A program made the position numbers and the translations under genes. Source: Ligustrum vulgare (lineage: Eukaryota > Streptophyta > Magnoliopsida > Lamiales > Oleaceae). Taken from it: a stretch of DNA of 64,000 nucleotides. Below are positions 1 to 64,000 of the stretch, in pieces (within the stretch, counting starts at the first letter, position 1; every line of letters starts with the position of its first letter). The notes under the pieces were generated by a model. The model was not told where the DNA came from. It worked only from the letters and a program-made list of their open reading frames with translations, and did not search any database. The stretch spans positions 9,486,014-9,550,013 of the forward strand of contig OY743169.1 of assembly GCA_963555705.1 (NCBI GenBank). The letters are read 5' to 3'.

Positions 1-199
1 AGCCCAACACTTTTCATTCATAAGAAAAAAAAAAAAACAAAATCTTTCATTGCTTGTTATTATAAGTAGACTTTTTAATTGCTTCCAATAGCATAATAGT
101 TCTAAAAGAATCATGATTTTGATATTTATTTGTAGTTTTGGACTTGATTAATCAAAGGTAGTAATAAGTAAATTAGTCCTCATGGGGTCGATATTCCGG

Positions 200-620
200 A
201 CTCAAAAAATCCATCTTATTACTTGTTTGCGATATGTGCACTTGTAATAATTTTTACAACACTTGTATTAGTTGGAAATCTCAGTTACAAAAAATTGTTG
301 TTTTATCCTCAACTGAAGCTGAATATATTACTGCAACGGGTGTAGTAAAAGAATGAATTTGGCTTATAGGTTTACTGGAATAATTATGATATTTTGATGA
401 AAATGGTATTTGCATTAGCACTGATTGTTAGAGTACACTTTATCTTAGCAGAAATATTGTCTTTCACAACATATTTAAGCACATTAATATTAAGTATCAC
501 TTCATAAGAGATGTTATTGAAAAAAAAAAAGAAATTATGAAATTTGAAAAAATTCCTACACAAAACAATCTAGCAGATACTAGAACTGAAGTGATTCTAA
601 TTCTAATATCCAAATTTAAA
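200..620 (+). pseudogene. Decayed Ty1/copia RNase H fragment
   Basis: Reading the plus strand from about 268 gives ISWKSQLQK followed by VVLSSTEAEY, the signature of the copia RNase H domain, and then near 450-600 the typical ending with a histidine-rich IKYHFIRD segment and an NNLADT stretch. Several in-frame stops (about 355, 375, 430) break it. Only the end of pol is left, with no reverse transcriptase upstream in the window. The inverted-repeat element beginning near 721 may have separated this remnant from its LTR. Identity as copia is clear; exact ends are not. Confidence 0.75.
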
Positions 621-841
621 GATCCCGTAAGTTCTTTAAATCTGATTGAATTTGATAAGAGGAAATTACATGTAGCCATATTTTTAAAGATCACAATTCA
701 TTTTTAAGATAATAGATTTAATATTTCAAAAATCAGGTCATACTTACCTATTTAACATTTAATATTATATATAATATAAACATAATTATCTATTATATAT
801 TATATTAAAACAAATATAATATTAAATCAAAAACTTAAAGC

Positions 842-1510
842 TTGATGCTCCCTCATCCCCGCCTTTCCCCCGCCCACCACCCCATCCCACCCACCCACTC
901 CACCCCACTCCACCCACCTACTCTAACCTACACTACCCTACCCTACCCTACCCTACCCAACCCAACCCAAAGCCAAAAATATTTTTTTTTTTTTCGCTCG
1001 ATGTTTTCCTACTCTTCCCCATCCCATCTCATCCCATCCCATCCCACCCAACCCAACCCAACACAACCAAACTCTACACCACCTAATCGCAAAGTGACAA
1101 ATTGATCTCGCCAAAGCCACAGCCCTTTGACCCCACCCCAGCCCACCCCAAAATTATTTAACCCACTCACCACCCCCACCCTACCCTACCCCAAATAAGT
1201 TTTTTTTTTTCTCTCTCGATATTTTCCTACACTTCCCCATCCCACCCACCCCACCCCAACCCAACCCCACTCGACCCTACCTTACCCCACCGATCACAAC
1301 GCGACAAATTCATCTAACTCCAGCCACAGACCATGACCATGACCCACCCCAACCCGCCACCCACCCCAACCAAAAATGATTTTTCTTCTATTTGTTCACA
1401 CTTTGCCGTAACCATCCAATCCCACCCACCCCGACCTCACCCCACCCCACTAAAAAAATGATTTTTCCCACTTTTCCACACCCCACCCCACCCCACCCCA
1501 CCCTACCAAA
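842..1510. repeat. C-rich CCCACC/CCCTA/CCCAA low-complexity tract
   Basis: The plus strand is dominated by short degenerate units such as CCCACC, CCCTA, CCCAA and CATCCC, broken by T-runs. Two similar blocks repeat a TTTTTTT-CTCGATGTTTTCCTAC style junction (about 975-1015 and 1201-1230), so the tract looks duplicated. The complementary strand is G-rich with many runs of 3-4 G. An open 87-codon frame at 842-1105 is only low-complexity and is not called a gene. Confidence 0.8.
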
Positions 1511-1573
1511 AAATGATTAATTATAATTAATTAAGGTTTTTAAAGTACACATTTTCAAAATTAAGAAACTTAA

Positions 1574-2723
1574 ACCCTGTTCTCTTTACTGTTTTGAGTC
1601 CGTTTTGAGTTTTTAATTTTTGGAAATATCGAAAACGCGTTCACTTTGCCCATTTTCAGAAACGCGTTTTCCAAAATACCAAAAAAAAAAAAAAAAAAAA
1701 ACAAAGGAAACTCAAAACGAGTTTATTGCGTTTTGAATATTTTGTATTAAAAAGTCCAAAACGACCAAAACGTGCGTTTTTGATTTTTTTTTTGTATAAA
1801 TGTGACATTCTTCCTTCACCTGAAGTTCTTATATTATTATGCCATTATATATATACCCATGTTAAGATTTATTATTTTTTTTTGTAATTTATTTATTTAT
1901 TATTATTATTATTTTTTTAAATGTGAGACATTTTATTCACGTTAAATTCTTATCTTATTTTGTCATTATATATAGATCCATGTTAAGATTTCTTTTTTTT
2001 GGTAAATTATTATTATTTTTTTGTAAAAGTGAGACACTTCCTTCACTTGAAATTCTTATGTTATTTTGTCATTATATATAGATCATGTTAAGATTTTTTT
2101 TTTGTAAATTATTTATTTATTTTTTATTTTTGTAAAAGTAAGACACTTCATTCACTTGAAGTTCTTATATTATTTTGCCATTATATATATATCCATTTTA
2201 ATTTATTTTTTTTTTTGTGTAAAAGTGAGACACTTCCTTCACTTGAAGTTATTATGTTATTTTGCTATTATATAGATCCATGTTAAGATTTTTTATTTAT
2301 TATTATTATTATTTTATTTTTTTTTGTAAATGTGAGACACTTTTTTCACTTGAAATTCTTATATTATTTTGTCATTATATATAGATCCATGTTAAGATTT
2401 TGTTGGTATGAGGTTAAATTTTTGTTTAGCTGAAACAATATTAATGATGAATTTATTGACATAGAGAACTAACTGATTTATTAACATTAAAATTAATATA
2501 ATTCAACAAATCAATCATTTTTTACATATAAAATATCACAAAATAAATTTATCAAAACATTACAAAGTAAAAGCATTTTTCAGTTTTCTATTTTAAAAAC
2601 AGTTTTCCAAAATCACAAAGAGAACATGTTTTCAGCAATCCCAAAAAAAACAATCAAAATCCAAAATTCAAAATAAAATCCAAAACTCAAAATCAAAAAT
2701 CGAAACACAAAGAGAACGGCCCC
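1574..2723. mobile_element. Non-autonomous inverted-repeat element, family A copy 1
   Basis: The ends are ACCCTGTTCTCTTT on the left and AAAGAGAACGGCCCC on the right, imperfect inverted repeats, flanked on both sides by TTAA (1570-1573 and 2724-2727). The left part holds inverted segments rich in AAACGCG, followed by about five tandem copies of a roughly 100-120 bp unit containing GTGAGACACTTCCTTCACTT and a TATATA/CCATGTTAAGA portion. No coding capacity is seen. A second copy lies at 8021-9048, with the same order of internal parts. The superfamily is uncertain. Confidence 0.75.
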
Positions 2724-2814
2724 TTAATGTTTTATTTCAAAAATTAGGTCATAATTAATTATATATTTTACTATTTATGATCACAAATCACTATTTTTAA
2801 GTTCATAGCTTATT

Positions 2815-3510
2815 ATGGTCACAAGTCACAAATCAGATTAGGTTGTGTGTATTGTGGCTATGATTGTTGTGGCAACGAGTGTGGATTGGTGGTGGCAGTG
2901 TGAGGGATGAAACAATTGTGGTGAAGTGGTGGTGGTGCTTGGGGGTCGGGGCAGAGGCGGTGTTGGTGATTGGCGGCGGCGGCGTTTGCTGCCAGTAGTG
3001 GTGCTGATGGTGTGTGACCAAAATGCGCAATTTGTGACTAGCAAATAGCATATGTGACCTAAAAATTTGATTTGATTGTGACATAATATTTTGATATTTG
3101 TGACCTTAAAATAAGTTGTGACCAATTAATTTGATAGTTTGTGACATTTAATTGAATTAGTGTGACCTAATATTTTGATATTTGTGACCCAAAAAAAAAG
3201 TTGTGACCAATTAATTATTATAATCATAATTTGTGACTTGTAAATTTGTGGTTTGTGACCAAGAAATAGATTGTGACCACATTTGTTACTTGTGACATAA
3301 AAATTGTGACTTGTGACCATAATAAGTTGTGACCTTAAAAGTCATCCAAACAATTTTATAAATTGTGACCTACAAAATTTATGATATGTGACCAAGAAAA
3401 CTAGTGATTTGTGAAAATTGTGACCTAAAAAAATCTTGATTTGTATTCGAGAAAAAATTGTGACCAATGAAATATGTGATTTGTGATCAATTGACTCTAG
3501 ATTTGCGACA
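2815..3510. repeat. Degenerate TTGTGAC repeat tract
   Basis: The motif TTGTGACC or TTTGTGAC recurs more than 20 times at irregular spacing of about 15-40 bp, separated by AT-rich spacers. The segment 2870-3010 is a GTGGTGG-rich stretch. Open frames on the minus strand here (about 60-95 codons) read only repeated His/Thr/Asn codons and look non-coding. Confidence 0.7.
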
Positions 3511-3639
3511 TCAAGATTTGAGTTTTTGATTTAATATTGTGTTAGTTTTAATATAATATATAACAGATAATTATGTTTATATTATATATAATATTATATT
3601 TATTTTTAATTATTAAACACCTGATTTTTTTTAAAAAAA

Positions 3640-4240
3640 AAAGTTAAGTTTGTTAGTTTTGAAAAGTGAAACTTCAAATGTTGTAATTATGTACTTTTCC
3701 CATTTGACAATGCGCGTGTTTAAATTTCACAGGTCCTTTGATCCAATTAAGGTGGACATTGTAAGCTGTAATTGGACCAAAATGAATCAGCCCAACAAAG
3801 CTCCAGCTTGGTTGCATAAAGAATGCTGAAGTCCATCCAAAATAGAATTAGCCCACTATTAAAGAGACCGACCCGAAAGCTAAAACCGGTTTAGAGGCCT
3901 AAATGAAATTGAAATATGTTGCTGGCCGTTGGATGATCAGTACACGCTCCTGACCGATCAATTATCAAGATATAAAGAACCACAAACACATTTTAGGGTT
4001 ATGTGTGTGTGCATACTTCTCATGTTATCTACCTTGTTTTTTCTTTCTAGAACTCTCTTCTTCTTTGTGAATTTCTTTGAGATTTTTCATCTTCCTCTGT
4101 AATTTCCAACTCCGTGTTGTAATAATACTGATAGAAATCTATTGGTTAGATCAGTAGGTGCTTTGTGTAATTTTTGTGCAGTTAGTTTGCATGGACAAAT
4201 CATTTTTTTTTATTGCTTAATTAATAATAATTTCTAAATT
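3640..4240 (+). other. Possible LTR or promoter-like remnant
   Basis: This stretch has no frame of note. It starts after the inverted-repeat element with TGTTAG and contains a TATA-like ATATAAAG near 3972 and a T-rich 4030-4100 leader-like section. This is the composition expected of a copia LTR, and a copia RNase H remnant on the same strand lies upstream at 200-620. There is no partner LTR in the window to prove it. Confidence 0.25.
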
Positions 4241-4479
4241 GGTTTGGTGAGGTCTGGCACTATAAAGTCAATCAATGTTTTCAAATTATAAAAGCGTGTT
4301 TTACATGCTTTTATTTTCAATTTAAAATAATTTTATAAAAAAGTAACCTTATCATATTTTCAGAAAGAAGATTCATTGGATAAAAAAGGTTTGTGGATGC
4401 TTTAACCTTCTGAAATATTAAAAGTACATCATGTATACTTCAATGTTTTTTATAGTCATTTCTTAAAAAATAAAAAAAG

Positions 4480-4690
4480 GTGTAACTTCACATTTTTAGG
4501 GTCCGAACAGACCCTATCCGGGTCATTGGTTCGAGTGATAAATCGCAGGACCTGCCTTTCAGAGGTCAGGGTGGATGGTACTGAAGGTCCCCACGAGTAG
4601 TAGTAACTCTCGCTTGTCACAAGGACAAATCCATTTTTTAGAATTCGAACCTCCACCCGACTGCACTGAGCGTGTTATCAGCACTCTCCT
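4480..4690 (-). repeat. Possible tRNA-derived SINE-like fragment
   Basis: On the minus strand there is GGAGGTTCGAATTC (near 4641-4654), close to a tRNA B-box, preceded by ACGCTCAGTGCAGTCGGG which only loosely resembles an A-box region. The base composition is higher in GC than its flanks. No poly-A tail or target duplication could be fixed, so this is tentative. Confidence 0.25.
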
Positions 4691-4699
4691 TTGTTACTG

Positions 4700-5660
4700 A
4701 GAAATATGCTCTGGGGACTTTTATAGTCGTTTCTAAATATGCAAAAAGAGGAGAATTACATGTAAAATACGACCGAAACAAAACTTTTTAAGATCACCAT
4801 TATCCATACATGTAAATCCAATGCATTTGTCCACATTAATTATTAGTCAAAATATATTAAACATAACAAAAATTGACTAGAAGTTAATTATGGCCTCCAC
4901 CTATGACTATGTTTTTTTCTTTCTTCTGGTGGAGGGAAAAGTAAACGAAGAACAGGTTGAAAAGAAAAAAAATGTAACATCTCTGACTAAATTATTTATT
5001 TTATTATTCTCTTTAAATGTTGTGCAAGTAAACACAATATACTAGACTTAAATTCAAGAAAATAAACGATTTTAATTTAACATTGGTCATATGTTTACAG
5101 TACAAGCAAATATAAACACATGACATCATATTTACAGACACATGGTCGAGATCGGTGGCAAAGCAAAGACTTATATAATGAGAGGCGAAAATGTTGAAAA
5201 TCAAAATACCTACGTATTAGTATATATTAAAAATTAAAATATTTTACATAGATAAAAGAAAATTTTAAAACATTGAAGTCTCACCTGACTTTTGACCTCT
5301 TCAATAGTCGATATTCGAGATTGAGTATCTTGACATGAAAAATATTTGAAATAAAAATTCTAGACACATAGTTGAGTGTGACCTGTTTGTTCAAAAATCG
5401 AAAAGTACGAATGAAAGGTATTGGCGACCTACTCGATAAAAAAATAATTGTACAAATTTTGGCATGAATTATTACGTGAGAATGGATAATAAATTTGTAC
5501 GTGTTAGCCGTTAGGTGGGCTCATTGCATCTTCAAACATCTTAGTTAGATTTCATTGAATGAAGACACGTACAAGCGATCAAACTTCAACTACCCTGTCG
5601 GCCTACCCCTACTATGTTATCTAAACCAAACACTAGTATATTACCCTAAGCCCATGGTTG
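4700..5660. other. AT-rich intergenic DNA, nothing recognised
   Basis: No frame longer than about 65 codons and no repeat with a partner in the window was seen here. Confidence 0.5.
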
Positions 5661-5675
5661 AGTCCATTATTCAAA

Positions 5676-5866
5676 GAAAAATACTTGTTGTACCCCCGCC
5701 GTACCGCGGGGGTACCGCCCCCTCACAAGAGGGGGCGTGGGGGGCCCCACGCCCCCTCTTGTGAGGGGGCGATACCCCTCGCGGTACGGAAAAGGGGGCC
5801 CCACGCCCCATCTTGTGAGGGGGCGGTACCCTCCGCGGTACGACGGGGGTACAACAAGCAAGGCCC
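5676..5866. mobile_element. GC-rich Mutator-like hairpin MITE
   Basis: A 191-bp GC-rich island is flanked by the direct 9-bp repeat TTATTCAAA (5667-5675 and 5867-5875), the target duplication length of Mutator-like elements. Both ends read inward as CTTGTTGTACCCCC. Inside, an arm (about 5700-5740) is followed by its inverted copy (about 5741-5790) and then by a second direct copy of that inverted arm (about 5792-5850), giving an arm / anti-arm / anti-arm order. The centre GTGGGGGGCCCCAC is a near-perfect hairpin. Frames on both strands are shadows of the palindrome. Confidence 0.85.
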
Positions 5867-5875
5867 TTATTCAAA

Positions 5876-6960
5876 ACGGGCTCCGTTTGGTAACTAACAT
5901 TTATTAATATGAGATTAAATTAGGGGGTGTAATTATATATAAAATCTACTAATAATATAAAAATTACATTTATTATATTTGTTTAATAATATGGAAAGTC
6001 ATCTTCTAGATCGGACGTAATATTACGAGTTATGTAATTTAATTAAAACAGCATGTAATTTAACATACCTCGAACTGATGTTACATAAAATATAATCGAT
6101 AAAATCATATACCAGCTTCTGAATTACATCCAATATAATATTTTACGAATATTAAGTAATTGTATGGAATGTAATATTACGAGCAATCCTAACACTTGCA
6201 CTGTGTATTTCATCGATTTTAATATTACATCCAATGATACTACAACACTCTATGGATTCATGAGGTAAAATTACATGCACAAATGCCTTTCAATGAGTTT
6301 AATTTCACTTTATCCACTATTACAAGATCTGAAATGTAATTAAAACACCGTCATTTTGTGATGTTAGATACACTTTAATGACAACATGTATTACAGTACA
6401 TTACACGAGATGTAATATTAGTAGCAATAATGTAATATTACATAAAAATGACAGAGATTAATCAGTACATAAATATAGAAGGTGGTAGTCTGCTAAGAAA
6501 GGAAAAGTGTGGCTAAATTTCAAGATATTTGAAATTTCCTAATTTAATTAGCTAAATAATTAGTAATAGTTTTCCTAAATAAAAGGATTTTCGATTAATC
6601 TTGTCAATCAAATATTACATTCGCTCTTCAAAATTCGATATTTTTCTAAAGTTATGACAATAATCCAATAATATTACGAATAGTTTGAAAATCGGATATT
6701 TTTCAATTACAGTACATCACATTTAGGTAGTTACGTAATTTTTCCATATAGTAATTACAAATTTATTCATTTATGTTTTCTAGGTAAAATGTGTAGTTAA
6801 AAGTGAAGAGGGAAAATATGTGTAATTAAAAAGTGGTTTGAGAAATTGTATTATTTATAAATTAGTTTATAAATTGTAGTGATTGCGTTAAAAAATATAG
6901 ACTTATTTTTTTTTCACAAACTCATTTTCAACCATATATTAACAAAATAATCTACACATA
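5876..6960. other. AT-rich DNA with a MITE family B copy
   Basis: The motif GTAATATTAC or TGTAAT recurs many times between 5920 and 6730. The part 6775-6915, with TTATAAATTAGTTTATAAAT, matches 24930-25030 downstream of the coiled-coil gene, so it is a copy of the same miniature element family. The stretch begins with GGGCTCCGTTTGGTAAC, which also resembles the other copy's start (24845). No gene is seen. Confidence 0.5.
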
Positions 6961-7036
6961 AATCTAAGTTTTTTTTTCTACTTTTTAATCACACATTCTC
7001 TGAAAAATCATTATTCTATTTTATAACTCATTTTTA

Positions 7037-7790
7037 ATACTAGTGAGATGCACCTGCAAGGCATGTACATCATTTTAACGTTATAATTAATAATGTGGTA
7101 TAAAAGTCTATTCAATATTCTAGAAGATGAGAAATTGAATCGAAGGTATATAATAAGAAATTTGTATTTCAAATCAAAGTGAAATATACTGGATACACAT
7201 ACATGTTAAAATCAAAGTGTAAAAAAAAACTACGAATATTCTGGAGGATTAGAAATTGAATCAAATGTCATATACTAAGAAACTTGCATTTCAAATCAAA
7301 ACGAAATATGCTGGATATACACATACATGTTAAAATCAAAGTGCAAAAAAAATAAAAGAAAAAATAAATATGAAAAAATCGATACAATCATTTGAAAAAA
7401 AAAAAAATGGCTCAAATGGCTTATACGGCTCAAAGCGGCTTAGATGGCTTCAAATTGGATTAATGACTAATGAATAGTGAAATTGAATTCTTTTTGTACA
7501 TAGGGACAAAGAATATGCCAGATATACACGTACATGTTAAAATCTGAGTGCAAAAAGAAAAAAAAAGAAAAAAATAAATATGAAAACATTGAAATAACCA
7601 ATTGAAAAAAAAGAAGCTCAAATGACTTATACGGTTCAAAACGACTTATATGGCTTCAAATTAGCTTGATGGCTCATGAATAGTGAAATTGTTTAAAGTG
7701 GCTTAGATGTCTTCTAATTGGTTTGATAGTTTATGAATGGTGAAATTGAAACCAACTCTTTTTATATACTAATGATTTGCTCGTGCAATA
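7037..7790 (-). repeat. Tandemly repeated DNA with Helitron-like 3' ends
   Basis: Near 7040 the minus strand reads an imperfect GC hairpin followed about ten bases later by CTCACTAG before a T. A second, more decayed hairpin end lies near 7768-7795. Between them, a 125-bp segment with CATACATGTTAAAATC is repeated (about 7100-7230, 7230-7350, 7490-7555), as is a segment with GGCTCAAATGGCTTATACGG (about 7410, 7612, 7695). Helitron assignment is inference from the end structure; no Rep/helicase frame is present. Confidence 0.4.
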
Positions 7791-8020
7791 TACGGGCTAT
7801 GTCATTTTGAAGGTAATATTAACGTGGTGTAAGGCCTTTAAGTTGAAGATAATAAATATAAGTAATTTAAGAATAACCATAAGGCTTCTTGCAATAATAA
7901 AAGTGACAAAGACAAATCATGTTGCTGCGCTAAAAAGATAAAAAAAAAAATGGAGCAACGGTAAAAGTCACAAACACGGATCCAAACACAAAATGACTAC
8001 CCCAGGGAAGAGAACCTAAG

Positions 8021-9048
8021 ACCCTATTCTCTTTATTGTTTTCAGTTCGTTTTGAGTTTTTAAAATATCGAAAATGCGTTCACTTTGCCCATTTTCAGAA
8101 ATTCGTTTTCAAAAAAAAAAAAAAAAAATACAAAAGAAACTCAAAACGAGTTTATTGCGTTTTGGATATTTTGTGTTAAAAAGTCCAAAACGCGCGTTTT
8201 GGACTTTTTTTAAAAAAAAAAATGTGAGACACTTCCTTCACTTGAATTTTTATTTTATTTTATTATTATATATAGATCCATGTTAAGATTTTTTTATTTT
8301 TTTTGGGAGACACTTCCTTCACTTGAAATTCTTATATTATTTTGTCATATCCATGTTAAGATTTATTTTATTTTATTTTTATTTTTTTGTAAATGTGAGA
8401 TACTTCCTTCACTTGATGTTCTTATGTTATTTTGCCATTATATATATATTCATGTTAAGATTTTTATTTTATTTTTTTGTAAATGTGAGACACTTCCTTC
8501 ACTTGAAATTCTTATATTATCTTGCCATTATATATAAACCATGTTAAGATTTGTGTGTGTGTGTGTGTAAATGTGTGACATTTCCATCACTTGAAGTTAT
8601 TATGTTATTTTGCCATTATATATAGATTCATGTTAAGATTTTTTTTTAATTTTCTTTTTTTGTAAATGTGAGACACTTCCTACACTTGAAACTCTTATAT
8701 TATTTTGTCATTATATATAGATCTATGTTAAGATTTTGTTAGTATGGAATTTGATTTTTGTTTAGCTGAAACAATATTAATGATGAATTTATTGATATAG
8801 AGAACTAACTGATTTATTGACATTAAAATTAATGTAATTCAACAAATTAATCATTTTTTACATATAAAATGTCACAAAATAAATATATCAGAAAATTACA
8901 AAGTAAACGTTTTTTTCAATTTTCTATTTTTGAAAATAGTTTTCCAAAATTACAAAGAGAACATGTTTTCAGCAATTCCAAAACAAATAACAAAAATTCA
9001 AAATTTAAAAGTCAAAATTCAAAATCGAAACACAAAGAGAACGATCCC
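8021..9048. mobile_element. Non-autonomous inverted-repeat element, family A copy 2
   Basis: It matches the element at 1574-2723 in order and detail: the CCCTATTCTCTTT start, AAACGCG-type segments, about five tandem units with GAGACACTTCCTTCACTTGA, the single-copy part with TTAGCTGAAACAATATTAA, and the AAAGAGAACGATCCC end. No target duplication could be recognised here. Open frames of 70-85 codons lie inside the tandem units and are not genes. Confidence 0.75.
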
Positions 9049-9758
9049 AAACTTTCAACTTTGCTCTAGCTACCCAAATCTCTGCATTTTTTGAGCTAAA
9101 AACACACAGATTCTTGAAGAAACAACAAAAAAAAAATTTGTGACAAAAAAACTTCCCCAATCAATACCTATATAAATTTGAAAAATAGACCGCAAGCCAC
9201 TAATTTACTCACCAACTCCAACAGCCTACGTTTACAACAGTCGGATGAATTTCTGGAAATTTGGTATGATTGTATAATAAAAATAATCATATTACAAAAA
9301 CAATCGAATATGGAAACCCAAGTTTATTTACACCAATCAACAATTATCCCATAACATATTTCAACAACATACACACACACACACAGAAAAAAAAAAAAAG
9401 TTTTATAAACACAAGATAAGCAACTCATAAAAAGTCTCATAAATTGAAAGAAGAAAAAAAAGTTGACATGAAAACCAATCAAAATGATTAAATTTAGGAC
9501 ACTAATTGAACCATTAAAAATTAATTTACAACTAATAATAACGTGTCACATAATTAATTAATATTTCATGTAATAAATGACCAACTCATGTGCATTGTGG
9601 AATCCTAATAAATCTGAAAACCTAGCCATGATGAAACTGCTTCAGCATCCAACTCCTCCTCATCTGAACTATAAAATGGAAATTTACAAGTATCTTTGAA
9701 GACAATTCTAACAGACAGATAAAGTAAAATGAAGTCCACTAATTTACTCACCTACTCC
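9049..9758. other. Intergenic DNA with a segment duplicated at 11180
   Basis: The segment 9195-9290 (CCACTAATTTACTCACC, then CTCCAACAGCCT) is repeated in 9736-9758 plus 11180-11270, where the second copy is split by a hAT insertion. No gene is seen. A CA microsatellite lies at about 9369-9384. Confidence 0.6.
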
Positions 9759-11179
9759 TAGGGGCGGAGCCAGGATTTGAAGCCAGCGATGGCGAAAATT
9801 AAATGAGGTTGAAAGGGGGGGTTCGGGAACAGCGCCCACGAAATTTTTTTTTCTAGAAAAATTAAATGAAATAAAGAAAACATGATTTTTAAACAACTGG
9901 AAACTTTCTTTTAAAAAATCTATCTAAGGTAGACATGATTTTTTTCCTACAAATCACAACTTTCAAATTAAACAAACTCAACAAATAACAATTACAATTT
10001 ACAAACAACAAATCTTAAATAACGAAAATTTAAACAAAGTTAATCAAATATATTAAAAATACCCCTAAATGCCAAATCAATATTATTTTCAATACCCCCA
10101 AAATATCATCCAATAATCAACATTTTGAAATCTAATTTCAAGATAAAAATCCAATCAAGTCCATTAGTCCAAGATATTGTGTCACAATTCAAAAATTAAA
10201 AAAGTTGTTCAAAAACAAACAAAAAAAATGTTGCAAATTGTTATTAATTAAATAAGTCATTCAAAAATCAAATAAGTTATTAATCACATACTTTATTCAT
10301 TAATCATTCACATATGACGTAACAATAACATAATATTATTCATTTTAACCTCAAAAGTCAAATGTGCATTTCACATTCAGTTTTGCAGACGGTGTGCATT
10401 TCACATTTTAACCTCAAATATTATGTGCAGTCAGGGACACAGGACACTGGACACAGCCTCGGCCACAGCACCGCGGACGCCGGAGATGCACAGCATGGCA
10501 CAAGAGCAGAAGAGCTAACCTTCAGGCTTCAAAAGGCAAGAGCACGTCTCCTTCTGAGTTGTCCAGGCGTCAGGCGTCACTCGTGAGGCGTCCAGCAGCA
10601 GCCAGCACTCAGCAGGGGACTCCTTTGGCCTTCGTCTTCTTCAGTCACCCAGCAGCAGCCAGCACGTCTCCTTCAGTCGCCCAGCAACGGCGCAGCCCAG
10701 CAGCGGCGCTCCCTTCGGCCTTCGTTATGTGGACAGTAGTCCTTCAGTCGCCCAGCAACGGCGCAGCCCAACAGCGGCGCTCCCTTCGGCCTTCGTTATG
10801 TGGACAGTAGTCCTTCAGTCGCGCAGCAGCGGCGCAGCCCAACAACGGCGCTCCCTTCGGCCTTCGTTATGTGGACAGTAGTCCTTCAGTCGCCCAGTAG
10901 CGGCGCAGCCCAGCAGCGGCGCTCCCTTCGGCCTTCATCTTCTTCCAGCAGCCAGCAGGGGAGTGGTTTGGTGAAAATGGCGTGAAAAATGGAGTGGTTT
11001 GCTGTCTTCCTGCTAAAATGAAAGGAGTGATGGGAGTGGTTGGGTGGTGGGCTGCAAGCCTGCAAGAAAGATTGAGTTTGGGTTCAAAAAAAAAAAGAAA
11101 AAAAAAAAAATTGGGCCTGGACGGCCAAAGTCCAGCGCGGTCCATAGACCGCGCTGGGCCTTAATGGGCTCCGCCCCTG
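9759..11179. mobile_element. Non-autonomous hAT element, 1.42 kb
   Basis: The left end TAGGGGCGGAGCC and the inverted right end CAGGGGCGGAGCC form 13-bp terminal inverted repeats. The 8-bp direct repeat CCTACTCC flanks the element (9751-9758 and 11180-11187). An 8-bp duplication and a YAGGGG end are hAT hallmarks. No transposase is encoded. The left half is AT-rich; the right half is GC-rich and holds a 71-bp tandem array. Confidence 0.9.
10665..10942. repeat. 71-bp GC-rich tandem array, about four units
   Basis: The landmark GGACAGTAGT occurs at 10731, 10802 and 10873, exactly 71 bp apart, and each unit contains CGCTCCCTTCGGCCTTC. 71 is not a multiple of three, so the open frames across it change phase from unit to unit and are unlikely to be protein-coding. 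Confidence 0.9.
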
Positions 11180-11187
11180 CCTACTCC

Positions 11188-13215
11188 AACAGCCTGCGTT
11201 TACAGCAATAATCAGAGTAATTTCTGGAAATTAAGCATGGTTGTATGAGAAAAAATAATTATTATTAAAATGAGAATTTCTTCGTTATAAAGAAGTCGAA
11301 CAATCGACGACAAAAAAGTGGAGAAAAGAAATTTTCTTACATAGCCTTTGTTGTTGTGTTTCTTCAGCGTGAAGCTCTGTTCATTTTTGTGTGAACGTAA
11401 AAGCTACAAAGATTAAATGGAAGGGCAAAAATGGAAATCAAATGGAGAATACTATAGTATACTTTTAATGTTCGGTAACTTGTTTATATATTTTCTCAAA
11501 CTACTTTTTAATCTCACATATTTTACCTTGAAAACAACAAATTCTTTATTTATAAACATTTTTATTTTTACCAAACATAGGATTAGTTTTATTTTACCCT
11601 ATGAGTTGAAACTTGTCATCTAGAAATCATTGATGATTTGAAGTATTTGTGAGTTCACAAGTTTGAAGATAAATTCAAGGAATACAATTGATTTACTATG
11701 ATATTATGTATGCATTGAAAGAACTTGCATTTCATAATAGTGATTCTATCTCAGTGTGTATAGAAGAGAGACAAAGAAACATAATATTAAATAAAAATAT
11801 GAAAACCGAGGTCTCTCTAAACACAATCTCTTTAAAATAGATTCCCCCTCATCGATTACTTTGAGGTTATAAGAATGTCACATCCCCATGATACAATGGA
11901 GGAACCAATAGATAACTTAACACAAAGTTACTACTACTTCGACGAACTGAATTGTTGTCTGAAATAACGACCAAGCGGACACAGAAATACTGAGAAAACA
12001 AAAAATGTCTGAAGTAGAGTGGAGGAAGCTGAGTAAATTCGCGTGTCTAAGTTGTTAGAAATTGACCAGTATATAAAAGGTCCTATACGCCTATTCAACT
12101 CCTTGTAGTTTTCGGTGTCAAGGAAATTAAATACCACATTAACCGGTGTTTATTGTGGAGAGTTACTAAGACAATTGGAAAGTTTAGTTATATTTTTGAT
12201 TAAAAAATAGAAAAACTACAAAACGTGGATTGTACTGTGTGGCAAATTTTGTTCTATTCGGTTTGACATTCGTTTACGTAGGTCGCGCCTGCACACAAGT
12301 TCAAGATCTGATCAAGGCTTGAAGGCAATTTCGGTCTATGATGTGCACCTCCCCTGCACGTGCACGTGGAGAGAGCCTCTACACCATACATGATTTCGGT
12401 AGAAGACTGAATTTTTACAGAATAGCAAAGGGAGGAAGAGATAATTTTCATGTACTGATTGCTGTGTCTGGATTGTGAGAGATAGAAGCTGAATATATGC
12501 ACATGAGGAGAATTCGCAATTGTTACAACCATTACATAATTGAAGTAACATTACACATTCACAGCTTCTGCCATTACACAACCTCGTAATCTTCATTTGA
12601 ATTCAATTTCAGACGTTTTGGAATAATGGTTTCAAATAAAAATGTGAATGAAATTTTTCAAAACGTGACTTGTAATTTGTGGCCAATTTCGGTCCAATAT
12701 TCGTGTATGTGGGTCGCGCCCACATATGAACTACAAGGTCCTAAATGTAAACCGACTCATGATTTGCAGTTCCTGTGGGTGTGTAGGTCATGAAAAAGTT
12801 TCTATATAACAAATGGTTACATCTTACAAATTGTTAACTACATTTAAGTTGATCCACAACCATTTCTTTTTCCAATGTGAGATAACTACTTAAACCTTAA
12901 GAATGAGCTCCAATTTTATGGTAAAAACTGTTCCACGTCAACATGCTTGGAGCTCATAATTTAAAAGATAGAATAAACTATATTGTTAAACTTATTTTGA
13001 CCTAAAAAATGGAGGAACTCACAGTTTTAAGTTGTGGCTTTATTTGAACATGTTTCTTCCAAATAGATTGGGAAGCGACCAAAAAATATATTTGAAAGCT
13101 ATTTTTTTTCCCGAAAACATGTCTCTAAACAGTTTTTGTACTAGAAAAGGCTTTAAATGAGACCAAGGGATAGTCTCAAGTGGGGTGGACTCCCCCTACC
13201 AAGTGTTATATGTGG
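11188..13215. other. Intergenic DNA, with an inverted family B MITE fragment
   Basis: The part 11449-11610, read on the minus strand, resembles the family B elements at 6775 and 24838 (GGTAAAATATGTGAGATTAAAAAG). Two diverged direct copies of a segment ending in GGTCGCGCC lie at about 12205-12300 and 12650-12730. A CGTGCACGTGCACGTG stretch lies near 12358-12369. No convincing gene is seen. Confidence 0.45.
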
Positions 13216-13223
13216 GTTCGAAT

Positions 13224-14441
13224 AAGAGACGGAGTTAGAGGGGGGCGACTGTGCCCTCCAACATTGTCCGTCGGTCCATTATTCTTAATTGATTTATAAT
13301 GTATTCACTACAACAAAAGTGACTTTTTACGGCATTCATTTACGGCGTACATATAAGACATGCCATATACTTAGATTATTTACGACATGCAAAAATAGTG
13401 TGGCGTAACACAAAGAGTTTCACGGCGTGCAAAAGCAGCACGCTGTTAAAAAATGAAAAATGAATATATATGACGTGCAAGTGCAAGCCGTGAAAGCTAA
13501 CGTGGAAAACATATTATTTACGGAGTGCAAATAGCACGTCGTAAAAATCAAAACATATTATTCACGGCGTGCAAATAGACACGCCGTAAAAAGCCAAATA
13601 TAATATACCCGCGGACTGCAAAATTAGGGCGCGACTCTTTCTTCGAATCAATTCTCTTCATTCTCTTCCCTTCTGAAAAGAAAACAACGCCATTGTCGAC
13701 ATGCATTGCATTGCATGCCGTAAAAAATATTATTTACGGCATGCTTTCGCGGCATGCATTGCACGCCGTAAAAAATATGCCACTTTTTACGGCATTGCTT
13801 TTTACGGCATGCATTGCACGCCGTAAAAAGTAAACTTTGTTGTAGTGATTTTTTAGTTTCGCCCCCGCAAAAATTTTGACTCGCCCCCGCAAAATTTTGA
13901 ATTTTTTTTAATTGATAAATATTGACACAATAACTTAAACTTTAAAATTTAACAATACAAAAGTTTTAAGACAAGATTGCGTAATGGAATGAAAATTTAT
14001 TTTTTGTCCAGTATCGTGCTTGTATATATAGAGAAGGAGATTGTTGATACTTTTCCATTAGATTCTCTTATTGATGAGTTTGAAATGATGAGAATAAGGA
14101 GAGACCAATTTCAGATGTCTAAATCATCTCTACCATCTGTTATATAGATAGGCTATTTACTTTTTGTCTTTTTTATATTCATCTAACGTTCATATTTTCA
14201 ATTTGTAGAGTGTGAGATACATTAGATGGACAAATTATTTTTTTATCGACAAACTGATTGTATTTTTGATCAGTAAATCTAACTTGCCTATTTTAGTACT
14301 CAAAATCGTTGTTTTCAATGCTCTTAATTAAAAAAAAAAAAAATCGGTGACTCCTCCCTCGAACCCCCAGGATGGGGGCCCGACCCCCTCCACCCTCCAT
14401 ATTTTCGCCCTCGCAAAATTTTAATCCTGGCTACGTCCCTA
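13224..14441. mobile_element. Non-autonomous hAT element interrupted by CACTA
   Basis: The left end AAGAGACGGAGTTAGAG and the inverted right end TAGGGACGTAGCCAGGA are imperfect terminal inverted repeats. The flanks GTTCGAAT (13216-13223) and ATTCGAAT (14442-14449) make an 8-bp target duplication with one mismatch. Both ends carry GGGGGCGA or GCGAGGGCGAAA-type sequence inside. A CACTA miniature element sits inside at 13306-13847. No transposase is seen. Confidence 0.75.
13306..13847. mobile_element. CACTA-type miniature element, 542 bp
   Basis: It starts CACTACAACAAAAGTGAC and ends with the inverted GTAAACTTTGTTGTAGTG, flanked by the 3-bp duplication ATT (13303-13305, 13848-13850), as expected for CACTA (En/Spm). 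Subterminal motifs of the TTTACGGC(A/G)TGC and GCACGCCGTAAA type occur many times in both orientations, the usual transposase-binding layout of this superfamily. It has no coding frame. Confidence 0.92.
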
Positions 14442-14519
14442 ATTCGAATCACTAGAGAGGGATTGTGTTGAGTTTTATTGCAATGTATGTGTTAAAAAAT
14501 GGGGAAAAGAAGAAGAAAA

Positions 14520-15215
14520 ACTTTAATATCAAGGGATATTAACACAAATACTCTTATTTTTTGACAATTTACAAAAATACACTTTTGAAATTTTTAGAAA
14601 GTAAAAATACTTTATAAATTTTGGGAGCCACTATTTAATGTTTTTGTCACTTTTTTAAAAAAGTGACATAATGTCACTTATTTTAAAAAAAATTGATATA
14701 TATGTTACTTTTATACTTTATCAATCAAATATAAATTAAAACCTTAGAATAAATTCATGACTTGTTAATTTTATTCAAAATATTGGAATAATTGTGCCTT
14801 TTACATAATTTCATTTTTTTTTATCACTTTTTCTTTTAACTAAAAAGTGACAATTTGTCACTTTTTTCTACTTAGGCCAATTTCATTTTTTTCAATATTC
14901 ATCATTAATTAACAAATTATATAAATTCACAAACATTAATAGATACATTACACAATGGCACTTTTTTTTTCTCATCACCTTTTGTTTTAACTCGCCTTCC
15001 CTTTTAATTAAAAAGTGATACGGTGTCACTTTTTAGTAAAACAAAGTGATGTTTTGTTACTTTTTGCTACTTAAATGTCACTTTTTATCGTTTTCTTACT
15101 AAAAAAGTGACACAATACACAATGCCTTTTTATCACTTTTGTTTTTTAAAAGAAAAAGTGACCAAATGTCACTTTTTAAACTAAAATGTGATACAATGCC
15201 ACTTTTTTAAGATAG
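14520..15215. repeat. AAAAAGTGACA palindromic repeat tract
   Basis: Units reading AAAAAGTGAC are repeatedly followed within 5-10 bp by the inverse GTCACTTTTT (about 14640-14690, 14840-14870, 15010-15070, 15105-15205), forming a row of small hairpins upstream of the coiled-coil gene. No coding frame is seen. Confidence 0.7.
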
Positions 15216-15771
15216 ATTTAAATTGGATTCTCAATATCCAACACGCTTGCTTTAATTTATTTTATAAAAATCAATTCTTTATCTTTTTTTTAGTTTAACT
15301 ATTAGTTTAGATTCAATCAAACAGATCTCTATTAAATTTATTCGTTCTGATAAGGAATTTGATCTAAAATACAATTTATTCAATTCTTGTGAGTATGATA
15401 TTCGAACTCTAAAGTTCATTTTATTATTTGTACGATTCATATACTTATAATTCATAAAGAGTAAATGTGTATGATTAAAAATAATTTGAAGAATTGTGTT
15501 ATCTAAAATTTTTTTTTTGGGTTTGCGGAACAGTTAATTTTTTCCCCATTTACATATACATTCTCTCCAAAAACGTCGTTATAACGGGTTCAAAGTTCAA
15601 ACAAACAGGCTACAAGATTTCCATTTTCCACGTACTACGCAGTCTCTGGTGCACAACTTCGGTTTCCCCAAGAACACAACTCTATAGTATCCAGTCCAAG
15701 AAAAGATCCCAACAAAAATATCCCAATAAAAATTAGATTGGAGGAGCGCCGGAGCCCCCATTAGTCGCTTT

Positions 15772-18700
15772 ATGGCGGCGTTAAAATTGTTCATATTTAC
15801 TCTATTTCTATCCCTAATCCTCGCCCACATCAGAGCTGATGCCCCAATCTCCGTCGTTGACGATGATGTCCAAGTACCCAGATCGGATGGCTCTGATTCC
15901 GTTTCGATAGAGCAACTCAAATCTAAGATCCAAACTATTGGTTAGTCAGCTCAGTAAATTTTCGATGTTTTATTGTAATATTATAAAATCCTTGAAGTTT
16001 ATTTAATGGCAGTTCCATCTTTGAGGATTTAAGCTATTTCTGTTTTATTGCTTTTGAGCAATTGAGATTTATGGGTTTTGACAATTGCTATTAAAACTTT
16101 TGTATGACCATGAACATATTTCACCAGAATTGTAAACTTTCCACACCAAAGTGGCCAACTTTCACCATCTTAATTAGTCATCTCCACGCCATTACACCAT
16201 ATGTTACCCCCAAAAAATATTTTCTTTCCATATCTTTTAGTTCCCAACAATACCTTTAACATCACATTATGAAAACATTAGATATATAATATGAAAATGA
16301 AAACTTTCACAAACAAACATAAAGGCCAACTAGTCTTGAAGGATCCAGAAATGATGTACCAGAAAACTAAATTGTTTTCTTAGATCGAGATGTTAATAAT
16401 GGACTGAAACAGAATTCTAGTATATGTATGGAGAATGGAGATAAAGCATGAAGTAGTAAGTTGTGTAGTTGTAGGCGGGGCTGAATTTTGTGGGAACTGA
16501 CCTCTATATGAGGTGTACACAGGTCGAAAATTGTATATCTTCGTGGGTTCCATTAAGGGGCAGTGGGGCACATGTTGTTTCTCCGTCGAATGGGTTTCCT
16601 GCATGATATATATAGAGTAATGTTTGCTTGTATGGTCATCTGTCATGCAAGCGCGTGAATATATTTGGAGTTGTGTTTGTGTATTTGTGAGGTAAAAAAG
16701 GCTGCCAAGATTGGCTTGTTAATATTGGATATGCCTAGTCCATAAAATAATTGATTACGAAAAGTATATTTTTGAACAACAAAGTGATTAGCTGTTATGT
16801 TTAGTGCAACATTGAAAGAGAAACCAAGTCGTGTAGTTCTCAAGACGAAAGGATGCAGCGACTTTGCTGTGTACCTTACCTCTTTAGAAATCTAGATTTT
16901 GAATAGACTAGCAGACTGGCTGCCATCATAATTTTCATCTTTGGCTCAAACAACGATATGTAATTGTTACCTTCACTGCGTGCCATAAAAGGGAAGGAAA
17001 CAATTGGTGGAAGAGTAAACTAGACTTTCATGAAGTGAACATCTGTAGCTAAGTGTACATAGCTGAAGTATTAACTTCTGGCATGAAGTCAACGTGGTAG
17101 ATGAACCATGCCAGTGAATTCATGCCCTGGAGGCCTTGTATACATCTAACCTGTTGTAATCATTCTACTGACTCGTGTTTCTAATTTTCCTTCGGAGGAA
17201 GTGAGAACGTTTCTGCACAAGGCTAGCTTGCGGCAGGATATTAAGGGTTTGTTTGGAAAATTTATTTATTTATTTATTAAATAAAACCTCCCGAAACTCA
17301 TTTTCAACAATCCATTCTCCCAACAAAATAATTTTGCAAGTGGGCCCATAAATTTCCCAAAATAATTTTTTCTTTAAATAATATGCCCCAAACGAACACT
17401 AAAATTAAACAAGAACAGTTCGATCGCATCCTCCTTTTTGGCAGACCAAACTTATACATGAACTTGCAAATAGAATGATATATGGTGGTAATTCCCCCTC
17501 CTTGGGTTAAGCCACCAGTAATGTAATAATTTGATTACTCAATAGCAGACTATAATTGTATTTTTCTATTTCTCTCACACATTTCTAATGTTTGAAGAGT
17601 CTCATATTGAGGAGAAAGCTCAAGAAATAAAAGGCAAGGATGAGCTGATTGCTGCAAAGGAGAAGATAATCAAAGAAAAATCAAATAGCATTATATCATT
17701 GCAGAATGAAATTGGTTCTCTACAAGTGAGGCATATAAATCCCTTAACTCAGTTGTTTTATTCTTTTCCTGTTAATGGAATGAGTTGCTTACCAAATAAA
17801 TATATGCCTTTTGATATGTGCATTTCATAAATTGGGATTTTTGTTTGTTAGAAAAAGGGATCATTAGCTACCGATGAACAGGTGAGGAAGGCACATGCAC
17901 GAGCTGGAGAACTAGAAAAGCTGGTGGAGAAACTCAAAACAGACATTGAAGTGATAAATAAGGAAAATAAAGTATTTGAAGCAAAAGCCGATGAAGCTGC
18001 AAAGAAGACTGTTGAATTAAACGCTAAAGTAGAGAGTGTAAGTTGTTTCTTTGTCTAAAATGCTGGAAAATTGTTTTTTGATTATATATATGGCCTCAAG
18101 TTTCATAATTTTGTCCTAGGTTGCACGGATACGTGTCGGTCACCGACACTCTCTGACATGTGTGTCGGTGCTACACCCTAGCATCAAAATGAAAACAGAA
18201 GGGAAGAAACGTCGACAATTAAACAAAATAATAAATCTGACTTACAAATTTATTTTTATATAATATACTAATTTTGATGCAACAAATATACAATTGTTGT
18301 TTGTATATAAGCTAAAATAATAATAAATTTAAAAAATTAATTTATGTGTTTCCAACGTTTCATATCCTAACTTTTTGAAAAATCACAGTGTCAGCATTTC
18401 TGTGTCATGTCATGTCATATCATATCTGTGTTGTGTGTTCGTGCAATCTTGGTTTTGTCTTTTAGTAGCGGACTTTGAAATAATGATATATCACTTGACT
18501 AATCTCTCCTTTTTTGATTTATTATTATTATTGGTGTCTTTATTTATTAAAGATGAAATACGGAGGACATGGTTTGGGCATATTTACTATTTAGTGAAGC
18601 CTGTTTTGTGCATTGGTTAGGAAAGCTAATGGATTTAATATTAGTGGTAAACCTAGGAAGAGGGCTGCCTAAAATCACACAGAAAGAAGTAAACGGAGAG

Positions 18701-20104
18701 TTTTTTTAAGCATTGATTGAGTGACGCCAGAAATGGAAGAAGACAATCCATGTATCCAGCCCCATATGAGGATGAGATGGAGTTTTATTCTTTTGTTTTA
18801 TGGTATTGTCTTTTATATGCTTAGTGTCAAACCTAGAGGTGTCAATCCGGGTGGTTCGGGCTGGGACGGGTCTGCCCACAAAAATAAAAGCCTGGTAACA
18901 GCTCGCTTGAAAAAAGTCTGCCCGCTGCGGGTTCCGGGTCAGCCTACAAATTTCGAACTACAACCCAAACCTGCCCACTGACCCATCCGGGTCAAGCTCA
19001 TGCGGGTCGTTCTTATTTGGCCCTATGAATAAAAATATAGATTTTTTCATATTTATAGCAATTTTTTTTGTCAAATTTCTAAATACAAAAGGATTAAAAT
19101 GATAAATTCATATTTATACCATAAAATATTTACATATTTATATTTTACTAGTAGTAAGTACGTGCGTTGCACGACTTATATATAGGATGATTGAGATGCG
19201 TAATATTTTTGAAGTACTAATACTATTTTTAAAAGTAGTTGATGTATTAAATATTATTAAAAGAAAAAATTAAATCGTTAAAAAAGTTATGTATGAATAA
19301 TTTTTTTTTATTAAATTACGTATATAACGTGAAAATTTTGAATAAATTGAAATGTAATGTTTTAATTATAATAACACTTCTTTGTACTTAATACTTTTTG
19401 TCAACTTCTCACAATTTTTCTCATTTTTATTTTCTGATTTTAACAAGACTTTAATAGTTTGTATTGAAATTTCGCGAGAAAGCGCTATACATAACTAATC
19501 ATGAAAGAATGCATGTTCACGAATGTATATTCTAATAGTAATCATTATTTATGCCTTGTTAATAGTCATTGCAAAGTATAAACATATTGAGAATCATTCA
19601 TCGTGAATTTGAATTAATATGCTCCATCATTTATTGGAATTAAAAGGATACGTGAAAGAAAAATTTATTTTTCATCATGTTATTCAATGATTATTTCTAC
19701 ATGAATTATATGTCTTTTGAAATCACAATAAATCATTCATATCTCATTGCAAAGATCGTTGGATGAGTCTAGATTCCTTAAAAGTATCATTGGTGAATTT
19801 ATTTTCAAGATTAACTTGTTTGGTGGAATACCTTTTTGCAACGATATATTTAGGAGCTCCTCTTGGTAAAATTAGTTTGTATCATCTATTTCTTCATCGA
19901 AACTAACAAATTCTACACTTTTCTACATGAAATAACTCAATAGTTTGTCATTGAAGCAGTCAAGATACTCGTGTTTTGTTGAAAAAATTCATGTTGTGCC
20001 ACAAAATCAGAAGAAGTTGCATATAATATAGGAAATAAATTAATGTAATGAACTATGTTATTAATATTATCAATTGATAATGTTGATATTGCGTAAGGAT
20101 TTAG

Positions 20105-20158
<54 letters not shown>

Positions 20159-23100
20159 TTGAAATTTTGGATGTAATATTTTGATTATTATTTTATAATC
20201 ATAATAGTATTTATTAAATGAAAAAGTAAATATTATAACATAATTTTTCGTAAAATTTTTAAAGAAAAACTATAATAATAAATCAGTACAAAATTTGAAA
20301 AATATTGAGAAGAAGAACCAAATAATAAAAGAACAAAAGAAAGGTAAATGTGAATTTAAGTTTTTGATTTTTTTTTATTTTTTATGCAACCTATGAAATA
20401 AAAGTCACGGATTAATGAAATTGTAGCATTTTGATTGAAATTCACATACGTAGTCATTATATTCATAATGTAGTACATGTATAATATAAATTATGAAATT
20501 TGAGTAGACGATTCAATTTTTAAAATTCTGATGTAATATTTTAAATATTATATTAATATATTATATTCTAATAATATTTATTAAATGATGGAGTACTTTT
20601 TTTCTTTCTTTAATACTAAATAAATAAAAAGTCTAATAATGTGAGAATAATAACATGAAATTTTATTACAACAATGTAAATTGTTGATAGTAAGTTAATT
20701 TAATACTAAATAAATGAAATAGTATAATAATATGAAATTACATTATAACATTGTAATTCTTAAAAATAAATTAATTAAGGTAATAAATTATTTAATGTTA
20801 TTAAATATTGATAAGGGTATATTGGGTATATAACTAAATATGTAGGGGTAAAATAGGTATTCAAAAAATTCTCCTCAATTTATCATTTTTAGATATTGTA
20901 GATTGTAGATGTAGATGTAGATGTAGATTGTAGAAGATTGTAGATGTAGATAGATAATACTAAATAAATAAAAAGTGTAATAATGTGAGAATAATAACAT
21001 GAAATTTTATTACAACATTGTAAATTGTTGATGGTAAGTTAATTTAAATACCAAATAAATGAAATAATATAATAATATGAATAATGTAATTCTTAAAAAT
21101 AAATTAATTAAGGTAATAAATTATTTAATGTTATAAAATATTGGTAGGGTATATTGGGTAGATAACTAAATATATATGGGTAAAATAAGTATTAAAAATA
21201 TTCTCCTCTATCCATCCTTTTTAAATATTGTAGATGATATATGAATTACTTCTAAATTTTCAAATTTAAATAAAACATAAACAAATAACAATTAAATGCT
21301 AAATGTATTTCTAATTACTATTATTAAAGAACATTACGTTGCTTAACTATTAGGGCAAAAAATAAGATTTTACTTTAAAAGTTGTATTAGAGCTTGTAGA
21401 AGAAATGAGATTTTCAGTGTTACCATATTTAATAAAAACAGTTTTTTTTTTTTCCACTGGCCAACGGGTTAACCGTTGCCCGCGAAGGTTTGACCCACCA
21501 AGCTTGCGGTTCACAATTTCTTGACTCCATGAACCGCCCGCACGGGTCGGCTTGAGGTCCTGGGTCGTTCCGAGCCGGTTTTCACGGGTCTGGTTGGTCC
21601 GTCCGTCTTGACACATCTAGTCAAACCGACCGCTTACACCTCTAATTTGTGTTTTATATTCACCTTTTACCGCTGGTGGAAAAAAGAAAATAAAAACCCT
21701 CTCTATCTGTACTTCAATCTAACTCTCATTCCATGTTTGTGCATGGGTTGCTGCCCTTCTGTTTGCAGCTTCAAAAGGTCATTGATGAACAGAAAAAAAA
21801 GTTACGTAAAACTAAACGAGCTCTTCAAATTGCTGAGGTGTGTTACTAATGCTTCAGATACTTGTTAATTTTGTTTAAACATTAGGTTTGGATAATTAAT
21901 TTCTTTTTCTTTAATTATGAAATATTGTGCAGGAGGAATTGATGAAGGCAAAGTCTGAACATACATCCAAAATTAAGGAGTTAATGGAGGCAAGCTTTCA
22001 GTGGTTTTGTTTTATATTTCCTACAACTCTTTCTGTGATTTTTCCTTGAAGTTCAATTTTGGAATCTGAGTTGACTTCCTTATTGCTTATATGTTCTGTT
22101 GCATTTCACAATACCTATAGACACAATAAAAAGATTTTTATTTCCACTGTAGTTCTTCAGTAGCAAAGTAGTTGATGCTTTTCTTCAACATGGCTATAAA
22201 GCTAATTCACATCATCTAGGTTCTATACAAACTTTTCATTTGAAGCCAAAGAATATAGAAATGGTGTATATACAAGTGAGATAATAAAGAATGTAATCTC
22301 TATATTAGTTGCTAACTATCCTAAACTGATTAATTTGGCCCAGACAAGTCACTAATATATTCTTACTCAATGCAATTTGAATTTGAAGAGGCTCCTTGTA
22401 CATTTATGCCCTTCTTCAATGCTTATCTGGATTTTATGGATATGTCTGCTCTTCTTCTTGTTTACTTTTTCTTTACCATGCACGAACCCTTTTTTATTTT
22501 TATATACATACACATTAAATGTTTTCAACCAAAGTACTTCCATACTGTAGCTGGTCAACATATTATATGATGCTTAACATGTCCAGATCTTCTCTCTGTC
22601 TCTAATTGATGTCTGAGTTCTCTTTACGAGTATTCTCAAATTTGTGTGATTTATTCCCTTTGATGAGCTATGCTGTTAAGAACCCTTTTATTTCTCTTTT
22701 TGGTGTAATATGGCCTTATTTCATTTTGTGATATATAATTAGGTTCATGGTGCATGGCTTCCACCTTGGCTTGCAGTTCATTTTATTCATTACCAGGTAT
22801 TGTTTCCTGTTCTTTTGCTGCCGCTTGTATATAAGCTAACTATTCTCGTTACTTTTGATTGGTACTCGCAGTCACTTTTGGAGAATAACTGGAACGTACA
22901 TGGAAGACCTGCCTTGGAGATGGCAATGCAAAAGGCAAGTGTCTAAGTTTCATTTGAGTACATTTAAGCTTCCTCTTAGACATTTTTTATGTGCACAAAG
23001 GAATTATGAAATGTTACATGCTCGCCTTCAGATTTCATTTGTCAATAGCCTCTATCTGTTTATTTCAGGCAACGGAGAAAAAGGAGCAAATTGAAGAATG

Positions 23101-24781
23101 GGCTGCACCACACTTTGAAACCTTGAAAACTGTAAGTCAACTTTGCATAGGAAAGGCTAAGTATGAGTGTTATTTGCACTATCGATGTTGGTGCAGAAAA
23201 CGGGGATTGGGGAATGCATTCGTAGTTAAGTTGTTACTTCCAGTTGATTCTCCATTGTACATTTGCTTTATCTCTTTGGCACATATTTTGTTGCTTTAAT
23301 AGTTATCTAACATAAGATATGAGACTTACATTAGTTGGTTACATTGCAAGTGAGAGCAGCGCTATAATTTGCAGTAGACACCATTAAGGCTTCTGTGAAT
23401 AATTTCCATCATTCCTGTGAATTTGAACATATACTGATTTATTTCCTCCATCCTGTGTGAAGAAATGGATCCCAGTCATAAATGAACAGTGGATAACGGT
23501 AAAAACTAATGCTGTACCACATGTACAAATGTTAACTACAAAAACTCTTGAGATATATGAGATATCCAAGAACACCGTGACTCCTCATATCATCCGAGTT
23601 CAGGAAATTGCTGATCCTTATTTCCAAGTGAGATATTCATGTACTCAACCTTATTTGTTTGCTCTCTCTCACTCTCTCTTTCTGCGCCATCTGAATTAAA
23701 CCTAATTTAATTGCAGGAATTAAGGAAATTTAGCAAACCATATATTGATCAGGTTGCCACTTCAACAAGACCTCATGTTGATATAATCCGGACTACTTTA
23801 AAACCCTATACAAAGAAGGCAGTTCATGCTTATGGAAAGTTCCTCGAGTCTGCAACAGTGTACCATCATCAGGTAATGTATGCATTCTTCACTCTAATTA
23901 ATTCATTTGGTTCTCTTTTACAGATTTCTTTTGATTCAACGGGTACAAATGATTAATACCTCCTCTATACCCAGTTGATATTAACATTTGACTTAGATCT
24001 GCAGCACCTGACTCTTGCTCAGTCTCACTTGTATGCGTACACACTCTACACCTCCAAGCTTTAGCCTTTAAGATCCCAATACTGTAGTTCAAATGTGATT
24101 TTTTGGGGGATAGATGGAGATTACATTGAAAGAAGTTGTTCATTTATAGAATTTTAATAGCTTATCCCACTCTGTATAGAGAACTGATCCTTGCTCTTTT
24201 TGTTGATCATACAGAAGTTTTAAAAATCATCAAATCCATCTAAATTAGAAAGTCATCACCAATGACTGCCACAAAGACCACCTCTGGGTCATATTGCATT
24301 ATTTCAATTTTATTTCTTATCTTGTGTGAAGGTTCAAAATGCTGTACATGAAAAACTGAAGAGTCACGAGCTTACAAGACCTCTAACGACAAAAGAGCTT
24401 GTTTGGTTTGTTGTAAGTTTTGCTTGTATTTCTGTGGCCACGTCTCCAATTTTTCACTGTCAAGATACAAGTATCAATTGGGCTGCAACCGACTTTTTAT
24501 GTGACAGGCTTCTGCTGTGCTGGCTTTGCCCATCATCATCCTGTTCAAAATATTTTCAGGCTTCTTCTGGTTAGTTGTTTAGCCTACTTGTTGGTCATTG
24601 ATTATTTTCACAAGTCCTTTCTAATATAAAAAAGGAGATTCTATTTGAAGGGCTCTCTCGTTCGGTTGGATATCTGACATTTTCTTCTACATATTGCAGT
24701 AAAAAGGCGAAAAAGCCTATTAGAAATGGCAACTCGAACCATTCACGCCGTAAGGGCAAACGTGGACATCCGGACAAGTAA
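15772..24781 (+). CDS. Coiled-coil membrane protein, 13 exons, 444 aa
   Basis: Coding exons read: 15772-15940, 17598-17725, 17852-18037, 21769-21837, 21933-21989, 22743-22796, 22872-22934, 23069-23131, 23463-23627, 23717-23872, 24332-24412, 24508-24569, 24700-24781. They sum to 1335 nt and keep one frame to TAA. The protein begins [19 protein letters not shown], a signal peptide (about 1-23). Residues 45-200 are a charged coiled coil ([20 protein letters not shown]). HGAWLPPWL follows near 205. Residues 265-370 carry repeated KP/RPHV segments. A hydrophobic segment (about 393-417) and a basic tail ([16 protein letters not shown]) end it. The order and motifs match the plant family annotated as myosin heavy chain-related or DNA repair ATPase-related (Arabidopsis At2g24420/At4g31340, from memory). 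Those names are weak; an endomembrane protein anchored at the C-terminus is my inference. Introns 5 and 7 have GC-AG borders. Confidence 0.9.
15941..17597 (+). other. Intron 1 of the coiled-coil gene, with a MITE
   Basis: It has a GTTAGT donor and a TTTGAAG acceptor that joins codon 57 in frame. The part 17245-17405 starts TTAAGGGTTTGTTTGG and ends CCAAACGAACACTAAAA, imperfect inverted ends of a miniature element (PIF/Harbinger- or hAT-like; superfamily not settled). Minus-strand frames at 16380-16843 look accidental. Confidence 0.65.
18114..18453. mobile_element. Miniature inverted-repeat element in intron 3
   Basis: The left end AGGTTGCACGGATACG and the inverted right end AAGATTGCACGAACAC are similar over about 16 bp. 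Near the left end GTGTCGGTCACCGACAC is a palindrome. No target duplication was settled. Confidence 0.5.
19148..21234 (-). mobile_element. Non-autonomous Helitron, minus orientation
   Basis: On the minus strand the 3' end shows the hairpin CGTGCAACGCACG, then nine bases, then CTAG, followed by T. The 5' end reads TCTACAATATTTAAAAAGG and is preceded by A. An A-T insertion site, a 5' TC, a 3' hairpin and CTRR are the Helitron rules. No Rep/helicase is encoded. An alternative 5' end is duplicated inside (see 20611-21234). Confidence 0.8.
20611..21234. repeat. Direct duplication of the Helitron 5' portion
   Basis: Positions 20611-20903 and 20955-21234 are two diverged direct copies of about 290 bp, each ending (plus strand) with a sequence whose complement is TCTACAATAT. 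They are separated by a GTAGAT minisatellite (about 20893-20954). This means the Helitron carries two candidate 5' termini. A (TA)n microsatellite lies at 20119-20150. Confidence 0.8.
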
Positions 24782-24820
24782 AGTTGGGAACTATGGTCAA
24801 AACTACTATCCAGGGTATGC

Positions 24821-25032
24821 AATTAAGCCTCTAAGAAAACTTAAGCTCCGTTTGGTAACATTGTAGCAATTATAGATTGGTTTATTTATATTTTTGAGGT
24901 AAAATACGTTGTTGAAAAGTGGAAAGTGGAAAGAGAAAATGTGCGTGGTTAAAAATGACATGAAAAATTGTATTGTTTATAAATTAGTTTATAAATTGTA
25001 ACGATTGCATTGAAGAACAGAGGCTTAATATT
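24821..25032. mobile_element. MITE family B copy in the 3' UTR intron
   Basis: The ends ATTAAGCCTCT and AGAGGCTTAAT are perfect 11-bp inverted repeats. Inside lie CTCCGTTTGGTAAC and TTATAAATTAGTTTATAAAT, shared with the copies near 5880-6915 and 11449-11610. It begins only six bases after the predicted splice donor at 24815. Confidence 0.7.
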
Positions 25033-25599
25033 GTTGGGATCATTTTCACTTTATGTATAAGGATATACTTATTTGTGCGCATATCAATTAGAATCAGCAA
25101 TTAGAGTTGGATTTGAGTGTGGGTTCGCAAGGAGGGGTCAACCCCTCTAATGAAGCTCTAAGTTGCAGATAGGCTAGGACTTATCCATTATGCTAATTCG
25201 GTCACATTTTTATTAGCAAATGAGGCAGTTGTGCAGGAGGGAAAAAATAATGTGTACTCATATTGGATCCTTTTGTCATGTATGAAGTTGGTTGGGGAAG
25301 AGAACTTGACATTCTTTATATATGGGTGTCAAATGGCTTCTGGAAAAATCGGGTTAACAACTTTAGTAAAGTGAAAAGAAAATATTTATCTGTAGAGTCC
25401 ACTGTCAGATTCTGGTATGTGGACCCATCCCTTGCAGTCTTTGAGTTAGGGCACTATGGGTGTCGGGAGCCCAATTGATTGAGGCTGTCTAGGAATGAGG
25501 CAGGTATTACATCACATGTAATGGGATAATTTTGGTGTCCCATGTCAATAGTGAAGAGAATTAATATTGATTGTGCTCTTGTTTAGTATTCATTAAAGT

Positions 25600-25755
25600 T
25601 TTCACATTTTTCTACACTATTCAATCTCAACCATCTATTAAAAGCCAAGCCTACAATATTTGACTTTTCAACAAAATTTTAACCATCCATTATTCTAAAA
25701 ATTCCTATTCATTTTAAAAAAAACTCATTTTAAACAATATCAAACACCCTTATAT
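25600..25755. repeat. Dispersed repeat C, copy 1
   Basis: About 150 bp with CAATCTCAACCATC, AATATTTGACTTTTCAA and TTTTAAACAATA is shared, diverged, with 28230-28395. It is probably a miniature element; the ends were not defined. Confidence 0.6.
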
Positions 25756-26837
25756 GTAGGTGTGATTGGCTTCTATAATATCATCATATCATGGTTTAAC
25801 CTTTTTAAAAGAACAAATGTCGAGTAGCTTGTAGAGCCCCTGGGGGTATAAAGTGGGACACATTTGGTGCTTCATGAATAATAAGACTCTTTAGATTTTG
25901 AATGTCTTGAACTACTTGATAAAATTTTATGGTCTTGGGCACACCAGTGAGCTTCACAAGCCAAGCTACTATAGAATTTACAGGCTTGAAAGCATGTTCA
26001 GTTCCATCTGGTTTCAACATATGAGCAATTGTATTATATCTTTAGACGAGTCAAACTCTGGCTGATCTGGTTCAGCGATAGTCTTAACTCTTAACAAACG
26101 CTGCCACTCGCAAGATAATGAGAAAAGACATGATGAATATATGAATATACAAGTACTGAAATTGTTTAAAATGCTTATGCAATTATATTGTCTGGACTAT
26201 TGTTTCTATTTATTTATTTGTTTATTTGAAGGATTAGATAGTTGTTGGTAGTTCTGGATTTAAATGAATTAGCGAAAAAAAAATGTATGTAGCCGACTCA
26301 AAGTTTACTGGAACGTGGCTTAACTTGCTGTTTGTAAGTAGTTACTTTTTTGAGAAGAGGCAATTTGAAGTAAATGGCTATTTTACCTGGAGTAAATACT
26401 TTTTTTCAGTCTTGATGATTCGTCTCAATCACTCTTAAGTTATATTTCCTGTGTCGTTTTGTGCAGATGGATTTGGTCTTTTCTCACGGGTGTTTGGGCT
26501 TCAAGAGCTCTCTTTTATGACTTGTTATAGACTGTTGCTGGGAATGTTTTTGCAAATTCCATTTTATTTGTGAAGGATATGGCAATAGAAAAATGTAGTT
26601 TTGAAGTATCACAGTTTCAAATGGTTAGCCTAGGAATTTGTGTATTAATTATTATCTATGTCATGTTTTGGTGTAATTTTCTTTTACTTTTGCTGTTAAA
26701 CCTTTCTATACAATTCTTGCATGTTTTCTAGATTTCAAAAAAAAAAAAAAAAAAAAAAAAAAAATTACTCATGTTTTTCTAAAATTTATATTGAGTATTA
26801 GTTATCTCAACACTTAAAACATCAAGAAATGTTTATA

Positions 26838-27000
26838 GCTCCCGTTTGGTGCGAATTAAAATCAGATTTAGAGTAGATTTTGATACAAGTTGATGAAATG
26901 TGCGGTTGAAAAGTTGTGGACCTCAAGAAAATGAAATATGTGATTGAAATTAATTATTAATTTTGACATAGATTAAAATCTTGATTGATACCAGACAAGG
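26838..27000. mobile_element. Short MITE-like repeat
   Basis: The left CCGTTTGGTGCGAATTAAAA and the inverted right TTGTCTGGTATCAATCAAGA are imperfect inverted ends about 160 bp apart. No target duplication was settled. Confidence 0.4.
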
Positions 27001-27949
27001 TCATATTATTGTTTAGATTTTTTGGTAATTAGATTGTTGTATATTTACTTGTTGATCTTTTATCTAGTGAACTCTTAAGAATTTAAAAAATATATATATA
27101 ATTTCTTTTGGTTTTAGTCGACACCTAACGTGTAGATGGTAAATGATATTTGGAAGTGTCTAATTTACTTGAATATTTAAGGTAGAGTTACAAGCAGAAA
27201 TCGTCAAATCGAATCAAAATCGCATTTTAGAAATCGTCGAATTGGTCACGTGGATCCGTCAACGAAATGGTTTTGAATTGGACCAAATAAGTCAAGAATG
27301 ATTTGGTTTAGATTTAAAATTTTTAGGGTAAATTAGGTTCAATCGTGTTTTTACTTTTTAAATTAAAAATCTCAGATATACTAGACATAATTATTCAAAT
27401 CAAGTAACTAATTTCCTCTCCTTCAACTATCAATCCACCCCGACGGATGACTCAGTCAGTTCCACACCACAAACCCCACCTATTCATTTTTTCTACCTAA
27501 ATCAAAATGCCACAATCCATTGCTCTTCACTTCGATGGCATCCCCTCCTACCGGAGGCAACAACCTCACCAATTCAGGCGACAATAGCTGCCTAATACGG
27601 TGGCTCAACAACACAAAGATGATGGTGCAAAAGCTTGAACAATGGCGATGGTGCCAATGCTATATCGCTGCGCGCAGGGTCGCTATTATCTCAATGTCTC
27701 CCTAATCTAGAATTGACTTGCTTTGTAGTGAGGCTTAGTAGACCAGTCGCGGCTCTCTCCATTGTCATTCTCTTCCCCGCTTCAAATTTCTACTTGGTCC
27801 TCTCACTCCACTAGGACAATTCTCACCAAATCGAGCCATTGTAAGAGATAATTCCATCCTTACAAAGATTTAAGTTTCTTTGTTGCTACAGGTGGTGACG
27901 ACGGGTTTGGGGATTTTGTTGGTGTAAGGTATTGATGATTGTGGTGTGC

Positions 27950-28025
27950 TGTGGTAGGTAGGTAGGTAGTGGTGGTAGTGGTAGTGGTGGTGGTGGTGGT
28001 GGTGGTGGTGCTGGAGGCGGTGGCG
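27950..28025. repeat. GTG/GTA microsatellite
   Basis: GGTAGGTAGGTAGTGGTGGTA is followed by a run of GGT units. Confidence 0.9.
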
Positions 28026-28079
28026 AGTGTGCAGATATTCTCAGATCTACAATAAAGTATATGTCAGAGACAAGAAATT

Positions 28080-29290
28080 GATAGAAATTTGCAATTGTAA
28101 TTAATTTCTAACTGTAATTCATTATAATTTATAACTAATTCAATTAATTTTAAAAATAAAAAAAATAAAATTTCGAGTGTTGTAATATACAATTAAGTTA
28201 CAATAGTAATTACTCAGTCCTTTTTTGATTCTCATCAAAAATTTCTTTTTTTTTCTACAGTACTCAATCTCGACCATCAACTAAAAGTCAAGCCAATAAT
28301 ATTTGACTTTTCAATTAAATCTCAATCATCCATTCTCCTAAAAACTACTATTCATTTCAAAAAAATTATTTTTAAACAATACAAAACACACACTTAGTTA
28401 CAGTTGTCATTAATTGTAAAATTGAAATGAAGTTACAGTTGCAATTAATTACAATTCGTAATTGATTGCAATTACAATTATATTTGCAACTTAATTGTAA
28501 TTAATTAGTTAGTTATATTTGTAATTGATTACAAAATTGAAGTAAAGTTACAATTGTAAACTGTAATTGATTACTGAATGTAATTACCTTGTAATTGCTT
28601 GTAATTAAGGTGAATGTAACTAATTCAATTAATTTTAGCAAAATAAAATCCGTCATATTTTACAATTCATTAGTTACAATTTGTAACTAATTCAATTAAT
28701 TTTAGAAAAATAAAAATATGTCATGTTTTACAAAGTTATTAGTTACAATTGTAGTTAATTATAAAATTGAAATAATGTTACAACTGTAATTAATTTTAAA
28801 CCGCTATTTTACATAATGTAATTCAGTTGCAATTATAGTTGATATTAAAGTAAATGTAACTAATTTAGCAAAAAAAAATATTACCTTTCACAATTTCGTT
28901 AGTTACAATTGCATTTAATTGAAAAATTAAAATAATGTTGTAATTGTAATTAATTACAAACTGTAATTAATTATGATTTATGACCAATTCAATTAATTTT
29001 AAAAGAAAAATAAAATTTTGAGTGACTTGTAATTAAATTACAATAGTAATTACTTACTTACAGTTGTAATTAATTGTAAAATTGAAATTAATTTACAATA
29101 TAATAATTTACAAGCTTTAATTGATTAAAAAAAAATTACAAGCTGTAATTATTACAGATTAATGTAAGTTGCAATTGTAATCAAGTTACGATTGTAATTA
29201 AATATAATACTTAATTGATTACAATCACAATTGTAACTTGATTGTAATTAATTATAAGCAATCAATATGATTTACATTGTCTGATTACCT
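28080..29290. repeat. Degenerate TACAATTGTAATTAATT tract
   Basis: The motif ACAATTGTAATTAATT and close variants recur every 30-80 bp on both strands for about 1.2 kb, interrupted by dispersed repeat C (28230-28395). Many units are self-complementary. No coding frame is seen. Confidence 0.75.
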
Positions 29291-30298
29291 AATTTTGGTA
29301 ATATGTTTTATATTCTTAAAATATTTTTTAAAATGCCTGATATTAAAAAATTAGCCCTTTAAAGTTTTGTATTTGTGTACTTAACCCAAATTTTTATTGC
29401 GGTTTGAAACCAAATCGGATCAGTGAAGAAATATATAAAAATAAAAAAGGAAATGTTTTGAAAATTCGGTCAATATGTCAAATTTAATAGTTGTATGGAT
29501 ATTCTTGTTAATTTCTATTACATTTATTACCCAATTAGATAATTACCATATTTCAAAATTCAAATAAATCCAATAATTTCTATCCAAATATTCTATGAAT
29601 GGTTTGAGTCCATAACAACAAACAACGATAATCTTACATAATTTTTAGAGAATATTGCGCTCTACACGGTTAAAATAACACTAAATTGAATAGTACATTG
29701 CAACCAGAAAATTTTGAAAAATACGTTGCATCCAGACCTTTCCGCGCCTACACTGCTATGCTCTTCTTCCCCACTAACCCACCACCCACACTGAACCATC
29801 ACCACCACCGAACGGAGGCCCCTCTTAGCCTAAAAAAGGGGACAAAATAACTATATTGGAATTTTTTTCGTGATTTCGTTTTGATTTAAGCCCTTTTTGG
29901 TCCTAGAGAAATTGAACGAATTTTTCGTCAAATTTATTTTCAACCACATATTTATATGAGACTCACCACTTTACACATTTTCAACAACTAAATAGGCTCT
30001 TAGTTAGTATTTTAATTTATAATTGATATATATAGTTTATTTATATTTATTGTCAATAAAGTATAAGTATATATTGAAATCAATGAACTAGTGGTATAAA
30101 TGTAGAAAGACAAAAAATATATGGTGAAATCGGTGGTTTAAAACTAGACCAAACCGTTAGGTTTAAGTTTGAGTTTTTCTCAAATTGTTTTAAACGATTT
30201 GGTTTAGGTTTGAGTTTTTTTCAAATTGATTTAAATGATTTGATTTCAAAATCTTTCAAAAATCGGTGAAACTGAATAGCTTACACTCTAATTTAAGG

Positions 30299-30870
30299 AA
30301 TGTAGAATTTTTTTTCTTTGCCTTGAACAATTCTTTAATCAAATTTTACACATTTGATTTATATTTTTCCCCCCTTTGAAGGGGATAAATGAATTTTATT
30401 CCTTCCCTAAGAAAGGAGGCTAGAACTTGGTGATTAATCCGCTAAGAGTATCTCCAAGAGATAGTTTACAAACATGTTTTATTCGTAATAGTTATCATTT
30501 TTAAATGAGTACAGCCAAAGGGACCGAAAAAAGCAACCGAAACTTGTACCGAAAATTTATGAGCTGTTGATTTTGTAGTTAATGTGATGGGTAAATTAAT
30601 GGATGTCTGCTATGTGTGTATGTTTAAAACTTTATGTTAAAGATTTGATTCCTGTAGCATGATTGTTTTTAAATATAGACATTTGAATAATTTAAGAAGT
30701 AGAGAATTAAATTATATTTCATTAAAAATTTAAATTTTAGTATATTTTGATAAAGATTGATACAAGTTGTTGGTGTCATTGATTGTATGACTGAAAATAA
30801 GTATTAGAAAAATAGAGTTTTGGAGTCAAATTTATAAAGAGAATTGTATATTCTGTTATTGCTTGGTGTA
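30299..30870. other. AT-rich intergenic DNA, nothing recognised
   Basis: No frame or repeat with a partner in the window was seen. Confidence 0.5.
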
Positions 30871-30879
30871 TGTTGGGTG

Positions 30880-31425
30880 ATAGATTTTCTCTGAAGGATA
30901 TGGGTTCACTGCATTACTTCTTAGGAGTGGAAGTTATACCCACTTGAGATGGAATCTTCTCATATCACAACATAAATATGTTCGTGATCTATTGGGTAAC
31001 AACAACATGAGTGGGGCAAAGGATGTATCAACACCACTTTCAACTAGCATCTCTCTTCAACTGGTTGATGGAACAGCTCTTGTAGATAGCTTAGAATATC
31101 GTCGACTTCACGCGTCCTGATATTTCCTTTGCTGTCAATAAATTGTCACAATTCATGCACAAGCCAACGACAACTCATTGGACAACAACAAAACGTCTTC
31201 TCAGATATTTGAAACATACTATTTTCCATGGCATTCAGCTTAAAAAATCTGGAAATCCAATTTTACAAACCTACTCCGATGATGATTGGGCAGGAAACAT
31301 GGATGATAATACATCAACATCAACCGACATAAGCTTCTTAGGATCAAATCCTATCTAATGGAGTTCAAAGAAACGAGCAGTGGCACGCTCAACCACGGAA
31401 GCAGAATACCAAGAAATGTCAATGT
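30880..31425 (+). pseudogene. Decayed copia reverse transcriptase/RNase H end
   Basis: The plus strand reads FSLKDMGSLHYFLGVEV, then, after a frameshift, LSQFMHKPTTTHW, LLRYLKHTI, YSDDDWAGN and ARSTTEAEY, the usual order of the end of copia RT and the start of RNase H. Stops and frameshifts (for example near 30947 and 31110) show it is dead. It joins abruptly to the gag end of another copia copy near 31430. Confidence 0.85.
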
Positions 31426-31429
31426 GATT

Positions 31430-32258
31430 GTTGGTAGTTCTTGTGGAAATGATTCCATGACTTTTCCTGTTAAGCATGAGGCAAATAAGTTCACCACTAT
31501 TCATATTTACAATAAGAATCAGAATGAGTGACCTATTTGCACTTATTACCAGTACGACTATACTGGAACACAGTTGATAAATGTTACAAGCTTCATGGTT
31601 AACCTCCAATTTTATTCCTCATCAGGTCACTTCTCATGGCAACATTGGAAGTTTTGTGCAAATGCTGGATCATGCTCAATATCACCACTTAATGAATGTA
31701 TTAAGTTCTCACTTATTTGCTGCTAAGAAGATTGGTACAGAGACCGATGCTACTCCTACTTATACATCAGGTACTTGCTTTTACAGTTTCAATTAATCCA
31801 ATACTTGATTCTCCTTGATACTGACAGTTGATTCAGGTGCCTCCAATTATATATACTTTACTAGGTCTGCATTTGACATAATGAGACCTGTTCAGAATTC
31901 TTTTTTTTTTATATTGCCTAATCACATTTGAGTTCTTGTTTATTTTACTGGAACTGTGAGACTCAATTCTCATCTGGTGTTTGAAGATGTACCCTATGTA
32001 CCCCAGTTCAAATTCAATTTGCTTTATATGTGCTCTTTAACTGGGAAATCTTCTTTGCATGTCGGCTTTCTTGCTCACTCATGTATTATTCAGGATCTGC
32101 ACAACTAGGAGATGATTGGCAATGATGAAATCATTGAAGGCCTCTATGTCATTGAAGTTGATTCTTTTGTTTCTGACAAAAATAATTGTACAGTACATGA
32201 CATTTGTAATTCTACTATTTCTATAGCCCATAATGTTAGTAGCCATACTTGGCGTAGT
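31430..32258 (+). pseudogene. Decayed copia gag end, protease, pre-integrase
   Basis: A gag zinc-knuckle remnant (VDKCYKLHG, about 31570) is followed by a protease-like remnant at about 31830-31850 and the FNLLYMC and ISIAHNVSSHTW pre-integrase region near 32010-32250. It contains many stops. Sequence of the same kind resumes at 37546, beyond the young copia insertion, so 31430-32258, 37546-37840 and 38540-39000 are probably parts of one old element. Confidence 0.75.
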
Positions 32259-32549
32259 TGAACGAATCACAGCACTAGCACCCACAGAAAAAGGAACATG
32301 AGTGCAGTTTTACCAAATAAGAAAGTCTACTGGACTGAAATCGCACAATACTTTAGCACTTTTATTTTTCAGCTTACATTTTTGTTTGTTCCATTTTATT
32401 TCTCTTCTTGATGAGTTGTCACTCAATGATTGGGTCACTCTTTTCCTTCCTGCATTTAAATACTGGAACATTGTTCACTTTTGCTTGATTTTTTCACTGA
32501 ATGAATAAAAATATTTTTCCTTCAATATCTGTAAACTGCATTTTGCTCA
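32259..32549 (+). repeat. 5' LTR of young copia
   Basis: It begins TGAACGAATCACAGCAC and ends TTTTGCTCA, and is nearly identical to 37249-37540. Confidence 0.95.
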
Positions 32550-32562
32550 TGGTATCAGAGCA
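32550..32562 (+). promoter_or_regulatory. Primer-binding site, initiator Met tRNA
   Basis: TGGTATCAGAGCA follows immediately after the 5' LTR, the standard plant initiator-Met primer site. Confidence 0.95.
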
Positions 32563-32612
32563 GAGCTGAAGATACCTGGAACTGACCACGAAATCCATTT
32601 GTTGAAGAAGAT

Positions 32613-33209
32613 ATGGCATACATGAATCCACCGGAGATAAACACTGGGGATGGAACAACAGAGAAGGAGTATTCAAACAAGGATCCGTTAGATCTGCAAA
32701 ATTCAGATCATCCTGGTATGCTTTTGGTTACCTCAGTTTTAACAGGCAGAAATTATCTTAGTTGGAGTAGATCAATTGTCATAGCATTGGGAGCTAAAAT
32801 GAAATTGGGGTTCATTGATGGAAATTGTGATAAACCTACTGAAAATCAGTCTAAAATCGAGCAATGGATAAGGGTAGACTGTATGGTCAGATCATGGCTA
32901 TTAAATTCAATTGATAAAGACATCGTGGAAGCTTTCATTTATACAAAATCAGCAAAGGATCTGTGGTTGGAATTGAAGGAGAGGTATGGTGAGTGCAATG
33001 GTCCAATGATTTACCAATTGCAAAGGGAGATAAGCAGCATCTCGCAAGGGGTATTGACAATTGAGAAGTACTTTACGAAATTGAAGAAGTTATGGGATGA
33101 ATTGGCATGCTTAATGCCAATACCAATTTGTACCTGCACAGCCTCAAAGGAAGTTTCAGATCTAACAGTTTTCAATCAACTCATGCAGTTTCTAATGGGA
33201 TACTTTTGA
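32613..33209 (+). CDS. Copia gag, N-terminal part
   Basis: A 198-codon frame includes SDHPGMLLVTSVLTGRNYLS, a plant copia gag N-terminus, then WLLNSIDKDI and a KLWDEL region; it would form the capsid of the virus-like particle. The frame stops at 33209, and homologous sequence continues in the +1 frame at once (DHIRNQILVMDP, about 33209-33245), so a frameshift separates the capsid and nucleocapsid parts. The start is the first ATG after the primer-binding site. Confidence 0.9.
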   Translation: MAYMNPPEINTGDGTTEKEYSNKDPLDLQNSDHPGMLLVTSVLTGRNYLSWSRSIVIALGAKMKLGFIDGNCDKPTENQSKIEQWIRVDCMVRSWLLNSIDKDIVEAFIYTKSAKDLWLELKERYGECNGPMIYQLQREISSISQGVLTIEKYFTKLKKLWDELACLMPIPICTCTASKEVSDLTVFNQLMQFLMGYF

Positions 33210-33234
33210 TCACATTAGGAATCAGATTCTGGTA

Positions 33235-33804
33235 ATGGATCCACTTCCTTCAGTGAATAAGGCTTACTCCTTGGTACTGAGAGTTGAAAAACAGAGGGAA
33301 GTACACAACATTTTTCCAGAATCAAATGACCATACAGCTATGTTTGTTAGATCCACAGATTACAGAAAGGATAATGGAGGCAGAGGTAGTTTTGGTAGAG
33401 GATTTATGAAAAATAATGCTGGTAGAGGACAATTTAATTCAGGTAGAGGAAGTGGTCGAAGATATGGTTCTGAGAAAGAAAATGCCAATTGTGATCACTG
33501 TGGCATGAGAGGTCACACAAGAGATGGTTGTTTCAAGTTAATTGGATATCCTGAGTGGTATAGGATACCAAAAGAACAGAGATCAAAGGCTATGGGAGAT
33601 GGACGTTTTTTGGCTAACATGGCTGAGACACCTTTTGATTTTGAAGATGATCAGATCAATAATGCCAGGAAGATGGATATGACAGTTCCCTCAGACTTAA
33701 CCAATCGTGTTACACAAGAAGTCCTTAAAGCATTGAGGGGAAAGAAGCTGGTAGACTCTGAAAACAAGGTGAATTTTGCACAATCAAGGAATATGCAGGT
33801 ATGA
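33235..33804 (+). CDS. Copia gag, nucleocapsid part with zinc knuckle
   Basis: A frame of 189 codons continues the gag homology in the +1 frame. A Gly/Arg-rich stretch (about residues 48-80) precedes a CX2CX4HX4C zinc knuckle (CDHCGMRGHTRDGC) and FKLIGYPEWY, typical of plant copia. It overlaps the pol frame by four bases at GTATGA (33801-33804). Homology passes to the other frame a few codons before the overlap, so this probably reflects a second frameshift rather than a designed stop-start junction. Confidence 0.85.
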   Translation: MDPLPSVNKAYSLVLRVEKQREVHNIFPESNDHTAMFVRSTDYRKDNGGRGSFGRGFMKNNAGRGQFNSGRGSGRRYGSEKENANCDHCGMRGHTRDGCFKLIGYPEWYRIPKEQRSKAMGDGRFLANMAETPFDFEDDQINNARKMDMTVPSDLTNRVTQEVLKALRGKKLVDSENKVNFAQSRNMQV

Positions 33805-36623
33805 GTTCATTACATTCTTCCTTAGCTGGTTTTGATCATTTGAAATCAGGATCTTGGATCATTGATACAGGAGCTAGTAACCACATCTGCACAGACAAAA
33901 ACCTGATGTCAAATTTGACTTTGGCCACACAGCCTATATCTGTTTGCCTACCTGATGGAACTAACAAAATAGTTAATTACACTGGTGATGTCAAAATGAA
34001 TTCTAAACTACTCTTAACTGATTCCCTATATGTCCCCAGCTTCAAGTTTAACCTACTATCAGTACCAAAAATCACACAAAATGCAAATCTAAAACTGACC
34101 TTTTACCCTGATATTTGTTTGTTGCAGGACCTGCAGAGTGAGATGATATTGGAAATTGGAAAGCTTGTAGGAAAGTTATATTTGTTGGATGAGTCTTGTT
34201 TTATATCCAAGGACAGTAACACTAAAGAAAAATTGTCTGTTCAATCTACATTTTCCAATCGCATTAATTCCTGTAATCAGATTGTTGATTCTAATAAAAT
34301 TCCTACTTCTTCTTCTGTTGATCAGTTGCTCAAATGGCATTTTAGACTTGGTCATGCATCTTGTTATACTATGAAATACCTGGAATTTCTCAAACATGTT
34401 CCTGATAAGTCAGATTTGATAAAACAATGTGAAGTTTTCCATAAAGCCAAACAGCAAAGAAATTCATTTCCCACCAGCCTCATTCATACACAAACCACCT
34501 TTGAACTCATACATGCCGACCTTTGGGGACCTTATAGACAGTTTCCCCTTACAGGCACACCTTATATGCTGACCATAGTTGATGATTTCAGCAGATCCAC
34601 ATGGACTTTTCTTCTTGTACATAAAACACAAGTTACAAAAACTCTTGACAACTTCTTTAGAATGGTCCAAACCCAATTCAATAAAAGGGTCAAGTGCATT
34701 AGAACAGATAATGGCACTGAGTTTCTTGGCATTGGTTGTCAAACTCTTTTCCTAACTTTTGGAATCATTCATCACAAGACTTGCGTATATACACCTCAAC
34801 AAAATGGGGTAGTTGAACGGAAACACAAACATTTGCTTCAAATAGCTAGAGCCCTAATGTTCCAAGCAAATTTGCCAAGAAAATTTTGGACCTATTCCTT
34901 ATTAATGGCTACATTCATTATAAACAGATTGCCTACCCAAATTTTGAAATGGCGTACTCCTTTTGAGAAGCTATTTGGACACAAACCTGACTATTCTCTA
35001 GTTAAAACCTTTGGTTGTCTATGTTATATTGCAAATACCAGACCAAATAAAACAAAGTTTGATTCAAGAGCTCACACTTGTATCTTCTTGGGATATAATC
35101 CTGGACAGAAGGGGTTTAAAGTCTTTGATATAAACACAAAACAAATTCATATCTCAAGAGATATAAAATTTTTTGAGTCAACTTTTCCTTTCAGAAAAGA
35201 AGAGGCAAATAACTCTTACCCTTCTCTGCCATTAATTCAGCCTTTTGATGATGATCCAGTCTTACCAGAAGCAGTTATTTCCCCTTCTAGAGTTGCAATA
35301 GATCCTTTACATATCTCACCTCAGATTGAAACACAACAAAGTGATCAAAATTCTGCTGATTCATTTACAGATTCTGTTCCAGTTGTTCAAGTTCCTTTTC
35401 ATGAACCTAAATCATTAACAGATACCGATCCTGCAATTGTGCCTCATCCAAATTCACCAATTCCTACTTCTAGGCATAGCACTAGAATCAGAACACAACC
35501 CTCCTGGTTACAAGACTTCATCACCAGTATTACAGTCACACAAGATTTGCCAATTGCTGAAGCTATTTCACCCTGCAATAAGGTCTCTCCTACTCACAAT
35601 AGATATACTCCACCAACTTTTCCCTTTATTAACTCTCCACAACTTATGCCTTCTTATAGTGCATTTTTAGCAAATGTATCAATTGTTCAAGAACCTGATT
35701 CTTATAATCAAGCAAGCAAAAGCAAGGAATGGAATGAAGCTATGCGGTTGGAACTTGATGCATTGGAAGCCAACCAAACATGGGATTTGACTGCACTTCC
35801 TGTTGGTAAGAAGGCCATAGGCTCAAGGTGGGTATATAAGATCAAATTAAAGGCAGATGACACAATAGATAGATTCAAGGCTAGACTTGTTGCAAAGGGG
35901 TACCATCAATTGCAAGGCGTGGATTACTTCGATAGCTTCTCACCAGTTGCTAAACTTGTGACTGTTAGACTTTTTTTGGCCGTTGTGGCAGGAAAGGGAT
36001 GGCCTTTGCATCAGCTCGACATTAATAATGCGTTTCTACATGGTTTCCTAGATGAGGAAGTGTACATGTTACCCCCAGAGGGATATAATAAGGCTTTACC
36101 AGGACAGGTATGTAAGCTGAAGAGAAGCCTATATGGACTGAAACAAGCCTCGCGTCAGTGGAATACAGAACTGTGTCATAAACTTCAGACTTTTGGTTTT
36201 CAACAATCAGCACATGATCACTGTTTGTTCACTAAACATTCTTCACAATCAACTCTTTTCCTCCTTGTATATGTTGATGATGTACTAGTCACAGGTTCGA
36301 ATGAGGAAGAAATTATTGACACAAAGAAATTCTTGCATCAAGCCTTTACTATAAAGGACTTAGGATATGCAAAATATTTCTTAGGATTGGAGATTGCACG
36401 AAATCCAGATGGCATGTATATAAATCAAAGGAAGTATATAGTTGATCTTATTCATGATGCAGGAATGCTTGGAGCTAAACCAGTACAGGTTCCTATACCT
36501 AAAGGCTCAAAATTTGTTGCTCAAGCAGGGCCATTACTTGATGATCCAGAGAAATATAGGAGGTTGATTGGGCGCCTTCTTTATTTAAATCTAACCAGGC
36601 CTTATATCACTTATGGAGTGTAG
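33801..36623 (+). CDS. Copia pol: protease, integrase, reverse transcriptase
   Basis: The 940-codon frame carries protease DTGAS (D near residue 22), the GAG-pre-integrase region with WHFRLGH (about 178), the integrase core (LIHADLWGP near 239, IVDDFSR, a downstream RTDNGTEF and the YTPQQNGVVERKH segment), WVYKIK and the RT YVDD box near residue 823. In the N-terminal integrase zinc finger the last cysteine of the CX2C pair is Phe (CEVF, about 209-212). A stop at 36621-36623 ends the frame before RNase H, and another in-frame stop follows at 36633-36635. Confidence 0.92.
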   Translation: MSSLHSSLAGFDHLKSGSWIIDTGASNHICTDKNLMSNLTLATQPISVCLPDGTNKIVNYTGDVKMNSKLLLTDSLYVPSFKFNLLSVPKITQNANLKLTFYPDICLLQDLQSEMILEIGKLVGKLYLLDESCFISKDSNTKEKLSVQSTFSNRINSCNQIVDSNKIPTSSSVDQLLKWHFRLGHASCYTMKYLEFLKHVPDKSDLIKQCEVFHKAKQQRNSFPTSLIHTQTTFELIHADLWGPYRQFPLTGTPYMLTIVDDFSRSTWTFLLVHKTQVTKTLDNFFRMVQTQFNKRVKCIRTDNGTEFLGIGCQTLFLTFGIIHHKTCVYTPQQNGVVERKHKHLLQIARALMFQANLPRKFWTYSLLMATFIINRLPTQILKWRTPFEKLFGHKPDYSLVKTFGCLCYIANTRPNKTKFDSRAHTCIFLGYNPGQKGFKVFDINTKQIHISRDIKFFESTFPFRKEEANNSYPSLPLIQPFDDDPVLPEAVISPSRVAIDPLHISPQIETQQSDQNSADSFTDSVPVVQVPFHEPKSLTDTDPAIVPHPNSPIPTSRHSTRIRTQPSWLQDFITSITVTQDLPIAEAISPCNKVSPTHNRYTPPTFPFINSPQLMPSYSAFLANVSIVQEPDSYNQASKSKEWNEAMRLELDALEANQTWDLTALPVGKKAIGSRWVYKIKLKADDTIDRFKARLVAKGYHQLQGVDYFDSFSPVAKLVTVRLFLAVVAGKGWPLHQLDINNAFLHGFLDEEVYMLPPEGYNKALPGQVCKLKRSLYGLKQASRQWNTELCHKLQTFGFQQSAHDHCLFTKHSSQSTLFLLVYVDDVLVTGSNEEEIIDTKKFLHQAFTIKDLGYAKYFLGLEIARNPDGMYINQRKYIVDLIHDAGMLGAKPVQVPIPKGSKFVAQAGPLLDDPEKYRRLIGRLLYLNLTRPYITYGV

Positions 36624-36635
36624 CAATTAAGCTAA

Positions 36636-37234
36636 TTTGTTCATGCTCCATGTCAGAAACACTGGGAATTTGCCTTAAATCTGCTTAAATATCTTAAAGG
36701 GTGTCCCTCTAGAGGACTTTTCTTTCCAGCTCAGAATTCTTTTCACTTGGAAGCCTACTCTGATGCAGATTGGGGTTCATGTCTTGATACACGAAAATCA
36801 CTCACTGGTTATTGTATTTTCATGGGCTCAGCCTTAGTTTCATGGAAAACAAAGAAGCAGACAACCGTATCGCGGTCTTCAGCTGAGGCAGAATACAGAA
36901 GTATGGGTAGTACCGTTTGCGAATTACAGTGGATTAGTTACATCCTCCATGATCTTTACATTCCTATATCTACACCTATTCCATTTTGGTGTGATAATAA
37001 AGCTGCCTTACATATAACAGCTAATCCAGTTTTCCATGAGAAAACCAAACATTTGGACATTGATTGCCATGTCGTGCGGAATCAATTCAAGTCAGGCTTC
37101 ATTCTTCCCAAATTCGTGCCATCAAATTTTCAACTTGCAGATGTCTTTACTAAAGCGCTTGCTGCTCCACAGTTTGTTCGGATTATTTCCAAGTTGGGAT
37201 TAGGTGATCTCCACCAATTCCAACTTGAGGGGGG
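36636..37234 (+). pseudogene. Copia RNase H, cut off from pol by stops
   Basis: In the same frame as pol, after two stop codons, the sequence reads YLKGCPSRG, YSDADWGSC, SRSSAEAEYRSM, KTKHLDIDCH and LADVFTKAL, a complete-looking copia RNase H. An internal ATG at 36747 opens a 187-codon frame that runs into the 3' LTR, but there is no reason to think it is a separate gene. Confidence 0.88.
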
Positions 37235-37248
37235 GGGGGGGGGGGGGA
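37229..37248 (+). promoter_or_regulatory. Polypurine tract, run of 19 G
   Basis: Between CAACTTGA and the 3' LTR lies an unbroken run of 19 guanines then A, at the place where the plus-strand primer for reverse transcription must be. Its length could also be affected by assembly or slippage error. Confidence 0.85.
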
Positions 37249-37540
37249 TGAACGAATCACAGCACCAGCACCCACAGAAAAAGGAACATGAGTGCAGTTT
37301 TACCAAATAAGAAAGTCTACTGGACTGAAATCGCACAATACTTTTAGCACTTTTATTTTTCAGCTTACGTTTTTGTTTGTTCCATTTTATTTCTCTTCTT
37401 GATGAGTTGTCACTCAATGATTGGGTCACTCTTTTCCTTCCTGCATTTAAATACTGGAACATTGTTCACTTTTGCTTGATTTTTTCACTGAATGAATAAA
37501 AATATTTTTCCTTCAATATCTGTAAACTGCATTTTGCTCA
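37249..37540 (+). repeat. 3' LTR of young copia
   Basis: 292 bp matching 32259-32549 except for T/C and A/G changes and one extra T that I could see. It is followed by the GTAGT target duplication. Confidence 0.95.
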
Positions 37541-37545
37541 GTAGT

Positions 37546-37860
37546 ATACTTGGCCCCCTTTCCCTTAAGAGATTGGCATTCTTGAAATATCAATTATATT
37601 TTTCTTGAAATGAACATGGGAATAATGTGAATATACCTTGTTCCATTTATCCTTCGGCGAAACTGAGAAGACTATCTTTTGTTTCTAATAATCATTTATC
37701 TCATTTTGCTTTCGATCTTATTCACTATGACACTTGGGGTCCATACCATATCCCAACACCATGGATTTTTTTTTGCCTTTTTCCCACCACCACTCCCTTC
37801 CAACGTTCCCTTCTACCAGTCACACCACAAGCTTAAAATCAATCACCACAGTACTTTCAC
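37546..37860 (+). pseudogene. Decayed copia integrase start
   Basis: The reading LRRLSFVSNNHLSHFAFDLI, then HYDTWGPYHIPTP, is the pre-integrase/integrase junction of copia. It continues the old element interrupted at 32258. The reading is lost after about 37800; 37860-38170 is AT-rich with nothing recognised. Confidence 0.75.
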
Positions 37861-38178
37861 GAGTAGAACCTAAATTTAAGTACAAACAAATTGCTAAGAG
37901 GGTGGTAGGATAGATGAAAATACATGTAAAAATAAATAAATAAATAAACAAGAAAGGAAATAATGTAAAAAAATGGGATAGAATCCAAACCAAATCAAAA
38001 GCAGAAACAACCAAATACAATATAATGCAAAAATCGACGTTTAGGAGAGTCAGGCGAGAGAGGAGGAACAGAGAGGAGAGGCTGAGTAGAGATTGAGATG
38101 AAATCCAGATGTTTTGGATGAAGCTAGGTTTTAAAGTTAAAGTAAATTGTAAACTAACTGTACAACTTTATATAATAT

Positions 38179-38349
38179 TAATGTTGTCAAATCCGGCCCG
38201 GCCCGGTTGACTCGGGGTTTTTATTTTTTAATATTTTTTTAATATTAATTAATGCCCGGGTCGACGCTGAGTCGACTCCGAGTTGACCCTCTAACCCTTG
38301 ACCCATTCTCTTGGTCGGGTAGATGACCGGGCCGGTTCTGAAAACATTG
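38179..38349. mobile_element. hAT-type MITE, 171 bp
   Basis: The left TAATGTTGTCAAATCCGGCC and the inverted right CAATGTTTTCAGAACCGGCC are terminal inverted repeats, flanked by the 8-bp duplication TATAATAT (38171-38178, 38350-38357). It is GC-rich at its ends and lies inside the decayed copia region. Confidence 0.85.
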
Positions 38350-38359
38350 TATAATATAA

Positions 38360-38535
38360 AGTTTTGCCCCGATTAAGACCTTTTGCAGCCCTCATTGCAC
38401 GTTGCAAAATGGTACAATTGTACCCTTTAGCAACGTTCATTGCGGGTTACAAAATGGTACACTTTTGCAACGTTCATTGCGAGTTGCCAAAGGATACCCT
38501 TTCACAATGCGCAACGAACTTTGCCAAGGGTAACC
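38360..38535. repeat. GCAACGTTCATTGCGAGTTGC repeat cluster
   Basis: A unit of about 40-45 bp containing GCAACGTTCATTGCG and CAAAATGGTAC is present about three times with variation, ending TTGCCAAGGGTAACC. It interrupts the old copia pol. Confidence 0.6.
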
Positions 38536-39000
38536 ACAACACGCAGAGAACATTGTATATCGCTTGTTGGTCGTTTGCTCTACTTAACTATATCATGGCT
38601 TGAAATTACCTTTGATGTTCACAAACTTAATCAATGGACCTCATCTTGCAGCAGCTCACCATCTCCTACAATATCTCAAAGCTTCGCCTGTTCAAGGCCT
38701 ACTCTTTTACACCTCTTCTTCTCTCCAACTTCGTGCTTTTTCTCATCGAGACTGGGGTTTATATTTGGATTCAAGGAAATCTTGCACTGCTTTTTGTGTC
38801 TTCCTTGGAGATTCTCTTGTGTTTTGGAAGAAAAAGAAGCAAAGTACTACATCTCTTTCCTCTGATGAGGCAGAGTATCGTGCTTTGGCTTCCATACCTG
38901 GTGAACTTGTGTGGCTTCATCAACTCCTACAGGATTTTCAAGTATCTTCCCTTATAAGTTGTTATATATTTTCATTTGTATTTGATATGGGACTTAACGA
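38536..39000 (+). pseudogene. Decayed copia RT end and RNase H
   Basis: GRLLYLTISWLEITFDVHKL in one frame passes by a frameshift to AAHHLLQYLKASPVQGLL, YLDSRKSCTAFCVFLG, SLSSDEAEYRAL and LVWLHQLLQDF, the normal end of copia pol. A frame open from 38600 to 39088 covers most of the RNase H part but has no intact RT before it. Confidence 0.85.
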
Positions 39001-39063
39001 ATTTCAATATTGGTTTATTCAAACGAGTCATCATCTTGCAAGGCATATTAAGAAAAAAATCTC

Positions 39064-39558
39064 CCATCAAATAAAGATGAAAACATAGACCAACTTCTAA
39101 GAATTTGTGATATTCTTCTTAACAAATAATGACCTTTTAAGACGGAACATCAAGTCTTAATAGTTCATCACCAAAAACAGGCTCGCCATTTTAACTCTTA
39201 ATTGTGAGCTATTAAATGGGTTCTAATTGAGAGAATATTCTCAAAGTTACTATCTATCAAAAATTACATCGATCCATGCAATGCCAATCTGTCTGATAAT
39301 AATATTAGAAATTCATATAACATAGCAATTCTAATCTCTATAGCTAATAAAATCCAGTCTAACAAACATCAGCCCTAAAGTTTTACTTTCAACATCCAGT
39401 GGCTGCAAGAACTGTACGTTGAGAACGTCAAAGATCACTAGCAGTATTCTTTCCAGTATTACATATGATTTATTGGATCATTTTAGGAAACGAATATGTT
39501 GTGATATTTTATTTTTCATCATTGTAATATACCGTCCATATATAGTTGACTATAGGTG
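39064..39558. other. AT-rich DNA, nothing recognised
   Basis: No coding frame or repeat with a partner was seen before the target duplication CTATA at 39559-39563. Confidence 0.5.
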
Positions 39559-39563
39559 CTATA

Positions 39564-40055
39564 TGTTAAAATTAATGTACAAGCCCAATTGTTGGGCCGG
39601 ACTTTACAATTAGATTAATTAATATGATTAATTAATCAAGGCCCATTAAAAGCCCTATTGTCACTAGGGTTAGGGTTTTGAGGTGCACATATTAATATGT
39701 GCACTATTGTAGAGAAATCATGAGAATCGCTTTTCTGTAATATTCTAGCGCATGATTTTTCTATGATTTTTCTCTTGCTAGCACAAAGAGAAAAATCAAT
39801 TCTCTCGAATCCATTTCAATAGTTGGAGATTAATGCAGTTCCAGAATCAACTCGCTGTGTGGATTTCTGTTAGATGCTGGACAATTGGACAGCTGGTGGT
39901 GACAATATTGTACTTCTTGTTTCAGGTTTCAGATCCACGAGATTCATCAAAGGTATATTCTTTATCACAAATTCTATCTAAGTGCAAGATTGATCCGGGC
40001 TATGGTTTCGTGTTTGTTTAATTTCCGCTATGCATATATGTATCGAAACCTTATA
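39564..40055 (+). repeat. 5' LTR of old copia
   Basis: It starts TGTTAAAATTAATGTAC. It carries an 11-bp direct duplication (TATGATTTTTC) lacking in the 3' LTR, and its last two bases are TA instead of CA. Confidence 0.9.
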
Positions 40056-40056
40056 G

Positions 40057-40069
40057 TGGTATCAAAGCC
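40057..40069 (+). promoter_or_regulatory. Decayed primer-binding site
   Basis: TGGTATCAAAGCC differs from the initiator-Met primer site by one base and lies one base after the LTR. Confidence 0.8.
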
Positions 40070-40214
40070 TGCCTTTTTACTTGTTAGAGTTTGTTAATGC
40101 GTTGATGAATTCAATAGTAGATTGAATTGATTTCTTGTTTCTGGATTTTGAAAAAAATTAATTTATCTTTGTGCATATCTGATTTGAAAAAGAAAATTAA
40201 TTTTTAGTCGAAAT

Positions 40215-40620
40215 ACAATTGGAATGGACCTAGCGGGTGAGAAACACCGCTGCCGTCGCCGCACGGTGGCAGCACCATGAAGCGGTAGCCACCGGAGGAC
40301 AGACTCAGGGGCGCGGTACGACATTGGCATTGGACGCCGATGTGCATAAAAGCACCTCCATCGTCGCTACCCAGACTGGCAGCGTAGTGCACTGCTGCAG
40401 CATCATGCGCTACTGTGACTCAGGTCACGAGATTTTGCAGGCAGCAGCGTGTGACGTTGCTATGCTGCTGCAGTTATGGAATGCCGCTGCTAAACAGCAT
40501 GTTTCACGCCACAAAGTCGGGGCTACACACTGGCGAGATGCAGCCGCGAAAAGCATAGATGGGGGCGCCGAGTTAACTGGCGCTCAGATCTAGGGTTTGA
40601 TTTGGGGCGGGGGGCTCTCC
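40215..40620 (+). other. GC-rich island in the leader of old copia
   Basis: A sharp GC-rich block in AT-rich DNA contains several short frames (the longest 118 codons at 40237-40593) rich in Ala/His/Arg. No domain is recognised. It could be a captured host fragment or a leader sequence. Confidence 0.4.
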
Positions 40621-41014
40621 TACAATTTTGGAAATTGTAAGGGCCCATTTGTAATTTTGAATTAGGGTTTGACGACTTGAGGCAGGGGCTCATTTGCAAT
40701 TTGTGAAACTGCGAGCCCATGTTTGCAATTATGAAATTGGGGTCAAAATGCAATTTTAAAATGAGGGGCCTGTCATGCAATTTATGAAATTGGAGGGCCT
40801 GTTGATAATTTTAAAATAAGGGTCAGGTTGTAAATTCTCCAATGAATTTCAAATGTAATTTTAAAATTTGTTTTAAATTGGATTTTCAAATTGGTTTGAC
40901 CCAATTTAAAATTTTGACCCAATTCAAAGTTTTATTTTAAAATTCACGACTTCAAAATTAATGTTAAAATTGGATTTAATAAAATTAATAATTTGACACT
41001 AAATTGAATTTTAT

Positions 41015-41455
41015 TTTATTTAGGAGTTTTATCCTAAATTTAAATATTAATTCAATTTGCCCTAACTCTAGAATTAGAGTTTGGACTCTAATTTGGTGTT
41101 TAATTAAAATTTGATTTTAATTAAATTTAATAATTAGTTAATTTGATTAATTGATTATTAATTTAACCTTATTTAGGATTTGATCCTAAATTCAATTAGC
41201 CCTTGAATCTTGAAATTAGAGTTGGACTCTAATTTAGTATTTAACTAAAATTTGATTTTAATTAAATAAACTCGTCAATAAAGTAATTGATTAATTTGAT
41301 TAATTAATTACTAAATTAAATTTTCTTTTCTTTTAGGAGTTTTATCCTAAATTAAGAAATTAATTTAATTTGTCTCTTTTGGAATTAGAGTTGGACTCTA
41401 ATTTGGTATTTGATTAAAATATGATTTTAATTAAATAAGACCCGCTAACTAAAGT
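41015..41455. repeat. About 150-bp tandem repeat, three diverged copies
   Basis: Each copy contains TTATCCTAAATT or a variant, then GAATTAGAGTTGGACTCTAA and TTTGATTTTAATTAAAT. The copies lie at about 41015-41155, 41165-41325 and 41330-41450. Confidence 0.75.
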
Positions 41456-42054
41456 TAATTAATTAATTATTGTTCCAATCATTTTTATCTAAATTAGTTT
41501 AGACGACCTAAGTTGCTAGAAATTTGAATTTTTTTTTATATAATATTAGATATTATAGTATAATACATTTATATGATGAATGTATATTTAGTGGATGATT
41601 ATGGACTCGACCCATGTGATTGGTTGAATGTATGGTTAATTTATTCTGTTTTTGTTGGTTGGGCTTGCGAGGCTATTATTTAATTGGGCATGCGTGCCTA
41701 TTATTTAATTTATTTAGGTCTGCGAGCTCTAGTTTGTATATATGGGCCTGCGCGTCCTTTGATATAGGTCTGTGTGCCAACTAGTATAGGATACAGGTTG
41801 GAGCTGGCCACAAGAAGACAACTAGTATAGGATACAGGTTGCAGTACCAGATGGAGATTATTGCATTTAACATTCGATGATCGAATGCAGTGTCCCATAG
41901 GAATTGACCAACTAGTCTTCTTCATGGCTCGAGAAGACTAGATAGATATCGTCCATAATCATCCTTAATATTATTATATGTATGATTAATTGCATGGTGG
42001 ATGTTAGTTAATATACATAGGAATGATGAGACAAACCCCTCACTTAAATTTATA

Positions 42055-42620
42055 TTAAGTCCTGTGCTTTCCATTGTTATAATGAAAACCAGAGTTTACT
42101 ATCGATGTCAGCTTGTTGAATCACTCAAGGTTACTCAATGGTAGATATGTTTCTTATTATGAAATATCAGATACTTCTGAACAATGGGTCAGACTTAACA
42201 AAAACAACATCATTTTTGAGTCAATCAAAAGTGATATAATTTTGGAAGCAATTTATTAAATTCGTATTAATTGGTTAATACAAAGTGCCTTCCATTGTTA
42301 TAGTGAAAAACCAGAATCCGCCCTCAATGTAGTTTGTTGAGTCACTCAAGGCTGCAAGTGGGAAGGTGTGTTTATCACTATGAAACATAAGATGTTTCTG
42401 AACAATGGGTAGAATTTAACTGAAATCTATCTTTTGTTGAGTTACTCAAGGAGATGAGGTTTTGAAGGCACAATCAAGTAAGTACACAAGATGTGTGCAA
42501 CAAAGAGTTGTCTACTTGATGATCTAGGAGTCACATAGAGATGTGATTGATAGGAGTATCTACCTGGATGTTTCATTAGAGCTTGTTGAGTCACTCAAGG
42601 TTCAAGTGGAATAAACGGGA
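42055..42620. repeat. Direct duplications in old copia interior
   Basis: GTGCTTTCCATTGTTATAATG (42062) and GTGCCTTCCATTGTTATAGTG (42284) start two copies of about 140 bp. The phrase GTTGAGTCACTCAAGG occurs four times in variants (about 42115, 42335, 42435, 42587). No gene is seen. The stretch 42620-43690 holds nothing recognised. Confidence 0.65.
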
Positions 42621-43689
42621 TCCTAGCCTACTGTGAATCTAACAGGATTCTACGAGATTAATGTTGAGGGTCATTAATTCAAGTAAAACAGTGGGAGCAA
42701 TCGATTTAATAAAAGACCTTATTAAATTGATTTATACATGATAATACATGATTCTATTTTTGATTTACTATTGTTGTTGTATGAGTTTTAAAATTTGAGT
42801 TGTTACTTGAACTTATGGAGTATAATTGACACTCTGTAAGTTCATTAGGCCGAAATCCTTAAATTGGCATCGTCCTTTGAGAAATGATCTCAAAACATGA
42901 TATGATCGAGAATACTCTTCTCGAACATGCCAATAATAGGACACTAAATTTATAATTGCGAGACTTCCTTAACCAAACTGAAAAAGTGAGAAGTTTGGTG
43001 AATCTTCTACTTCAGTTTTCTATTTGATAGAGGTTAAATAATCTAATTACCCAATCGAGTATTAGATACCGATAATATACAATGGCTAAAAGTAGAATAA
43101 TTTCGAAAAATGGTGATATACATATTTGTAGGTAATAAAGCAAATATTGTTTGAAAATCTTAAGAAGCCTTCACCCATCTTTGCCTTCTGATTTAGTGTT
43201 AAATTAGACAATTGTTAATTACAGTTCTTATGAAGAACGAAACTTCCACTTCATGTATGGACATGAAATAATTATCCTATTTAATTAAGAATAATAGTTA
43301 TTCGTTAACTTAGATGGAATAATATGGAAGTAGGTAAATAACAAATAGTCTACATTCTGATTATTAATAAGGCAAAGAAGAAGTCACACTTAAATCTGAC
43401 ACTTGCATTATTCAATTAATAGAGATATATGTATATCTCACATTGGAGGTAAATTGATAAGTCAATTTTCTTTGAAAAAAAAGGAAAAGTGGGATGGTTG
43501 ATCCACTGAGCCTGTTACATTCGGATGTAAGTGAGCATATGTCAGAGTGATCTTTAATCATTAGATAACCATGATTGTCATTGTTATCTATAATAAAGTT
43601 TAAATCTGAAAGTTTGAAAAGTTCAAATAATACAGATATAAATTAGAAGGTCAAATGAGAAAAATATTCTAAGCACGTAGATTTGATCA

Positions 43690-44452
43690 AAGTGAAGAAT
43701 ATTTTAAAGTGATTGAATTCAAGATAATGTTATGAGAACATAATTTTCGCATAGATGCTCTTTCGCATATGCCTCGGTACAACGACGTATCTGAAAGAGG
43801 AAAGATTGTAATTAATGCAATCATTGATGAAGCCACGCAATATCTCCAAAAACTATTTTTGGAACTTTGCATTAAGAATTTTATATTACACTTAGATGTG
43901 TTCCATGATAATCGGTTGATGAAGGTCCATATAAGATATGGATTTAAAAGGTCTAATCTTCCTCGCGTTAAGATTTAAGACCTCAATGCTTATTAGAAGT
44001 ACACCAAATATGGATAAGCAATAGCCTTAGTCCAATATGTATATTGTGGGATATCCAAAAGATAGTTGGATATTATTTCTACATTCCTATCGAGAAAGAA
44101 AGTCTATCTCGAATTTTGTCAATATCTTAGAGAAAATAGTTCATCTAAGAGAGGACAGTGGGAATAAAAGTACAGCGTGAAAGAGTTCATGATTACACAT
44201 ATACTTAACCGATTAAATAAGCTCGAATATGTGTTTGCATTGGATGAGACACAAATCGATGCTTGGGACGTGATCGTTACTTAGGACGTAGTGACGACTG
44301 ATAACGCACTAGCTCCATGTAAAATATTAGGATCATGTACACTCCCTTGAGTTACACATCCCTAATTGCTGATATTGTATTAGTCATCAAGGATAATGAG
44401 CCTATATTTACATAAAAGCTAAGTCAAATATTGACAGAACGAGAGGAGAGGA
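43690..44452 (+). pseudogene. Decayed copia integrase and downstream region
   Basis: The reading NDVSERGKIV near 43780-43815 corresponds to the NGVSER segment after the integrase core, and the stretch near 44030-44090 has a remnant of the CHFVGYP type. There are many stops. It breaks at the gypsy target site and resumes at 53217 with EEAIESEIK. Confidence 0.6.
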
Positions 44453-44784
44453 TGTAGCGACCAAGAATTTTTACGCGATTAATAATTATTTTAATAGAAA
44501 ATCGTGTCGCTACTATTTCACCCATTTTTATTAAGTTAACGCCACGACGTATTCGTATAGCCAAATCAAGAAATAATCGAGATCGTTCGATTTTAAATTA
44601 AATTCCGAATTTCTAAAAATATTTCCATTCTCTTGATTTAAAGTATATTAAGTCCAAGTACTTAATTCAATGTTATCCCAATATTTATTTATACAAAAAT
44701 TATTTTTATTATTGAAATTAAGAAAATATATGCAAGCATGAGAGGTTCCATTATATATAATAATTATGAGAATCTTAATTTAAT

Positions 44785-45211
44785 AAATATGGAAAAGTAT
44801 ATGAATGGTTGATAGACTCCATTATATGTAATCATGAAGAGCATAATATTTGTATAAATATGGAAAAGTATATGAATGAATTATATACTCCATTATATAT
44901 AAACATGAAGAGCATAATATTTGTATAAATATGGAAAAGTATATGAATGATTGATAAGACTCCATTATATGTAATCATTAAGAGCATAATATTTGCATAA
45001 ATATGGAAAAGTATATGAATGATTTATATACTCCATTATATATAATCATGAAGAGCATAATAATTGTATAAATATGGAAAAGTATATGAATGATTGATAG
45101 ACTCCATTATATATAATCATGAAGAGCATATTATTTGTATAAATATGGAAAAGTATATGAATGGTGCTTTACTTTAAGAAAATGATGTGTTAAAATTAAT
45201 AGAATTGAATG
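44785..45211 (+). repeat. 71-bp tandem array in 5' LTR
   Basis: The phrase AAATATGGAAAAGTATATGA starts at 44785, 44856, 44927, 44999, 45070 and 45141, 71-72 bp apart. The same array is in the 3' LTR at about 51522-51948. Confidence 0.92.
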
Positions 45212-45424
45212 ATTATGTTTACAATATGCCAACTTTATACATCTATTTAAACCCATCTCTTTTACACACAACTCTACACATATACACTTATTTCCAATCT
45301 CTTGACAAAATCCACAAGTAAGAGAAATTCAAGGTGGTCAAGAAAGTTTTGGTCCATTTACTACTACACTTCATTTTAATTTTTGGTCCATTTACTACTA
45401 CACTTCATTTTAATCTTTTAAAAG

Positions 45425-45985
45425 GTAAGTATATCTTATGTTTTTATGAAAAGTAAGTATGTTTTTATGAAAGGTAAATACACCTTATGTTTTTATGAAA
45501 AGTAAGTATGTTTTTATGAAAAGTAAGTATGTTTTTATGACAAGTAAGTATATCTTATGTTTTTATGAAAAGTAAGTATGTTTTTATGAAAGGTAAATAC
45601 ACCTTATGTTTTTATGAAAAGTAAGTATGTTTTTATGAAAAATAAGTATGTTTTTATGACAAGTAAGTATATTTTATGTTTTTATGAAAAGTAAGTATGT
45701 TTTTATGAAAGGTAAATACACCTTATGTTTTTATGAAAAGTAAGTATGTTTTTATGACAAGTAAGTATATCTTATGTTTTTATGAAAAGTAAGTATGTTT
45801 TTATGAAAGGTAAATACACCTTATGTTTTTATGAAAAGTAAGTATGTTTTTATGACAAGTAAGTATATCTTATGTTTTTATGAAAAGTAAGTATGTTTTT
45901 ATGAAAGGTAAATACACCTTATGTTTTTATGAAAAGTAAGTATGTTTTTATGACAAGTAAGTATATCTTATGTTTTTATGAAAAT
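45425..45985 (+). repeat. GTAAGTATGTTTTTATGA minisatellite in 5' LTR
   Basis: Units of 21-24 bp alternate in a higher order of about 97 bp: AAGTAAGTATGTTTTTATGA, AGGTAAATACACCTTATG and AAGTAAGTATATCTTATG. Nearly every unit contains GTAAGTAT, which matches the plant 5' splice-site consensus. The copy in the 3' LTR (52164-52700) is one 21-bp unit shorter. Confidence 0.92.
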
Positions 45986-46498
45986 GTTTGGATCATTGCT
46001 ATGAAATCAATCTCACAAGATTGCTATGGGTCCCATATGATATGTTTATGATTATGCTAAGGGGACCGGAGTTTAGTAGCGCTACACATAAGAATTCTTG
46101 CCATTTAAGTTCGGTAAAATTCTTGTGTCTCCCTATGTTTATGAGTATTTCGATCCTATCCTATGTTATGATGAAAATGATCCATATGCTTTCAAAAGAA
46201 AATTTATGCTTGGTATACTTACTGGGATTTTATAAATCTCACTCCACGATATTTACCATTTTCAGATAATTGAAGGTTCGAGGCGGTCAACATGGAAGTG
46301 GCAAAAGTGGTTAAGATTGATGAGATAATTATGTTGAACTTTATGTAAGAAAATTATGTTCTATTTTTATTCACAAATAAAATTATGGGATTCTAATTAT
46401 TCTTTTGAATAATTTTACATTACTATTTAAGTCTCGATAATATGATATGAGTCACTTTTAGTGGCACTCGAATGGAAGAGAATTCGGGTCGTCACAGT

Positions 46499-46511
46499 TG
46501 GTATCAGAGCA
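46499..46511 (+). promoter_or_regulatory. Primer-binding site of gypsy-type element
   Basis: TGGTATCAGAGCA starts three bases after the 5' LTR and complements initiator-Met tRNA. Confidence 0.92.
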
Positions 46512-46734
46512 AAGAGTTTTAAAAACGATTCTGTAGATTTTTGAAATTTTATTTCTTTAAAAAAAAAAAAAAAAAAAATTACTATTCACGTGAACAGTAA
46601 AACGACGTGCTATTCATGATGAACAGTGAACGAAATCACTATTCATTATAAAAAAAAAAATTGAATTTTCACATGTCAAGTATGGTTATGATTTTGAAAA
46701 GCATGATGAAATTTGATGTGCGAATTTCAAGGAC

Positions 46735-47130
46735 AAAATTCATTTTAAGCAAGGGAGTTTATAATGTCCTGAAAATTTTATGGAATATAATTAGTTAGTG
46801 ATATGATGTTTATATTGATGTCTTTGATAAATTTCTAGAAGTTCGGGGACTAAAGGAAAAATAAGATTTGACGATAAATTTTATTTGGGTTAAGTTATTA
46901 ATTATTGATGGGGAGATAATTACTATATCGATATTGGATTTGTTTTGAAGACTGTGATTAATTAGGAATTATGATTCAAGAAAATGTTGATTTGGATACA
47001 ACCACATTAAATTATTGTTGATTAAAGGAAAATAAGATTATATGAAATATTTTAACTCATCACTCTACTATGTCACTCTCCACGTATTGACTCCTCGAAC
47101 CAGGTATGTTATATGCTTTGCAAGTCATTT
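46735..47130 (+). repeat. Second gypsy PPT/LTR-like junction
   Basis: AAGGACAAAATTCATTTTAA followed by GCAAGGGAGTTTATAA and then TGTCCTGAAAATTTTATG looks like the end of the interior and the beginning of an LTR from a different gypsy element (the GGACAAAATT and TGTCC...GGGACTAAAG motifs are common there). It lies only 240 bp inside this element, so the interior is probably chimeric. Confidence 0.5.
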
Positions 47131-47411
47131 ACGATTTTATTAAGACATGTTAAGTATGAAATCTTCATATGTTATGAATCTTTATGTGTTACACATAATA
47201 TACATGTCAAGTATGATATAAATTGATAGAAGACTCAATTTTTTTATTCTTTTCAATGTAGAATCATGAGACAGAGAGGATATTTATATGAATTTTGGTG
47301 CATATTAAGCTTAGTAAGATTGACTCAATTAGAAATTAAGTTGGGTTGTAACTTTTGCCCAAAATATATGGAATAATATATTAAACAAACAAAATTAATA
47401 ATGAATTCGTA

Positions 47412-47600
47412 CAATAATTTATCCCTTTATCACTACCTTTGTGTAAAAACAAGGGAAAAACTGTGGATGGTTATTGTACTTCCTCTTCAAGTTTCAATTT
47501 TCGGTTCAATAATTTATCCCTTTATCACTACCTTTGCTTAAAAGCAAGGAAAAACTGTGGATGATTATTGGTACCACTCTTCAAGTTTCAATTCTGAAAA
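47412..47600. repeat. Tandem duplication of about 95 bp
   Basis: CAATAATTTATCCCTTTATC starts at 47412 and again at about 47507. Both copies run to TCTTCAAGTTTCAATT. The stretch 47600-48520 is AT-rich with nothing recognised. Confidence 0.8.
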
Positions 47601-48529
47601 AAAAAAATTCAGAAAGAAAAGAAAGAAAGAGAACGGGTGTTGAGCATAATGGGAATAATATGACTTAAGAATGATTTTCAAAATAATTGTTGTCCTCAAG
47701 TTTAGAAATGATGAACCTTAAATGGACTTTGCATAATTTATTTTAGACATGGCACTAAGTATGAGAAGTCAACAGAAAGGATTTGATTATATGTTCAGAT
47801 TATCTATCGTTTAGATTAAACGAGAAATAGCAAGCCAGTTATGAAGTTGTGATAAGATGTTAAGATTATAAGTGATATGATTTTATTGAGACTTTTATGA
47901 GAAGCATTATGAAGTTAGAGATTTAAAGATTTGGTTCTTAGTTTTTGGTATTTAAGTAATGGATATTATGTTAAGTAAATGAATTATGCCTCTATGTTGA
48001 AGAGAAATGTATTATGAAGTTTGGCTTTGTGAATAAATTTTGGGAATATGATTTATGGCATATATTTATAAGTATGAGTAATCTTTTGAGCCAATTAAGG
48101 TATTGAGTGAAGTGATATTGAAAAAAAATATGATTTGAAATTGTTATGTTGAGGAATTATGAATTGAATTATGGGATATTTTTGATGATATTGAAGTGTT
48201 GGAATCGTTTTCAATATTTTTAGATCGTTGTGATCAAATGTGGAGTTAGTTATTATTGTGAGTTATGAAGTATGCTTATGGTTTGGATAAGTCCAAATTA
48301 CAAGAGAGATTCTGTTCAGAATTTTTATCATTTGGAATTAAGAGCATGATATGATAAGCATCCACTAAAGGAATTAAGGTTAGACATGCAAGTTCATTTA
48401 CATCACAAACGAGATTTAGTTGATGATAGCAGAGATTTTATTATTTTCTCATAAGGAGAACACACAAGAGTCACACTGGAAAGGAAATACATGAAAGCAT
48501 AAGAGAAAAACATGGAAAGATCCTCAGAA

Positions 48530-48750
48530 TGAGAGATGTGTTTCCGGAGTAGCCGTATCCTACCACCTCTGATCTTTTGAGGATATAAAGAGAAAACCTT
48601 CAAAGAGGTGTGTTTCGAGAGTAAGAATACTCCGTAATCTACCACCTTGAATCTTTGAAGTACACACAAGATTTAAACATTAAGGAAATCCTAGTAAATG
48701 GAGGGGTGTCTCGAGAGTGAGAATACTCCGTACTCTACCCCCACCTATTC
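48530..48750. repeat. Three diverged repeats next to the LOG frame
   Basis: GTGTTTC(G/C)(A/G)GAGTA...CTACCACC-type segments occur at about 48535-48578, 48608-48652 and 48703-48748, just downstream of the LOG frame in its direction of reading. They could be its 3' UTR or part of the host element. Confidence 0.65.
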
Positions 48751-48756
48751 TAAGAT

Positions 48757-49410
48757 TCACAGAGTTAAGTTTACATTAACCGGACTCCATTTTCGCTTGA
48801 TTTCCCTTCCTTGCGACCAATCTATCTTAACCCCTGCTGGATCTTGTATTGAGATATATGACTGCAGCTTATCCAGTAGTTCATCAATAGTAGGAGCAGA
48901 AATAAGAAGCCTTCTGGAAAATGGAGAGATGAATCCCTGTTCCACAGCATAATCAAGAAAGGTTAACAAACCATCAAAGAAATTGTTAACATTCAGAAGC
49001 CCAATAGGCTTAGTATGGAGATCTAGTTGAGCCCACGAGGTAATGTTAAAGATTTCTTCTAAGGTACCAAAACCTCCGGGCAGGGCTATAAAGACATCAG
49101 AACCATATAGCATACAAGTTATGCGTTCATGGATGGATAAGGTTTGAACTTCATGCCCTCGTGTTTTGCCTGCAACATCTACCAAAGGGACAGGTATGAC
49201 ACCGATTACTTTTGATTTCTCTGCAAGAGCAGATTGGGAAACACAACCCATTAGACCACTGCTACCACCCCCATACACAAGAGTGATACCTTTTTCCCCC
49301 AGTTTCTTTCCAAGATCTACGGCCGCTTCTAGATAACTGAAGCCTTTCCCCACTTTTGATCCACAAAATACACAAATAGTTTTGATCTGTCGAAGTTTTG
49401 GTGCTTCCAT
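48757..49410 (-). CDS. LOG-type cytokinin riboside 5'-monophosphate hydrolase
   Basis: An intact intronless 217-codon frame. Enzymes of this family cut the ribose-phosphate from cytokinin nucleotides, giving active free bases in one step in the cytosol. Seen here: CVFCGS (13-18), YGGGSSGLMG (46-55), HER (94-96) and the hallmark PGGFGTLEE (111-119), then WAQLDLHTKPIGLLN (126-140) and SAPTIDELL (171-179). Length is normal for LOG. Odd points: residues after the Arg of HER read ITCM where plant LOGs usually have KAEM, so activity may be changed; plant LOG genes normally have several introns, while this copy has none. It lies antisense between the LTRs of a young gypsy-type element. A TATA-like TTTAAATAGCC sits about 75 bp upstream of the ATG. 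A captured, retrocopied gene is the simplest reading. Confidence 0.93.
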   Translation of the reverse strand: MEAPKLRQIKTICVFCGSKVGKGFSYLEAAVDLGKKLGEKGITLVYGGGSSGLMGCVSQSALAEKSKVIGVIPVPLVDVAGKTRGHEVQTLSIHERITCMLYGSDVFIALPGGFGTLEEIFNITSWAQLDLHTKPIGLLNVNNFFDGLLTFLDYAVEQGFISPFSRRLLISAPTIDELLDKLQSYISIQDPAGVKIDWSQGREIKRKWSPVNVNLTL

Positions 49411-49482
49411 CTTTGATAGTATAGAAGAGAAAACTTACGAAGAAGATGTGATTTTGGGATGCCTGAACTATGAAATATGTTT

Positions 49483-49496
49483 GGCTATTTAAAGCC
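49483..49496 (-). promoter_or_regulatory. TATA-like box upstream of the LOG frame
   Basis: The minus strand reads GGCTTTAAATAGCC, about 73-86 bp before the start codon at 49410, a plausible TATA distance for a short 5' UTR. This is inferred from position only. Confidence 0.4.
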
Positions 49497-49876
49497 GAAA
49501 AAATTTACTGTTTTTGATTGATTATGAAAAAGTAAGATTTACTTTTGACAAAATCGGCCAACTTTTGACTGTTTTACCAAAGATATCACCTTTCGGTGAT
49601 TTATTTCCAGCTTTATCAAAACTCGAGAAAGGAAAATATATTTTATTTCCAAAACGCGTGAAAGAAAACAGCAAAATATTTTAAATGTGTATCAAGAGAT
49701 TTACCTTATATCATTGTTGAACTGCCAGAAGCCTCATTTTGTAAAACAGACTGGCAAACAGGATCTTTTGCTATTATATTTTGGAGACTATAACGATTTT
49801 TGTCCTCGTTAAACTGAGAGTATAAGGAGAGAAGTTCACGTTGCACATAACCACTTGGGTGCATCTCAAGAGTCAA

Positions 49877-50305
49877 TCAAATATCATCCAAAGACTCCTT
49901 ACTCAGTCCACCCTTTATGAATTCTATTTTATCATCCCGATTGTTAGAAGAATATCCTACTGATTTGCAACGAGTATCACAGTTCCAACGAGCACATTTG
50001 TAGCAACCATTCAGCCTTTTTGCTCTTCGTTTCTTTGCGAAGGTGCTTTTGCCTAAACCAGGCATGTGCTTTGGAAATGTCATAGGTAATTCACCAGATA
50101 GTCGAACCTTTGCTTCGATCAACCATCGAACATCTTCTGAAACACCATGAGCCATCAGCAACCTCAATCTTTCGAGTCTTATTCGATAAATTTTCCTCAG
50201 ATCATTCATTGGAAGACTGGAATAATACTTGCGAATGTTTGTAAGAATGATATCCATGTTTTTGATGGATCTAACCTCTTCCCAGCATGAACTATTTAAA
50301 AGCAT
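49877..50305 (-). CDS. Unknown 142-aa Cys-rich protein frame
   Basis: I do not recognise this protein. The frame has a helix-rich N-terminal half (LRKIYRIRLERLRLLMAHGV), then a basic stretch (AKKRRAKRL, about residues 91-99), then CYKCARWNCDTRC with spacing CX2CX4CX3C, which resembles a small zinc-binding knuckle, and an acidic/polar end. It lies 466 bp upstream of the LOG frame on the same strand, antisense to the LTRs. Extra antisense frames are known from some plant Ty3/gypsy lineages, so it may be an element protein rather than a host gene. Coding status is supported by length in AT-rich DNA and ordered composition only. Confidence 0.55.
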   Translation of the reverse strand: MLLNSSCWEEVRSIKNMDIILTNIRKYYSSLPMNDLRKIYRIRLERLRLLMAHGVSEDVRWLIEAKVRLSGELPMTFPKHMPGLGKSTFAKKRRAKRLNGCYKCARWNCDTRCKSVGYSSNNRDDKIEFIKGGLSKESLDDI

Positions 50306-50579
50306 TAAGGATCGGAGGGAATCCGCGTGATATTGATTCCAGCAAGAAAGCGCGGAATAGAATAATGGAAAAGAGGGAACAAGAGTTTATGCGCCGTTTA
50401 CTTTCTTGATAAAAGGAAGATTTGATGATGACGGGATTTGAGATATGGAATATTTTCTTGGATTTTGGGTACTGATATTTTGATATAATAATCAAGGTAT
50501 AGAAATAATACGGGGATACGTGAAAGTGAAATAAGGACTGTATTGAATCAGGATTAATAAGTTTGTGCAAGTGAAAGGA

Positions 50580-51160
50580 ATACCTTACGGGAAATGTTAT
50601 GATATTTGAGTTAAGAATTTTAATTATTTGGGAGATATTTGTTTATTGAATTTTGCAGAAATTTTGGGTTACAAATATTGGAAAGATAAACTGATGATTA
50701 TGTTGATATGTGAATAACATGTTTGGGTATATTACATAGAGAATATTCAGGTAATCGTTTTAATTATTTTGGGATATTTGGTGATAAGAAGAAATGACAA
50801 ATTATTATGGTATGATATGTTAGTAAAGATTTATTGAAATTTTAGAGATATTAATACGAATATTTGAGGTCACATGATACGATGATAAATGACAAGTTAC
50901 ATGAATACTACAAGATATGATGAAATATCACATACGATTGGGAATTTTCATTTTGATTCAGAAGAATTTATGAGTAGACATATGTCTATTATTGATAGAA
51001 AAGTCCATGTCTTAAGAAAACAAATTGATGCATTTAGTCAAAGTCCAGTGGGTTAAATATGGTTGGGTTAAATATGGTAGCGATGATGCTACATAAGAAG
51101 AAGAAGAAGAGATTCTGATTAAGTGTTCAGAAATCATAAGATCAAGTAAGATTAATTTCG
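50580..51160. other. AT-rich interior of gypsy-type element
   Basis: No gag/pol motif was recognised on either strand. Confidence 0.5.
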
Positions 51161-51163
51161 AGG

Positions 51164-51189
51164 ACGAAATTATTTTAAGGGGGTAAGTT
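51164..51189 (+). promoter_or_regulatory. Polypurine tract of gypsy-type element
   Basis: The run TTAAGGGGGTAAG ends just before TGTAGCG of the 3' LTR and is preceded by CGAGGACGAAAT, the common plant gypsy context. Confidence 0.8.
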
Positions 51190-53211
51190 TGTAGCGACCA
51201 AGAATTTTTACGCGATTAATAATTATTTTAATAGAAAATCGTGTCGCTACTATTTCACCCATTTTTATTAAGTTAACGCCACGACGTATTCGTATAGCCA
51301 AATCAAGAAATAATCGAGATCGTTCGATTTTAAATTAAATTCCGAATTTCTAAAAATATTTCCATTCTCTTGATTTAAAGTATATTAAGTCCAAGTACTT
51401 AATTCAATGTTATCCCAATATTTATTTATACAAAAATTATTTTTATTATTGAAATTAAGAAAATATATGCAAGCATGAGAGGTTCCATTATATATAATAA
51501 TTATGAGAATCTTAATTTAATAAATATGGAAAAGTATATGAATGGTTGATAGACTCCATTATATGTAATCATGAAGAGCATAATATTTGTATAAATATGG
51601 AAAAGTATATGAATGAATTATATACTCCATTATATATAAACATGAAGAGCATAATATTTGTATAAATATGGAAAAGTATATGAATGATTGATAAGACTCC
51701 ATTATATGTAATCATTAAGAGCATAATATTTGTATAAATATGGAAAAGTATATGAATGATTTATATACTCCATTATATATAATCATGAAGAGCATAATAA
51801 TTGTATAAATATGGAAAAGTATATGAATGATTGATAGACTCCATTATATATAATCATGAAGAGCATATTATTTGTATAAATATGGAAAAGTATATGAATG
51901 GTGCTTTACTTTAAGAAAATGATGTGTTAAAATTAATAGAATTGAATGATTATGTTTACAATATGCCAACTTTATACATCTATTTAAACCCATCTCTTTT
52001 ACACACAACTCTACACATATACACTTATTTCCAATCTCTTGACAAAATCCACAAGTAAGAGAAATTCAAGGTGGTCAAGAAAGTTTTGGTCCATTTACTA
52101 CTACACTTCATTTTAATTTTTGGTCCATTTACTACTACACTTCATTTTAATCTTTTAAAAGGTAAGTATATCTTATGTTTTTATGAAAAGTAAGTATGTT
52201 TTTATGAAAGGTAAATACACCTTATGTTTTTATGAAAAGTAAGTATGTTTTTATGAAAAGTAAGTATGTTTTTATGACAAGTAAGTATATCTTATGTTTT
52301 TATGAAAAGTAAGTATGTTTTTATGAAAGGTAAATACACCTTATGTTTTTATGAAAAGTAAGTATGTTTTTATGACAAGTAAGTATATTTTATGTTTTTA
52401 TGAAAAGTAAGTATGTTTTTATGAAAGGTAAATACACCTTATGTTTTTATGAAAAGTAAGTATGTTTTTATGACAAGTAAGTATATCTTATGTTTTTATG
52501 AAAAGTAAGTATGTTTTTATGAAAGGTAAATACACCTTATGTTTTTATGAAAAGTAAGTATGTTTTTATGACAAGTAAGTATATCTTATGTTTTTATGAA
52601 AAGTAAGTATGTTTTTATGAAAGGTAAATACACCTTATGTTTTTATGAAAAGTAAGTATGTTTTTATGACAAGTAAGTATATCTTATGTTTTTATGAAAA
52701 TGTTTGGATCATTGCTATGAAATCAATCTCACAAGATTGCTATGGGTCCCATATGATATGTTTATGATTATGCTAAGGGGACCGGAGTTTAGTAGCGCTA
52801 CACATAAGAATTCTTGCCATCTAAGTTCGGTAAAATTCTTGTGTCTCTCTATGTTTATGAGGATTTCGATCCTATCCTATGTTATGATGAAAATGATCCA
52901 TATGTTTTCAAAAGAAAATTTTGCTTGGTATACTTACTGGGATTTTATAAATCTCACTCCACGATATTTACCATTTTCAGATAATTGAAGGTTCGAGGCG
53001 GTCAACATGGAAGTGGCAAAAGTGGTTAAGATTGATGAGATAATTATGTTGAACTTTATGTAAGAAAATTATGTTCTATTTTTATTCACAAATAAAATTA
53101 TGGGATTCTAATTATTCTTTTGAATAATTTTACATTACTATTTAAGTCTCGATAATATGATATGAGTCACTTTTAGTGGCACTCGAATGGTCGAGAATTC
53201 GGGTCGTCACA
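51190..53211 (+). repeat. 3' LTR of gypsy-type element
   Basis: 2022 bp, nearly identical to 44453-46496, including the 71-bp array (about 51522-51948) and the GTAAGTAT minisatellite (about 52164-52700). Confidence 0.95.
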
Positions 53212-53216
53212 GAGGA

Positions 53217-54520
53217 AGCCATAGAATCCGAGATAAAAACAAAGTTTTGGAACTTGTTTGATTCGCCTGAAATGGGTATGACCCATAGGCAGTAAATGGG
53301 TTTACTCTGAATCAATTCAGATTCTGTTTGTGGTAGCAACATGCTATAATTATGTGATTTTTAAATCCTTAAACATAGTATATTAGCTACAGATATTTAT
53401 TATAGATTAAAGCAAGCCTCACGGTGCTAGAATCTTAATTTTGATGAGATAATCAAAATGTTTGATTTTATCAAAATTGCAAACTAATTATGTGTGTACA
53501 TAAAAGGTTAGTGCGAGTGTTCAATATTTCTGATACTATATGTAGGTGACATATTATTGATCAGAAGTTGAATCTCTAACCTTGAAAGTGAAAGTGCAAT
53601 TATTTTGAATTTCTCCACGATGGATTTGAGAAATAAAACCTTCACTTTGGGAACAAGAATCTATAGAAAATTATTTTGAATTTCTCCATGATGGATTTGA
53701 GAAATAAAACCTTCACTTTGGGAACCAGAATCTATAGAGATAGATTTGAAAGGTTGTTTTGATTTCTCAATCCACGTACATAGATGTAATGCTAATGGAG
53801 TTAGCATAAGTGAATCCGATGTAGGATTCTAACCCAAAAGTTTTGGGGTTAATCTTTTCAAAATGGTGTTTAGAACACATATTGAGAAAGATTGATGTGG
53901 AGAAGATATTTGATTGTTTGACAATAATATCTTAAACGCGACACTATGTACGATACCTTTTGTATTATTGAGTACATGAGAAGTACTAAGAATGCAGTAG
54001 ACATGAGGAGAAATATAGACTTACAGTCTTTAGGTATAGAGATACCATCCTTTAGTCCGGGAAGGGATGAAGGAAACATTCAGTCTAATTGTTAATTAAC
54101 TCATAGTAGTGGTGTGGTCAGTTTGAAATAGTTCAAACAAGAGAGACCGCTAAATATACAACAAAGACCAAATACATAAGTGCTTGTGAAGCAATCTCGA
54201 TCGTTAAGTTCATTAGTGAACTATAACTGTTCCCAGCATTGTAGCTCCAGTAATGAGTACTGTGACGACAATAGAGCCATCGCGCAAGTGAGGGAACTGG
54301 GTCTCATCGATGATCTGAGTATGTATTAGGGTCTACTATCTTATTCGAAGATTGTAGAAAAAAGAGAATTCACGCCCACTAACCTTGCAAGGGTTGAATA
54401 TGTGAAGAGTCACATGTCTAAGATCCACCTGTAAATCCACTATCCCAACGGGAATGTGATTGTCACATAAACTCGTTATGTATAAGATACATGAGTTATT
54501 GGATCTAGTGGGAGTATATC
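53217..54520 (+). pseudogene. Decayed copia RT and RNase H (old element)
   Basis: The plus strand reads YRLKQASR (about 53400), NFDEIIKMFDFIKIAN, TMDLRNKTFTLGTRIYR (about 53620) and, far on, AIAQVRELGS (about 54270) and NPLSQ (about 54440), which is copia order. A 61-bp tandem duplication covers the TMDLRNKTF part (about 53609-53735). Stops are frequent. It continues 43690-44452 across the gypsy insertion. Confidence 0.75.
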
Positions 54521-55609
54521 AGTGTTATGCTCTAAATCCAATCGTTGAAAAAGCATAACACATATTATCATTGTTATAATAAAGGCAGATCTATTATTAA
54601 ATTGAGTTTAACTCACTATTTAGATAATAGAGTCCGTAGAGTAAGTTTAATTAACTTGTAAGTCATAAGGTGTTGTGACTGTGAGATACAAGTCATTAAT
54701 ATCTTATTCTAAAATTGTCCCTAGTCGAAGTAACAACAAGATACAGATATTGTTGTTAGAGTTAGACTAGCATGTGTTGCATTTCTTTCTTATGAAGAAA
54801 GTAGCTTATCTCACAAGCTAGAATGAAGAGGGACATTAGAATGAACACGTGGATGCATTGTTAGATGAACAAAGCATTGGATGACCCGCCTAGAGATTCC
54901 ACATGGATAACTATCCAAGCATCAGTGGTGAATCTCTAATGCGCGGTTATGTATTTAGTCTTTTGACTTGAGGACGTCATAGAATCTTATATGAGGATTA
55001 CTATGCTTTGGCGAGCTTTGATGTTGGTTCTTGAGAAGGAGTCATCAGGATGACGCCGTACGGGTATAGTGAGAGTCATATGAAGGTTGTGTATGTCTAA
55101 TATGAGGATTTGTCACTCCTGGGTAGTAGGAGATTATAACCTGTATTTCACTCACTTAAGTTGATGTAAATTCCTCGGACGGGGTGAAGTTATGAGTTGA
55201 AAAGGCGTTTTCAGTCATAACAAGATCAACTGAGATAAGAAGTGAATAACATAATTAGTTGAAATGAGATTGACGTTATCCATATCTCTTAACCAATTGA
55301 GTTATATTGATGAAGGGATTGTATTCCACGGTAACGTCACATGAACTGGTCTTGTCATGCCACATGATTTTTCCTTTCACATGGATTTCCTTGACACATT
55401 GCTAGATGTTAATCTAGGACGGCGATGTGAATTAATCGATCTTGGTGAGTCGAGGATAAATTAGAAATAGAGATTTGAATTCATCTTATTCCAATCAGAT
55501 TGGAATAATAATAATAACACGATGTTTGCCATCGTGAATGGAACCTAATGGGTCACACACAAAAGGGAGAATTGAATATCTGGAATTGGATCTTGTCCAA
55601 GTAGGAGAT
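54521..55609 (+). other. Non-coding 3' part of old copia
   Basis: No frame was recognised. It ends in AAGTAGGAGAT directly before the 3' LTR, a copia-type polypurine tract. Confidence 0.6.
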
Positions 55610-56090
55610 TGTTAGAATTAATGTACAAGCCCAATTGTTGGGCCGGACTTTACAATTAGATTAATTAATATGATTAATTAATCAATGCCCATTAAAAGCC
55701 CTATTGTCACTAGGGTTAGGGTTTTGAGTTGCACATATTAATATGTGCACTATTGTAGAGAAATCATGAGAATCGCTTTTCTGTAATATTCTAGCGCATG
55801 ATTTTTCTCTTGCTATCACAAAGAGAAAAATCAATTCTCTCGAATCCATTCCAATAGTTGGAGATTAATGGAGTTCCAGAATCAACTCTCTGTGTGGATT
55901 TCTATTAGAGGCTGGACAATTGGAACTCTGGTGGTGACAATATTGTACCTCTTGTTTCAGATTTCAGATCCACGAGATTCATTAAAGGTATATTCTTTAT
56001 CACAAACTCTATCTAAGTGCAAGGTTGATCCGTGCTATGGTTTCATGTTTGTTTAATTTTCGCTGTGCATATATGTATCGAAACCTTACA
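55610..56090 (+). repeat. 3' LTR of old copia
   Basis: 481 bp, TGTTAGAATTAATGTAC to CCTTACA, matching 39564-40055 at roughly 95%. Confidence 0.93.
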
Positions 56091-56109
56091 CTATATATAT
56101 ACTTGTACA

Positions 56110-56894
56110 TGTTGAGAAAATTCCTTTCTCAAAGTGAAATATCCGCTTGTAATGAAGTTGACACAAATATGAAATCAAAGAATCAAGATTATGAAGAAAT
56201 AATTGGGAAGAACAATATCGGACTTGAATCACATAGAATGCTATCCTAAAAGCAAAATTTGCACCCTCTCGTAATGAGAATGCTAAAAGGCCTCCAAGAA
56301 AATTGCTTTAGCGGATTTCAATCCTCAAATCAAGTATCAAATAGCACAATGAAAACTTGAAAACAAGGAACAAGAAGAATAATTTGAGAGAGATTCTAAA
56401 TATTTCAAGAACAAGAATAAGAGAGTGATAATTTCAATATATAGAACTTGGATTGTATTGATTTTTTTTTTTAAAACATGAATTCTATCCCTATTTATAG
56501 AATTCCATCACCCCAATTTGTTGTCCATGCAACTCTTCACGAAAGAGTACCAAAAATTGTTGAAAATGTGCATGAGAAAATCTGAAATTTTCTCCAACGG
56601 TCAATTTTTATTACCACTCGATCGCGCGGTACGAGGCCTACGCGATCGCATGATGCCTCATAATTTTGAACAGAGACAAAATCCGTTCCACCACACGATC
56701 GCTGGACCATCAACCACACGATCGCGTGGTTCTCATTTTGGCCGGACTTCCAGGTCCAGTCAGGACCAATTGGTCCGTTCAGTTTGTATTTGGTCTGATT
56801 TTCGTACTTCTTGGACCGGTTCTCTATATTTTAGACCGGTTCTTGCACTTTTTCAACTTTATATATATATATATTTGAACAACATTTCATAACA
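56110..56894 (-). repeat. 3' LTR of minus-strand copia
   Basis: On the plus strand it runs from TGTTGAGAAAATTCC to CATTTCATAACA, matching 61444-62222. Confidence 0.92.
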
Positions 56895-57450
56895 ATCCTC
56901 CACTTGTTCAAATATATATAAACTCAACTTAGAATCATAAACGATGCCATGCATAAAATAAGGTATCTTTCGATTTTAACCTTATATTAGTGCTAACATT
57001 GCAAAGTAATATCGAGATCCTAGGTAGCCTTGGCTTTGAACCAGTTGTCCCTTATGACATTATCGGCGATATCGCACACGTGAACATTCTTGCTTGATGC
57101 GTTCCACACAATTTACTTTGGCACGTTAATGGCCTCGCGCCCATCCGAGTTCACGAACTTTTCAGAAAGTAACTCCAAAACTTTCCTTGAAGCGGCACCC
57201 CTTCTAAGTTCATATAGGAGAAATTCTTACAGTGTCTTGATAACTTTTAAAGACACTTGTACTAAGTACTGAATTTCTTTAAGATTTATTCAACCTTCCA
57301 AAACAGTTACCCTAGAACTTACATCCTTAGGATAGGGCTTTTAAATTATTTTCTAAGTGCTGCAAGAATTCACTTATCGAATGACTTGTTGTTACTCTTT
57401 GAACCCATGAATTACTCATTTCGTAATGACATGTAGGGTTTCCGCCATTG
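56895..57450 (-). other. Non-coding tail between RNase H and 3' LTR
   Basis: No coding homology was recognised before the RNase H end at about 57450. Confidence 0.5.
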
Positions 57451-58674
57451 GTGAATTTATAATAGAAGTTTTAGGCCCATCCTACTCGATGTTTGTCTTA
57501 CCAACTCTTTGGTAAGTGGTTTTGTAAATGGATCAGCCAAATTTTCACTTGACCTCACATAGGTAAGTGATATTATTTCATTCTTTATTAATTTTCTTAT
57601 GTAATCATGTCTAAGACTCATATGTCTAGACTTTCCATTTTAGACTTCGTTATAAGCCCTTGCTAGAGTAGCTTGACTATCGCATAGTATAGATATTGAA
57701 GACTCATTCTTTGTATCTAGTGGAACTTCATAAAGAAGATCCTTAAGCCACTCTACTTCCTTTCCGGTTTCGGCTAGTGCAACAAACTCGGATTCCATGG
57801 TGGAATGTGTAATCATTGTTTGTTTATTTGATCTCCAAGAAATAGCACCACCTCCAAATGTACACAACCATCCCGAGGTTGATTTATTTTCTATAGCATT
57901 TGATATCCAACTCGCATCGGTATATCCTTCTAGTATTGCTGGAAACTTGGAATATTTAAGTCCAAGGTTTTTAGTTCTCTTTAGATAACCAAGAACTCTT
58001 CCAATTGCTTTCCAATGCTCAACACTTGGATTGCTAGTAAACCTACTAAGTTTACTTATGGCAAATGCAATGTCCAGTCTTGTGCATTGAACAACATACA
58101 TTAAACTCCCAATTGCACTCGCATATTCGAGTTGTCCAATAGCCCTATCAATATTCTTTACAAGTTTAATACTTGAATCAAATGGAGTATTTGCCTCTTT
58201 AATGTTCAAATGTTTGAACTTTTCAATTACGTTCTCTATATAATGTGATTGGGTTAATGCATACCCCAACTCATTCTTGATCACTTTTATACCCAATATG
58301 ATATCCACACGACCAAGATCTTTCATTTTGAATGTTGATGATAGAAACCTCTTCATTTCTTTTATTCCATCCATGTGATTACTTATAATCAACATGTCAT
58401 CCGCATATAAGCACACAAATATTACATGTTTATCAAAACTTTTGATATATAAACATTTATCTACCACATTGTGTGAAAAACTAAAAGACATAATTGCATT
58501 ATCAAATTTCTCATGCCATTTTTTAGGAGCTTGTTTTAAACTATATAGTGATTTGACAAGTTTACAAACTTTATTTTCGTTTCTCGGAAGAATAAAGCCT
58601 TTCGGTTGCTCCAAATAAACTTTTTCGTTTAATTCTCCATTTAAAAATGCAGTCTTAACATCCATTTGATGCAC
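57450..58674 (-). pseudogene. Copia RT and RNase H
   Basis: A 344-codon open frame (57640-58674) carries MDVKTAFLNGEL, SLYSLKQAPKKWHEKFD, the YADDML active-site box, EYASAIGSLMYVVQCTRLDI, YTDASWIS and STMESEFVAL. It stops at 57640 within RNase H, and homology continues to about 57450 (SENLADPLTK). The frame lacks its upstream part, which is frameshifted at 58675-58850. This is the best-preserved part of the element. Confidence 0.92.
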
Positions 58675-59058
58675 ATGTAAGTCATATATAGAGATAATGC
58701 AAATAGAATTCTAATAGTAGTAATTCTAGTTACGGGTGCATAAGTGTCAAAATAATCAATTTCTTCCTTTTGTCGAAAACCTTTAGCAATTAATCTTACT
58801 TTATAAGTTTGGATTAAACCATCTATATTGTATTTCGTTCAAAATACCCACTTGCAACCAATGACTTTTGATCGAACCGGTAAATCAACAATCTTCCAAG
58901 TATTATTGGACATTATAGAATCCATTTCATTATTGTTGAGCATTATAGAATCCATTTCATCATTTATAGCATCCTTTCAAAATGTGCTATCTCTAGAGTC
59001 ATTGCTTCTTTATAGGTTTTAGGATCACTATCAATTTGAAGAACATATGGAATTGTTC

Positions 59059-59640
59059 TTACTGTATCTTCCTTTCTTCAACCAAGTAAAATGAAATTCT
59101 TTGAGAATCAATTTCATCGTGTCCTAATACATTCTCTTTACGAGATCTCTTGCTTCTTCGCGGTTCACTAGTCTCAATTACATCTTGAGAAGATGTTTCT
59201 AGTGATTTAGAAGGCGAAAATTCATTTTGAATTTCTATTGAATTTTGAGGAATATCATCAACGCTTAATGAATTCTCAAAAAATTTCACATCTCGTGATT
59301 CTATAATCACATTGGATATTAGATCAAGTAGCATATAAGCTTTACTATTTATAGCATATCCAACAAAGGCACTTTTGGTCCCTCTTGGTCCTAGTTTTGT
59401 TCTACTAGGATTGATGTTTTTATAATAAGCCAAACACCCTCACACTTTAAAATATCCAATGTTAGGCTTCCGACCTTTCCACAATTCATAAGGTGAAACT
59501 TTAAGTTTCTTAGAAGGAATTCTATTATGTATATGATATGCGGTAAGTAAGGCCTCTCCCCATAAGTTATTAGGCAATTTAGACCTTGTTAGCATAGCAT
59601 TTATCATCTCAACTAAGGTTCTATTTTTCCTTTCCGCCAA
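59059..59640 (-). pseudogene. Copia integrase C-terminal part
   Basis: Frames at 59440-59640 (AERKNRTLVEMINAML, WGEALLTAYHIHNR) and 59059-59433 (KTKLGPRGTKSAFVGYA-like region, SRDVKFFEN) are consecutive pieces of one integrase, separated by a stop at about 59437. Confidence 0.88.
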
Positions 59641-59712
59641 GCCATTTTGTTCCGGTGTTCTAGGTGCACTACATTGGTGTAAAATACCATGTTCTTTACA
59701 AATGCTATCAAA

Positions 59713-59994
59713 TTATTTAGAAAAATTTTCACCACCTCTATCACTTCTAAGAATTTTAATCTTTTTATCCTTTTGATTTTCTACTTTACTTTTATATGCT
59801 TTAAACATATGAAAAGCCTCATTTTTATGTTTCATTAGATAAACATAACAAAATCTAGAATAATCATCAATGAAAGTGATAAAGTATTTATTACCACCCC
59901 TAGTTAACATGCCATTAAGTTCAGAAATGTCCGTATGAACTAAGTCAAGAATATTGGATGATCTTTCTACACTTTGAAAAGGTTTTTTGATCAT
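59713..59994 (-). pseudogene. Copia integrase core
   Basis: It reads LDLVHTDISELNGML, FITFIDDYSRFCYVYLM and ILRSDRGGENFSK, with the first two Asp of the catalytic triad visible. The frame ends at 59713. Confidence 0.9.
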
Positions 59995-59999
59995 TTTTT

Positions 60000-60972
60000 A
60001 CTCAGTGCAAGTTTTACATTTTTCATTCTTTGTAAAATTACAAGATAACAGGCCATTTCTAATCATTTTATGCAAAGTAGAATATCCAATATGTCCTAAT
60101 CTATCATGTCATAAATTCAATGAACACACAAAGTAAGAAGAATTTATTTTATTGATTACATTGTCAATAGTACACAATTTGACAATTCCATTAGTGGAAT
60201 AACCTTTCCCAACAAAGAAACCATTTCAGGACAATACAAGTTTTCCCCACTCAAAAATAAATTTTACGCCGATTTTCCCAACAAATCACCACTTACAAGG
60301 TTTCTATTCATATCCGGCACATGTAAGACATTTGTAAGGGTTACAATTTTTCCGAATGTGAATTGAAGATCAACATTCCCTTTGCCTATGACTTTTGAAC
60401 AATGTTCATTTCCCATTTGAATTTGTTGACCATCATCAATCTCTTGATAAGTCTTGTATAGGGACTTGTCATAACAAATATGAACGGTGGTGCAAGTATC
60501 ATATCACCATCCATGAATTTTTCCTTTGACAGAATTTACTTTGCTTATAGTAGCAATAATTTCATTCTTGTCAATGGAATTAACCTTGCCTCCAAAATTG
60601 CTTTGTTTTTTATGTCGGCAATCTTTCGCAAAGTGGCGATTTTTTCACACACAAAGCATTCTCCCTTGGGCTTCTTTTTGAATTTTGTTGTTGTTGTTGC
60701 TAGTAAACTTTCTCCTGTTTACTTTGGTCACTTTGTTGTTCTCCAAGACATTGGCTTTAGAAGTGCCAACATGGGAATTCTCAATCCCATCTCTTGCTCT
60801 CGACTCTTCCTCAATTCAGAGATTTTTTGAATTTGCTCCATTTAAAAGTCTTCGGAGTTGTGAATAATTTTCTTCCTCTATCCTTTCCAAGTAGAAGGCA
60901 ATTTAGCAATAATTGCTCCTACTTGAAATGATTCCGAAAGTTCTATCTTCACCGCTTTAAGTTTATTGACAA
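60000..60972 (-). pseudogene. Copia gag end, zinc knuckle and protease
   Basis: The minus strand shows KANVLENNKVTK, a zinc knuckle ECFVC then NRHFAKDC after a one-base frameshift, the protease region YDTCTTVHICYD (Cys at the usual Gly position), then LTNVLHVPDMNRNLVSGDLL. There are several stops. Confidence 0.8.
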
Positions 60973-61428
60973 TCACTTCCAATTCATGTACTTGGGGTAA
61001 TAGGGAATATTTTCCAAAAATTTAAAATCAAAGTACCTTGTTATAAGGAATTTTGTAGTGCCTTCCTCTTCGGCATTGTACTTATTTTCAAGTGCATTCC
61101 AAATCACTTTTGCAGATTTTGTGTTGGTGTACAAGTCGTAGAGACGATCCGATAGTGCATTCAATATATGACCACGGCAAATGAGTTCATCTTCTTCACG
61201 CTTCTTTCGATCAATCCTTGCTTGTTCCGTATCTTTGTCGGAAGGTTCAAGAAAATCCTCCAAATTTGGGTCAAGAATGTAGAAGATTTTCAGCGCCGTT
61301 AGTAGAAACTTGATTTTTTCTTGCCAGCTTGTGAAGTTGGTACCATCAAAGCGATCCAAGCGAACCAAGTCTTGATTCATCAACTTGATTGTAGCCATGG
61401 TTGTGTCTCCTTCAGTTGCCATATCCAA
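60973..61428 (-). CDS. Copia gag, N-terminal part (broken element)
   Basis: A 151-codon frame contains LVRLDRFDGTNFTSWQEKIK, a plant copia gag N-terminus, and DRLYDLYTNTKSAKVIWNAL. The start codon is only 15 bases from the LTR end, so there is hardly room for a leader. A later in-frame ATG (near 61398) is equally possible. The frame stops at 60973 while homology continues. Confidence 0.8.
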   Translation of the reverse strand: MDMATEGDTTMATIKLMNQDLVRLDRFDGTNFTSWQEKIKFLLTALKIFYILDPNLEDFLEPSDKDTEQARIDRKKREEDELICRGHILNALSDRLYDLYTNTKSAKVIWNALENKYNAEEEGTTKFLITRYFDFKFLENIPYYPKYMNWK

Positions 61429-61443
61429 ATTTCGCTTTTAGAT

Positions 61444-62222
61444 TGTTGAGAAAATTCCTTTCTCAAAGTGAAATATCCACTTGTAATGAAGTTGACACAA
61501 ATATGAAATCAAAGAATCAACATTATGAAGAAATAATTGGGAAGAACAATATCGGACTTGAATCGCATTGAATGCTTTCCTAAAAGTGAAATTTGCATCC
61601 TCTCGTAATGAGAATGCTAAAGGGCCTTCAACCAAATTGCTTTAGCGGATTTCAAGCCTCAAACCAAGTATCAAATAGCACAATGAAAATTTGGAAACAA
61701 GGAACAAGAAGAGCAATTTGAGAGAGATTCTAAGTATTTCAATAACAAGAATAAGAGAGTGATGTTTTCAATATATAGAACTTGGATTGTATTGATTTTT
61801 TTTTAAAAACATGAATTCTATCCCTATTTATAGAATTTCATCACCCCAATTTGTTGTCCATGCAACTCTTCACGAAAGAGTGCCAAAAATTGTTGAAAAT
61901 GTGAATGAGAAAATCTGAAATTTTCTCCAATGGTCAATTTTTATTACTACGCAATCACGAGATATGAGGCCTACGCGATCGCATGATGCTTCATAATTTT
62001 GAACAGAGACAAAATCCGTTCCACCATGTGATCGCTGGACCATCAACCACGCGATTGCGTGGTTCTCATTTTGGCTGGACTTCCAGGTCCGGTCCGGACC
62101 AATTGGTGTGTCCAGTTTGTTTTTGGTCCGATTTTTGCACTTCTTGAATCGGTTCTCTATATTTTAGACCGATTCTTGTACTTTTTCAACTTTATATATA
62201 ATTTGAACAACATTTCATAACA
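61444..62222 (-). repeat. 5' LTR of minus-strand copia
   Basis: 779 bp pairing with 56110-56894. The element's own reading is TGTTATGAAATG to TTTTCTCAACA. No initiator-Met primer site directly follows it. Confidence 0.9.
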
Positions 62223-62422
62223 GCACATAACATTGTTAATTCATTGAATAAAAATTATTCTCTCTTCCAAATTTTACAAGAACAATATCCAAAAGTACAA
62301 GCAAATAGTAGTAGTTATTAAAACTAGTTGAAATTCTCCCTACTTAAACAGATTTATCATACAATTGAGACTCCAATAAGTTTTCATCGAATCTTCTAAT
62401 ATTCATGCATGCGTCCTGTAAA
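62223..62422 (-). other. 3' flank/UTR of the NAC gene
   Basis: 200 bp lie between the NAC stop codon and the LTR of the minus-strand copia, so the retrotransposon lies in or just beyond the NAC 3' UTR. It reads in the same direction as the NAC gene. Confidence 0.5.
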
Positions 62423-64000
62423 TTAATATGTAGGCCAGTAGTTATCTAAGTCAGGACAATTTTCCATGCCCATAAACCTGTCATTCATAGCGTTTGCATT
62501 ATTCATTTCCCCTCCATAGCCTGCAGCATCCGCCAGCATGGATGAGGTCATATCTTGTGGGTTCATTGGTGTCGCCAGAGGTGGTGGCCTTATGAATTGT
62601 TGCTGCGTAGGGGCGGCTCCACCGCCTAGTTTCAGATTCAATCCAGAAATGGTGAAAGTGCCTGCTTCTCCTTCTCCTCCTCCGCCCCCCACGACGCCGT
62701 AGTTTATGTGTTGTGGGATTTGCACGCTCATGCTAGTTGAACCACCGGATCTAAAAACTTTATTATATTCATGTAGTTCTGCCGGTGTCATATAGTTTCG
62801 TCCCGGAAACTGGAAATTATCAGGCTGGATCATTTGTGAGGACATGGAAATTTGGCTTAAATCGAGATTATTATAAGTGTAGGGATTCACAACTCTTGAA
62901 TGGTTTGAAGGGTACTTTTTCCCTGCAGCACTTTTCTGGACCACACGGCACACCACCCATTCATCTTGCTGAAAAAAATTAGGTCAAGCTTTATTGAAAC
63001 AAGAAGCACAACTGCACAAGACACGACACACATATATATATAGAAATATAAAATGCTTTTCAAAGCTTTGTCAATTTTTTTTTTTCATTAAGCCTGTAAG
63101 AATCCACACCCCAATTAATTAAATGGTTGCTTTACCAATAAATAGCCCGATCAACAAAATTATTTTCAAGTTAATTTGTTCAATAGAACCCTTAATTACG
63201 GAAAAATAATTCGAATAGCAAGCCGCATGATTTATTTTCTCAATATATAATATAATATATCTTATTTGAATCATAGGAGCTAGCAACCGTCGATAAGCTC
63301 ATATTGGTGACGTTATTGTCGCTGTGATCAAAGAAGCAGTACCAAATATGCCTTCCACAGAAAATTAACTCAAGATTGTAGCATTCTTAAGAAAAGGTTT
63401 AAGACATATCTTGTGGACTATATTACTTGTATAATTCAGATTTAGGTATAACAATATGGAATTTATTGGAAAAGTTAAAGAAACCCTATACAATAATTTT
63501 AAGATATATTCACAACAAAAATATTAATAAGATGAAAAATTTATGTATATGACATTCTAGAAACTAATACTTTAATCATATGCTTAAATATAAAAATGTT
63601 TAGCCATCATCTTTTCTTTTTAATGAAAAATATAGTCATCAAGATTCATCATAATTTTTATTTTTTAGAAAACATTTGTCATTGAAGCCAACTTTTAGTA
63701 AGACTGTTAATATGTATATAATTTTAGTTACATTCTAGCTAAATAGTTCGTAATTAACAACAATAATTTGTTAGGCAAGTAAAAACAGTTTATATATATT
63801 TACTACGTACCTTGCTTGTTCTATATGCGGATTTGGAATTTTGAACACGATATTCATGCATGACCCAGTTGGATTTCTCTCCTCTAGGAGCTCTTCCTTT
63901 GTAAAAAACTAATGTTTTCTTCATCCCCACTAACTCGGAGGTGTTGCTATTGAAGATCTCCTTGTCTTTTCCAGTGGTCTTCCAGTATCCAGTGTTCGTG
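62423..64000 (-). CDS. NAC-domain transcription factor, 3' two exons (partial)
   Basis: NAC proteins are plant-specific DNA-binding transcription factors acting in the nucleus. The upstream exon (63811 to beyond 64000) reads [30 protein letters not shown] and NWVMHEYR, which are NAC subdomains C-D. A GTACGT donor follows at 63810. Intron 62969-63810 ends in TTTTTTCAG. The last exon (62968-62423) reads [20 protein letters not shown] (subdomain E) and then a Gly/Asn/Met/Gln-rich activation region ([13 protein letters not shown]) ending LDNYWPTY and TAA. The join keeps frame (RTSK-QDEW). The N-terminal half is outside the window. No miR164 target-like HVPCFS segment is seen in the last exon. Membership of a named NAC subgroup is not claimed. 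Confidence 0.93.
62969..63810 (-). other. Last intron of the NAC gene
   Basis: 842 bp, AT-rich, GT-AG borders. Nothing further was recognised in it. Confidence 0.85.

Follow-up and report, generated by a model that had tools for sequence, protein, structure and literature searches.

The locus studied here raises the question of how an uninterrupted frame of 217 codons, resembling the LOG-type enzymes that activate cytokinins, comes to lie between two long terminal repeats (LTRs) in Ligustrum vulgare: (i) whether it is a gene of the retrotransposon and spreads with it; (ii) whether its protein is maintained by selection; and (iii) whether that protein is in fact hormone-activating, as the original prediction proposed. 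Within the window, by which we mean the whole stretch of 64,000 nucleotides analysed, a complete LTR element occupies positions 44453-53211 on the plus strand, with the following features (position, strand, feature, basis):

44448-44452, no strand, target-site duplication GAGGA, left copy (perfect match to the right copy)
44453-46496, plus, 5' LTR (TGTAG...TCACA) with internal tandem arrays (self-BLAST, motif scan)
46499-46510, plus, primer binding site TGGTATCAGAGC, directly after the 5' LTR (sequence)
46511-48430, plus, interior without a recognised gene (frame listing and Pfam scan)
48437-48442, minus, putative AATAAA-type poly(A) signal of LOG (sequence)
48532-48742, minus, imperfect repeat of about 42 nt, present three times in the 3' untranslated region of LOG (sequence)
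48757-49410, minus, LOG-like phosphoribohydrolase gene, 217 codons and stop, with Arg96, Glu119 and the C-terminus VNVNLTL (frame, PF03641, residue alignment)
49486-49493, minus, TATA-like box TTTAAATA, located about 76 nt before the start codon of LOG (same in 21 of 21 copies compared)
49709-49876, minus, NABP frame past the stop, still open (read in frame with the rest of the protein in most of the other copies fetched)
49877-50257, minus, carlavirus-NABP-like zinc-finger gene, 126 codons and then an in-frame stop (Pfam, frame)
50293-50300, minus, TATA-like box TTTAAATA preceding the start codon of NABP, putative promoter (sequence)
51177-51183, plus, purine run AAGGGGG before the 3' LTR, putative polypurine tract (sequence)
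51190-53211, plus, 3' LTR (self-BLAST, motif scan)
53212-53216, no strand, target-site duplication GAGGA, right copy (perfect match to the left copy)

The two LTRs are 2044 bp (5') and 2022 bp (3') long and differ at 7 of 2023 aligned sites; self-BLAST gives one extra common base at each end, and the ends were set by the motif scan. Together with the short target duplication and the primer site, these repeats place the element among the LTR retrotransposons. The primer site TGGTATCAGAGC, which we take to be of the tRNA-Met type, recurs, with no more than a single mismatch, in 17 of the 20 copies fetched from the genome; of the three without it, two are missing their 5' end. Because this site follows the 5' LTR, the element reads on the plus strand and the LOG frame is antisense to it, consistent with the original description of an antisense frame between near-identical LTRs with a GAGGA duplication. 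Judged by its ends, we assume the element to be of the Ty3/gypsy type, the ends giving us the impression of a Tekay-type element.

The interior holds 35 frames of at least 45 codons, among which LOG and NABP are the sole long ones; no long gag or pol frame was found there, and the window copy is therefore non-autonomous. A Pfam scan of 10 of these 35 frames, outside both genes, returned no domain, an Rfam scan of the element gave a single match far under the cut-off, and a bacterial promoter scan, a method that does not apply to plants, gave matches at chance level only. Two arrays lie within the LTRs, a 71-bp tandem array and one whose spacing is 49/28/21 bp (44676-45234 and 45311-46100, and also in the 3' LTR), and LTR lengths differ among copies. 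Elsewhere in the window, Ty1/copia sequences lie at 32586-37310 (plus) and at 57640-58710 and 60973-61437 (minus); their gag, integrase and RVT_2 domains are in broken frames.

A search of the window's own genome (1.385 Gb, 51 contigs) with the LOG protein gave 9405 first-look candidates; the best 150, ranked by LOG similarity, were scored and provide a lower bound. All of these 150 cover residues 1-217 at 99–100% identity, and 147 have no internal stop, while 3 have one. A second search used a 400-bp non-coding probe adjoining the primer site (1174 candidates, 40 scored). From these searches, we fetched 20 elements by LOG rank, two of them partial, and, for 10 of the 40 scored with the probe, the LOG-NABP stretch. 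LOG and NABP occur together in all 20 LOG-ranked copies and in 9 of the 10 probe-picked ones; at the tenth locus (L032), no part of the element was found within its 2.1 kb.

Perfect 5-bp duplications flank 11 of the 20 fetched elements as well as the window element, and all twelve are different, as befits multiple independent insertions. The gene is thus mobile, as had been proposed, and the idea that it is a host gene native to this locus is disfavoured, since eleven other elements carry different target duplications. In the remaining nine fetched elements, either one end was not located within the stretch or the flanks are mismatched (L018), a pattern to be expected if an adjacent copy uses the same LTR. 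In nine cases, two LOG copies are approximately 6.5–7.1 kb apart (for example, C2:75232644 and C2:75239375), a spacing as in tandem elements with a common LTR. L018 shows the order interior-LTR-primer site, and L013 and L016 have interior sequence of another copy on either side and therefore seem to have landed in older members of their own family. LTR divergence is 0–0.0035 in 11 of the 12 elements with duplications and 0.016 in one, corresponding, at the substitution rates that we assume, to ages of 0–0.25 million years and about 0.6–1.2 million years, respectively. The element family is very young and highly amplified.

Given such young insertions, the intactness of any single copy says little. 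The LOG frame has a pN/pS of 0.21 among the probe-picked copies and the window (n=9 in-frame of 10; L034 is frameshifted) and of 0.13 among the LOG-ranked copies and the window (n=19, two with a stop; the partial copies L023 and L026 were excluded). Over 29 copies, a count from which L034 and L032 were excluded, 18 of 33 LOG variants are synonymous, compared with a fraction of 0.265–0.29 expected without selection (binomial P 0.0006–0.002); no difference in this respect was seen between shared LOG variants and single ones (Fisher P 1.0). Among the results that would speak against it, the original prediction had named absence of the frame from other copies and a ratio near 1 with stops in other copies; the frame is present in other copies, and neither these ratios nor the stops in only 3 of the 150 scored copies bear out the second. 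Mean pairwise distances in the probe-picked set are 0.008 for LOG, 0.012 for the 3' untranslated region (n=8), 0.027 for the promoter region and 0.040 for NABP. Against the case for selection, the 3' untranslated region is almost as uniform as LOG in these copies. When 18 LOG-ranked elements were compared with the window's copy, intervals within LOG were 0.98–0.999 identical and the stretch 47700-48400 was 0.82–0.93 identical, but other non-coding sequence is also very alike (50300-51200, 0.97–0.99; parts of 46500-47600, partly covered, 0.95–1.0). We conclude that the LOG frame is held under purifying selection within this young family.

Outside the frame, the LOG leader is nearly identical across the same 21 of 21 copies in which the TATA-like box is the same. 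Of the three repeats of the LOG 3' untranslated region, one folds better than shuffled sequences (z -2.82), one weakly better (z -1.77) and one not better (z -0.86), and the region as a whole folds no better than shuffles (z -0.79).

The LOG frame itself reads through without interruption and contains both PGGFGTLEE and GGGSSGLMG, the hallmark motifs for which it was first noticed. It matches PF03641 with an E-value of 2.3e-32 and Arabidopsis At2g37210 (2a33) with one of 1.8e-57. Its sequence match to solved LOGs and its predicted strand-helix order indicate a LOG-type fold, and an AlphaFold2 model has the LOG-like order of strands and helices (mean pLDDT 83.5) with an unstructured tail at residues 201-217 (pLDDT <50). 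The catalytic residues Arg96 and Glu119 and the PGGxGTxxE motif are present.

A database search with the LOG protein retrieved 3064 proteins, of which the best 120 were listed and, with the window, make up the 121 sequences compared; named entries among these best 120 of 3064 include 11 clusters from Reevesia pubescens, 6 entries from Populus and 5 from Orobanche. A set of 120 listed LOG3-type plant enzymes served for comparison. Within the window and the best 120 listed relatives, the catalytic Arg is retained in 113 of 121 and the catalytic Glu in 120 of 121, and Arg96, Thr116, Glu118 and Glu119 are all retained jointly in 111. The pocket around the base is different. In CgLOG, Lys100 lies in the adenine site and Glu125 in the prenyl pocket (PMC4979012), the latter having been inferred by those authors from superposition, not from a bound cytokinin. 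In the same 121 sequences, the equivalent of Lys100 is Leu, Ile or Met in 118 and Lys in 1, and the equivalent of Glu125 is never Glu. Conversely, both residues are retained in all 120 listed LOG3-type enzymes, and likewise in the aligned LOG8 and bacterial LOGs; because the chosen query confined the comparison to LOG3-like enzymes, the changed pocket could also occur in other classes of plant LOG. At the proposed Met/His/Lys/Glu/Trp pocket, the window protein has Ile93, His94, Ile97, Asn122 and Trp126, and thus departs from it.

These data refine two earlier claims. The replacement of KAEM by ITCM after the conserved Arg, which had been taken as a sign of altered chemistry, is correctly described, and its first change, Lys to Ile, strikes a base-pocket residue; a changed substrate is therefore supported and is a better description than altered chemistry. 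Similarly, the designation as a hormone-activating enzyme agrees with the retained catalytic Arg and Glu but becomes doubtful because the pocket Lys and Glu are replaced in nearly all listed relatives.

The relatives also share an unusual end, on which the original prediction is silent. A terminal LxLxL motif is exact in 95 of the 121 sequences (the window and the best 120) and relaxed in three more, including the window, whose tail VNVNLTL matches in the relaxed form only; 23 of the 121 are without it, several of them having one letter changed or the end cut. The motif terminates none of the 120 listed LOG3-type enzymes, and inside the relatives it occurs 3 times in 24199 positions. LxLxL, the EAR motif, recruits TOPLESS. 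In a maximum-likelihood tree of 46 of the 121 sequences, the window protein among them, 24 of the 120 LOG3-type enzymes and three solved LOGs, the relatives and the LOG1/3-type plant enzymes fall on opposite sides of one branch with support of 100/96, in an analysis whose bootstrap was not fully settled and in which long branches were flagged. Judged from their sequences, the LOG relatives from several eudicots are one clade that shares the pocket changes and the tail.

Just upstream of LOG, and also antisense, lies a second gene that the original prediction did not mention. Its product scores 33.3 bits against PF05515 (Viral_NABP; cut-off 23) and 23.2 bits against PF01623 (Carla_C4; cut-off 20.9), and PF05515 was found in 23 of 24 aligned NABP members. 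The window frame is broken at codon 127; among the 20 LOG-ranked copies, L009 breaks at codon 173, L013 at 114 (frameshift) and L025 at 25, while the others are open to about codon 182. With a pN/pS of 0.72 (n=7) and 0.88 (n=16), NABP is nearly unconstrained in the window's genome, yet it is conserved between plants. The 126-residue query retrieved 345 relatives, 182 residues long in 42 of the best 120 listed, and NABP relatives in general are abundant in plant genomes and contigs. One relative, P0195, ends in NLSLSL, a tail of the kind seen in the LOG relatives. A PDB search with the NABP profile gave one weak match (E 0.6), and viral contigs scanned with the queries P0001, A1 and A2 contained no relative.

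A scan of prokaryote contigs with query A2 identified DAIEQH010000041.1 (L041), in which an integrase (rve, Integrase_H2C2) is followed by a full NABP frame in the same direction, with a Carla_C4 score just under the cut-off. This contig is labelled Candidatus Nomurabacteria and sits in a bacterial bin; by content it is a plant retrotransposon contig, and the label is probably due to binning contamination. We presume its element to be Athila-like, and no LOG was found in its 3.3 kb (1-3330). A second gypsy-type element thus has NABP as well, placed after pol and in sense, and NABP looks like a long-standing retrotransposon gene. An endogenous RNA virus had been our first idea for its source and was dropped on this arrangement: residing in LTR elements here and linked to an integrase in L041, NABP does not have the setting of a carlavirus genome. 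Two contig sizes (8723 and 4511) are common to the hand-transcribed LOG and NABP match lists, as happens by chance in less than 1% of jittered lists, which hints at LOG-NABP linkage in other plants too.

Taken together, we regard as probable that the locus is a young, amplified, non-autonomous LTR element whose antisense cargo consists of NABP and a LOG-like nucleotide N-glycosidase with a re-specified substrate. LOG and NABP would each be expressed from an antisense promoter of their own, and the element would be mobilised in trans by an autonomous relative. With its phosphate site and the catalytic residues Arg and Glu retained, the LOG protein is predicted to be a working phosphoribohydrolase; as its base pocket is unlike that of the cytokinin-activating LOGs, the substrate is probably a different nucleotide. 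The disordered LxLxL-type tail may bind a TOPLESS-type corepressor. Carlavirus relatives reportedly act as silencing suppressors, and one is reported to be a transcription factor that causes hyperplasia (PMC12172455); by analogy, NABP probably acts as a silencing suppressor or nuclear regulator, and the two proteins may jointly help the expression and inheritance of the element. This suggests that the element keeps a virus-like toolkit of its own. A more specific version, which we offer tentatively, is a counter-defence cassette in which NABP would suppress silencing and the repurposed LOG, docked to TOPLESS by LxLxL, would act on a non-cytokinin nucleotide signal; LOG may then destroy or make such a signal, for example an immune nucleotide.

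If the element instead spread a true cytokinin-activating enzyme, cleaving cytokinin monophosphates, increasing free cytokinin in the meristem and thereby favouring division of the meristem cells in which it transposes, the family assignment, the LOG-like predicted fold and the four catalytic and phosphate-loop residues kept jointly in most relatives would all be expected. The replacement of the Lys100 and Glu125 equivalents, both invariant in the comparison enzymes, is difficult to reconcile with this, particularly as Lys100 belongs to the adenine site and alanine at AMP-binding or catalytic residues, S19A excepted, nearly abolished CgLOG activity (PMC4979012); we consider this explanation unlikely. 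Plant LTR elements have been described as capturing host genes (PMC7264820), and a host LOG captured once and carried without use to the element would look intact in insertions as young as these. The low pN/pS and the excess of synonymous variants, the core promoter kept in all copies compared, the open frame in nearly all scored copies and a single LOG clade with the same pocket changes and tail in several eudicots argue against such a passenger, which seems to us improbable.

The remaining alternatives have still less to recommend them. The NABP scores above both viral cut-offs could reflect a fragment of a carlavirus-like RNA virus, trapped together with a host gene between LTRs by template switching, but the 10 interior frames scanned contain no other viral domain and relatives of NABP are plentiful in plants (345, the best 120 listed), so that we hold this origin to be very improbable. 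Finally, both frames might serve mainly as antisense regulatory transcripts of the element and not as proteins; antisense transcription is described for Grande, from its own promoter, and weakly for Retand, and a regulatory role has been discussed (PMC7264820). Codon-level constraint on LOG and its conserved active site speak against this, and of all the explanations we give it the least credence.

A LOG-family domain inside eudicot Ty3/gypsy elements is not in itself new. The YgdH/LOG domain has been reported in gypsy consensus sequences of Citrus sinensis, C. clementina and Populus trichocarpa (PMC9289625, citing Steinbauerova 2011), and the suggestion that the present element represents a new kind of gene-carrying retrotransposon accordingly does not hold. 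The relevant section of that paper names the domain only, without orientation, NABP, pocket or tail; the window element differs in that it is non-autonomous and carries LOG in antisense together with NABP. Passages of PMC6317226 add nothing on LOG, and titles and abstract openings, covering few subscription papers, gave no NABP in a retrotransposon and no account of the pocket or tail of these LOGs. Within these sources, what is new here is the pairing of a virus-like gene with LOG, the altered pocket and the terminal motif.

Grande, RIRE2 and Retand similarly carry antisense accessory genes toward the 3' LTR, with an own promoter reported for Grande (PMC7264820; PMC11963269); the proteins there are TRP28 and Smc-like, and the window element, in contrast, is without pol. 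The orchid Gypsy elements with an RNA demethylase (2-ODD) have likewise kept an acquired enzyme through many copies, although that enzyme is a different one and was tested biochemically, whereas the window LOG is read from sequence (PMC9289625). Sunflower Tekay elements bear other accessory frames (PMC11728184). With plant LOG3 and LOG8, the element LOGs share the family, the PGGxGTxxE motif and the catalytic Arg and Glu, but they form a separate clade with the pocket Lys and Glu replaced, the LxLxL end (95 of 121) and an intronless frame. The NABPs have the basic stretch, the CxxC zinc finger and the Viral_NABP and Carla_C4 matches of the carlavirus cysteine-rich, nucleic-acid-binding proteins (PMC12172455), and differ from these in being most often 182 residues long, with a long C-terminal part, and retrotransposon-borne (here and in L041).

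For most accessory genes in plant retrotransposons, no function is known. LOG, in contrast, belongs to an enzyme family of known chemistry, has been maintained by selection during a very recent burst and shows a specific, testable change in the substrate pocket; its partner NABP belongs to a family known for silencing suppression in viruses. If the pair works as proposed, some plant retrotransposons would deal with the signalling and silencing of their host in the manner of viruses. For annotation, caution is due with LOGs of this clade listed as 'LOGL10' or 'hypothetical', for instance in Populus, Reevesia and Orobanche, since these may belong to transposons and not be host cytokinin enzymes.
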